A DNA stretch of 64,000 bases from Liolophura sinensis (lineage: Eukaryota; Mollusca; Polyplacophora; Chitonida; Chitonidae), in contig NC_088302.1 in the NCBI RefSeq assembly GCF_032854445.1, forward strand, positions 47,470,645 through 47,534,644. The letters are read 5' to 3'. A program made the translations under genes and the position numbers. Position 1 is the first letter of the stretch; the number at the start of each line of letters is the position of its first letter. Shown here piece after piece: positions 1 through 64,000 of the stretch. The notes under the pieces are model-generated. The model was not told the origin of the DNA, searched no databases, and worked only from the letters and a program-made list of their open reading frames with translations.

Positions 1-2859
1 TCATCAAAGGTGTGAAGATTTCCATTCAGTGTTTGTCTGCAACACAAGGCATTGCATTGATATATTAAAGCTTTTTAGCTAAACATATGTTTTTATCAAA
101 ATGTGTAAAGATTTCGTTCCAGTGTTTGCCTGCAACACATGGCACTGCATTTTGATACAATGCAGAATGCTTAGAAAATTACTGGAATATTAGTAAATAA
201 GCTCGCTAAACGAACAAGCCACAATTACAAATCAGTCATTCAGTCAGTGAATATACGAAGTAGAATCAATCGATAAATCAGTCGGTTAACGAGAATTCCA
301 GCATTTGGCTAATGAATTAACCGGTCAGTTAAGGACTCTAGACTTACTCTCCTTAGTTTTGCCTGAAGGCATACGACAACAAACGATATTGGGTTTTTTC
401 GACCTAATCCTCCGTAGAATAGCCAGTAATATCTCTCTTTGATCTTGGAAACAGAGTTGGAGTAATTCTGAACCAACACACACAGCGTGTAAATTAGCTG
501 GAATGAAGTTCATGGTTTTATTGCCGCATCAGAAACAGCATCAAAAGAAAACAAATCAAACGTCATTCTGTGAAAGCTGGGTATTTGCGGAAAGCTTCGG
601 TATAACGTATCCATAGGGCTTGCGTGTTTTTTTTTTAAATATGGATATCCGTTTCATTATGCCATCATGACAAACTGGACTGTATCACATACACGCTCCT
701 TACAGGAAACTGTTTTTATCAAGTATGACCGGTTTAATTGGCGTAAAAGCTGGGTCGTTTTGGTAAGTCGGTTCTGAATCGGGGTCGGCCAGGGTTATCG
801 TCCAAGCAGCTTATGATAGCGACTCTGCCAATAAATATCCCGTACAGGACCAGGCCACAAATCAGAACATATCTCACAGTCTGCATATCCTATTAAATAT
901 AATCATCTAGAATGGCGTCCTGAGATCGTCCTCTCTGTCTGCCTAATGTTGTGTGATATGGTCGCAAAGGATGGGTTATGTCGCTATAAATATGGCTTTG
1001 TTTCCACAAGTATTGCATTCGTCGCCATCAATGTGATATTCTAGTAGCAAAGAGCGTGGGTTTATCCTCTAGAAAATAAGTACAGTGTGAAGTATAACAG
1101 AATGGCGCTTAGTCTAAGAGTTTTTTTTAACTATTTCCCGCTACGATTTGTCACAAATGTGGGAGTTGAACAAAAGGCAAGAATATTTGCTGCAAAACAG
1201 TGGTTCTGCGAACGCCTAGATATAGTGCAATACCTTACAAATAACTTTAACACCAAACCTTCATATGTATCGCTGATATACGCCCTTGATTGCTTCGTAA
1301 TGACAGAATGAACCAAGGACACCAAAGATTGTCTTATTGTTAATTCTTAATGAAGGTGTTCAAAGGTTAGTCAGTGCATGGCGAATTAAGGATGAAAATA
1401 TCGCTGTCAGAACCTCGATTAAACAAATTCCGAACTTTAAGGCCAAAAAGATACAGGGGGGTTGACAAGCTTGCGTTTGTCTATTATGGAATAATTGACC
1501 CTACTGTGGCGGAAAACGATATGCTGAAAATAATACAAATTTCCCGCAAAACATATCTCGAACTTTGACACCAATCGGAACAGGGGAAATAGCTCTGGTT
1601 AATGTATATGCATGGGACAAGGTTCCAAATGTCCTCATAAGTCTCTAGTGTTCGAAAAAAATAATCAGTAAAATCAAATAAGTATAATATCTTATAATTT
1701 AGACCGGGTGGGTAGCGTTGAAGACATAACTGGATACACTTTATGAGGTTAATCCCGAATTATGAATCACCATCGCGTCATTGTCAAACGCCAGGCATGA
1801 GCTAACAATAGACACAGGCTCATTCGAATGATCACCTTGGCCAAGTGTCGTGAAATGGCGTCTGTCCAGTCGGCTTCCTGATACCTAATGTGTCCTACAA
1901 TAAATAACAACACCTGAGTAAATAGGCGTCACCGCACTGATGAACCTGTGTGGTCAAAGATTGGCTTCTAGTATGCGCTGCATTAATGTATTACCGGAAA
2001 CCGTGTTGAACAGTACAAATCGATACATTGCATGTGTTGACCATAGCCTGTACTTATTGTAATGGCAATCTCTGCAGCTAACAAACTGAGTGAAGCGAGG
2101 AGATTTCACACGTTTGAGCGAGTAACCCATTTATGTCCTGAAATCTGTTTGCCGTATTCACATATCCGGTACAGAAATTTGTGATGAATCTGGGACAAAG
2201 AGAAAAGCGAAACTTTGAGAGCACCTATAACCAAAACGATTAGTAGTGGAGATAAGACAGGAGATAGCTTTCACGTGTCAAATTAATTCGGCTTTCTTGT
2301 CCGTCATTACCCACAGCGGTGACAATGGATAAAAATGTAGTTTTATGTAGTTATGCATTAAAAATGTAGTTGTGTGTAGTTATGCATTTTTTCTGAGCTG
2401 GGGAATCGTTCTGGAGGTAACAAGACCCTGTTTCCGTGAGATGTGGGGTGGAGAGGTAGTTAAAACATTTGTTTTGTCTTCATTTCAAATGGCGATCCAT
2501 CAGCTTAAAATGCGAACAATGTTACCTTGGTATCCAACACCAGATATCTCAAGTAACATAAAGAAGCGCTCAGACTTTGGAGATTTATATCAACTACGCG
2601 AAAATGATCTGTTTACTAATCCCTTTTACCCTAAATATTTGGTGTCAAACTCATCGTATAGCCTTCTTATCACAAGAGGCCCATCGGTGTTCATTCCACC
2701 TGCGGGCTGTATACAAAATTTGCAAAAACACATTAATTGTCTGTTCAATAAAAAAAATCGTGAAATAGGCAAGTTTTTCTCTGGCTACTTGTAGACTACT
2801 CGCTGTATGTGATTTAGTGTTGGACGCTGCTGGACCGGAACCTGTTTGTCGTTTGCGGT
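1..2859. other. No gene recognised (left edge)
   Basis: AT-rich sequence with stops in all frames. The longest open frame (2372-2794, 140 codons, +) has no motif, no splice-consistent neighbours and ordinary base composition, so it is not called a gene. A short duplication, AAAATGTAGTT..TGTAGTTATGCATT, lies at 2331-2390. Confidence 0.5.
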
Positions 2860-4743
2860 CGCTTTGTGGTTGGTGGTCTTTTTGTGTTAGTGTTTAATAG
2901 CGGCTGGTGGAATATTGTTCGTAGGGAGTGCTGTAGTGGTAAGTGGTATAGTAGTAGTATAGAGTATTAGTGATTGATGATTTCTCATGTGTATTGGTGG
3001 TAGTCGGTGTGTTAATGGTCTTTTTTTGGTAGAGGGTGTTTTAGTGGTGAGTGGTATATGAGTTTTATAGTTTTAGCTGTTGGTGGTCTATTGGTGGTAT
3101 AGTGTGTTGGTTGGTAATTTATTAGTGGTAGTCGGAGTGTTGGTGATTGATGGTTTCTTGGTGTTAAGGAGAGTGCCGTTGATTGGTGGTCTACTGGTGG
3201 TAAGGAGTGTGTCATCGGTTAGTGGTCTGTTGGTGGTAAGGCGTGAGTTGGTGGTTGGTGGTCTACTGGTGGTAAAGAGTGTGTTGGTGGTTGGTGGTCT
3301 ACTGGTGGTAAGGACTGTGTCGGTGGTTGGTGATGTACTGGTGGTTAGGACTGTGTCGGTGGCAGTGGTCTACTGGTGGTAAAGAGTGTGTCTTGATGGT
3401 CTGTTGGTGGTAAGGAGTGGTTGGTGGTTTACTGGTCGTAAAGAGTGTGTCAGCGGTTAGTGGTCTGTTGGTGGTAAGGCGTGAGTTGGTGGTTGGTGGT
3501 CTATTGATGATAAGGAGTGTGTCGTTGGTTGGTGGTCTACTGGTGGTAAGGAGTGTGTCGGTGGTTGGTGGTCTACTGGTGGTAAAGAGTGTGTTGGTGG
3601 TTGATGATGTACTGGTGGTAAGGACTGTGTCGGTGGTAGTGGTCTACTGGTGGTAAGGACTGTGTCGGTGGTTGGTGGTCTACTGGTGGTAAGAAATGTG
3701 TCGGTGGTTGGTGGTCTACTGGTGGTGAAGAGTGTGTCAGTGGTTGGTGATGTATTGGTGGTAAGGACTGTGTCGGTGGTTGGTGATGTACTGGTGGTAA
3801 GGACTGTGTCGGTGGTAGTGGTCTACTGGTGGTAAAGAGTGTGTAGGTGGTTGGCGGTCTACTGGTGGTAAGGGCTGTGTCGGTGGTTGGTCCTCTACTG
3901 GTGGACAGGACTGTGTCGTTGGTTGGTGGTCTATTGCTGGTAAGGATTGGTTGGTGGTTTACTGGTGGTAAGGAATATGTCAGTGGTTGGTCCTCTACTG
4001 GTGATAAGGAATGTATCGGTGGCTGGTGGTCTACTGGTGGTAAAGAGTGTGTCTGTGGTTGGTGATGTACTGGTGGTAAGGACTGCGTCAGTGGTTGTGG
4101 TCTACTGTTGGTAAGGACTGTGACGGTGGTTGGTGGTCTACTGTTGGTAAAGAGTGTGGTTTGTGATGTACTTGTGGTAAGGACTGTGTCGGTGGTTGGT
4201 CCTCTACTGGTGGTAAGGAGTGTGTCGGTGGTTGGTGGTCTACTTGTGGTAAGGACTGTCGGTGGTTGGTCCTCTACTAGTGGAGAGGACTGTGTCGTTG
4301 GTTGGTGGTCTATTGGTGGTAAGGAGTGGTTGGTGGTCTACTGTTGGTAAGGAGTCTGTCTTTGGTTGGTGGTCTATTGGTGGTAAGGGGTGGTTGGTGG
4401 TCTACTGTTGGTAAGGAGTGTGTCGTTGGTTGGTGGTCTATTGGTGGTAAGGGGTGGTTGGTGGTCTACTGTTGGTAAGGAATGTGTCGTTGGTTGGTGG
4501 TCTATTGGTGGTAAGGAGTAGTTGGTAGTATACTTGTGGTAAGGATGGTGTCAGAGGTTTGTGGTCTGTTGGTGGTAAGGAGTAGTTGGTAGTCTACTTG
4601 TGGTAAGGGTAGTGTCGGTGGTTTGTGGTCTGTGAGTGATAAGGATGGTGTCGGTGATTGGTGGTCTACTGGTCGTGAGGAGCGTGTTGGTGGTCTACTT
4701 GTCGTGAGGAGTGTGTTAATGGTTGGTGGTCTGTAGGTGGTAC
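2860..4743. repeat. 36-bp G/T-rich minisatellite array
   Basis: Tandem copies of a 36-bp unit (GGTGGTTGGTGGTCTACTGG, then TGGTAAGGAGTGTGTC) run for nearly 1.9 kb; the core 3165-4560 is the most regular and the edges decay. The + strand is almost free of C except in CTAC and GTC. Because 36 is a multiple of three, the + strand shows long open frames encoding a 12-residue repeat (VVGGLLVVRSVS-like); these are by-products. Units contain GGTGGTTGGTGG, a two-quartet G-quadruplex motif. Confidence 0.95.
4309..4520. repeat. 64-bp higher-order repeat inside the 36-bp array
   Basis: Within the array, CTATTGGTGGTAAGG recurs at about 4309, 4374, 4438 and 4502, i.e. every 64-65 bp: one full 36-bp unit plus one shortened unit lacking the GTGTGTC part. 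This shows recent amplification of a two-unit block. Confidence 0.75.
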
Positions 4744-6049
4744 CCTAAAAAGAAAGCATAAACACATTTATAAACATGCTCAGAATTTATATATCTACAG
4801 TTTGGCACACGTTTAAACTTATTCATTTGTTCATTTAATCAAAATATATGGATCTCATTATGTTATGTAGTTGGTGTATCTTATTTTGAACGGTTGCTAT
4901 TAATCATTTAATGAAGATAGTCATTATTTTACTTCCCACCGGATAGATGTAATGAATTAATTTGTTATTAATTGGGCCTTGGGGGGGGAGGGGTGGGAGT
5001 CACCACGAAAGATGATCTTCATACTCAAGTCGCAGGTAAACGCCCCCAATTAGCTTCGTTTCATACACTCTATAAAGTGTTACCCTATGCTGTAGGGAGC
5101 GACTGCCGCCTAATCTGAGGATGAGATTGTTCTACAAACAATCACCAAAGTATTAGATCTTAGCATCATTTGCGTGGAGAGCTGCATCGGTATAAAGCAT
5201 ACGGGAGCTTGCGGGTGAGTTTGAAGTTTGTTCTGTGTGATTTTCAACATTAACATCCTGAGCTAAGCTCTTGACTTCCTTCCTTCCTTATACCCTGAGG
5301 CTCTGTACTGTAATGTAAATGGATGTCAGTGTAAACCCTCGTCCTTCTATGTCCCACCTCTTGTATAATAGCCCGCCTAATTAATTAGATGCCGAGAAGC
5401 AAGGGCGACATCACCATCCAGATTGCTCAAAGGGCGAGTTCGGAGTGGAGATTCCGCCATTAGCTTTGATGCCAGAGTTGTCCGAATGTCAGTTTGCCTG
5501 GAGTGTTGACCAGACAGCACATCGGCTAATTAACAGACAAGCGGTTGCAAACTGGACATTGCTTATGGGACTCTCTCCCAAAGGTCTAGTTACAACTAAC
5601 AAGAGAGCTTTGCCGAGTAGATTTGGTCTTAGCACAGGAGCAGATTTAAAACCTTCATTATTCCTGACATTGTTTGATGAATGAGTGCAGTCGGGAAATT
5701 GGCTGTAATTTTGACAGTGCTGTCTATGGACCACCCGCAGAAGACGGTGTTGATGTTTGATCATCTGACTTCATACAGTGTCCGTGATGTCATGTTGAAA
5801 CCATCCGTTAGAGGAGCAGCTGTTTATTGATTACCGTGGTCAAGGTATAGTCTGTGCGGGCAGCAGTAAGACCCGTGAAACTAGGCCCACCAAATACCCA
5901 TGTAGTTAAAGTCTAACGATTGTGGGTGAGAGTTTATCTATGGTGTCGATCTCGCTGAGGACAAGGCCGATTTCTGGTCTTATCCCCCGAACTTCATCCG
6001 GTTACACTACCGCGCCAAACTTGGTTTAATCATGGTTCCACCCTAGGAG
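4744..6049. other. No gene recognised before the receptor
   Basis: Apart from the G-quadruplex motif at 4974 nothing is recognised. A TATAAAG at 5191 is 1.5 kb before the receptor ATG and is not clearly tied to it. An 80-codon frame at 5445 is not recognised. Confidence 0.45.
4974..4997 (+). other. Three-quartet G-quadruplex motif
   Basis: GGG, four bases, then an eight-G run, A, GGGG, T, GGG fits the G3+ N1-7 rule with short loops. It lies 230 bp beyond the G/T-rich array and on the same strand. Confidence 0.6.
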
Positions 6050-6460
6050 TGGAAACGGCGGAAATTGGGCAAGCATCCGGACAGATGAAGGGCGCCCCCC
6101 TCCCCCCGCCGTCATCACCCGTACCCCTCCTTACCTTACGTCTAATCAATCCCACGCCGCTCTTTAAGCTCGTCGATCTTTGACTTACAAGAAATTAAGA
6201 TTAAAATAACTGCTTGTGCGAAGGCATGCCAAAGAGGACAATCTGTGTTTTTTTTTTCCGCTGGCCGTCAAGTGTTTTTGTTCCGGATCGCGCGCTCCCC
6301 GAGCCCACAAGGCGGTTTAATCGTTGAAGGTGTCATCTCATAAGCTTTTTGCTCGGGGCTTATCCGCGTTAACCCGTCAGGACTTGCCGGCGAAAATAAC
6401 TCATGATCTGACCGCCAGATGGAGCCTCTGGTAGTATGAGCTCGTCTCGGGCCGTCGACT
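6050..6460 (+). promoter_or_regulatory. CpG-rich block upstream of nAChR exon 1
   Basis: Within an AT-rich window this stretch is GC- and CpG-rich, with a C-run block (GGGCGCCCCCCTCCCCCCGC near 6089-6108) resembling GC-box sites and CGCGCGCTCCCCGAG near 6288-6302. It lies 200-600 bp before the receptor ATG, where a promoter would be expected. No TATA box nearby. A suggestion from composition only. Confidence 0.25.
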
Positions 6461-6657
6461 GTCGTGTGTAGTCTAGCTGATACCAATATCCTGTAGCCTT
6501 TGCTGGCCTGTGTGTTAGCCTCAATGTTTTGTGGAGTGTGTAGTCGCCATGAACTTATATCGATACAAGCTCCGGTCCGCTTTCTTATTATGAATCCGAC
6601 TTATTAGCTTTACCAGTGTGAAGAAAATCGGAGGGCGAAAAAAAGTCTACATACAGG

Positions 6658-6882
6658 ATGTCAGTCTTAGTACGGTTCGCTAAAGCTCTGGGACTTGTTG
6701 GTGTTTATGCCACAACATTGAGTTTGTGTCTTACAGTTTGCACGGGGAATGAAGATGCGAAAAGACTGTACGATGACTTGCTGTGTAGGGGAGGATACAA
6801 CAAACTCATACGGCCCGTGAGTAACAACAGCGACAAGCTGACGGTCCGGCTGGGGATTCGTCTGTCTCAACTTATAGACGTG
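6658..6882 (+). CDS. nAChR exon 1: signal peptide and N-terminal helix/strand
   Basis: Seventy-five codons start at ATG 6658 and end in phase 0 at a strong donor (GTGAGT at 6883). Residues 1-30 form a hydrophobic signal peptide, with likely cleavage after CTG near residue 30. The following part, [12 protein letters not shown] then [16 protein letters not shown] and LSQLIDV, matches the start of nAChR alpha subunits. NNS is a potential N-glycosylation site. This ATG is the first in the frame and gives a proper signal peptide. The bases just before it (ACATACAG|G) resemble a 3' splice site, so an upstream 5'UTR exon is possible. The intron that follows is unusually long (18,760 nt). Confidence 0.9.
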
Positions 6883-9800
6883 GTGAGTACCCTTCCTCTC
6901 TGTCTTTCTCTCCCTCTCTCTCTGTAGTTCGTTATAACTGTAAATAGCTCGTTACCGTTAGGGTATAGGGGTTACAGCTAGTATATATAGATTTAATCGG
7001 CTGAACCTCGCACGTGTAACAGCCGGGTGAACCCTTTCGACTGCTGTTTACGGACTTCTCTACAAACTCTACACTTAAATTGAAACACCTTTTGGCACAG
7101 GCGTACTTATGTGGACATTCAGGTAAATCTATGCTTAACGAATGACGTAAACTAACTTGTATAACCATTAGTTTTTTGGTTTGAAACCTTGGAAGTCTTG
7201 GTGTAACGGCACTTGTTATAGCTGGTAGCATCTACCGTATGCGAAAGCCCCGCTCACCCCTATAGGTAATTGTTAGGCCAGTTATAGTGGGTGGGGTGCC
7301 GTACGGATTTGCTGAAAACTGATACATCCAGGCCTTCACACTCGACTTAAAGGGGGTCTTGTAATGATTCTACCGTCACTTATACTTCTATAACTCAAGC
7401 TGTTGTTAATATGTCTTCGTACAGGCTACCAGGCTTAAGGGTGCATTAACACCTTATGACAGCACCATTTGGAAGGCGAGAGTTGTGTATGTTGTATGTA
7501 GGTCTAAATATACACTCATATCATCATGCTCAAGATCTCCTGTATACTGTAAAACCAGCTAATACTATATGTCATTAGGCTGCAGTAAGAGAATTTAAAA
7601 AATAAAATGATAGGAATCTGAAGCATTCTTGCAAGAGATGGAATTATATACCAGACGGAGAGGAATATGTATAGTTGATGTTTAAATGTTTATTTATGGA
7701 ACATACGTGCAATAAATAGCTTATGGCGTATGCTGTACTGTATAATCCCATTGTATAATTATTGTAGTATATACTGACGGATAAAAATTTGGTCGTAATT
7801 CATATCCGGATGAAAGCAAATAGGACATAGTCCAAACCTCTGTTTTGGATTTGAAGGTGTCTCCTTCTAGTCAGCTGTATACAGATTAAGTAATTTGTTT
7901 GTAAAGCTTTCTGAACAGGACACAGAGTGGTGTTTCAGCAATGCATTCAGCGTCTATTGTTATACCTGCGTATGTAGGAAACAAATACATTATACAATAG
8001 CAGAAACTAATTAACTGCCACTTAAATACTCATTACCTTTATTATCGTCGTCCATCACCGTATTGCATCAACTAGTACGGATTCCGTAAAGCCATATTTC
8101 GGCACTGCGATAAATTTTCCATACTGCTTTATAAACTTACAATGAAATGTCCATTTGTTATTAGCACATGGGGATAGATATGAATGGATGTCATTTACTT
8201 CTGGGATGTTTACACAGGAGAGGGACTAATCTGTATCAAAGCGTGTGTAATTTACACCTAAGTGTATGGGTAATTTAGGTACCAAGAATAGTTTAGTTTA
8301 AATGTGATAATGTATTCTATACATCACACTATATACATGTATCTCTATATAGCCAGCTCGTTCCAGAGGACAGTTTAACTCCTTTACCTGCATTGATTGT
8401 ATGTATGCAGCATGTCTCATTCAGAACATACCCAGGTTATCGGTAAATATTTCTGTAAAATTACAAATTTAGTAAGGTTGATTAAAAGCGTTCTCGTAAT
8501 ATTTGTTCTCGTAAAAAGTCACTTGAGAACACGCTTTAAGATTATACGCGGGAAGCAAAGGTGTGTTGCCACAATGCCGAAGTGTTAAAAACAGCGCGAA
8601 TTTTCTCAGTTACAAAATCGATATCGATTAGCGAAAATTGACATTTTTTGGTGATTACAACTTTTCTGACACCTTACTTTTAACACGCAAATTTGTTACA
8701 GCTGAGCGTGATTCTTCTCGTCCTGAGGATTAATGTGGATTTAATTAGGATTAACGAGGATTAATCTGGGATAAAACACGTGTCAAGAAGTCTGCACTGA
8801 TCGTGTCAAATTGACTGTTCATCGTTAATTCGTGAACAAAAAATGGTCATATTTCACAGAGCCTTTTTTTATGTTGAATTCACCTTGATCGCGATCCAAA
8901 CATGTTGGATAAACATGTGTAAAGATTTAAGCTGAACTGGTCAAGTCCTGTGGCGAATGACTTCAAGCAAAAGGTTCCAGGCCAATCACTGTACTATATA
9001 GCCCTGTGTTGGCTTGCTCTATCAGTATAAGATGTATTTCATTTCCTCGAAACTAGAATTACTGACAGTTCAAGGGCAATCGAGTGTTACGCTAAAACAG
9101 GCAGTTCTGTCTTTAATGCGCTGTATATTCACACATCTGTGGAAACATGGTCAGCCTATACTTGTCTCACGAAGCCTAAACACTAGTCTTCATGCACTGG
9201 TCCAGCTTTTGTTTAGGTATAAAACCTCTCGGAAACATATTCGTTTTAGGATGTGAATGGAAATGTTAAAGAATACGGAGAAAGACATTACAACTGTGAT
9301 AGAACCAAATTCGAAGACTTACAATTAACTGGAAATTAGACACACTCAAGAAAAGGAATGATTATCAAATATTTAAAAATTTTTATTATAGAAGAATTTG
9401 TCATCTTATTTGGAATATCAACACCATACATTAGTCAATATTAGCTGTTGTTTCACCAAGCAGTAACTACCTGACTGACCCTATTAAACCATTGTACACA
9501 TATGTATGATACGCTATTATTAAACAGCTGAACATCATCAGTTTATGTCAAACTGTCGTAATGGATGTTTCGTGGTAGAACTGGTGCCATGGCTCCAGCT
9601 TACTAAGTCAGACTCGGTCTGCCAGCAAACTTTCCTCGACAAATTCGGATTTGTCTTAATTCCAACATGCGCTTGCTGGCATTGCGGGGGCAATGAATTA
9701 TACATATACCGTGATGATTCGCTTACCTTTAAATTCTGGGTTTTGCGTTGTCTAGCACATAGCCATTTACTCTTAATTAAGGGTCTCCACAGAACAACAA

Positions 9801-12800
9801 GGGGCTCTCCAGTAATAGAAGGTCATAAATTAAGACAACAGCCGCCCAAATTCGAGGCTACTTAACTGATTAAAACAGATCAGTAGATTAGCTGGATTAA
9901 AAGGCTGTGAATATATCCTATAGTATATAAGGTTGTTGTTTGTAGTCGACATAAAACTACATTGCGTGTTGAAAATAAGAGCAGAGGACTGTGTTTTCGT
10001 TATCTGACAATTACTTGACTGGTTCGGCGTGGCGTCCGTGCCACTGCATGTAAATGGTGAACAAAGAATCGTAGTCTAAGCTTGTGAAATGCTTCACGCT
10101 TGACCAGAAGTTATACAATGTGACAACAGCGGGCCAACTGAGGCATGAAAAACAACTTGTAGTATAAACGTGGAAAGCTGTACAGATTCGTTTTCTGTGA
10201 CTGGCATTCACGGCGAAAAGGAGATGCATGGTCAGCATGGCAAACAGCCAGCTATGATATAACTCATAGAACTAGAACTGGATGAAACTGCGTGTATAGA
10301 ATAACGGTTTGCGCTGATCCATTTGCAGTGAATACACTTAGATTGTCATAATTATTCCCCACGTAATAGGAAAACTGAAAGATATAATGAGTATGGCTGT
10401 AGAGATTTTGAAAAGAAAAATCCAAGGGATACTAGACCAAATGACATTATACCGTTCGGAATGTTTTATTGATATTTTTTTTCTTTTGTTACTTTTATCT
10501 TTTGTACATATAGTGGTAAAAGCAAACCTACACGTCTAACTAATCACACTTTAAAAAATATTCGGTAGATATGATTTAATGAACAAATAAAGCATTTGAT
10601 AATGAAATTGTGAAAAGATGATTACCTACGTAAGGGGTAAGCCATCGACCTTTGTCAAATTGTTGACGAACTAAACCACGTATGAGGTACAGAAGTATGA
10701 ACACCATAATGGTGGAGGACAGGTAGTTTTCAACGAGTGTTACATTGCATGCAATTAACAATGCCCATTGCAATTAGGTTGTGCAAAATATTTATTTATT
10801 TATTTAATTGTTGGTTAAAGCCATACTCAAGAACGATTTACGTATATGGTGAGCCTAAGTTTTATGGATGGAGGAAGCAGGAGTGCCCGGGATGAACCAT
10901 AATCTCTGGCAGGTTACTGACGGACTTTCCCACCTGTGACGTACTGAGATGCACACCATGCTGGTGGAAAACTATAGCGGCCTTCAAAAATCAACGGACA
11001 ACGCAAAGGGACCCACGCGCGTCGTCGACAGCTTATTGCCACCAGCTCCGCACGAACAGCGAGAGCGGCAGGATGTACACCAGCTCCACACGAACAGCGA
11101 GAGCGGCAGGATGTACACCAGCTCCACACGAACAGCGAGAGCGGCAGAATGTACACCAGCTCCACACGAACAGCGAGAGCGGCAGGATGTACACCAGCTC
11201 CACATGAATAGCGAGAGCGGGAGGATGTACACCAGCTCCACACGAACAGCGAGAGCGGCAGGATGTACACCAGCTCCACACGAACAGCGAGAGCGGCAGA
11301 ATGTACACCAGCTCCACATGAACAGCGAGAGCGGCAGGATGTACACCAGCTCCACACGAACAGCGAGAGCGGCAGGATGTACAACAGCTCCACACGAACA
11401 GCGAGAGCGGCAGAATGTACACCAGCTCCACACGAACAGCGAGAGCGGCAGGATGTACACCAGCTCCACATGAACAGCGAGAGCGGCAGGATGTACACCA
11501 GCTCCACATGAACAGCGAGAGCGGCAGAATGTACACCAGCTCCACACGAACAGCGAGAGCGGCAGGATGTACACCGGCTCCACACGAACAGCGAGAGCGG
11601 CAGGATGTACACCAGCTCCACATGAACAGCGAGAGCGGGAGGATGTACACCAGCTCCACAGGAACAGCGAGAGCGGCAGAATGTACACCAGCTCCACACG
11701 AACAGCGAGAGCGGCAGGATGTACACCAGCTCCACAGGAACAGTGAGAGCGGCAGGATGTACACCAGCTCCACAGGAACAGCGAGAGCGGCAGAATGTAC
11801 ACCAGCTCCACACGAACAGCGAGAGCGGCAGAATGTACACCAGCTCCACACGAACAGCGAGAGCGGCAGGATGTACACCAGCTCCACACGAACAGCGAGA
11901 GCGGCAGGATGTACACCAGCCCCACATGAACAGCGAGAGCGGGAGGATGTACACCAGCTCCACATGAACAGCGAGAGCGGGAGGATGTACACCAGCTCCA
12001 CATGACAGCGAGAGCGGGAGGATGTACAAATTTCTTGTCCTACAGTGATTGACAAGTGATTATTGCAATAGATATGTGTTATCTTTGATAGTCAGTCATG
12101 TATATACGAGATCAGTTAAAAAGCAGCCATGACCTGTGTTTCATATATAGGGCATCACTGATTTAATCGACTACACATTGATTGTGTCATAATCAAATTG
12201 GAGGGCAAGAAATTGGTTATAATACTCATCGAAGGAGTCAATAGGGCGTGGTAGCTTATCTGTATATGTGTATATACATATATATGTATAGGCCTATATA
12301 TCGCGAAATATCACGCGGCTGTAGATAATGATTTCGGTTTTAACGTTGATCTTTTCCTGTTTTTTTTTTTCGCAAACCCCAACCAGTTACGTCATGCCAC
12401 CATCGTGAGGTATCAAATGATAATCTGGAATCGACGTAAGACGTGAACAAAGAAATAATGGATCGCCTTGAATCGGACAATCACTTGGCTTCTGACATCA
12501 CATTTTCCAAAGTTGTTCAAGTCCAAACCGGCCTACCCTACCCCAATATCAAAGTCCCAATAAGCAAACAAGCGCTGTGAGTGAAAATCCAACTATAGTC
12601 ATTGTCAAGCTTAATGCAACCTAATTCAAGCAGCAGCGAATGATCTCCACATGTCGCCTGTAATTGAATAATATCGGACTTGTTCTGTCTGACGCCGTTA
12701 TCTTAGTCCTGCTCCTAACACGATACAAATTGATACGATATTGATTTGCCTACCTCTAATTTAATAGTCCTGATTTGTGTAGACGGTTTGTCGAGGCCGA

Positions 12801-15800
12801 CGTCCTGAGAAACGAAATGAGAAACGTTATGTAACCATATTAACTGACATCATTCACTTATGATTGGCGGAGAGTGTCTACCTTATCAACCAGCTAGTGA
12901 CAATAGTATCATGTGACCTGTCTTTTGTCCGACACCATGGCAGACTGCCTGCTTCAGCTGGTGGAATTGGCAAAATGCGAAATGCCTAACAAAGTTATGT
13001 TTAAGAGACAATAAATCATCATCAGCCCAATACGATCCCTACCAATAACGAAGATACCAGCACCGGTATAATGAGATCCCAGATGGTACCTCTGTCTATG
13101 TTTAGTGCCAAAATAAAGAAGTCCACTAACCAGAAAATATGCCCTAAAGAGCTGGCCTCATTTTTAAATCGTCTGGAATTCTGTTATTTGATTGAAGTCT
13201 AGCGACTAGTTTGACTTATTACATATTATCATCACGTGCGTGGATGATTGAAGAAAACAATACCAAATAGAGAATATAGAATGAAAGGGACTCTTGGATA
13301 TTTCTCAGTTTGTGCTTAACGATGAGAAATAAGGATAACAAGTTTTGTTTCTCATATACTTTTTAAATAGATTAAATGAACGTGTTTTATCTGTCAACAA
13401 TAATATAATTTCCTCTTGTATCATTTCTCTAATATACCTCTTAAACGATGGATTCGGAGTTCAATCCCGAATCGCGTAATACCTTTAATTTTGGAACAGC
13501 CTCTCGGCGCCTAGTATTAGATGAATAAGTACTGGTCGGTCCGGTGTCGATGTAGGGTGATGCCTAGTATCTTCGCCATAGCGATCCGGTGACGCAGCAT
13601 TATGAGTATGTGTCCATGTTTACTTAGAAGAGAATTATACTCATTGTAAAACTTAAGAAACTTGGAGTGAAGGCGTTTGATGGAATGAAGTCTTTAGCAT
13701 TTTTTTGCTATCACTGATCTGGTCTTAGCTTAACCGGTATGACATTGTTTCATCCCAGGTCATCCCAGAGGCGCACTACTTGCAAGGCTTTTCCAGGATA
13801 GTAGCTCGCTACTGGAATGGTGTTCAGTGACCCAGTTTTTCCTGGGTCACAGCGTATTCTGTTAAAATCCCGTATAATCCCGGGCATTCAACTGATAGAC
13901 GGCTAAATGCTACCCATAGTTTCCATCCCAAACTGGCAAATTTTGCTGGCAAGTGTAAGATTCTAGCCTGAACTAATCCTAATTTTAGACTCATTTATGA
14001 AGTTATTACCTATAACGTAAAGAATCCAAAGCATTTTCATCAACGCCAGACATCTTTCACCACTGGGACACATTAACTGGTCATATATATAGTCTGTAGC
14101 AGTTAACTCAAGTCTGCGTCTTCCTCCAATAAATGTAAGAGATTATTATGTCAATCACGTGACATTTCAGTTCACCTCGCGCTCAGTTAATCTTAAGGGT
14201 ACAAACATATAGTGTTTAAGCTTATACACCACACACTTATCACATGGATACGCTTTAGCCCATCAACAATATTTATTGTAATGCGATTTGGGGATCAGGT
14301 TTCATTGCCTTTTTTAAAGTTTTATCATAACGTATGCACATTATTTTATGATATTTTTTCACCACCATGCTAAGCTTTGGGTTTTGACTACTTTGGGATG
14401 TAATGGAAAAGTTAAAAACCCATGTTCAACATTCATAATAGCCATGACTTTATTTGTGAAGTTCGTGAAATCAGATTGATCCGTTTCTCTTAGGTTTTTC
14501 TAACCAGAAGGCAGCTGAAAACCCCAGCAAGTCAGACTGTTAATTAATAAAGTCGATAGCTAATATTTTCGTCAGTAAAATGATAATTTATTCAGTCATA
14601 CATTATATAAGCATTCAAAGTATAAATAAGTATCTATGTTAGCTTCTCTCATCCATCATGACGTATTCAGCTGTTGTGAAAATAAACTTCACTCAAAAAA
14701 TTAATCCGTTAATTTTAACAGAAAGTCTGTTATCTTTGTGATGTTAGAACCTGTTCTGTTATTATAATATAATATTCTGTCATATTCAACATAATATCCT
14801 GTTAGTCTAACAGAATCTTAATGATGAATTTATGGAATATGTGTGCTATACTAGTATTAAACAGAACAATCTACTGCAATAGCAGAATACAATCTAGCAT
14901 CACTGAGATAACAGATTTTCTTAAACTTAACAGATTGATTTTTTGAGTCTTGGTAAACCACTAATCAGAAACAGTCAAATATTTATAGTCATACAAAAAG
15001 GTCACTCGTATGTTTGGAAGATGACGGAACTTTATGAATGGGTAATGCAGGCCGTTATCAACTCAATCATTTGTAGACATGTCCGGAACTTGTATTGCTA
15101 TCGAGAAGAAAGCTTCGGATTCCGCGGGAAGTGAAATGGAATTTTATGCATAGACATTATTACACAATTTAACATTAACAAATCGGTGGCCGTGAGTTAA
15201 ATGTGAAGATTCGGCCATTTTTGTAATGAATTTTATTTGGTTACGAAAGTTGAGAGTATCGTGATTTTTGTGCAAAGGAATCCCTAAGTGTATACTGAAA
15301 TATCAGCTTGGCTAAGACAGTGTGCAATTTTGATCGTATACCGATGATCCACTTACTTAAATATCAGTTCATATATTTGACTACAAGGTCTCAAACAGAT
15401 CGTATTTATTCCGTGATAACAGGTTATGGCATGCTGTCATCAGCAGAACACTTGTTAATGCATCACATAGGTGAATAGAACGTTTAACAGCATGAAATTT
15501 GTAAGGACACTTATTGTGTGGGCAAAATTAACTTTCACAAATTTTGAGGAGCTGGTTAGTCGAGTAAAAGCAACCACCTGTCGTGTAGTCATATTTGTAA
15601 ATATTAAATTTACATTTTGTTCCACCAATGTTCACCCAGTTAAGAATTTGAAATTCTGGAGGTTGAAGAAAGGCCTAGCAGTATCACACTTTATTCACCG
15701 AAGCTTTGGATAGTATCAGCGTCGCCTGAATGAGAATCGATATCTTATCCGGACGACACTCAACAAACAAAATTTCCTCGGCCAAACCTTCCTCCTGGGC

Positions 15801-18800
15801 ACCTCGGTTGCGTGTGTACTCAATACGATGCCCATTATATTTCTTGCTGCATTCAAGAACACTTTTTCCCCAAATCAACTGTAAAGCTTTGCCCGAGGAG
15901 GCAATGCAGTTCCAGATTCTTACGGTTCTTGGTAATCTAGTTGGCCCTGCCTGGTCACCATAGATGAACTGAGAAAGTAGCTTTATTAAACGTCAACCCA
16001 GGGATTAACAACATTTCGGCTAATTACTGAACCCCAAATCGACCCCTGGGGTAAGACATTATTACACAGGATGGCAAATCCGGCATGAGACATCTTGTAT
16101 AAAGACATTTTCGTCACTGTCGAAAACTTTTGACAACCTTTTGAATAAGCTCGGGTTTTGAATCGATTTAAAATCTTGCTGGGAGCGTGTTTACAATCCC
16201 GGTGTGTTTTGAAAGAAAGCAAGTAGAAGGGACATTTTAACAGAGAGAAGCCGTACAATATGAGATTATATTCCCTGAGGGAATGATGGATTCCGAAAGG
16301 CAATGTAGTTTTCTCGTTGGTTTCTTTGTACGGTGAAATCTGATCAGAAGTTTTAATTCGCTTACAAACATTATACCAACAGAGTGGCATGTGTTTTTTT
16401 TGCATTCAGGCTCACGTTATATTGTGTAAAATGGCGATAAAGTCGCTAGATGTCATGTGATTTTAAAGCACATAAACTGCGGTGCCTATACGTATTATGG
16501 TATTCACCCATTGCTTAGTCGTTCGGTGATTGCTTTTAGTCAGGCAGTATGTAATGTTGTATTTACTTCAACCGTTACAGAACCATCCGACACTTTAATC
16601 CAGTATTGCAAACTTACTGTGTAGGCGTTAGCCTATCTGCGCAGGTTCCATCATAAGAAAATGTCCAAGCTCTCCATCACAAGCATTAAATGTTGACATG
16701 GCTTAATAGTAAAAACCAAGTTACCGTTCTCCCTCAGGTTTCTTGGATCCTGTAAAGAGTGAATGTAGAGGGCCAAATGGCGTCATATATGTTCTTGGAG
16801 CTCTGGAGAGCCGACTATAGAAACCACTGATGAAAAAATTACATCCATAAGACAAATTTAAATTGAGTTATAGACTGATCTTGTGGATAATCTGATTATA
16901 AGAAGAAGCTGTTTGAGAAACCAGATGAATATATGGAAACTACACAGAATGGAAAACCCTATCAAGTGTATGTGGAAATGCTAACATTTCGTCTGGCGCG
17001 GATAAAATCTATTGGAGTTTAATGAATAACATTTGAGTAAAGACCAGCGAAGACAAATAGTTGAATATTCTTTCTTAGGGGAAATCTTTTCCTCTGAGTA
17101 CGGTTTGTTGTTTCATAAGGTCAGAGTGGAAAGTAGGAGACATTCCTCGGGGAATTCATTTCCTCCGGTAAAAAGGACTAGTGGAAGTTTCATAAGATGT
17201 CCGGGGAAGCAGGGAATTGATGGGACAGCTCTCCGGCACGCATGAACGCTGCCTCTCCCCGAACTCTTTTTACCGGTCCCATTGTTTGCTCAGGCAGGCA
17301 GACAGCCCTCATTCTTCGTCTATCGGGAGAGTTGGACGGAACGATGTGCCAAGCACGAAGACAAGACAGCTACGAGAACAGTCAAACAAATAGGCAGAGA
17401 TACATGTTTCAGAGATCTTCAAATCGTTGTCACGAGACGTATTTCTTTTCACTTCTATGTACTTAAAAGGAATTATTTGCCAGTATAAACATTTTGCGTG
17501 AGTAGTTTTTGCCCATTCTATAGGCATTACAGTCTTATTAGACATTTTAAGTAGGAGTTTTAGAAAAAGAAAAAGCTTATGATAATTTAGTGTAATTTAC
17601 ATTTCTTCAAAAGAAGATGCTGATGGACCGATTCTTCGTTCCTTAAGCATTTAGACGACGGCATTACAATATGCTATGCGATGAATGCATGAAGTTGTAC
17701 ATGATATTCTGATCGAAATTCGCTATTCTTTGAGAAGGTTTGTTCATAAATTCTATTTCCAGGAAAACGAACATGATGTCACCAATTCAGCTTTCTCTTT
17801 TGTGTAGTAATGTCATATTAATTTTAAACTCAACTGAGGCCATTACGCAAAAGCAATTATGTGTAATTTATCTTTTCCATATAGCCAAAACAGACATGTG
17901 AGAGGAAATTGGTGTCCCTTAAACAAAAATCTTGCTGAAACGAAACAAAATTAACAGTTCTTTAAATTACAGCAAATAAGGTTCAAATTCTATCTTGAAA
18001 TGCAAATGGTAAGAGAACTGAGGTTTCTATAGGTTGTTTATTCAGTGGTTGTATTAAGTACAGCGCGTTTATCATCATGCAGTCGATAAAGCGATCCCAT
18101 TAGTTGACTATTACGTAATCTGTATACTGGTATTCCTCACCCTTCATCTCCTTCGCTATTGGAGAGATTTGCATTTACATGTTCATCGTATCAACATTGT
18201 TATTATATATGTATATACACGGTAGCTTCACTCATGGTATTTTGTCATAATGTTGTAAACATCATATAGTACTGAAAAAGGTGATGTGTCATATTCTACA
18301 CATCTCTGTCTTGTAGTTGTCATGAACACAAGATACATGTGTTTTATTTCACGGAATCTTTAACGAAGGGTAAAGTTTAATATAATGTCAAAATAACTTG
18401 CCCGTCTCATAAGTATAATGAGTAAACTGACAATACCCAGGGACGTTTCCAGCTGAGTTTGTGAGGAACCAAGCGTATTTATGATGCCTTTCTCACCAAG
18501 TTCTGTGGGTAAGAATCCATTTATACGTTAACCAAGGCGCCATTTATGACAAGTGAAACGATGTCTCCACATCCAATAAACTTGGCTAGGATTGTTTTTA
18601 TGCTCTATCTGGAAAAACCTTTCTCACTTCGTAGTGATTTGGCTTTGGGCTACACGGTGCATCTTATTTTTGCCCTATACCATTCAGTGTATGAACTCCA
18701 TTTAAGCAGAACTATATAAAAACTACACACGTCTGGAATGAACTCTGGATTATGGAGGTATGGTGGCCGATATCTGCCATATTGTGTTCTTGCATCCTTT

Positions 18801-21800
18801 CACTAGCGATAAAACCAGACGTGTTTATTGTTTTATCATCATGTTATTGCGTCATCAAAGCATTTAACGTTTTCACCCATTCATTCAGCCCTGCCAAAAT
18901 GGCCTCAAATTTTGTGTACGTGTTATGGCATCTAGCCACCGAACATCACGTTACCGGAAGTGACTCCATGATACATACTACAAATCGTCCATCACATGCT
19001 AGAGGGGACACCTGCGTCCTGAAGGAGTATGCACATTGTGACATGGAAGACAAGTCATATTGCTGATGGCACGTAACTCTCCTAATTTATCACAGAGCCT
19101 CGTTAATTTTTTACCATATAGGACTGGAGCAGCGAGAGTCATGCTATAAGATCATATTAAACGAACTCAGGTGTATAATATTTGGTAATAGTTATTCCAC
19201 CAACCTATCTGCGTTTTAAATTTTTATATATCATGTAAATGGTTACTGGATGTTCAGATATGCATGTATCTGACACTAAATATTGTTATTATTAATAGTT
19301 TTGGGAAGTAGCAACAGTCGTACGATTACTCGTGACATGCAGATGGAAAGGATATCTATCCTACAAGGGCGTGAAACAAACATCTATAAGACTTGGTCCA
19401 ACAGACTATAGCCAACCCTACTGAATGACTTCTGAAGAATTAGAATTCGTGCAATTATACGAACTATCCAAGAAACCTACCAGGCTGCTGTAGTAGTTTG
19501 TTTTGCAAGTAAGCAATGGCGTGGAACAAATGGTGGAAAGGAAGTAAAATACGGCTCGCCTCATTCTCATCCAACTATAAAATTCAGTCTTTGACACATA
19601 ATGCAGGAAAGAGAACGGCATTTCACAGCCTGACTGTAAAAGATACTTTTGACCTACACAGAAGAATGATTATTGGAATTTACTGCAGTGGAAATCTTAG
19701 AAGTTGCATTTTTATCTTGGTTTTCAATACCCTGGTATCATGCACGGCAAACGGTAAAGTTGGGGGACACATGTCTGGGAACATCAAAGGAGGCATGAGA
19801 AGAGCTCTTCGATAAATGGATAATTGCTCGTCGTGACAGTTAGCAAAATTGCTCAAAGATATGTGATGCGCCTTATCCTGTCGGTATGGGGGTGCAAAAT
19901 GATAAACTGGTGTGAATACCTCATCTAGGTTGCCGCGCAAATATCAGGGTAGAGCAAATTTCTCTAACTTCGGGCGAAAAAAGAATAATTTAATCACAAA
20001 GCACGGAGGTAATGTTTTGCTGGTTGGACAACGATTATATGTGTGATTCTAATATACAATATTATATGTAGAAACCTAAGAATTATCAACACCTGGTGTG
20101 ATGACTACCAGCCTTATTTATGAAAATGTGTGAAACTCTTGTGTATTCGTGGCTGTTGTGTAGTAGTTGTATGTGTTACTGATTTAGTGAGGTAACTTTT
20201 CAGTGAAATGGCCATTCAGGTGCAAGCTTAATTGTATTTTGTTTTTGTCCTATTTTCCCAGTGAACGCCATCGCAAAAACATGAACGAACAAATAGATAA
20301 CACAGCCTAGGTCCGAATTACTTTAGGTGGGAAAGGCGCCTCATTCCTTGGTTGAAATAACATTGGTTAAACTCCCAACATACTAAAAAATTAAATACAA
20401 GATACACATCTGCCTGTGACAGGTCAAGAAGACTTTTATAAAAGACTTTTATTAAATGTCGAAGTAATGTTTCTTGAATACGATTTGAAAATTTTAAAAA
20501 GCTGAGGAAAATTGGCCTGCTGATGAAAAGATAATCGTTTCATACTCCTTACACGTATCGTTTTGCAGGCAAAGCCAGCTACTCAGTTCTGACAGCGACT
20601 GATTCCCTTGTCATGTAACACCTTTTTTAAACTGTACATGAATTTTTTCCCACATTATCTTGGCTATATCTTGTACTTGATTAAGCATACAGAATTACAA
20701 ACCGATGCCGAATATGTCGACATGAAAAATCATAGCTCTTCATGCTGAGGGAAGTGCCATTTGTATCATTGTCTGGAAAGAACTATACAAATACTTCGTT
20801 TGTTAAATTCTAAGATGTGTATTTTTGTATACTCCACTGAGCATTCTTTTAGGTAGATTGTTTAATTCCAGAATTATGTTAAAATAGATTTTTGGATTAA
20901 AACTACCCTATGATCGCAAGCATGATTTGCAGGGCCACTCATACACATCACGCTCTGAAATTCCCCCAAAACCAAAATGGAAGTTTCTGGTCCCAGCATC
21001 TCTGGTCCCGTCAGGCAGGATGCGTTTATTCTAGATGGTCTCGTCCGGCAGGATCCGTTTATTCCAGATTGTCTCGTTCGGCAGGATGCGTTTATTCCAG
21101 GTGGAAGTGGCCATGTTGAATTACTATCATTCAGATTGTTGGTGAATCATGGAATAAAATGTTGCTGAGGATGGTTACCCAACATGCAAACTAAAATGTA
21201 CATTGGTTCATGGGAACGACAGCGGACAATTAAAAACCTCAAATGCTGATCGATGTATTTGAGGAAACATACATGATGGAGACAAAATCACGCTGGGGAA
21301 AAGTTGCCCTCGTCGGTCGAGCCTGCAAATGGCGTAGAATTCATCAGGAAGGAATCAAAGTACGACTCAAATGAACGATGAGAGGCATTACCAACTACGC
21401 GTTTTCACGCAATGCTTTTCCTTAACGATTGCGACCTTTGGTAACGAGTGGGGGACTTCCTGGCGATTGAAGCGAGTACAATGTTGGGCGATAAACGTAG
21501 ATGGTGCCACTCTCAATCTACCCCATTCTCCTGCCGTTTTGGCACGGTTAACTCTTCACTTCCGTCGATCATTTTTCCCATTGTTGGTTCTGAACTAACC
21601 TCGTTATCAGCGGTGCATGGGAACGTCAACGTAAATCAAAACAATTCAGTTGAAGTTAAGTTAATTCCCCAGTGCACGATGTCTTCCCTGAGTGAAATGT
21701 TGCCCAATTAGACCACCGAACCCCGCGGCTGTGGACTCCTGTAACATGCTTCTGGTATTCTCAGGCGCATGTGAAGCGTTCGATGAGACATCATCCCTAA

Positions 21801-24800
21801 ACTTTTATATCACGGAAAATGTATGCAGCTCTCTGTTCTAGCAAGGGAGAATTTGACGCTTTTTGGATTTTTGAAAATGTTTGATAATGTTATAATATCG
21901 CATCTCCGTTATCTGATTGTTAGATGAATGAAAAATTACTGATTGAAGGTAACAGTTTGCATGATCAAAACTATTTCTATTCAAACATTACTGTAAACAA
22001 ATATGAGTGGATATTGTTTAGAGCCATTTTTCCTCTATAAGCAATTAAAAACATTCCGAGAGAGTATATTGCCAGCAAGAAAATTGCCAACAGAAATTAC
22101 GTCTTATGTCAAATTTAAATGAGGTTTAAGTACAATTGCAATACGAGAGCTTTGGAATTTCTTTACATTTTGAGAATGTCCGGAATCTAAGGCAAATCTT
22201 TGAGTGACGCTGTACATCAAAGGAAATCAAACCCATCTTATCTTATCCGGTTGGCTGGTATATTACACAGTAATTGCTCCTATAGTACAACGTCATAAAC
22301 AACCAATTTGTAATGGCAAGTTGATTTGAATCGCTCCTATTCTTGAGAAGAAGAGCTTTTTTCCTTCGCTCACATATAAATCATTACAAGCAAGACTTCA
22401 CGCATTAGAGCAGCTACACTACATGGTACACGAATGTTCCAGGAGCCATCAACTTGATGGGTTCTGGTTTTTTAAAAATGAGGTCCAATTTTGGAAAAGC
22501 GATTAAGTTAATTATTCATCATTTCGATAAAAGATTTCGACCGCCATATCTTTCTCTCCTTAACCTCTTATGGCAGCTTGAATTCCCCGTACAGTTTATA
22601 TCCTTTGGTCTAGTGCTACTTTTCGCTCGAGGAAAGCTTCGCGGCCTTGTTTTTTTCTCGGCAGCATGAGTGCATGCCTAATCTAATACAAAGACGTAAA
22701 TAAACTGCAGTTTAAATTAAAGTTTTAAAACATTTAAATCATTCTCGTTAATAACCTCTTGAACCTCTTAAGCATATTTACTTCCATGCAGCCTGGAAGG
22801 AATCAGAGAAAATTGTATGTTGGGATAGAAATTTCATCTATTTTCGAGCAATGCATGGGTTGCCAGGCATTGGTAGCTTCATATCCTCGGGCTATTCCAG
22901 CTTAAATGAAAGCATCAACTCCAAATGAAAGTTGGTTTCCTACCTAAAGAATTCTTCCCAGCGACAGTAATGGACATTTCACTTGTCACTTAAGCAATTT
23001 ATCGGAGACTTGAATGATGTGATACGGTCTAACGCGCGACAAGACAAGACGTCTGGGAGGTGGGGGTGGGAGTCAGTGAGAACAGCAGAAACCTACTGCA
23101 ACACACGGCCATCGCCTCAGCCAGGTTCCCGCCAACTCTATTGGCTTCATTTAAATCCACATTGGATTGGCATCTTGAGAAGTGAAAAATAAAGATCGTT
23201 CAGCGATCCGTCACATCAGAAATAATGTTTGGATAGCCCTCCAAACGCGCGCTAAAGAGACGTACAGTTAATGGATAATGTAAATGAATGGGCAGCTGGT
23301 TGGGTCCCCTTGGGTAAAATCCCACTCCTCTGAGGAGTTACATCGGGTGCAGGCTTTCTTACTTTATGGTTTACCTGTATCTCTTATCTTTACAGCAGTC
23401 TCTGCAGGGCTTATAGACTTGTATGTACTGCCTGTAAACCATGGCATCGTTAATCCAGGGAAGCTTTATCATTAAACAGCATTATGATAAATGACTGTTA
23501 TATGTAGTTGATAAAAAAATGAGAGTGATCGCATTGTAATTACAGTGGAAAATGCTAAATGCTCAATGTTATCACCTGGCATTTTTTTTATTCATTTCAT
23601 ATCAGTGTATATTTTGTCTTTTTTTGTTGTTGTCTGAAATGACCTTTGAGATGCTTTCACCATAAACTGCTCTATGCACGTTATACACAATTCCCAAATC
23701 CGATTTAAATTAACACGAAGAGAATAGAAATGTCTTTGTAGCGTGTCGATGTTTTGAAAGTTTGGGAAAAAGGAGATAAAAGGGCAAAATTTGAAAGTGC
23801 ACGAACCAGCTGTGGAATCATAAGGATAGTCACATGAGGCCAGGCTTCCTGAAAGTCCCAGATCTGTATTCAAGTCCGGGATTTGCTTCATTCGATGTGT
23901 AGCTCTCCATGATTGGGAGGTAATTAAGTCTGAAATGAATTGTCGAGATCTCACATGATACGAGACGGGACAAACCCAGTATTGGCCTAGAATCGATGCC
24001 AGCTCGTGTTGACCCATCCACAGGAATGCCTCAAAAGAATGAATAAAACCCCTCTCTATGTTATTAGCCTGTCATTTCGGATAGACCAGACTTCCTTAAC
24101 GACAGAGTTCTGTGTCCATCCGAGTGACTGACCGCTAAAAAGTCTCCCCACATAAAAAGAATTATCTAAATTGTAACAAGCAGAGTGGCAAAGAATTTGT
24201 TGGTTGACGGTTATCTGCCAGCTCTTTATGGCCGTGTTTCTTGGCGGACTCGATTGAAAGCCTCTGTCGATTCAAATGGGTGATGAGAGACTAGATTCAT
24301 GTATTTCCTATTCAAGGTGCCCTCTGTGCGGCGGTGACTGTGCGATTAAACTCTTGAACATGGACGCCCGTTTCTATGATTGATGGTTAGGTCAGTTGGC
24401 TATCCGCTCAGAATTTCTAAAAAGTTATTGAGCTACTCTTGGCCAAGAGTTTCAGTCTGGATTAGCAGAGGATGGTCGCAGGGAGGGAGTATAGAGGACG
24501 CGTAGATCCACCGCCCTCTGCCGCTTGGCGCGGCGCGGCGTGCCTTGGCAAGCAAAAGACGGCCTTCGTACATCACGTGATAATTGGCTGTGAGCTAAGC
24601 CAGATAACCGTGCATCACTCAATAACACGTGCCAGACGGCAATAACAGCTGGCAGCGTTGTTTATTGCAGTTCAAATTGCAGCAATGTGCACAGTCTGCC
24701 TTTATATCAACACCCCACCGGTTTATACATAACGTGTGGGCCCGTTGAGACACTTAAACGAGAGCGCTTATAAAATGACAGCATGCTCTCATCACTTCGT

Positions 24801-27800
24801 GATCACCAAACTGTACCAAATCGACCTAACCGACTGACAGGCCGACGAAGACTATTCTGACTTCTGTAGCGCGCAGTTAATCCCAGCTATATGCTGATAA
24901 TTTTCAAGAATGAAATGGCTTCCTTATACGTAGGGTACAATTAAAGGCCGTCAAGTAATCGCGAAATGCCTTTCTGAACAAACCAGTCTAATTAAACCCT
25001 GTACTCTTTTAGTTACGTTTCTGTTTCAGTGTCGTTTCACGTGTACAGTTATGACGTGGTACACATTTAGTGTAGCGTCATAACAGATTCACATGATGAC
25101 TCACTGATGGATCTGCATGCTGTCTCCATTTGAAAAAAAAAGATAACATATGAATTGAGATATAATTGAATTGAATATGAATTAGATAACATATGAATTG
25201 AGATCATTGATGAAGGATCAGTATTTAGTTTATATTCATACAATATTTTATATGCGAACTTTGATGTTGACAACAGTCGTTATTCATGGACAGAGGGTAC
25301 ATGCTTTGTTTTTAACAAATTGTTTTATTCTGATATCAATACTTCCAGCACGGATTTACCGGGTTTTGCCCTGGCTATTCCCAGTTTCACTATACCGGTA
25401 AATATTCTACTGGCATATTTCTAACCATGAGCGATGCCTGGGTTCAACTGAAAAGTTCTTTGTCCATGAAGGCACAATGAAACATTTAAGACTTTTGTCA
25501 TATTGGTATATTTGCTAAATGCAATATAAGTCGTATTGTTCTGTTTTATTTCACTTATATTCATTTAATCATGACAGGGTTCCTGTATCATAAATTTATT
25601 CTGATTATGCGCCAATCATTGGTTTGTATTTACTTTTTTCAGGATGAAAAAAATCAGATTATGACAACAAATATATGGCTACGACAGGTAAGTAACAACG
25701 ATCCAGTGTTATACATATACTTATTAGTCGTCTACGTATGAAAATATATATGTATTGATCAATGAACTTATTAAAATCGTAGTTATACACAGGTAATTTG
25801 GGTCAGATATTGCAAAAGATTTTGATTTTTATAAAATGACAAGACCAACTTCCTGAACCGTAAGATCAACCTGTAGCATCCGTTAGTGTTAACGATTCGT
25901 ATACGAATGTCTAAATTAAACATTTTTTATTTAGTTTTTGTATTTATGATCTATTTTATGTAAAATAAGAGTAAATTATAAACAGCTGGTCTAAATCTAT
26001 TTAATAATATTTTGAACCAAATTATAATTCGAATTCTTCATTAAGTATAAGCAGCCGGTGAACTATTGGTGTAGCTGTACGTGATAGTCACAGCTATTAG
26101 ATGGCGTGAGGTTTCACCTCTTAGAATGGCGTCCTCTTGGAGCTGCCTCACTGGAACGATATGCTGAAGACACCAATTCAAAATGACCGCTACAAATTGT
26201 GTCGCCTTACGCAGAGTGCCTGAGAAAAAGCATACAGTTTGAGAATTTTGAAGTATTTGATGTTTTTAAACCTTATTCATAATCCCATGTGTATTCTTAG
26301 TATACTGTGTACTACAGAAAACGACGAAGGCTCGGTCTGACCTGACTGTTCTTAATGAAGAAAAAAAAAATGTAGGAAAGTAAATTTCCCACCCATTTTT
26401 TTGTTTCATCCATCGCCTGACGTGGCTATTTCAATTTGAGCTGACAGACGATGTCGTGTAGAATATCTGCTGGGACTCGAAATGGCGGAAGTTTTGTCGC
26501 TTAACCTACGCTCTGTTCCTCCACAGTAATTTTCTTTCATCGCCTCTGTGTGATATTAAATTGGTCAGTCACTGTAACAAATATCGAATGTACCTTCGCT
26601 CCGCTGAGCAGACCTTGTCACGGGAGAACAGCGGAGAAAAGTAATAAAATCACCTCTGATCCAGTCAGACAGAAAGTGTTGACCGGGCGTATCTGTTACC
26701 CCTAGCTTCCTCCGCCTGGCGGCGCTGACTGCCTCTTACGTCAGTGACACGGAAAGCTGGGCTATATACCAACACCATTGCTTATCATATAATCACCTCA
26801 AGAACATTTCACTGTATGATTGGAGGAAACCGGACTAACACACAACCATCCGCAGTTTGCTGGTAGACCTTCCCTCGCACGTATAATTGCTCATTATGCC
26901 TAGTCAGAATGTATATAACAGGAGAAAAGAAGAGCATTCGAAATAAATTCAGTTTTAATAAAGTTAACAGTTAATAAATCTATAATGCCACAAATCAAAT
27001 CAGCAGAAGAGATATACATGGCAATTGTGGCATTTGGAGTTCTTAAGACTTGTGGGTAGCATTAGATTTATTGACTCTCCATGTAGTTTATTACAATTTT
27101 GTAACAGAAGTGAAGCCCATCTGCATGTAATCGAACTGGTCGTGGCCTCACAAATGGTCATATTCATAATTTCACCATTATTGCAGTGTAATAGATACTA
27201 TTTCCCACTTGATGCCACATGACACTTTATGTATCATAGATAATACTAGGCGATAACGGTCTAAACATCATTTTAAATATTTAGGCCTAGGCTACCATAG
27301 TTTAAGGAATTAAGTATTTGTATCTTAGAATTAGCTCAGTTTGATAAATAATTTATTTTTTCGTTGTGCGTATAGTCTGAGCGAACGTAATTGCGAATTA
27401 CTGTACTTATGGTCGAGATATCGTGGGGCTTTAGGCCTACATAGCTTCGCCAGATGGAACATAGAAAAACTAATTTCACAGTCTCTGAAGACATGCTGTT
27501 GGTGTACAAAGATGCAAAAGGGCCGGATAGTCGATGCGGGTCTTGAGAAAGTCTGGCCTCGACTAAACTACAAAAGCGATCGAATCGTTTTTCACTCGAG
27601 GAAAAGCTTCCCTCTGTTGCAGCTTCGATCGGCTTTGCCCAAGGAGAAGATAGGCGCGAGCACAGAGGCAACATATGTGCGGTAATATGAAATTGGGAAT
27701 CGGAAATCGATCCGGCAAAGGCTTAAATGATACAAGAATTCCCGAGAAAAATATTCCGCTTATGGCATAGATGTCTTGATAATGCCTGACATGTGAGCAC

Positions 27801-30800
27801 TCACGACATTCTTAATCTCTAACGCACTAAAAGTGCGATTTTATTTCTGGACAAGATGCAAAACTCGCCCGTTTCCGCCACTGAGACGGCTCGTGATTTA
27901 TAATCCCCTTTATGTTGCACTAAGTTGTAAAGACGCGCATAGCCGGCTATCTGCTAACGACAAGAGGCATCAGTGCACCTTGCTGTACCACTTAACACAC
28001 TCTTTATTCTCGCATTAAACTGCACTAAATGTCCATGGCGCAAAAAATGTGTGAACAGAACAGCGATCTTGACGCTGGTGTTCCACCAGATTCAATCTGT
28101 ACTAATATTCAGAGTAGTAGTAATGAAGTATAAAGAAAAATAAGAGAAACTGACAAACAGAGCGATGCAATTGATCACGGTGTTCATCTCTTGTAACAGG
28201 CAGCGGAGTGTTTCCATTTAGCTGGCAATTTGTACACACTTAAATGGCAGCGCACATGGCCTTATGAATGTGCATGCCCTCTGCATCTTTACTTCTCCTT
28301 GTGTAGTTATGTCAGTCTTATCAAAGTCTGCCAGTTCCTCCCACCCCCACCCAGAAATGATAACTCTAATCCTTTGATGAATTTACACATTGCTTGTGAG
28401 TTTGATATAGAGCTCGCTGAGATATGCTACTGATGTGCATTTGTGAAATGTAAATAGAAAATCATGCAGCAATTGATGTTTAAAAATATGTGTCACACCA
28501 GCAAATTCAGTAATGAAATATCTGAGATGATAGCAAACGTGCATGCATTGGACACTGCTAGCTAAATCCTTTGTGTATTTGTGTTGTTTATTATTAACTT
28601 ATTCCAAGCAAAATATCAATATCCACTGTAGAATGCTTTAGGTCAGTTTTGTCCAACTGTCTATGGCGTATACCAACTTTATAATGAGCATAGTGTATTT
28701 CTTTAATGTGCCAACCAGGACAACTTCCAGGAGAGATATTCCCAGTCGGTGTTAGAGTGTGTTAATTGACGTCAATTACTGGATGAATGTTCTGCTCGAA
28801 GCTGTGTGGGCAAAGATGTTCAACGAAAGCAACGTTGTCCTTCATGGCCTTTGTTTATTTCCCTTAGCTTAAAAATCATACATGTTCAGTTTTGGATACC
28901 GTGTATCCCAAATCAAAATAAACAAAAGGGTACCAATGAAACAACATGGTGTTTTCGGTTTCTCCAGTGACCTCACTAGAATTCTAGACAAGAAATAATT
29001 TAGAGTTACCAAGTGTGTCAGGAAAAATACCTGCGATTGTGTAGGTCTCGTTCCGACTTGTTTTTAAAAATATCTAAGTTTCTATGATTTGTTGTTTTTC
29101 TTTTAATATATATGCTATGAACAGCAGAACATGTAGCCAACTGATGTCATGGTGTTAGGGGCGTGTACATGAACAGTTAAAATAAAACCCTAACTGAGTT
29201 AAATTGACATGGGGCTGTATTTCACCGGTTACGTGTGACCATTTGCCAGCTGTTAAACTGTCGTAGCTGCTCTGGTTTTTCTCTCTATGCTGTACGTCTA
29301 TCACACTGTCGTCTCTGCTCTGGTTTTTTCTCAGTGCTGTACATCTATCACACTGTCGTCGCTCTGTTTTTTTCTCTCTATGCTGTACGTCTGTCACACT
29401 GTCGTGGCTCCTCTTTTTTTCTCTATGCTGTACATCTATCACACTGTTTTCGATGCTCTGCGTTTACTCTCTATGGTGTGCGTCTGTCACTATGACGCCG
29501 CTGCCCTGGTTTTACTCTCTATGCTGTACGTCTATCACTGTCTTCGCTGGTCTGGTTTTACTCTTTATGCTGTACGTCCATCACTCTGACGTGGCTGGTC
29601 TGGTTTTACTCTCTATGCTGTTTGTCTATCACACTGACGTCACTGCTCTGGTCATACTCTCTATGACGTACGTCTCAATTATATTTGTAACGCTGCACAG
29701 GAATGGATTGACTATAAACTAACATGGATCCCCGACGAGTATGGGGGAGTCCAACGTATGTATGTTCCATCCACCAAGATCTGGCTGCCAGATATCGTAC
29801 TCTACAATAAGTAAGTGACTGGTGGACAATGGTTACCCAAGCAGCATGTCCATGTTGTATTGTCCGGTGCTCTCGGGTTTTGTGATTTTTAATCTGTGAT
29901 TTTGTAAATGATGCTATATTTCGTCAGTGGCTAGACGTTTCACAGCGCAGTGAAATTCACACTTTTTTTCGTGCTTTGTTTGTCTACGATTGACTATAAA
30001 GTGAAAGAAATGGTATTCATGATAAGAGAAACGCATGGTACCACAGTTAATGCTGCAATTATATCACACTTGGCTAGTTAAAATGTGCACTTCTTCAAAA
30101 CTATAATAAGGGCATTAGGCAAGTGTGACGGCATTGCACAAATTACTTTGATGTCATGGCACAATAACGGTGACATCACTCGTTACTCGTAGCACGAATA
30201 TAAGATGCTTAACCTTTGTAATATCAAGATGGCGCTGTATGGAATTTCACCGACTAGCTTAGGACGTTAATTTTAGTTAAATGTTTGTGATTGCGAGTGT
30301 TGTGCCATGTCACTGGAGCATGCTTGTTCAGATATTTAACTTCTTTAGTCAGTTCGCCACATACATAGCACGGCTTTGTTTGTTTTCTCACGTGTTAGTG
30401 CCTGCTTTGGTTCATTTGTGTTCTTTTTTTCCCCTTCTGTATCTTGTTGTGATAAAGGAATGGGAAGACACAAGTCTAAGATGGGACGCGAGGGAATACG
30501 GCGGTATTGCCAAAATGGAGATCCCCGCCTCCATTATTTGGCTCCCAGATATTGTCCTATATAACAAGTAAGTCAAAAGCACAAGAAGTTAGCTGATATA
30601 TGCTATATTATTGCTATATATATATTGTATTGCTAATGTATAGTTTTGAAATTGTCTACGTTAAGACAAAGTTGTGGTAATCTGCTTAATGTTAAATCTG
30701 CATAATGTTAAATTGTGATTAAATTTGGATTCGTTCATTCATATGGCTCCCAGATATTGTCCTATATAACAAGTAAGTCAGAAGCACAAGAAGTTAGCTG

Positions 30801-30818
30801 ATATATGCTATATTATTG

Positions 30819-30910
<92 letters not shown>

Positions 30911-33900
30911 ATATATTGTATTGCTAATTTCTAGTTTTGAAATTGTCTACGTTAAGACAAAGTTGTGGTAATCTGCTTAATGTTAAATCTGCTTAATGTT
31001 AAATTGTGATTAAATTTGGATTCGTTCATCTATGTCCACATTATCTGCATTTATGGATGTAAATAATTCAACATTTTAGAAATTTAGACTGTTCACTATG
31101 AAGCTGTGTTGCATGTTATATTTGTTGTGTATTGTCTTCATATGAGTGTTACCTCAATTCTGTGTCACTTTAGTTTTGTGTTGTTAAATGATCATTCTCC
31201 TCTGTAGATTTATGTAACACCCTAGTACAATATCCGGTTTTTAATTTGTCAGTTGGCCTAATAGTTTAAGAAGTGTCGAAACATACACACATGTATACAG
31301 ATAAATATGGCTGGAGTTTTATGAATTGTTAAACAGATAACGTGAATTATGTTACAATCCCTGTGATGTGTGAGACGTACAATTAACCAGCTAACATTAT
31401 GAGTTTTATTTAATACTCGGTTCTCTTTGATTGATTTTCTTGGTGTCCACAGTTGTGTTTCTCATTGATCTATCTAACAACTGTACCATTGTACTAATCA
31501 AAACTGTGGCATGACAAAGTGGTTTTGTCGTGCCCTTTGTTCTTTCTTTGACAGCGGCCTACAATGTGAGGTCACAAAGACTTGCCTCCTCAGCGTTGCA
31601 TGTTTAGAGACACAAAGATTTACCCGTGGAAATAGAGTGGAGATTCATGACGTAATCACTCAGTTTGCTGTTAAACTCGTACATTGCCCCGAAACCATAA
31701 AGCCCCACCCCCGCCCCATAGGCCAAAAACAATAAAAAAGGGGAAAAAGCTGTCAGACTTGTAAAATCTTACATGCTAAAAGTACATCACCAAATTGCAT
31801 TATAGATTCTGTCGAATAATCCCCAATATTAGCCTCATGATCTGTCAAGCTAGGCCAGCACGGCACCCATAATCACATCCTGTCTATCATTTCTTAAATT
31901 GTAGCTCTTCTTTATAAGCCAAATTGCACTGCACTGCATTTGCTTAGGCAAATTTCCCCGAATGAGCTATAACACAGGCGCCTTTTGATTTATATAAACA
32001 AATTAGCATGATTCTACTTTGACCATACGTGAAACAAAATCCCTTGACAATTTAATGTAATTTTGATTTATCATAAAACAATTATAATTTGAAATGGAAA
32101 TCTTTATTTTTTGCTCTTCCTTATGTTTTTCTCTAATAACAAAAATGCTAATGATAAACGATCTCAGATTAAATATCCCCGGATTGTGCATTGAAAGCTT
32201 TTATTTAACTTCTCAACTGCCAATATCCTTCTTTTAAGTTCTGTTAACTGAAAATAAGATGCAGCCTTCTTATACAAGCACATTATGATTTATTTATTCG
32301 CAATTTAAGTTTTGTCCCTTAACAATCTTTGCGAAGACTAAGCCATAAAGCTACGATCTGACTGCAGATTAAACATCTCAATGTTCTCAATACACAGGAA
32401 TAAACAGGATTAAATAATTTAACGTTAACATTATGTGAGTTTTAATGAAATTATTATTATAAAGGTATTTCTTCAAGTGAAAGAAAACATGTAATGAAAA
32501 AAAATGTAATTCACCTTTGTATTGAGAACATTTTTGTCGCCCTAAATTCCAACTCTTCCTCCGCTAATTTCATCTTCATTAATGCTGTGGCTATTGCAAT
32601 AACCCTATTATTTGCGAGATAATCTTAATCACGATTATAAACTGAAGTAGGTGTATTAAGCGGTAGAATACGTTAGCGCTTGGAATGTTGTTCTGAGGCC
32701 TAACCCTTGTATTAACAATGTTACTAACCATGCATGTTATCTCACATTACATTGGAATGGGCTGATTGATCGCTTGCCTTTATGGCATGTCCAACGGTTG
32801 TTGTGGTGGCACTTAATTTGGGGCTGTGATATGTTATTCACCGCATGTACATGACATTGACTGTGTATTTCAGTGCTGATGGCAATTATGAAGTAACCCT
32901 GATGACAAAGCCACTTTGCATCACACTGGTCGAGTTGTTTGGGAACCGCCTGCAATTTACAAAAGTTCCTGTACCATTGATGTCGAGTTTTTCCCCTTTG
33001 ACGTCCAGCTATGTTCCATGAAGTTCGGGTCCTGACCTATGATGGCGACCAAGTGGACCTTTGTACATATATGCTCAGCCGAGGGCAAGGACGATAAACC
33101 AATCCACAGAGGCGTAGACCTCAAGGACTTTTACCCTAGTGTAGAATGGGACATTCTAGAAGTTCCCGCCAAAAGAATCAAAAATTTTACCTATGCTGCC
33201 CCGAGCCCTACCCCGATATAACCTTTAATATAACAATGCGTAGGAAAACTCTGTTCCACACTGTAAACCTGATCATTCCTTGCGTAGCCATTTCCTTCCT
33301 GACAGTGTTAGTATTTTACCTTCCCTCTGACAGTGGTGAGAAGATTACTCTGTGTATCTCCATTCTGCTTTCATTGACCGTGTTTTTCTTGTTGCTGGCG
33401 GAATCATCCCGCCTACCTCATTGTGGTACCGCTGATCGGCAAGTACCTTTATTTACAATTGATATTGGTTACACTCTCCATCATTGTGACCGTTGTCGTC
33501 TTTGAACGTACACTTCCGGTCGCCATCGACGCACACGATGTCGCCCTGGGTGCGCAGAGTCTTCCTCAACATCCTGCCACGCCTGCTCATCATGAGACGG
33601 CCGAACATTGAGAAGGAGAACCGACCCCGTGTCGTCATCCGGACCTGCAATGGGCTGGAGGTCCGAGACTCGTACGGTGAGCTGAAACGTCCTGAGTAGA
33701 GAGTGTGCTTACGAGACAAACCAGGGCTCGTACCCTCTCTGCGTGGTGGACCGGATGATTTGTTAGCGGGCGAAAGTGAGACAATCTCCCAGAATTCGCC
33801 ATCGGCACTACTCACCAGACGCAATACAGGCTATGGAAGGGGTGTCCTTTATCGCTGAACATCTCAAACATGAAGACCATTTAGCCGCAGTGAGTAAACC

Positions 33901-34385
33901 GGTAACAATATCACATAAGGAGGACCCGACCCCTCGTTAAGTGTCTACAAACCTTTGCCAAACCACCCTGTAGACGGTTCTGCAGCTGTAAGAAGGTCAA
34001 ACGTGCTTCTGCCCCAGTGTAACTGTTGTTAACAGTCTTATACACTTTGTTTAATTGCTGTGACAAAATTCCTAAATTTGTTTTGACCAAGATGCTTTTG
34101 GCATAAAGAAAGGCCTTTCAAAATATTGAATACCTCTGTTAGGCTAAAATACTAACGAATTAGCGTTGAAACTAATCCGTCAAAAAATTACCTTTGTTGT
34201 TGCAGGTGCAGGAAGACTGGAAGTACGTTGCCATGGTTTTGGATAGATTGTTCCTCTGGATTTTCACGACGGCCTGTGTCGTCGGGACATTCGGTATCAT
34301 TCTTCAGGCTCCAACTCTTTACGACGACCGTCATGCGTTAACAAAAGAAGATACGTGTTTCCAAGACATGCTTTTGAACAATTAA
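6658..34385 (+). CDS. Nicotinic acetylcholine receptor alpha subunit (whole gene span)
   Basis: This gene encodes a subunit of the pentameric acetylcholine-gated cation channel of the neuronal/synaptic membrane. Seen in the sequence: signal peptide, extracellular ligand-binding domain with loop A motif WLPDIVLYN, a Cys-loop with 13 residues between its cysteines (codons at 32970 and 33012), adjacent cysteines (33194-33199) that define an alpha subunit, the GEK start of M2 (33335-33343) typical of cation channels, M3, a short cytoplasmic loop and M4 in the last exon. Coding pieces are 6658-6882, 25643-25687, 29701-29810 or 30458-30567, 32874-33889 and 34206-34385, all with GT-AG borders and compatible phases. 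The reading gives about 525 residues, normal for the family. It looks closest to protostome neuronal alpha subunits of the insect alpha1-alpha4 type, judged from memory. The 32874-33889 exon carries frame breaks, described separately. The exact subunit name cannot be assigned. Confidence 0.9.
11042..12028. repeat. 38-bp minisatellite, 26 copies, in nAChR intron 1
   Basis: Twenty-six units of 38 bp (CCAGCTCCACACGAACAGCG, then AGAGCGGCAGGATGTACA) fill 987 bp; the length equals 26 x 38 minus one, explained by a one-base deletion in the last unit. Variants are few: ACG, ATG or AGG at position 11-13, and CAGG, CAGA or GAGG near position 29. Units with GAGG cluster at the 3' end. Since 38 is not a multiple of three, three units (114 bp) return to frame, so most frames stay open on both strands; the 340-371 residue frames are not genes. 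GC content is far above the surroundings. Confidence 0.97.
14691..14948. mobile_element. MITE-like element with about 42-bp terminal inverted repeats
   Basis: The left end (14691-14733, starting ACTCAAAAAATTAATC) pairs with the reverse complement of the right end (14908-14948, ending GATTTTTTGAGT) with only a few mismatches and a two-base gap. The 258-bp element has no coding capacity; its inside is rich in TAACAG/CTGTTA, which repeats the inner part of the ends. No clear target duplication is seen (TTC before, CTT after). A non-autonomous DNA transposon is the best reading; the superfamily is not assigned. Confidence 0.7.
21004..21102. repeat. 33-bp tandem repeat, three copies
   Basis: Three units of 33 bp (GGTCTCGTCCGGCAGGATGC, then GTTTATTCCAGAT) with 3-5 differences each. 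In nAChR intron 1. Confidence 0.85.
24480..24800 (+). promoter_or_regulatory. GC-rich island with TATA box in nAChR intron 1
   Basis: A CpG-rich core (CTTGGCGCGGCGCGGCG near 24524-24540), two CACGTG/ACACGTG E-box-like sites (24574, 24626) and a TATAAAA at 24769-24775 lie in this order about 870 bp before exon 2. It could be an enhancer or an internal promoter. No coding exon with an ATG follows directly, so a protein from it would lack the signal peptide. Inference only. Confidence 0.2.
25141..25206. repeat. Short direct repeat
   Basis: AGATAACATATGAATTGAGA occurs at 25141 and again at 25184, 43 bp apart, about 450 bp before nAChR exon 2. A local duplication of AT-rich intron sequence. Confidence 0.6.
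25643..25687 (+). CDS. nAChR exon 2: 45-nt exon with loop D tryptophan
   Basis: Fifteen codons read [15 protein letters not shown], flanked by TTTTTTCAG and GTAAGT. A 45-nt exon with this content is a hallmark of nAChR genes across animals; the tryptophan belongs to binding-site loop D of the complementary face. Phase 0 on both sides joins it to exon 1 (ends IDV) and to either alternative exon (both start EW). It lies 18.8 kb from exon 1 and 4.0 kb from the next exon. Confidence 0.92.
25688..29154 (+). other. nAChR intron 2, unique part
   Basis: No exon recognised. A locally GC-rich block around 26690-26780 holds TTACGTCA, similar to a CRE half-palindrome, and CTATATACC; this is weak evidence of regulation. 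Overlapping 112-114 codon frames on both strands at 27336-27685 have no recognised motif. Confidence 0.5.
29155..29695. mobile_element. Dispersed repeat with internal 45-48 bp minisatellite, ending at nAChR exon A
   Basis: A 5' part (CATGAACAGTTAAAATAAAACC, then TTTCACCGGTTACGTGTGACCATTTG) is followed by about nine units of a 45-48 bp pyrimidine-rich repeat (CTCTGGTTTTACTCTCTATG, CTGTACGTCTATCACACTG) at 29265-29665, and a 3' end reading CGTCTCAATTATATTTGTAACG. Related pieces occur near 46650, 50020 and 62310, so this is a family rather than a local repeat. The form, unique ends around tandem units, resembles the non-autonomous elements with central satellites known in bivalves, but the class is not proven. 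It ends only about ten bases before the acceptor of exon A. Confidence 0.65.
29701..29810 (+). CDS. nAChR alternative exon A (110 nt, loop A)
   Basis: The exon reads [18 protein letters not shown], then [18 protein letters not shown] plus two bases (AA) of a split codon completed by T at 32874 to give Asn. Its borders are CTGCACAG and GTAAGT. A length of 110 nt is the usual size of this nAChR exon. It encodes beta strands 2-4 and binding loop A. Its sequence is nearer the protostome consensus than exon B, so it is probably the ancestral version. The acceptor is preceded immediately by a pyrimidine-rich minisatellite of a dispersed repeat (29265-29690). Confidence 0.9.
30458..30567 (+). CDS. 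nAChR alternative exon B (110 nt, loop A)
   Basis: This is a second version of the preceding exon, 647 nt further on: same 110-nt length, same phases, borders TAAAG and GTAAGT, and the same start (EW) and end ([10 protein letters not shown]). The middle differs strongly ([17 protein letters not shown], then MEIPASI). Including both copies would add 110 nt and shift the frame, so the pair is expected to be mutually exclusive. Conservation of the tryptophans, the YGG turn and loop A argues against a dead copy. Insect nAChR alpha4 is known to have an alternative pair at the same place; whether this pair is shared or independent cannot be told here. Confidence 0.85.
30744..30772 (+). pseudogene. 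Truncated third copy of nAChR exon B 3' end
   Basis: Twenty-nine nucleotides repeat the last part of exon B exactly (codons for WLPDIVLYN plus AA), followed by the same GTAAGT donor and the same downstream intron sequence. It has no 5' half and no acceptor. It came with the tandem duplication 30539-31030 and cannot be a normal exon, but it presents an intact donor site within the intron. Confidence 0.85.
30820..30906. repeat. (AT)n microsatellite, about 43 repeats
   Basis: Pure AT dinucleotides in the second copy of the duplication; the first copy has about six at the same place (30610-30622). Likely variable between individuals, and self-complementary in RNA. Confidence 0.95.
31031..32873 (+). 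other. nAChR intron between alternative exons and large exon
   Basis: AT-rich, ends in a weak pyrimidine tract and TATTTCAG. Either alternative exon must splice across it. No gene or repeat recognised. Confidence 0.6.
32874..33889 (+). CDS. nAChR large exon: Cys-loop to cytoplasmic loop, with frame breaks
   Basis: The acceptor is GTATTTCAG and the donor GTGAGT at 33890. The exon completes the split Asn codon and continues [12 protein letters not shown]. Recognisable in three frames: [17 protein letters not shown], the Cys-loop (32970-33014), [23 protein letters not shown], the [11 protein letters not shown] binding loop C, M1 (LIIPC), the PSDSGEK start of M2, the AEIIPP end of M2, M3 and the start of the M3-M4 loop. 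To follow the homologous reading the frame must change near 32910 (one base missing), 33034 (missing), 33062 (extra), 33175 (missing), 33403 (missing), 33422 (missing) and 33501 (extra). Most of these lie in or beside short runs of one base. A TAG at 33697 and a last shift near 33820 follow; these two could instead be a 142-nt intron (33677-33818). Purely conserved residues between the breaks suggest consensus errors rather than an old pseudogene. Confidence 0.85.
34206..34385 (+). CDS. nAChR last exon: M4 and C-terminus
   Basis: Acceptor TTGTTGCAG, then [20 protein letters not shown], the M4 membrane segment, [17 protein letters not shown] and a hydrophilic tail ending at TAA 34383-34385. 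The [12 protein letters not shown] motif before M4 is one of the most conserved stretches of nAChR subunits. The exon is in phase 0 with the preceding one (ends LAA). The intron before it is 316 nt, with nothing else recognised in it. No frame problem. Confidence 0.92.
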
Positions 34386-34537
34386 ATGGCGTGTCTCCAT
34401 GTGTGAATTTCTGAGACCTTTGTGTATATACTCATATCCCTCATTTCTTTTCAAAAGCCATGATGTTATTGTTATATATTGCTATGCCACTTCGGGAAAT
34501 TCTCCTGGTGTAAGATATCTTGTTTGATCATATCGTG

Positions 34538-34640
34538 ATAAATTATTGTTCTTTGGAAAATGTAGTCAAAGGTATAAATTATTGTTCTCTGGTAAATGTA
34601 GTCAAAGGTATAAATTATTGTTTTGTTTTACAAGGTATCT
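34538..34640. repeat. 36-bp repeat, about 2.5 copies, downstream of nAChR stop
   Basis: ATAAATTATTGTTCTCTGGT followed by AAATGTAGTCAAAGGT recurs at 34538, 34574 and 34610 within the presumed 3'UTR. Confidence 0.75.
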
Positions 34641-35012
34641 TGATAGTCGACGGTAGTTAAGGCACTCCCTGATCTCAACCCAAAGTTACCCTCTGCGATA
34701 ATGTTTATTTGTGATCTCGGAAACTTTGCTCCTGAACGCTATGTAAACAACCACTTTTGTTGTCCTTCTGAATGCCATTTGTTTTCCTGGTGAAAAGTTA
34801 TATTCTGTTGATAAAGTATTTGTTATTGATTTATAAAAAGAATGATTTGTGAATAGTATATAGAACTGTTTTCCTTATCATTTCTTGTCCAGTTGTCTTT
34901 ACCATTCTCTTTAAGAAACTTATGGTTGACTCGCAGGGTTGTCCTTATGCAATGGACAGGGCTGATATTTTAATGCGATTGGAAATTTGCTTATCTACAC
35001 GTGGAGGCTGCT

Positions 35013-35018
35013 AATAAA
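35013..35018 (+). terminator. Candidate polyadenylation signal of the nAChR gene
   Basis: AATAAA about 630 nt after the receptor stop codon; another AATAAA is at 35432-35437. Either could end the 3'UTR. The choice cannot be made from sequence alone. Confidence 0.3.
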
Positions 35019-37752
35019 ATTATTTCATATCTTCGATTGCACCTCGGTCGTTGTCTACAAGCATAAAAGCACATCTGTCATGGTTTGCGCAATCAACAGC
35101 AATCCTGTCGCTTTGTTCGTATTTGATAAGAAACTTTTGCGAGGAGACAATTTCAGGAGCTGTAAACACCACTTATGCTGTTAAAATCAATGTTTGGCGA
35201 TGATCCCCAGTATTCCCTTATTCCTGAAACACAAACAACCTTGCAAGTCCTCAAACAAAAATCGAAGCGAAGTCGATGGAGCTGCATTGGTATTGCAGAC
35301 ACAGACTGTCTGCAGACACTTGTAACAGTCTTTTCCTCAACATATTCCCAGGTTCAGTCGGCATGTCTTAACTTCGGGTTAGCCAATAATGATGTACTTC
35401 ACAATGGTGCCATTATAAAGAATATATACTGAATAAAAGGGAGTTATCCATGATGTATATATGTATATATAGTAGAATAGGCGTTTACTCTACTAAACCG
35501 TAAGTCTTGCACTCACCTATAAATGGAATAGGGACGGGGAAGAATGAAGATAAACGTCAAGAAAAGTTCCAAGTCCTAACTCACTTAAAAACATTCGTGA
35601 AGCTCAGCTTGATAATACCTGGATCTGAGTTCGATTAGTTCGGCCTTCTCTCTTCCCAGTTTGGGTAAATATGTGATAACAAGTGAGAGCTGAGAAGCAG
35701 CGAGTCCATCAGACAAGCACTGACTTAAGGCTAACCAAGGCTGAGAGGTGGCCCTCTGTCCTTTCTCTTTATCTTAGAGCCTTGCATTAAAGCCCGATGT
35801 CAGGAATTGAAAGATCGCCCGGGGGGCCAGGTCGATTCCACTGGGAAGACACACGAGTGAAGGGTCCATCGTTTCAGGGCATCTAGACGGCGAGGCCTGG
35901 TCGATACAGAAGACACGAGTGGAACCGATGGCGAACTGGTAAGAGAGTTGATTCTACCGAGGCTAAGCCCTCTGACTATAAGCCTTGTGTTGGTCCAATA
36001 GTCACTCTAGAGGTTGGCACCCAGAGTGATACCCGAGGGAGTGAAATGAGACACTAGATATCACCCGACAGGATATTAAACCTCGTTGTATAAGTCTCAA
36101 CAAAGGCGCTTAAGTCAACCATGAAATGATTTTAATTTTAAGAGAATATAAATGGTGTTCGGTATCGTCAGCCATGTTTGTATCAGTTAAAACAAAGCAA
36201 GTAAAGCATGAAATAGGTGAAACAAAATTATTCTGCCACTCACAGTGAGTTTGTGACAATAGAAATGAGGATGGTATATCATTACAGCTTGCCGGTAAAA
36301 CATTATGGTACTCTTCTTTGAAGTTTAATGGAAACAAATAGCTCACAGAAACGGTTTCTCATAAACTGGTGTTTTCCAGATTGTCTCCCTTTACGAGTCA
36401 ACTTCATATCCATATCCACAAAAAACTCATCAAAGAAAAACAGCCAATCTGACATTCATTTCGATAAAATTAAGATACAGTCATCAGTGTTATAGATATT
36501 TAAACGCTTGTTTTCCCTAATTCGAGATAATAAACGAAACCTACTTACCTACGTAACACTGCTATTGATTAAACATTTGTTAATGTTGCACAATAGGTGG
36601 GAGAATAAAACTTAAATTAAACCAGCTATAGCGCAGATATGAAGTAAAACATTATGCTGTAATTATTTCAAGTACGTACAGCGTTATAATTAGGTATAAA
36701 ACATCGGTTTCCAATATATCAAGATAAAATACCAGATACGTTTTAATAAAGTAAAACACGAGATAAGTTGCATTTAGGTGAAAACATCTGGTTGTTGTAA
36801 TCGAGTAAAACACCAAATCCACCGTAATTAGATGAACTGTTCACGTGCGTTGTAATTAGCTGCAACTTCAGACTGCTAAATAAGCTTGTTATATTGCTAT
36901 AGTAAAGTCGTCCTCGCGTAGCTTGACTTATTTAATTACGTTTTGTAGGGATGAAATTCAAGTTCATTTACAAAGAGAAGGAAAAAAACACACGAAAGAA
37001 TCATTTATGTGGTTATTCTGTCAGATGCGCCCATCGTCGACGCACTGGACGTATGAACGTTGTTAATACGAAACTGGGCGATTGTTATTAACTCTACAAC
37101 CCATGCTTTAGTATATCTATAGTTTATCAATGTACTATATAACGCCAAGAAAGCAAGTGCTGACTTGCTTAGTTACGTATGGTTTGCGCAAGAAAGTTGA
37201 ACAGTATTCATATGTCCAAGTGACCGAAATGTTTTAAGTTAAGAATATAAAATTAGGGACACCGCCATCCATGGTGTCATCATTCTCCATACAACTCTAA
37301 TGTTATCGCCTATTTTCGTTATGTGCTGATAATCAGTCATCTACTTCATTCCTCGGCCAACGTATCGCTTCCCCTGCAACACTTGCGCGGAAATTCACGT
37401 CAGAAAAATAAGCCCAGCTGCAGTGTTCAGACAAGCAGCTGGTGTTGACACGAGACAAGCGTGTGTATACTGACAGCCCGTAATCTACGCCACGTGACGA
37501 TATCTACTTTGTTTTTCTGCCAGAAGTTGTGTGTGGCAAGTCAAATATACAAATTGTCAGTATCAACGAACATAGCTGAGAGAATATCTATTATTACTTC
37601 TTCAGCCTCATGCAGGTATATTAATGAAGACACCCTGATTAAGATAACATCAACTATACCTCACTGAATGATGTAAGTGCAGTAACCTCAAGATGAGTGA
37701 AAAATAAATGTCTGATAGAGATAAAAATTCAAGCGAAAGCTCACCCTCCGTC

Positions 37753-37829
37753 TTGTTTGATAAGTTATCACCACGTCTTTGTTTGATCAGTTATCACCAC
37801 GTCATTGTTTATCAGTTATCACAGCGTCG
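37753..37829. repeat. About 25-bp tandem repeat, three copies
   Basis: TTGTTTGATAAGTTATCACC plus ACGTC is repeated with slips of a few bases. Intergenic, no function seen. Confidence 0.65.
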
Positions 37830-40800
37830 TCGCTATAATCGTGATTGTGTAAAACAATATTTTAATTAAACTGATTTTCGATTTTCACAAAAATTACATA
37901 TTTCCTAATGAAATAAAACTTTTCTGCCTTTACCAAAGATAACCCTCAATTACCTTTCAATACATGTTAGACTCGTACATGTACTATTTGTCGTGTTAAA
38001 ATTATAATCTTCACAGACCAGGCTCATATATGGGGAAAGGTAATTGTTAGTGATGTTCTAAAATCACAGGAAACATTCGACTGGATTTGTGCCGACTGAT
38101 CTTTTGCCAAAAATCTTCCGGTTTAATATCTTTAAATAAGAAATTACATTCGGAGATTAAGTTTGGCATTGGAAATTTAACACGTTCAAATGCAGTAATC
38201 ATAAATACACCGTGGGCAAAAGTTAATAAGGTGAACACCTTTGTTACGCAACGCCTGGTTAGACAAACTGTCAGAAACACACATTTAAGCAATATTTCAG
38301 GCGTGATACTCCACTTGTTATATAACCCTCACCTTTCATCCTTTCGGCTGAATTAAGAGTGGCGAAGATCAAAAGCTTTGACCATATTCCTTGAGATGAA
38401 TAATTGAATATATACATATCAAATCAGGAAAAATTGAGGATGTGTAAGCAAGTGTAACTAGAACGGCCAAATGTTGGTCAAACACTCTTCTATCAGGTGA
38501 ATAGCTTTAGGAGATATTGACGAAGAAAACGCAACCAACAATTGGTCAAATTTCTGATCATATCAAATCAGATAAATAGTAAAGGAGAATAAAACTGAAA
38601 CTAGAAAAACCAACGTTTTATTAGACCCTACCCCGCCAAGTGAATCATTTTAAAAAATATATGTGAATCAAGCACAACCAACCGCTGACCAAACAAACTT
38701 ATTTCGTCAGGTGAGGACAGTTTGAGAACGCGCATGAAACAAGCACAAACGCCAGCCCTTTTTGACTTTTTTGAAAGCTTAGTTTTTGGTAGGGGAAGTT
38801 GAAATTTGGACACACTTGTCTTAGGAAACACTTTGATGACATGGAAAAATTTCAACTACTAAAGCCGAAAAATGAGCTGTAAGATTACATTTCAAATTCT
38901 GACTCAAGTCAGAAATGTCTTTGAGGAATCGGCCCCAACGTACAAGAGCAATCAACAGTATATATAACATGAGTCAAACAGCGCACTCCCTTTCCGAGCT
39001 GTGGTTACTGTCAGCACAAAAAGCCTTCATCTAATGAAGTATGGAGTTCGAATCCAGGCATTGGCCTTCCTGCCATATGAAAGCCAAATCTCCAAAGTTT
39101 TATAAATAACTTTGGAGCTGGAGCTGTGGGGTCAAAGCCACATGACGTGTCAGAAACTGCACGTCAAAACGCAGTGGTCAAATTAATAAAAACAGTATAA
39201 AGGCAATGTCGTTCACTTGCTCACTTCACATTCACAGATGTTCACAAATTGCTTCACTATACTAGCTCATGCTACCAAAGCCTTTGAGCAGTAGAAATTG
39301 AATTCATACGACCAAAGTTCGCTCAGTATGCAGTAGGCTAAGGTGAACATAGAAATGAATCATGCTGTTTCAAACGTTAGTTGTGTATATAGTATGATTA
39401 CTGAAAGAAGGAAGTTTTTCCCCTTGTTTATGATATGAGCACAAGTAGGTTTGTGCGTTGTACAAATCATGTGATACATGTACATGTGGGCCTATCTTAC
39501 ATAGTGACATCATGCAAGAAATGAGTTCAAAAATATTAATTAATATGGAAAAATCCTTACTTTGATTAGTCATGCTGAAAAAAGCAATGAATCCCAAATC
39601 CAGACAATTGCAGTGTATTCCGCCCAAATAAGTGGTAGCAATTTGATAGTTCTGGCACGAAAACATCTCAGCATTACACGATTGGATTAAGTGGCATTTG
39701 AAAACTGACAACTACAGAAGTCTGACGAAAACTAAATTTATTGTAGATAACAATAATGTAGGTAGCATTTCCCTGGTGTAATTTTCACACCGTAACTTAT
39801 TACAAGATCTCTACAGAAAATATTGAAATGCTACATAATATTCTAGTCATTATCATTTCTGATTGTATTTCTATATTGTATTTTTGTGTACATGACCGAG
39901 CTGTACCAGTTAGCTTTCTAAGAAATTCCTAGTGAAACGACTCAAAGCTACACAGTTAAATACGCAGACATGTTCAACCTTGGTAGATGGTTCGAAGATG
40001 TCATTCAAAGTCCAAGGGAGCTCAATGTGCAAAGACACATCTACTGTGCCCCGAACATGCGCAAACACTAAGAGCTTCGCGGGCAGGTCAAGGGACAACG
40101 TCCTTCCTGTCAAAGGATAATCTCTGTCAGTGAAAAATAACAGATTGCAGATTGTAGTCATATTCCATTATGCAAGGATCGCTGGTCGTATTGATCGCTG
40201 GCCTATTTCATTGACCCGCTGAATTCTGATATGCTTGGACATGACAACCATTCAGTCAGCCCGCCGCTGACGGCGAGTCCTGGGCAGAACTAACCAGCCA
40301 AGGACAACCTCTCCCCGCCTCCACTGGCCTGGCTTAGATTCATCCCGACATGACTAAAACGTAAAGGTTAATGAAATGTGATTTGAGTCCTGTCTTCCCT
40401 CTCCCAGATTTAATTGGTCGTCACTGAGAAGAAGCAAGACCGTGATGTACGCGAAACTGAGTATGACAAGACAAGTGAGGCATCTCTTTGAAAACGGATA
40501 AAAAGTATTCATGAAATTGCATCCAGCCACTAAATACTGGAACTTGACGATTTTTTAACTTTTGTAGTCTGTAGTTGAAAGATGTAATTAGGATCAAAGA
40601 TTGACATGTATAGAGCACCCGTGTTAATTTTTGATCTCAATGATTAGCATGAATGTATATAAGTGTGTATAGTGAGTAGATGAATTACAGACTTGCGTAC
40701 TGCTGGCATTGAATTCGATTGAAGTACATGTTATATAAGCCTTTTCCATGTTTTGAGGTTCAAATCGAGACACTGGGAAAGTAATTTTTGGGTTCTTTTG

Positions 40801-43281
40801 GTGGCAGTAAGTTGCTCGGGAAAGTTCGTCAGTAACATGTGAGCGCTTCCTCCTGTCACCAACGTCCTATCCTTGAGCCTCTAGACATTTTCCTAATATA
40901 CTAGTGTCAGTTCGAAGGTCACCAAAAAGTGTAATCGTGTTGTTATCCAGCAGTAAGTCAATAAGCAATGCAGGTGTCATATGAAATAAAGAAAATACAA
41001 CGTTCCTGGCCCGCAAATACAATGGTGGTATCTTGGCTAATCCGTTAAGAAAATCACGATTTAGAAGGCGCTTTTGCTCCTGCGTAGATCCAATCATGTT
41101 GAATAAACTTCACATTGAGAAAAGAAATGTCGTAGTGCATAAACTGTGTCCAAGGAAAAATAAATTTGGACAACATAATCGCCAGGTTAGCACCGCAAAA
41201 ATCACGATTCGGCTGCACCTGGTGAACACAGATTTAGAAGAAATCCGCTTTGGAATGGCGTGTCACTTGCACATGGAGCCCCACCCACGCGTTTTCTGTG
41301 GTCAGAAGTGACGGGAGAGAAATACTTCACAAGCGGAGAACATGCTTCCCGTTCTACAACATCACATCTGCTCACTGTAGCAGGAGAGAGTTGGGAAGCA
41401 GGAGGAGGTGTGGAGAGAGGAGCAATAATCCATTCAAGAATATTCAAGGCACTTGTGAGGCTATCATCCCTATCGTTCTTATACGAATCTCATCTTATGA
41501 TTTAAACTTATAAACACATTGATTTTATTTCATATTTCGTAATTTACAATAGGTATTTCACCAACATTTCAGTGTTGGGCACTTGACATTCCCTCCCATA
41601 CCCAACAACCTAAAAAAATATGTAGAAATCTGGATTCCAAGAAAGCACCTTGTTGCTCACCAGCAACAGTCCTTATAGTCCTTATTACTTTAAGTGAGTG
41701 CGTTATTTCAGGACGACACAGAGACATACAATTAAGTAAATAAATGACCTTATAATATCCACATCACACTACACTACGCAGTCATGTACATTGTCTGATG
41801 ACCGTTACACATATAAGCTACTTATTGCCACTGTAAAGATTCGTCTCTCCATGCAGTCACTTAATGACGTTTTAACGATGCAAGTGGAAAGGCCAGAAGT
41901 TAATGACACATTGTGGCTGCAATAATAATGACCTTCCAAAATATTAAAGAAGCACAAAGCAAACGAGGTCAGAGCTAGAACAGATTCGCGTTTCGTGTAA
42001 TTACATGGTAACAGAGAGCATACGTGCAACGTGTTTAATTATGATGTTTAATTAAAACTTATGCATTTATTGATTTTGACTGGATATTACCTCATGCCAG
42101 AGAAAGTGCAACAGGAAAGTGAAATTGGCCATGCGACCTGAGTGACCAGTCTTTTTCTGAGATAGTTCTTTAGACTACACGTTATGTTATACATACCAAA
42201 CCGATACACACATTTCCTTTCCTAATTGTCCATAACTAATTCATCAAAATAAAATGTTTAAAAAAGCTCAAAATAGCTAATTAGTGGAAACTGCAAGTTT
42301 GTACACGTTGATGTATTCCAAGATTTCAAACAAATACTATTTTTTGTATTATTATCCACAGACTTTTATTTCTATTTTGTTATAAAAGTCAATGCCATAT
42401 TAACATATGTGCCGTTGCCATAAAAGTGACGAGCGATCAGAAAACTGTGTCTATGAAATCTTGGAAATCTTGTATAAAAGTTTTGGTTGTCGCCAGCAAT
42501 TTTTAGTTTAGTAATACTACTCAATGCTGGGAAATTAGAAAACCGCCTGTTATCAAAATCACATCAAAGCTTTCAATAAAACACGTCAACTGGATGTGAA
42601 GGTGTGAGGTTAGGATGAGCAAAGCGACGACTAGGACGTTTAACTTAGTTTAGGTGTCATTCAACGACAAAATGGTTTCCTGATAAAGCTTTGCAGGATT
42701 CAATGCTTACCTTTCTTGAGTAGGCAGATTTTTTCTTTATGAACCACAAATCATAATTGCATCAACCTTTATTTGTGTTACTTGTTTGCCTCTATACTGT
42801 ATTGTGATTCGGAAACTTGTCTTACAATGTGTCATGAGTTCTGTCCTCCACTTTCTGAGAGGAATAAATGGTATCCAAGTAGCACGAAGGATTTATAAGG
42901 TCACGTTGACCGTTTCCTTGCTAACAGAAAGCAACTTTTGACATTTGAGTGGGTAAAACTGTCCAAGAGGCTTTGGTCAATCACGGTAATCACACGGCGC
43001 CATGCTAACGCGCAGCTGCTTTATAGAGTTGAAGCTAGGGACGTGCATGCGGATGGAAAATTTTAGCGACAAAATCTGTTACTTTCTACGCAGATTTTAG
43101 GATCTTCCCATCATGTGACATATATCGGAACCAATCAAGATCAAGTCTTTTGCACCGCTGGGCGTCAAGTGTTTGTCAAGATACGCAATTTTCCCACAAG
43201 GGCACGAGAACCTTTGTCTCAGCTGGTCGTTCTATTCATAAATCACTCCCGTGGCGTTCGTAATGCCGAGGCGAAATTAAG

Positions 43282-43289
43282 TATAAAAG
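43282..43289 (+). promoter_or_regulatory. Probable TATA box of the P450 gene
   Basis: A perfect TATAAAAG lies 1.15 kb before the P450 ATG. Start of transcription would fall near 43312. It is followed by an A/G-rich stretch with a good donor and, just before the coding start, an acceptor at 44399, which together make a leader exon plausible. No initiator or factor site was recognised with certainty. Inferred only from position and consensus. Confidence 0.4.
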
Positions 43290-43311
43290 GAGAAATGCTG
43301 CGATTTTTGGA

Positions 43312-43633
43312 AAGGAACAGAAAAACGAGGAGAGGTAAGAGCTACTGGTCAGGGAAAAGAAACTAAACCAAAGAAGAAAAACTACAAACAAGCAGGAATC
43401 CATTCAAGGTGAAAATAGAAGACAAGAACAACCTGACCAGCACTGAACTGAGACCAACAAAGGAAGAGCACATACCACGTTGGAAACAAGAAGAGAAGAA
43501 GAGAAGTTTTCCGTTCCTTACAACTAACAGCAAATATTTAAGAAAACTGGACTTCAAGCAAAAGCATTAATTAAGTATCCGAAGAATTTCTAAACAAGAA
43601 AAACTTACTTTTTCACTCGGACTACTGTTTAAG
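43312..43633 (+). other. Possible non-coding first exon of the P450 gene
   Basis: The region downstream of the TATA box is strongly purine-rich (many GAAGAA/AAGAAG motifs like exonic splicing enhancers) and ends at overlapping donor candidates AAG|GTAGGT (43634) and TAG|GTAAGC (43638). An earlier donor, GAG|GTAAGA at 43335, would give a very short exon. Splicing to the acceptor at 44399 would yield a 5'UTR joined 34 nt before the ATG. Inferred; a transcript is needed to confirm. Confidence 0.35.
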
Positions 43634-44017
43634 GTAGGTAAGCTGCATTTCTTGTTTTCCCTTGTGTTATGTTATCATTTTGTCTTCGGTCTTTTCTGGA
43701 ATGACTGAAGTCTCGTTCTGGAATCTCTTGAAATGTTTAAAAAGAATTATATTCTTATGACTTTGGCAATTTTGCGACAATAAAGAATGCCCTAAACATG
43801 ATCTAATGACAAAAATGTTTACAATTTCTTACTAACGGCATGTAAACTACATTATTAACAAAAGGCTTGTAGGTAAAGTAAAATATTTGAAATACGATAG
43901 CTGTGATGAAAACTGTGGACATGTGTCTTTGTTCTATGCGAACCATGATTAGAGGGATCAGTTGTAACTAGATGACACAATGGTGTTGAATAACCACAGA
44001 ACCTATACTTAGAACAG

Positions 44018-44180
44018 CATATCTCCGGCCGTAAGTGGGAAGGTCCTCAGCAACCTGCGGATGGTCGTGGGTATCCCCCGGTTTCTGTCCGGTTTCCTCC
44101 CATCATAATGCTGGCCGCCGTCGTATAAGTGAAATATTCTTGAGTACGGCGTAAAACACCAATCAAATAAATAAATAATA
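44018..44180 (+). mobile_element. SINE copy, 5'-truncated
   Basis: The sequence holds CCTGCGGATGGTCGTGGG, a GGTTTCCTCCCATCATAATG block, then GCCGCCGTCGTATAAGTGAA, ATATTCTTGAGTACGGCGTA, AAACACCAATCAAATAAATA. The same blocks occur at 50850-50984. The 3' end is an (AATA)n tail. It lacks the tRNA-like B box present in the 50.8-kb copy. I recall this conserved block from SINEs widespread in molluscs (RUDI/MESC-type), but the name is from memory. Confidence 0.75.
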
Positions 44181-44433
44181 GATAGAATAGCATTCTTCAA
44201 CTTTTGAGATTCAAGGCGTGCATACAAAATTAACACGTACTAAATTAACAGTATCTAGTAGATCAATAATTCAGATGGGGCATTGAAAATTGTGTTACTA
44301 GAAAAAGTGACATGAGTGTATCTAGAATATCAAAACGGTGTTACAGAAATTATAATTCCACCATTAGCTAACAACATGTTTATAAATTATTCATTTCAGA
44401 TTGTATCAATACCTAAGTGAACTTTGAACAAGA

Positions 44434-44562
44434 ATGACCTCGGCCGTATGTCAGTCCCTCATCAAATCTGCTGCCCAGGTCTTACCATTAAAGCGACTTG
44501 TATCCACGTCTTCCCATCTCTCCGCCCGTGCACTATCACCAGACGAATTAGCCCACGAAACT
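44434..44562 (+). CDS. P450 exon 1: mitochondrial presequence
   Basis: Forty-three codons from ATG 44434 (MTSAVCQSLIKSAAQVLPLK onward) end at GTAAGT in phase 0. The composition, hydroxylated and basic with a single DE pair near the end, fits a cleavable mitochondrial targeting peptide. A good acceptor (ATTCATTTCAG, ending 44399) lies 34 nt before the ATG, so the exon probably starts at 44400 and follows a non-coding exon. The intron after it is 542 nt. Confidence 0.85.
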
Positions 44563-47500
44563 GTAAGTACATTAGAAGTGAGTTTAAATTCCCAGTACAG
44601 GTACAGACCATCATCGATCTCGTTCTGTGACCAACATTGCAGTATTGGGACGGGCTACGTTAGAAATTAGCAATAGATGGCTTTAGCTAGATATCCAGTT
44701 TGGTCCATAAGAAACTGTCGGTCTTTCAATAGTATATTAACTGGCTGGAAAGGATATGTTCAAACTATATTGCATGGAGAAATATGATTTCGTGATTTTT
44801 GTTCAGCAATTCTGGCCACAAGAACCTTTCTTCAAGCCCACAGGACTCTGTATATTGTAAACTGCTGTATCTGGGGTAATAAGTATTGCCCAAATGGCTG
44901 TCCTTATGTTTTGACATTACTGAATACACTTATTAATAAGGCGTGTTTCCTCGAACTATTGCTTCATCTTCCCTTTGCTACTAACAATAAAACATAACAT
45001 CTATAAGCATTACCACATCCGTAAACATTACTGCAAACTGCCAGTTCATTGTGCATTTTCTTTCTCTTCTAAAATGAGGTTGTGAAATGTTCATTTCATT
45101 ACAGTGTCCAATCACAAGAGCCGTTTCAGCGTTACAGAACACATTTGGTGTCACCAATGACTTCATCGAGGAAGAACAAATCAGCACAGGTGTTAAACCG
45201 TTCAGTCAAGTACCCGGACCTAAAGGGCTGCCTGTTGTAGGAACGCTATTTGATTACTTTAAAAAAGATGGTTTACGGTTCAACAAGATGTTTGAGGTAC
45301 GTCAAGCCATTCGAATACGAATCATGTAAAAAAGGCACATGTATTACCAGACAAGACATGTTACGTAATAACATCGATATAATTATTACACAGGTAGTTG
45401 ATTTTCAGTTGTTAAGCAATATGAAATGTGGTAGAACTTCTACATACTGCATGTGGACTGTGACGTTAGCGGAGCCATGAAAGGTGTTAACACTGCACCG
45501 GCAATGTTGCCCATTTGTTCCCAATAATGTTACAGTGCAGAAATGCAAAAATTTGTACTAGTAGTTGGCGTGATTTCGCATGAGTATAAACTAATTTCCA
45601 CAACTTTGTATTTCATAGGCCTATCAGCAGCGCGCCGAAGAATTCGGGCCAATCTTTAAAGAAACCATTGCAGCAATTTCCACCGTTGTTATAAGCGACC
45701 CGTCCGAGTATGCCAAGGTGATCCAGACTGAGGGGCGTTATCCGATCCGAAGGGAGATGGAACCTATGGCCTATTATCGAACACAGAAAGGGATGGGACT
45801 GGGGCTCGTTAATTCGTAAGTTCTACGTGAAGCGCTGATAGAAGTCACGATAACCAACCATTTTTGCTTAATAAAAACGGGTATCTCTTTGATAAATTGT
45901 TACCTTAGTACCCTTGAAAACCATGTAGGTTTTTCATGAATATGTATAACTACTGTAGTTATATGGTAACGTCTGATGGATTTTTGGCCAGTGTGTCCTG
46001 TATATTATTAAACATGACTAACCCTAGTCTCCTGTATTTTACTAAACAGGACTAACCCTAGTCTCCTGTATGTTACTAAAAATAACTAACTCGAGGCTGC
46101 TGCTTTAAGTTAGGGAGTTTGTCAAATACCTAGTTGGTTACATCAATTCTTTTTTTCTTCCAAAATCTTGTCCGCTGTCACCTTAAGTACGGCGTTCAAA
46201 ACGGAGCAAACAAATAAATAAGAAAAATAAATAACAACTATTGTAATGGATCTTATTTGCCCAGACATTGCAAAGCTTGGATTCAAGTGATGACTGGATA
46301 ATAGCTCTGTTTATTTTACAGACAAGGGGAGGAATGGCACAAATATCGAACTGTACTTAGCAAGAAAATGTTGAAACCCAAAGAGGTGTCAGATTATTGT
46401 GGCTCCATGAACGAGGTTGCCAATGATTTCATGGATAGACTGAAGTACATACAGGATGAGAACTGTGAGGTACCAGCGTTAGAGAAGGAACTCTTCAAAT
46501 GGGCGATGGAATGTGAGTAATAGCCGTATTGTGCTTGATACGTAGGTCTGTGTTACTCTTCTTGTGGATTAAACATCCTCGAGGCCTGCGTAAGCCATGG
46601 TAATAGGGGTGTGCAAGTTGCTACTATACATGAAATGAGGTAAAGTGACAAGAGGCCGTATTTCACCAGTTTCGTGTGACCATTTTATCACACTGTCGTC
46701 GCTCCTCTCGTTTTTCTCGTCTTAATTATATTGCAACGTTTTATTTAAAGAAGTACAAGATATATTTATATAGACCTTTTCACTGAAACTGTGCGTTTAA
46801 TTCAACACTTCTATTATAAATACAAATGGTGGTTAAGAGAACTGGAGACAGTCCCAATATTCCACATGGCTTTAATCAGATGTTAATCGCAACTGAGGCC
46901 AGATTAAAAAACACATTATTTATGCAGTGTAAGACGAAGGTATAAGTATGTTTCTCTGGACGGCCGTATCCTACTTAATAAATTTTCTAAGCCACATCAA
47001 TGCCCTTGCAAGTTCAGGATTCTTGTTAAAACGTTAGTTCAGCAAGACTCTTTTAACTCGTTCTTAGAAAATTATCTATATATTTATGGAATTTGTTATG
47101 GTGGAAAATATATTTCACAAAAATTGAGATACTGCTGATATGGCGTAAATCCATCATCATTCATTCGTTTTATATTATTAAATTTTGAAAATCAACATAT
47201 ATTATGAAAAGGCTATCTTACAAATGTGCTTCACAAAGTTTTGCAACTCTTTTTATTCCAGCTATAGGAACTGTTTTGTTCGAGGAAAGAATAGGATGCT
47301 TTTCAAACCCCACCCCTCCTATGGCCCAAGGCTTCATCGATAACTTGATGGGATATTTTAAATGTATGCAACCACTGATGTACAACATTCCCCTTTACAA
47401 GATTTACCCAACGAAACTCTGGAAACAGTACGAGCAATATGCAGATAACGTTATTGCTTTGGGGAGGCAGTTCGTTGACAAGGTAAACTGGGTCTATTGA

Positions 47501-50500
47501 TTTTTTCTTCGAATTTATTTAATTGCTTTTGATTCCATGTGTATGAAAACTCATAAAAATGGAAAAATAATCAAGTTTAAAAGACGGTATAAACGAATTT
47601 TTTCCAAGTGAGTGACAAGTTCAAATTTTTCAATCGTTTCGCATTCCTTGAGAACGTACAAAATCATTAAATTCGACTGTTTGCAGACGCAGTCTTAGGC
47701 TAGTTGATCAGAAATGACTTTGTATACATTATTGCTTCTTACTGGATTTTCATTGATTACATGTAGAAAAAAAAGAAATGCCGATTTAATCACACACATC
47801 ATCTACAAATTGCTCCATCGGTTTCACTGTGAAATACGTATTATTGTTCGGTCTGGGTGACACTTTTGAGTAGTTGTCAAAATGAGGAAAAAAAAAGGAC
47901 GAAAATACCGATTTCTGTTTTCAAGACTATTTTCTGAATATGTTTCTGATCATCAGGTCAGGTAATTCATGTTCAGGGTAAAGTTTTTCCTTTATCTCCT
48001 ATTTTTCTGTGAAGTCTGTTAGCCGAAGTGTATTGATATTTGGTCACCATTTCGTGCTAAATTTTGTACTTAGAAGTAGGGTTAGTCAATTTTCAGACCA
48101 GATTCTGTGCTATACCCAGTTTCTTCAAAATAATCAAAAAACTGTTTTATTAACGTTCAGAGATTACTCCTGTTCATTTGAATAAAAGAGCGGTCTGACA
48201 GACAAATAAATGTATAGTATGTTACAAAAGAGTTAATCTAATATTTCACTGATATGCCCTAATATGCTAAATTTTAATTGGACTGGTCGATAACGAATTT
48301 GTATTTGTATTTCTTTATCATTATTTCAAGTTTTGTCGATCTATTCATTTGATAAGGGCCTAGAGTGTATTTTAGCAGCTGACAAAAAATGTAGAAAAGT
48401 TTTTTTTAGCCTGAACAGAATACTGCGAGTTGTTTGCATGGGATTTACTTTCAATTTTGTCCTTCACAACTAAATTTCTTTGCCAACTATGACGATGTGA
48501 AAATATGAAGGAGCCACTGTTATTATTTCAGAAAGTCAACGCTATTAAGCAGCAAGTAGATAATGGTGTTGAAGCATTCGGGCATGAAGAAAAGTCGGCG
48601 TTTTTGACATATTTGTTGTCCCAGAGTTCTCTAACGCCGGAAGAAGCTAACTCTTCCGCAGTCGACCTGATGATGGGTGCGGTGGAAACGGTAAGATAAA
48701 AAATAAAACACATGAATCAATACTCAACAAAAAAATGTATCGAAAATGTTAGAAAATCAGCAAATAGCAACCACCTTATCAGAACGAGTCAAACTGTCTC
48801 CTCCAATTTGAGAACAAAATGCAATATCTAATGGATTTAATATTATTTGTCAGATTTGACAAAAGTAAACGAATTCTCTATTTATTGAATTTTATTTTCA
48901 ATGTTTTTTATTTTCGTTTTAGACTTCCAATGGAACAATATGGACACTGTACTGTCTGGCCCAAAACCCAGAGGCCCAAGAAAAAATATATGAAGAGTTG
49001 TCAAAGGTTCTCCCAGAGGACGGGGAAATCACTGCCAAGAACTTAACGGACATTCCCTACATAAAAGCCTGTTTAAAGGAAACGTTTCGAATTTATCCAA
49101 TTACATTCGCCACAAGTCGTTATCTGCAGGACAACACAGAGATCGCTGGATATGAGGTGCCCGCGGGGGTGAGTTATCAATAAATTACTTTCCATTTTGA
49201 ATTATTCATAGAACACCAAAAGTTTTGACACCCTCAAGGACTAACTGATCTAAACTATTCCAGATTTAACGACTTAATTTCTACGATAATTTTCACGACA
49301 CTGACATCAATAATGTACGATCAAAATTGTAGTTACTAATTAATTTATTTACTTCCCTCCATTTGTGGTACATATGGCCTTGGAACTCATGAGGCTACTG
49401 TTTGTCTCATTACACACATAATCCCTTCAAAGAGCCTTCTATAGTCTGTTTCTTTCAGAGAGTCCCATGTATACAGCCTTGTAAAATCAGTCATATTCTC
49501 TACCAAAATTGCCTTTAACCAGTGACACGGAATAATTCAAGCTCTACACATTCATATGTTGAACGTCCATATTATTACAAGGAAAATGCAGTTAAAATGG
49601 GCGTGGAGAGTAATTTGTTTTACAATGGTTGCACCAATAAGCGGTTAGAACTCCATGCAGTAACACAGCCTGCACTACTCTCTCTCTGTGAATACACCAC
49701 ATCGCTTTAATTTCCTATCACCCCTGTCTAAAGCCGTACTGCCGTGAGATCATATACTACAAGACATAAAATAAAATTCATTTATTAAGGTTATATTATA
49801 CTAAAACGGGTAAACAGTTTCAAACATGGCAGTGTCAGTAACAGAGTTTACAGTTAAGTTAATTGCAGTTTAGGAAACTTCACATCAGTACTCTTGACAC
49901 AATATAGTTTCAGCACTCGGCCTTGTTATATATCCGACAGATTTTTCTGAACACGGGCTTAACAACATTTTTGTGTAGCAACTTTCCGTATACCAGGAAA
50001 AAATTCATAGATATCCTGATTTCACCGGTTACTTCTGACCATTTGCGAACTATTGCACTTGTGATGCTGCTCTACTTTTACTGGCTATGTTCTTTTACAT
50101 TATTGTTAAAACAGCGATTACATAAATCTCCAGTGAACTCTGACAAAAGTATAGGCCATGAAGATTAGTGTGCATCACGATAATCAGATGAATTGCACGT
50201 ATACAACGACAATCATATTTATGTGGTGAGGAATCTGGGCTTCACTGAACTTGAGCTGGATCTTCAAGACTCAATCATCTGAACACTGCCCAATGTTTGT
50301 CCCAACGTTTCTCTTGGCTTTAATGAAATGAAATAAGCAAATCATTCCCTTTAACGTTTATATTTACCCAACCTGATTCCAGACGCACGTGCAGGCAAAC
50401 ATCTTCGGGATGGGCCGTGACCCCAATCTGTTTCCAGAGCCCGAAAAGTTCCTCCCAGAGCGCTGGCTTAGGGGTAACACGAGTACGGACTTGAGGGCCT

Positions 50501-51350
50501 TCTCTAATCTGGTCTGGGGACACGGGGCGAGAATGTGTATAGGACGGCGATTTGCCGAACAGGAAATTTACATTGCGTTAGCCAAGGTAAGTTACATATT
50601 GCAGTTTATGCATCAAATCCCAACTCCCATATCTGAAATCATATTTGGGGGAATGTTTGTTACTTCATCGTCTGACGAAGAGAAAATGTTATTTGACCAA
50701 AATATGTCACCCCTTAATGTCAATATACTGGTCTAATTGAGATATGACACACACCTGCACCTATGCAGTTTTTAATGGATCAGTACATTAATTTGATCAA
50801 AATCTCTCACCAATGCGGTCGCTCTGAGTTCAAGTCCAGTCAGCAAGTCAGCAACCTGCGGATAGCCGTGGGTTTCCCCCGGGGTCTCCCGGGTTTCTAC
50901 CCACCATAATGCTGACCGCCGTCGTATAAGTGAAATATTCTTGAGTGTGGCGTAAAACACCAATCAAATTAATAAATAAATAAAAGTTATTCTTGTGAAC
51001 CGGGTGAATATTCTTGTCAACCGGGTGAATATTCTTGTCAACCGGGTGAATATTCTTGTCAACCGGGTGAATATTCTTGTCAACCGGGTGAATATTCCTC
51101 GTTACTTGTCGGTTATACACGATATGTCGGTTATCCACAATTATTCTTCTCTACGCTGGAATTTTCATTCATACATTTGGGGGTTATTAACATATCTGCT
51201 TTTAATCTCCGAATTTTGGTTTTACAGATTATCAAAAACTTCCGCCTGGAATATCGTCACGAGGATCTGGAGCCTGTTCTCAACACCATTATGACACCCG
51301 ACAGGCCAGTCAAAATCGCGTTTGTCCCCAGGAACAAAGCCTCGAGCTAA
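44434..51350 (+). CDS. Mitochondrial-clan cytochrome P450, CYP10-like (whole gene span)
   Basis: Nine exons join in consistent phases to a 553-residue haem-thiolate monooxygenase. Coding pieces: 44434-44562, 45105-45296, 45619-45815, 46322-46512, 47262-47482, 48532-48690, 48923-49168, 50383-50586, 51228-51350. Residues 1-43 are rich in Ser, Thr, Lys and Arg with few acids, as in a mitochondrial import presequence. PGP follows at 80-82, the I-helix GAVETTS at 359-365, the K-helix ETFR at 416-419, PERW at 470-473 and the haem loop WGHGARMCIG at 490-499 with Cys497. RRFAEQE after the haem loop has the basic residues expected for binding adrenodoxin, a mitochondrial-clan trait. Expected partners are adrenodoxin and adrenodoxin reductase in the mitochondrial matrix; the substrate (steroid-like or other) cannot be told. 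Length and style fit mollusc CYP10, from memory. Unlike the neighbouring receptor there is no frame break in 1,662 coding bases. Confidence 0.93.
45105..45296 (+). CDS. P450 exon 2: proline-rich hinge
   Basis: Sixty-four codons, acceptor TCATTACAG, donor GTACGT, phase 0 both sides. It contains VPGPKGLPVVGTLFDYF (residues 79-95), the proline-rich hinge that precedes helix A in P450s. The following intron is 322 nt. Confidence 0.92.
45619..45815 (+). CDS. P450 exon 3: beta-1 sheet and helix B region
   Basis: Begins AYQQRAEEFGPIFKET, the conserved FGPIF(K/R) strand of mitochondrial P450s, and ends in GLGLVN plus two bases of a Ser codon. Contains EGRYPIRREMEPM, matching the EG.YP.R motif of the mitochondrial clan. 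Acceptor TTTCATAG, donor GTAAGT. Intron 3 (506 nt) holds a three-copy 34-bp repeat and a degenerate SINE tail. Confidence 0.92.
45997..46095. repeat. 34-bp repeat, three copies, in P450 intron 3
   Basis: CCTGTATTTTACTAAACAGG followed by ACTAACCCTAGTCT recurs at 45997, 46031 and 46065 with few differences. Confidence 0.8.
46166..46235 (+). mobile_element. Degenerate SINE tail in P450 intron 3
   Basis: CCGCTGTCACCTTAAGTACG followed by GCGTTCAAAACGGAGCAAAC and AAATAAATAAG resembles the 3' end of the SINE family with an internal deletion. Confidence 0.4.
46322..46512 (+). CDS. P450 exon 4: helix C (WHKYR)
   Basis: Completes the split Ser codon and reads QGEEWHKYRTVLSKKMLKPK, helix C with the W...R pair that contacts the haem propionates. 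Ends one base into a Ser codon at GTGAGT. Acceptor ATTTTACAG. Intron 4 (749 nt) contains a copy of the dispersed repeat also found beside the nAChR alternative exons. Confidence 0.92.
46610..46755 (+). mobile_element. Dispersed repeat fragment in P450 intron 4
   Basis: GTATTTCACCAGTTTCGTGT, GACCATTTTATCACACTGTC, GTCGCTCCTCTCGTTTTTCT and CGTCTTAATTATATTGCAAC match, in order, the 5' part, one satellite unit and the 3' end of the element at 29155-29695. This copy has about one unit instead of nine. Confidence 0.65.
47262..47482 (+). CDS. P450 exon 5: helices E to G
   Basis: Completes the split Ser codon, then IGTVLFEERIGCF, a motif (variant of ..VLF..R.G.) conserved in mitochondrial P450s. The F-G region follows, with residues expected to line the substrate channel and touch the membrane. 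Acceptor TTTATTCCAG, donor GTAAAC, phase 0 at the end. The intron after it is 1,049 nt with no repeat recognised. Confidence 0.92.
48532..48690 (+). CDS. P450 exon 6: helix H and first half of helix I
   Basis: Fifty-three codons ending ..VDLMMGAVET at GTAAGA. The exon border cuts the oxygen-activating I-helix motif between the two threonines (ET|TS). Acceptor TTATTTCAG. Following intron 232 nt. Confidence 0.92.
48923..49168 (+). CDS. P450 exon 7: I-helix end, J and K helices
   Basis: Eighty-two codons starting TSNGTIWTLYCLAQNPEAQE and including the K-helix ETFR (residues 416-419), which with PERW forms the structural ERR triad. Acceptor TTCGTTTTAG, donor GTGAGT, phase 0. The next intron (1,214 nt) contains another diverged member of the dispersed repeat near 50020. 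Confidence 0.92.
50015..50110 (+). mobile_element. Diverged dispersed repeat fragment in P450 intron 7
   Basis: TGATTTCACCGGTTACTTCT, GACCATTTGCGAACTATTGC and GCTGCTCTACTTTTACTGGC resemble the start and first unit of the element at 29155. No 3' end recognised. Confidence 0.5.
50383..50586 (+). CDS. P450 exon 8: PERW and haem-binding loop
   Basis: Sixty-eight codons starting THVQANIFGMGRDPNLF, with FLPERWLR and the haem loop WGHGARMCIGRRFAEQE. The proximal cysteine ligand is residue 497. The residue at the usual Phe of the F..G...C.G signature is Trp490. Acceptor GATTCCAG, donor GTAAGT. The next intron (641 nt) holds a SINE and a 21-bp tandem array. Confidence 0.93.
50805..50984 (+). mobile_element. 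SINE copy in the last P450 intron
   Basis: Begins with a tRNA-derived part including a B-box-like GAGTTCAAGTCC (50825-50836), then the same central and 3' blocks as the copy at 44018 and a tail of AATAAATAAATAAA. A 21-bp tandem array starts two bases after the tail. Orientation is the same as the host gene. Confidence 0.8.
50987..51091. repeat. 21-bp tandem array, five copies, in the last P450 intron
   Basis: Five units of ATATTCTTGTCAACCGGGTG plus A; units 2-5 are identical. The array begins right after the SINE tail and ends about 136 bp before P450 exon 9. Confidence 0.9.
51228..51350 (+). CDS. P450 exon 9: C-terminal beta sheet
   Basis: Reads IIKNFRLEYRHEDLEP, then a Pro-rich strand (TPDRPVKIAFVPR) and stop TAA 51348-51350. 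This is the normal C-terminal end of mitochondrial P450s. Acceptor TTTTACAG. Confidence 0.92.
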   Translation: MIKNFRLEYRHEDLEPVLNTIMTPDRPVKIAFVPRNKASS

Positions 51351-51371
51351 CAACAACTCGTCGTTGCATGA

Positions 51372-51377
51372 AATAAA
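51372..51377 (+). terminator. Polyadenylation signal of the P450 gene
   Basis: AATAAA lies 22 nt after the stop codon, followed by T/G-rich sequence (51390-51420). It is close to the stop, implying a very short 3'UTR, unless later signals are used. Confidence 0.6.
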
Positions 51378-51869
51378 AAGTAACTCTGGTTTTAGCTTCA
51401 TGTCATTGGCCTTCACAGTCATATACAGTCAGCATTTCATCAAAATTCTTCTTTTTTCGCAATGTTATTAGAAACACAAAAATTCTATCTCGAAAACAAA
51501 TGTAAAAACATTTTTTTCTATGAATAGTATTTCCGTAAATTGTGGAAGGATTTAAAACAATGTTAGCCTAAGTTTTAATGTTCAAATATCATAAATATCT
51601 GAATATGATAATTGTTAAAGCTGTACATATCGGCAGCATTGCAATATGAGGAACAGGTCATTTTAATATAGGGCATAAATAATGACTGGGAATTAAATTG
51701 TCTTGTTTTGTAATGAGCAACATTTAATCATTAGCATTTTTTTTCAAATTTTTCAATATTGGTTGTGATTGAGGCATTTCCGTTTCGTTACAAAACCAAG
51801 ATGAGAATATTCGATGAAAAATTACAATCAGATTCATTGCCAATCCGATTGTATCTCTTATCAGGGGCC

Positions 51870-52080
51870 ATGATTGACGTAGTCGTTGTTAATTGCTCGT
51901 GACAAACGAGATAGCGGGTTCAAAACCTATTCTACCTGGAACGGCCTCGACTTTAAGTCAGCAGGTTTGTCAGGTAGCCAGCAAAAGTTGGTGGTTTACT
52001 CCGGACAATCCGGTTTCCCTCCTGTAAACATTGTTTAAGAGCTAGATTCTTGAGTGCGGTGTGAAACATCAATCAGTAAG
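51870..52080 (+). mobile_element. Diverged SINE copy downstream of the P450
   Basis: A tRNA-like head with B box GGTTCAAAACC (51917-51927) is followed by TTGGTGGTTTACTCCGG, CCGGTTTCCCTCCTGTAAAC and CTAGATTCTTGAGTGCGGTG, matching the order of blocks in the other copies. The A-rich tail is lost. It is not an intact tRNA gene. Confidence 0.65.
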
Positions 52081-55000
52081 GATTATAACATACTCCTTGT
52101 TATAAAAAGGTAATATCTATCAAAAACAAAAGTGAAAGAAAGAGAACATCAAAAATGGCATATCTCTATGATAATATGATATCAAAGACCAAAGAATGAA
52201 TATTTCTGTTTTCTGCATTTGTTGTCACAACAAATTAGTTCTCAATGTCAATCTAACTGGATATGTTTTAGTTTCGAATTATGTCCAGTGGTAATATATA
52301 GCTTGCCATTAACAATTAATAAGAAAATTATTTCACTTGAGTACAGCACATTCACGTTGTGTGATCTGTGAAACAATCTATATTTTCTTCGAAGACATTT
52401 TGTCACCTCGTTCAAGATTGTTACAAAAATGGCCAGCCTTTTTCACTGGACGCATTCAGTGGGCAAAAGGGTATGGCGCTCATTGTGTAACTGGGAAACT
52501 TTTGCTGAAAAATGAGCACATATATAACTGGATCATGTCAGTCGCAAGGCATTGTTGTCAATTTGGAGAATATATCGCCTTTCTATCCAGCTGAACAGTT
52601 CTACAGTCACACGAACTTTTGTTCATCATAGATCTTGACGACTGTTCAGAAGACAGAACATATTGGATTTTACATTTTCTGCTACACTGCAGTATTTCTA
52701 AATTCGCAAAGAAACTTCACAGATTTCTACGGCACAATCATGCAACCTATATTTTGTGTGATTCATCACGAGAAATGGCCGCCATTTTGAATTTTAGTGT
52801 TCCTCTCTAAGTGTCTCTAAAACAGTACGATGTCTAAAAATTAAACTTAGTTCATTGGCATACAATGCCCATCTTATGGCCTTGCGGAACGCCCGTCAAT
52901 TCTGAAGCCACCTGAATTGCGTCCATCTTGGATGGTACTTTCCCTGCACATATTCTTCTTCTGTTCTGTGATACGTCCCACTTTTTGTGTAGTTTTAACA
53001 GTTAAGTTTGGCACAATCATTGTAGATTAACCACCCAAAACGGTGTTTTACAACATTGATACCGACATATTTTGGTGGGAAGAAGATCCCATAATAATTC
53101 TTATAAGCACCTTTGTCTCCCAGGCTGCAGCAATTATTTGGAACTGTTTTTCATAATTACAATTCCTTTCGCAAATCCGCTAAATTAGACCTTGCATTAT
53201 TCATTTTCTTACACATTCCTTATTTCTATTGATTTTAAAAGTATTTCATTTCCAGAGTGTTTCCTCTTCTGCAAAATTTAGCTCTTTTCGTTACATTGTA
53301 CTCAAAAGCAACAGTAATGCCGTATACTCTGAAGAGGAAAATGTTACTTAAGGACTCTGGTTTCAGTATTATTTTCGTTCTTAGACAGAGCTTCAAACGG
53401 TGCATTAGTGGACTAAATTTCATTTTAGAACGGATGTTTTTGCTACTGCTAATACTTTTGTTAATACAACTGTGTATACAATTACTATACTACTAGAGGA
53501 ATACGCTTGCTTCTACTCACGTTCTTCTGTTGCGCGTTTTAGAAAGCTCATGGTACGAAATACGAGTAAGAGACGCAGAAGATTAGAGGTATCCAAATCG
53601 TTGTACATTATAGTGGCACTCTCGTCTCAAGTGCTGTTCAAAAGGCGCCGCAAAAGAACGCCAGTGGGAGTAATCGTCTTTCGTAACTCCTCCCACTATT
53701 GTTGCATCTTATCCTTTACGCATTAAAATTTCGCCTGGCAAAAAGTTGTGTTTTCTGTATTTTTATTTGAGCGTAAACGAGCGTGTTTACAAGACATTAA
53801 TTGCATTATCGAATGCTTTCTTTGTGTGTGTATGTGTTTTTTTTGTGTGAAAGGTGTCATGTTGACTAAGAGACTCGGCTTTACTGATCATGTCTATCAT
53901 AAGTTATGATCAGCAGGCGACACCTAACGGCGCCGTTTATAAGTAGAGTTACTAAGCTGGATGAGATCGAGAATTTGAATCCAGCTTTCGTAGGTATCTG
54001 GGGGAAGTAACGGTTTCTTTTAGATTCCGGTTGGTGGTATATTGCATATCATAGAGACGTTTTATCAAAAGATATTAAAATCCCTACTGAGTACTAAAGC
54101 GAAACCTAAGTGTCTGACAGCGTTTGACCTTCGGTGGTCCTGCCTCAGCAGAATCGTTCAATGATCTGTGCGATTCGATGGGTTCGAACATCCGCCTATT
54201 AAACGGGAGGCCCGGGGTTCAAACGCCAGTCATGTCTGGTGTCATAGGAATGGAGGCTGCGTTATACATTTGTACGGCCTGCTGTATGGAGACAAGGTCA
54301 TGATTTCACCCAAATAGGCTTGAAAGTAGCCTTTAACATCAAGTAAAACATGTGTGGATATTTCTGGGAAAGTCTCAGAGTTGTTTACGAGCATGAATGC
54401 TTGATTATGGTTTAAAGTTAATGGCCATATCGTTGCGAGTACATTCATCAATTCACATAGGATTGATTGATTGATGGATTGATGGATTGATCTAATAAAA
54501 TGAGAATATTTCGCTTATAGCGAGTTTCAAGGGAGGTCACCGTGGTAACTGTAGTAAACCACTGACGTTTGGCAGGTAACAGGAAATTTTCCAACGTGTG
54601 ACTCTCACAACAGAACTAGTTCAATATGCATGTTATATGGACTGAAGTCAAGTAATCTCAAACAAAATTCGTCCAAGTCTGGATAAACGACACTATGAGC
54701 GCTGCATGTCGACTGTCAGAGGCTGATATTGAGCAAATATTTCGTGTGTCTGATTTATGGAATTAGAATCATCGCAGCCTTTTGACGCCCCATGTACTGC
54801 TAGCTGTTTCCTGTTGGACGTTCCAAAACTGGAAAAAGCCATATGTTTACTTCCTGCAAAAAAGTGAAATAATGAAACAGATGTTGAGTGAAACGTCCAA
54901 AATGATGTGCTTAAACAAAAGTGCATAACGCGTTTGACGAAACTCTGTGTGATAAAGAATAATTACATAGAATTACATACATAATAATAAGACACCATTT

Positions 55001-55310
55001 CCGAGACACCTGTTCTTGGGAATGCCTGTGGTATGGACAAAGGGAATTTAACAGATTCCTGCTGAAGGCCGTTTCTATTTTTCGTATAACTGGTATATAT
55101 CGTATCGATCTGCAGGCAATACGACTTGTCTTTAGACAAGGATAGAACGAGCATATAATTGCATAACACCCCTACACTGTCAATATTTCAATATCTGCCT
55201 GCTAATGAAGGTGAGATTAGCAGCAGTCAGTGCCACCTGGAAAGCCCTACGCGAGACCTGCTGAACCTTACCTACACCACAGCTCCATTGGTCCCTTGTA
55301 ATACAGGGAG

Positions 55311-55404
55311 CGTGACGGCCTGTCGTATTCCAGACACCGTGACGGCTTGTCGTATTGCAGACACCGTGACGGCTTGTCGTATTGCAGACACCGTGACGGC
55401 TTGT
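55311..55404. repeat. 27-bp tandem array, 3.5 copies
   Basis: CGTGACGGCTTGTCGTATTG followed by CAGACAC repeats at 55311, 55338, 55365 and partly 55392. The unit holds a CpG-rich half. A run of nine-residue repeats in an open frame here is a by-product. Confidence 0.88.
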
Positions 55405-58390
55405 AATAGTAGGAAGATAGTGACGGATTTTTGTTTTGTACGGCCTAGACCTAGGCCGTACCACGGCGGCTTAACTATGGTCGCAGTATAGGCGGGCGCT
55501 ATCAGCCACCATGGCCCCTTGCCTTTAAATTTTACGATATATGTGTATCGTTGATCGGCCCTGATTAAATGTGCGACACTTTTGTCATGACCGAAAGTTG
55601 CGAGTGTGGCGTCAAAAAAAAAGCTCTAAACTGGTTTCGTGTGTCTCTAGAGACTTAGATTGAAACTGAATTGTAAACCATGATTTGACGGAATTGAACA
55701 TTTATAGTATCACATTAAAAGAATTTGCTATTTTTTCACTGTGTTATTATTGAAAGGGCATCTATATCTCCATTCTGTTAACTGTTTTACAATTGTCTAT
55801 GTAAGAATATGTGACAAAGTAATCAAAACTGCTTTGAAATTATATCTGACACGTTTAAGTATAATCCATAAAGTCAGTCTCTATTGCGAGGGTACGGATA
55901 TCACAAACACTTGAGTGTGATTCTCGAACAAAAAGAATTTGCGTGGTGAACTGTTATGTGAAACCAAAGCCAATGGATTGTCCCTTTATGTCAGTCTTAA
56001 ATGTGATGACACAAAGGCTTGTATCTGACTTCAAAATGACGAAACTCTTGTGATGTAAACGTAACACTATTGGCTGGCCACTTGGGCATCGTTCGCGCGG
56101 AGAAAGCTGGCCTGGCTCTTAACGTGGAAGACGCTCACGTGGCAGTGATATGGCTCGTCTGTTATGTAATACGTATCAATTCCGGCTAGGTTAATATTCC
56201 TTTGTCCATGTACCGGAAAATTTGCACTCTTGGGTTAATTGTACCTGCTTAGGCGAGAAACCAAATATGCTGGTGGCGCGCCTAGGGCGATGTGTAGGTT
56301 AGTGTGGAATGGAAAGCCAACCAGCTCGCCTTCGGCGGTTGCCAGAGCGGTGCCCGCCGAGTCTGTTTACCTTCTGCTTGGGTATCTGCAAAGCCACTCT
56401 CTTGTACTAAAAGGATGTTGACGGCTCCACGAGCGCCAGGCACATCGTTGGCTGCTGCTCGGGCTTGGCAGAGGTTTGTGGCCAGGGATATTGTTCCACA
56501 TTCCTCACTCCGTTCCGCTCAGACCCATAGATACCATCTTAACGACCACTTCAGGATTATCCTATCTAGGGCACTGATGCGATCGACGAGACTTTCCCTC
56601 CCTTAATGCACATTTGGATACAGGTCATGATTGTTTGGACGATGAGCTATTCTTCGTTCCTCCAGCAATCAAGGATTTAGTCGGAATGGTGTTCTCCGAA
56701 CTAAATTTTTCACAACCATGCAGTCGCGCATTTCAGCATTCACATTCTACAAAATATATGTTGACATTCAAATTTCTGGCCAAAAGGCCTGCAAAGGCCT
56801 GCAAACAGACTTATTTATAACAGTTCATCAAATGTAATTACAAAACGCTCAGCCCTGATTTAATGATTAATTAAGTAACCTTTAGTTGATAATTTGCATA
56901 CACGGTACTCAAGCTTAACGAAGATTGCAAGAATAGACTTTGCTCTCCGAATTCCCTGACCAGAAGTACGTCGCTTTGGCCATTCTATACCCTCATAGTT
57001 CTAACTTTTGAAAATATTTTCGCTATCCCATGACCATAAGCTTTTTAGTAAGACAAGAATGTAATGGCTAAAGGTATTTAAGTGATCATAGACGACATGC
57101 ATGTACGCATATAGACAACGAAATTCTCTCCGGCCTTCCCAACCAAAGTAACATTTAGCTACAACATTTTACGTTTGTTATACACAGGATTTGGCAATTT
57201 ATCTGTGCAGGGTCATAAGAAACGTTTGGGGAACGTACCACGCGGCCAAACTGTAGGTATGCCTATGATTAGGTAGTACATAAGATCTGACTGTATACAA
57301 AATATTTGATTGTACACATGATGTGTTAATGGTACACACAACATGCCAGAGTGCATGATTTTATATATCACATCATTTCATAAATCACACGATTCGATAA
57401 TACACATTGTTTGGTAGTTCACTCAACTTCGTTGTTCATCGTATCTTGCAGCAAAAACAATATTTCACCGTACCGTACCGTACACAATTTAGTAGATGTC
57501 ATTTGAAAGTACATAAAAGTTGGTAGTTCATTTTGTTGAAATGCGTGAATATATGCTTTTGGTACTGCACACAGTGCTATTCACCAATGGAAGGACCCTG
57601 TTTTTAAGGTTTTACAACTTTAATACAGCTAAGACAGTCAGTTACATCTACTGTACCGAGTTCCGCATCACTCACTTCGTGTAGGTAGGCGTACATAAGT
57701 CTGAAGGTCATGCTTACCGAGAAGGACATAGTACCAGAATCATCTATCATTTTGGACAGCTGTGTAATTACAGTCAACTGTACCCTGCTCATAAACACTG
57801 AACGGGCGATCGACAGTGCCACGAATGCTGACCTAGACCAACTAGGGTATGTACAGTACATAAATTCAGCGAAGCCCATCGAAAGTTCAGATGTGGATTT
57901 AAATCCTAACAGTTTGTTTTGCGTGAGATATGTTTAAAGTAATTAGTGTCTTTATATCGGATGATTTGCTCTCCGTTATGCAAAAAAGTACACAATGCCC
58001 CAGGTATAGCAAGCCAGTCGATTTCGCCGAGGAAACGTATTCAAATTTTTCCGCAAAAACAGATGACCACTTGTCTACAAGTAAATAAATCCGTTCTTGG
58101 TAAGTCAACCAGTTTTGATCAGAAGGAAGTTTTCCTGTCTAATGCATAACGCTTACCCAAGTTAATTCTGCGCATGGCGTTAAGATAAATAAATAAATAA
58201 ATAGACAAGTTGGAACGGCTCTAAATATAATGGAGGTGGAGCAAGATGGAGCAAATCTGCACACTTGCAAACTCCAACAAATGCAACTATTATATAATTC
58301 GAAATACCAGTTGTACCATCCATAAATGGTTGAGAATAACAGCTGTGTTCAAAAAGACTAAACGACACGCATAATTTTGAAAGCGTTTGG

Positions 58391-58391
58391 G

Positions 58392-58441
<50 letters not shown>
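58391..58441. repeat. (GATT)n microsatellite
   Basis: About twelve GATT units, followed to 58545 by decayed copies mixed with ACTAGTATTAATCATGATTG-type repeats. A shorter GATT/GATG run lies at 54462-54492. Confidence 0.9.
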
Positions 58442-60095
58442 CTTGATCAACTAGTATTAATCATGATTGGTTGACTGAATGTTGATTAACTAATACTAAT
58501 CAGAATTGATTGATTAATTCTTGATAAACAAATAGTAATCAATGGGCAACCTCCTGCACTTCCACAAATGGCACTACATCATAAGCCCTTCAGTGAAAAG
58601 AAACACGGAGACGAAAGCAAAATGATTCGATATCTGTCGGCGTTGGTTAATTCTGAATATGAAATTTCAGATCGCAATTTTGTCCGACAAAATGAACCAG
58701 AAATTTCGTACAATAAATGCGTCGTTCGCAAAATTGGAACATGGAGATCGGTGGAGCCTCGAGTGAACTCAAATCAGTTGGTCAGTGAACAAGCAAAAGC
58801 CATTAATGTCTCACATTTAACTGGTTTTGTTTGTTAAATGCATTCGATAGTTACAAAAAGCCCCTCAGTCACTTGATCGTCAAGATCTTGGTTTGTATTA
58901 AAGTCAAACATAAATCACCACAAGCCCGTCTTTCACAAATCTGCTAAAATACTGTCACAAACCCAAGCCAGCAAGCATTAGATAACACTAGGCTTGACAT
59001 TTCTGCACTTTGCCATAAATTCTGCGGAGAGTGTTTGAGTACCAAATAACTATGGAGCCCAGTAGTTCCCCGGGCTGTTTACAACATGTCCAGTTTGATA
59101 GATGTGCCAGCGAGCACAGACAACATGCGGCTAGCAAATGTATCGGGGTTCGATATTTGTTCGAGTGGTTAGGGAAAATTCTTGACTTTTCTGCCTTTAA
59201 AATGCTCACATGCTTGACTCGGGGGATGGTTTTTGACACGATCAATTAACCCGCTTTTTCTCCGCACAGCTCCCCAAAGACCGATGCTTTTTCTCACAAA
59301 TAAAACCGATTATCTCGGCATATTTATCACACAGTGTTTTCGTGAATTCAGAGTTTTCTTCAGAATACCAACTAAATATATGTGCTTGATAAAATCAATT
59401 TTGATCTTAGTCATAATAAAAACGACGTAAATGACCTGGTGTAGATTCTAGCAGCTGTAATTAACAAGGGCCTTTAACAGGAAAAAAACTGAGCAATTTG
59501 GAAAAGTAGACCCCAATATAGGGACATGATCGATGAATCCAGTTGTAAACACCTGCTGCGTTGTGCACTAGGGAGGAAGTATACTTGTGTGTTGTTGTTG
59601 GGAGTGGTTACGATAACATGTAGTCAAATGTACCTCCCAAATCTCCTTTCCCACCCATGTACAACATAAGCAGGATCAATACTTCTTCTGCTCTACCGTG
59701 TTAAACGGGAGGGCTCCAGAGAATATTCTGGTGTAAAGCCCACTGCCGAAATTACCCTGTTAACTTGACAATGGGGACAACTTAGTCATTTTGAAAATCA
59801 TTCTGATTTTAAAGCGTATGTGTCTGGGATGATTTTATTCCTTTGCATGATCATTTGGCAAACTGAGAGTTCAACTCTTATTGTCATCAAAACCCGGAGA
59901 GTGCAGGAAGCCGGAAAATACTAGCGATTCCATTATTGGCCGAATGTGTACCAACACCAGGTGTGTCCTAACAAATGAAAGGCAATCAAGAACCATACGT
60001 CCATATCCTGCTCTTCTAAGCTTCCTCAAAATATACATAGATGCAAACACAATGCAAGACTTAATTGTGATAACCATAAACAGATATTAACTTTT

Positions 60096-60260
60096 TTATA
60101 TTATAACACTTGTGATAAACAAAATCAAACATTTTTATTGCTATATTGTAACACTTGTGATAAACAAAATCAAACATTTTTATTACTATATTGTAACACT
60201 TGTGATAAACAAAACCAAACGTTAACTGTTGTTATATTGTAATACTTGTGATAAACAAAC
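60096..60260. repeat. 45-bp AT-rich tandem array, four copies
   Basis: ACTTGTGATAAACAAAATCA followed by AACATTTTTATTGCTATATT recurs at 60108, 60153, 60198 and 60244. Confidence 0.85.
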
Positions 60261-60421
60261 GAACTTTTTTGATGATTCTTGAATAGTAGCAGTGTGGTCA
60301 GCAGATACAGATAAATTTAGATAAAATGTTCAAATAATCCTTTATTTAGACACAAAGAGGCAATCTATGGTTCCGTTAATTCACTCCTGGTCTGAGCTAG
60401 TTCAGTTGATATAATCAAATG

Positions 60422-60437
60422 CCCCCCCCCCCCCCCC
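60422..60437. repeat. Poly-C run
   Basis: Sixteen consecutive C; likely length-variable and prone to sequencing error. Confidence 0.9.
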
Positions 60438-62249
60438 TGCTAATAGCAACAGCAAGGCAACAACTGCCTAATACATGGCATCATTGATTATTGCGGGTGT
60501 GTAACAATACCTGTTTCAACCGGCCTGGAACGGGTTAATATTCCAGGGAGATCTTTTTGTCGATTCCGGTTATCTTCGATCATTTGCGTCAATTCTCTAA
60601 AGCAGGTATTCTTGTTATTGTATAACAGCCTCATGATAACCACTGATCATGGTGTAATTCTCCAGTGTAAGTACTTTTATCAAGGGTGTATCTAAATTTA
60701 GGATCTGGTTTTCGGTCCAAGATTTCTACTGTAACATTGTGGAGTTAGGAACGTGATTCGAGTGATTCACACATCGAGATTTCTTTAAGAGTATAGGATT
60801 AGCTCGTTTATAGTTCCAGCTGTACCTTATGTGTATAGTCGGACAAGCATTATAAAAACTGAACAGTTTAGTGAATAAAAAACTCAATTATGCTTAACCA
60901 TATATATTTAAACAAGCATAAGTTCAGACTCCCTCCAACATCCCGCAATAAATCCATGTCCACATGCCTCTCGATAAGTGCATATTGTTGATGTTAAATC
61001 ATAGGATGTCAAAACCTGTGACCAGTCGACCGACAAACAGACAGCGCGACTTATTCAGCTGCTTGTCCAAGCTAAAAGTCTGCATTGATTCTACAAAGTC
61101 TTATATTCAGATATCTGAAAAAGCATTATCGGCACTATAGATGTTAAAATCTGTCATGGGGTGAACATATTTATACATTCAAAATTAATAGCCAGTCATT
61201 TTCTGACTTATTCGACAGGATAAATACATTAGACGTATGACTTAAGAAGAGATTTGTTTTTAGAAAGGCTCTTTTAGCTATGAAGCAGCTTTCATCAAGA
61301 TTGTGTTACTTAATTGTATCAGCTGTTTACGTGTAGGTGGTTAACAGTTTCGCCATAAGAAAGCTTCACACAACTATTCCACATTCCCTGATCGCTTTAG
61401 ACAATACTCAAAGACGACTACCCTAGTGTGATTCTCTTGCTTAAGGTAAATTAATACATTAACGGGCTTGGGCTATTGTGGAAGGCCCAGTTTCCGTGGC
61501 TTTTAATTCAACCGCTGAGTAAACTTGCTAGAGGCGGGCCGGTTCTTATTGCTGTCCTCCAGATGCCGCCATTCAGAAGGCCCGGGGACGTAATAAGGAA
61601 CTCTGCTTTCTAACAAGTCAGTCTCTAGTTCTGTGAAGGAGTGAAGGTGTCACCAGTCGTGGGGGGGCTAATAAGATCAAAGCCCCGCGCCCAACTTGGT
61701 TAATGCCAGGAGTTTTGAAGCAAGCTGCTACAGCTGGAGAGCTCTAGCCTCGTACTTCCGCCAAATCGCCTTGGGCGCGGGCTCTTCACCGTCTTCCACA
61801 CAGCCAAGCTACGATTTCTTTCTATCCTTATTCAGGAGCACTCCTTGTTTCTGCAAGGCTCTGATTTTAACCCCTCAGACAGGGAGAGTTTAACAGAAAA
61901 GCTCTTAGATTTGTCCCCGATTTCACCTCGTTATCCCCCAGTTAGTTCTATTGCTGTTGCTAGCAGCTATCCTAATGAGTAGACCTTAAGTTGTTGTGTT
62001 GAAGACACTGGTTAATAGAAGAATACCCTAAGCTGAGCACGTCGTTGACGAGACAAAGCTGAGCGATACCGGGCACAAGTCATTTGCCAACAGGAACTGT
62101 GTCACGCAAGCAGAGACGATTTCTTCTTTTCAAAGTAAAACAGTTTTTCACATCAATCTATCTTATCAATAGTTTGATTTAGAGTATTATGTTATAGTAC
62201 ACAAGTTGTTGATAAGTATATAAGTATGAGCATGGCGGTGTATATGAAG

Positions 62250-62430
62250 GTATATGGTATGAGAAACGACGTAGGGGGCGTATAATTTGCCGCTGTTTAA
62301 GCATTTACATGAACAGTTAGAATAAAACCTAACTGAGGTATTGTCAATTGACAAAAGACCGGTTTCGCCAGCTATCACACTGTCATCGCTGCCCGGGTTT
62401 TTATCTCTATGCTGTACGTCTTAAACATAT
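62250..62430 (+). mobile_element. Dispersed repeat copy
   Basis: CATGAACAGTTAGAATAAAA, CCTAACTGAGGTATTGTCAA, then CTATCACACTGTCATCGCTG, CCCGGGTTTTTATCTCTATG and CTGTACGTCTTA match the element at 29155 with a single satellite unit. Confidence 0.65.
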
Positions 62431-62784
62431 TTTACTTGTTCTGATTTGTGAAATATTGAATTTGGCGGTAAACGCGACAAAAACAAACAAAAACTCACAC
62501 AAAAAAGACAAGTGTACAGAATATAATGTATCATATTTAGTAAGGGATTAATAATGTATCGGGTGTCAGAGTGCATTGTTTGCTGCATGTAGGTTCAGAC
62601 TGTCGAAAAACTGCCCGTGGTGTTTTAAATATGTATTCATACATCGGTCAATCAATAAATGTGTCACGTACACCAGCCAATAAACGATCCCTCGATCACG
62701 CAATACTTTTACAGTAAACATGATTCACACAATACCCTAAAGTGCTTCTTGTGAGATGAGTTATTTGCCAAACATTTTGGGAGT

Positions 62785-62960
62785 TCGAATCCAACAGCCT
62801 CTGTCTGGTTCCGTTGTGGTTTTACATTGTGTTGATGGTCTAGAAGCTGGCGCAGTGTTAAGAGGTGGTCTGGGTCATTTCCTCTCAAATGGTCCTGGTC
62901 GATGTCACTATCAGATCAGTGAAACATTCTTGATTACGTCACAAATGTTAAAGCGGTATG
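62785..62960 (+). mobile_element. Possible old SINE copy
   Basis: A B-box-like GAGTTCGAATCC (62782-62793) and, 110 bp later, ATCAGTGAAACATTCTTGAT then TACGTCAC recall the head and the conserved tail of the SINE family. Very diverged; the 75-codon frame across it is not considered a gene. Confidence 0.35.
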
Positions 62961-64000
62961 CGTTGTCATTGATTGTGAATTAAGCATTTAATTAAGAGTT
63001 AAATCGTGTGTGTTTTGTGACGTCACAAGTTTAATATTTAAAGACAAATTAGTGAGTAAAGAATATCCCATCACACTCTTTTAAGTTTTTTAAATTGTAT
63101 AATGAATATAATACTCTTAATATGAGTAAATATGGACGTTTCAAGATCCTTAAAATTTCCATGCTTACAGGACACACGATTTGGAAAATGATTACCTTAA
63201 CGCACCTGTCTTACATCTTCTCGCATCACTGAAAACTGCTGACTGCTTCTTTTTTTACATAAATGTCCCGATTTAAATTTACATACTTTCTTAGTTCTTT
63301 GAATGTTCGTGTTGAACGTTCGTTTGGAAATTGGTCTGCCTATTATCGGCTTGAAATGTTCATTATGACTAACGATTCTATCTGTGTATTTGATAAAATT
63401 AAAATGAGGGAGAGTTAATGGCTTGGTGCTACAGGGTCTAAATTTTATTTGTGTAAATTTCATTATCGTGAAACCATTAAGGTAGTCGGCGCTTTTTCAA
63501 GTACCTTATTGATCCAGACGCGAGATATCTTGAATTTAGATCAGTAGATCACCAAGCTTGATCAACAAGTTATATGTAAGGAGATTCCGTTTAATTCAAG
63601 TCCATCAAACGCCGCCTATTCTCGCGCTCCGCATATGGAAAAGATCTTCTCTGTGACTGTAGGTGATACCGAGGCAGTCGTCGGCTTTATATCTGTGACA
63701 AGGATAGTCTCGCACTATTGACAATTTTGAGCCCAGATGTGGTCGCTACACAATGTAAATAGCAAGTCTTACAGTGTGTTGACAGCAGAGGCGCATTATT
63801 TGAATATTAGCCATTGGTGAATACAGATATGTAAATAGTTACATACTTAATTGACTGGTGTTGTCCAAATCCATACAAAATAAGTTGTGGCCTTGGTCAC
63901 GTGACTGGATTAGACAACAGCTGTTGCGCAGTGCTTGCTACCCTTATTTGATGTCTATGAAAACTTTGACGTGTTGATCTCATGAGCTCTGGCTCGAATA

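What the first reader, a model, noticed from the sequence alone, without database searches (positions are those of the whole stretch)
29701..30567. Mutually exclusive exon pair in the ligand-binding domain of an nAChR alpha subunit
Seen: two exons of exactly 110 nt, 647 nt apart, with the same phases, same start (EW), same end ([10 protein letters not shown]) and good splice sites, but different cores (about half the residues in the middle differ). Together they would shift the frame, so one or the other must be chosen. Known: insect alpha4 genes have an alternative exon at this same position. Inference: switching strands 2-4 beside loop A would change ligand sensitivity or assembly of the channel; a comparable system in a lophotrochozoan may be undescribed.
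Basis: partly seen in the sequence, partly recalled or inferred. Interest (0 to 1): 0.78.

Follow-up and report, generated by a model that had tools for sequence, protein, structure and literature searches.

The report
Swappable exon in an acetylcholine receptor
An animal nicotinic acetylcholine receptor gene carries two alternative versions of one exon that shapes the top of the ligand-binding domain, at a different place from the insect cases compared, but the next exon is frame-broken in this assembly, so RNA proof is needed that the gene works.

Summary
The exon pair is real. Exon A (29701-29810) and exon B (30458-30567) are each 110 nt, with the same phases, AG acceptors and GTAAGT donors. 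They share 21 of 36 residues; synonymous change is saturated (pS 0.77) while pN is 0.31, so the pair is old and constrained. Either exon alone keeps the frame; both or neither give early stops. Among 60 exon-4 matches listed in the genome it is the only close pair. Two corrections. (1) Insect alpha4 exon 4 is not at this position: it holds loop E and the Cys-loop. Little substitution damage goes with it, so I favour local sequence error over a pseudogene, unproven. Best reading: an ancient either/or MIR/loop-A cassette, a new variant of known nAChR exon switching. No RNA was available.

The parts
6658..6882 (+). Exon 1 of the nAChR gene: start codon, signal peptide and N-terminal helix region (MSVLVRF...RLSQLIDV), donor GTGAGT
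   Evidence: Read from sequence; joined protein matches solved nAChR chains. Start codon and signal peptide by eye.
25643..25687 (+). Exon 2, 45 nt ([15 protein letters not shown]), holds the loop D tryptophan (name recalled)
   Evidence: AG acceptor, GTAAGT donor, phase 0 at both ends
29257..29675 (+). 48-nt minisatellite, about 9 copies, ending 25 nt before exon A
29701..29810 (+). Alternative exon A, 110 nt ([36 protein letters not shown])
29811..30457 (+). Intron between A and B, 647 nt; pairing with the flanking intron stretches tested is no stronger than in shuffles
30458..30567 (+). Alternative exon B, 110 nt ([36 protein letters not shown])
30741..31029 (+). Recent partial duplicate of exon B's last about 33 nt, its donor and intron, split by a TA run at 30820-30916; not taken as an exon (no AG acceptor in front of it, by eye)
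32874..33900 (+). Large downstream exon: Cys-loop to TM3 and cytoplasmic loop, vicinal CC (alpha type). At least seven frame switches between about 32911 and 33498, one stop further on; right end approximate
   Evidence: no second copy found in the assembly
34206..34385 (+). Last exon: pre-TM4, TM4 and C-terminus (...[17 protein letters not shown]...), open
   Evidence: Read by eye from sequence; left edge could also be 34212

Best explanation
A mutually exclusive exon pair, made by an old tandem duplication, in a conserved alpha-type nAChR subunit gene. Each transcript uses A or B. Splicing both or neither shifts the frame and yields early stops, so only single-choice transcripts can code for a subunit (shown from sequence; the decay of the wrong products is inferred). 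The choice replaces residues aligned to alpha1 positions 59-94. The half around the MIR (67-76) and the third beta strand differs, while the loop-A end [10 protein letters not shown] is kept the same. I infer that the switch tunes conformational maturation, assembly partner choice and agonist sensitivity rather than the core acetylcholine contacts. The frame breaks in the next exon are most likely local sequence or assembly errors, so the gene is probably intact in the animal.
For: Exact length, phase and splice sites of both exons. A:B NG86 pS 0.77, pN 0.31; 12 of 17 identical non-W/M residues use different codons, so identity is kept by selection and not by recency. Both exons keep the five columns invariant in the 31 other 36-residue exon-4s compared (W2, W9, W28, P30, D31) plus D4 (30 of 31); B's conformity score ranks 9th from the bottom of 33, A's 6th from the top. 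Joined to exons 1, 2 and the start of exon 4, both versions match solved nAChRs almost equally (best 133 and 129.8 bits). The pair is the only one of its kind among 60 exon-4 matches listed (neighbours told apart as separate genes). MIR = beta2-beta3 loop and residues 67-76 (PMC10520083 and PMC5404922 passages); exon columns 9-18 align without gaps to alpha1 67-76 (chain 9avu_A). The downstream exon, read across its breaks with X at each, scores 301 bits to human alpha4, more than the two intact sister genes tested (281.5 and 294.2).
Against: No RNA evidence for either exon. At least seven frame switches in the next exon. Of 57 listed family members covering that stretch, the other 56 have no stop in it, so the assembly is not generally poor; the recent duplicate at 30.6-31.0 kb shows no length difference in its 120- and 58-nt aligned stretches, so error would have to be local. 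No second, intact copy found in the assembly. No competing RNA structure found: 1, 3 and 4 of 10 shuffles reached the observed pairing energy in three tests. A:B identity (58%) is not exceptional: 8.4% of 465 pairs of other exon-4s are at least as alike. A and B are not resolved as sister exons in a tree of 36 columns (support 38/0).
Confidence: 0.6

Rival explanations
1. The gene is a pseudogene: the exon pair was once an alternative pair in a working subunit, but the downstream exon has lost its frame and no full channel is made.
For: At least seven frame switches between 32911 and 33498 and one stop further on. It is the only one of 57 listed family members with a stop in the stretch matched. 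It sits in a cluster of sister genes that could replace it.
Against: No stop in 232 codons of nine in-frame blocks and 1 change at 25 columns invariant in the sister rows, where the 13 sisters themselves show 0 to 3. At an assumed (recalled) neutral ratio of about ten substitutions per indel, 60-80 substitutions are expected; simulation gives P 0.009 to 0.0007 for so little damage, but 0.06 for 40 and 0.30 for 20 substitutions, so a very recent death is not excluded. Each switch fits a one-base change. Read across, the protein is more like human alpha4 than two intact sisters are.
Confidence: 0.23
2. Only one exon is used; the other is a silent relic or rarely spliced noise.
For: No RNA data. 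Each exon has one unusual residue in the W-[DN]-P motif (I at column 10 in A, seen in 0 of 31 others; A at column 11 in B, seen in 2 of 31). B's acceptor ends in AAG.
Against: Saturated synonymous sites with an intact frame, intact splice sites and retained invariant residues in both; a relic of that age would be expected to have decayed.
Confidence: 0.1
3. The pair arose by fusion or unequal crossing-over of two neighbouring nAChR genes, so A and B come from different paralogs rather than from duplication of one exon.
For: The gene lies in a cluster of nAChR genes. A:B identity (58%) is no higher than A or B to some paralogs. The tree leaves both unplaced.
Against: A and B are each other's best match, though tied with others. 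No further exon-4-like match lies between A and B. Introns of paralogs were not compared. It concerns origin, not use.
Confidence: 0.2

Closest known systems
Insect nAChR alpha4 exon 4 / 4' (Drosophila, Apis, Anopheles, Bombyx, Tribolium)
   Same: Two alternative exons thought to come from an old tandem duplication, in the ligand-binding domain of an alpha subunit; one version assembles less efficiently in Drosophila (PMC2045683 passage)
   Different: Different exon: it carries loop E and the Cys-loop cysteines (PMC2064938 section 6 part 1). The exon here ends at loop A, before the Cys-loop.
Insect nAChR alpha6 exon 3a / 3b
   Same: Duplicated, mostly mutually exclusive exon in the N-terminal domain (PMC1919356 passages; PMC8505678 Table 1 passage)
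   Different: Covers loop D, the exon before this one; both copies can be spliced together in Bombyx with the frame kept, which the 110-nt pair cannot do.
Insect nAChR alpha6 exon 8a/b/c and alpha8 exon 7
   Same: Duplicated alternative exons in nAChR genes
   Different: They change TM2 and nearby, not the ligand-binding domain.
Expanded nAChR families of lophotrochozoans
   Same: Large, partly tandem nAChR families; here 57 rows covering the downstream stretch were listed
   Different: The passages seen of PMC6896357 (12 of 14 places shown, the word-start 'splic' occurs once, in a reference) describe retroposition and gene duplication, not exon duplication.

Membership tests
nAChR alpha-type subunit gene | Cys-loop, vicinal cysteines in loop C, nAChR TM segments | tested here: met
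   Read in the downstream exon across its frame switches; matches human alpha4 at 301 bits. An open frame is not met in this assembly.
Mutually exclusive exon pair | Homologous adjacent exons of equal length and phase | tested here: met
Mutually exclusive exon pair | Double inclusion or skipping breaks the frame | tested here: met
Mutually exclusive exon pair | Transcripts carry exactly one of the two | not testable with these tools
   No RNA data held
Mutually exclusive exon pair | Both copies under purifying selection | tested here: met
   pS 0.77 versus pN 0.31, invariant residues kept; a pairwise test, so it shows constraint on the pair, less surely on each
RNA-pairing (docking/selector) type of exclusive splicing | Competing intron base pairings beyond chance | tested here: inconclusive
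   1, 3 and 4 of 10 shuffles as strong in three comparisons of the A-B intron with 2 kb upstream and with the downstream intron; the rest of the upstream intron and upstream-downstream pairing were not tested
Same exon position as insect alpha4 exon 4/4' | Exon holds loop E and the Cys-loop | tested here: not met
   Exon content compared with PMC2064938 section 6; the exon here ends before the Cys-loop
nAChR pseudogene | Frame broken in coding exons | tested here: met
   in this assembly
nAChR pseudogene | Relaxed constraint (stops, loss of invariant residues) | tested here: not met
   one stop in the cytoplasmic loop, beyond the blocks counted

The most novel reading that the evidence does not exclude
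An ancient splice switch of the MIR / beta2-beta3 loop and the run-up to loop A in a conserved nAChR alpha subunit: a third kind of ligand-binding-domain switch beside insect alpha4 (loop E and Cys-loop) and alpha6 (loop D), expected in related animals because the copies are saturated at synonymous sites.
Probability: 0.42. Interest if true: 0.62.

Novelty: new variant of a known kind. Interest (0 to 1): 0.47.

Why it matters
If both exons are used, one gene makes two receptor subunits that differ in the MIR and its neighbours. By published work this region matters for receptor maturation and agonist sensitivity (title of Luo et al. 2009, seen only in reference lists) and is part of an epitope through which one nanobody potentiates human alpha7 and another binds silently (PMC10520083 listing and passages). 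It would be a natural MIR-swap experiment, at a site where the insect cases found here have no exon switching.

Tried and rejected
Rejected: same position as insect alpha4 exon 4. Rejected: recent duplication (synonymous sites saturated; the introns around A and B share nothing beyond chance matches). Rejected: a third full copy; the extra [11 protein letters not shown] at 30741-30773 is a partial recent duplicate without an acceptor. Looked for and not found: a haplotype copy that could settle the frame breaks (self at 100%, next best a 66% paralog; best candidates only). Rejected: a repeat family of intronless nAChR fragments, suspected from the profile 45-121 hits; the three fetched look, by eye, like anion-channel exons. 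Led nowhere: exon tree (unresolved), RNA pairing (one partner shuffled in two-base blocks), literature searches for a lophotrochozoan case (two searches listed 20 of 53 and 20 of 1,192 papers; only PMC6896357 bore on it), (published indel patterns, nothing useful). Not done: structure prediction, because the spliced and frame-broken proteins are not contiguous window translations.

Limits of the counts. The zero-frameshift controls (11 comparisons) came from frames chosen as open, so they only check the aligner. The fair comparison is: 57 rows with profile start 86-106 and end 196 or more, counted by hand, 56 without a stop inside the match; the table is capped and speaks only of that stretch. 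The aligner allows only one-base shifts, that also a two-base one. The blocks were chosen between switches, end before the cytoplasmic loop and so leave out its stop. Of the 58 other exon-4 matches, 33 were read: 31 entered, one 116-nt exon was left out, one identical copy was dropped; two fetched pieces (L034, L044) did not pass my pattern and the rest were not fetched.

Full report
What is there. A nAChR gene runs on the + strand: exon 1 at 6658-6882, a 45-nt exon 2 at 25643-25687, then exon A at 29701-29810 and exon B at 30458-30567, a large exon from 32874 to about 33.9 kb and a last exon from about 34206 to 34385. A and B are each 110 nt, start in phase 0 after AG, end two bases into a codon and are followed by GTAAGT. 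('Exon 4' below, when paralogs are compared, is the family name used in my calls for this 110-nt exon.)

Either/or by frame. Exon 2-A-downstream and exon 2-B-downstream both read through...NIWLRQ-EW...[16 protein letters not shown]. With both A and B a stop falls inside B; with neither, the second codon is a stop. So only single-choice transcripts can code. How the splice machinery would choose is not known. The intron between A and B is 647 nt, long enough to be spliced; the sites are GT-AG; pairing of this intron with 2 kb upstream and with the downstream intron was no stronger than in shuffles (4, 1 and 3 of 10 shuffles reached the observed value). Other pairings were not tested.

Age and selection. 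A and B share 21 of 36 residues. NG86 counts give pS 0.77 (saturated) and pN 0.31. Of the 17 identical residues other than W or M, 12 use different codons, among them 7 of the last 10 residues, which are all identical. Against 31 other 36-residue exons of the same genome, both keep the five invariant columns; for conformity A ranks 6th from the top and B 9th from the bottom of 33. A:B identity of 58% is equalled or passed by 8.4% of 465 pairs among the others, so the two copies are about as far apart as old paralogs. The tree of these exons could not resolve their origin: duplication of one exon and fusion of two paralogs both remain open.

Uniqueness. A whole-genome search with exon A listed 60 matches. 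The other close neighbours on one strand have downstream-exon hits between them, so they belong to separate genes; A and B are the only pair without one. The search scores only the best candidates, so a very divergent duplicate elsewhere could be missed. The matching search with exon B did not complete.

Position in the protein. In an ungapped alignment to muscle alpha1 (chain 9avu_A, query 16-109 to chain 14-107), exon columns 9-18 fall on alpha1 67-76, the MIR (PMC5404922 passages), which is the beta2-beta3 loop (PMC10520083 passages). Five of these ten residues differ between A and B. Column 35, the tyrosine of LYN, falls on position 93, loop A (name recalled), and is the same in both. So the cassette changes the top and outer part of the domain and keeps the loop-A end. 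With A the best solved matches are beta3 and alpha2, with B alpha2 and alpha4, by narrow margins. An effect on maturation, assembly or sensitivity is inference.

Comparison with insects. The sources say otherwise: alpha4 exon 4 substitutes loop E and residues near the Cys-loop, with the Cys-loop cysteines inside it (PMC2064938 section 6 part 1); a review table says Cys loop (PMC8505678 passage). Alpha6 exon 3 is at loop D, and alpha6 exon 8 at TM2. None is the exon found here. Searches for a published case at this exon or in lophotrochozoans showed none in their listings from the open-licence library, two of them cut at 20 rows; of PMC6896357 I saw passages, which report gene expansion. This is not proof of absence from print.

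The exon after the pair cannot be read in one frame. A frame-aware alignment to three sister genes finds seven switches between about 32911 and 33498, and with two of them one more plus a stop in the cytoplasmic loop. The seven hold at penalties of 8, 10, 14 and 20 and drop to five plus a stop at 30. Of 57 listed rows that cover this stretch, 56 have no stop inside the match and this gene is the one that has. So either the gene is dead or this kilobase is badly sequenced. Points for bad sequence: each switch fits a one-base change; nine in-frame blocks (232 codons, chosen between the switches) have no stop; 1 of 25 columns invariant in the sister rows is changed, where the 13 sisters show 0 to 3; read across with X at the switches, the protein scores 301 bits to human alpha4 against 281.5 and 294.2 for the two intact sisters tested. 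Simulated neutral decay leaves so little damage with probability 0.009 at 60 substitutions and 0.0007 at 80, but 0.06 at 40 and 0.30 at 20; the ratio of ten substitutions per indel behind 60-80 is recalled, not measured. Points against: the other exons of the gene read cleanly and the recent duplicate at 30.6-31.0 kb shows no length differences, so the error would have to be confined, and no second copy was found to check against. I put working gene to pseudogene at about three to one.

Verdict. A real, old, constrained alternative exon pair at a site distinct from the insect ones compared, in a gene whose integrity needs confirming. New variant of a known kind; moderately interesting now, more so if RNA shows both exons in use.

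Noticed in passing
L022 (G000:C8:26827000-26836900), 7735-9449: A sister nAChR gene has a 49-nt minisatellite of about 31 copies after its exon 4, each unit resembling the exon's 3' end plus its donor; 9 exact GTAAGT occur in the stretch, the exon's own donor included, so it is a run of possible decoy 5' splice sites. The partial duplicate after the window's exon B is a looser parallel.
   Followed up: partly
29257-29675: A 48-nt minisatellite of about 9 copies ends 25 nt before exon A.
   Followed up: no
30820-30916: A TA run of 48.5 units inside the recent duplicate downstream of exon B.
   Followed up: no
G000:C8:47339422-47608181: The window gene sits in a cluster of nAChR genes: five other loci on both strands within about 270 kb.
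   Followed up: partly
47189-47500 and 50377-50736: Exons of a cytochrome P450 gene on the + strand (Pfam p450; the first match is just under the curated cut-off).
   Followed up: no
3077-4350 and 10896-12091: Two stretches of repeats that are open in several frames on both strands; by eye they look like minisatellites, not genes.
   Followed up: no
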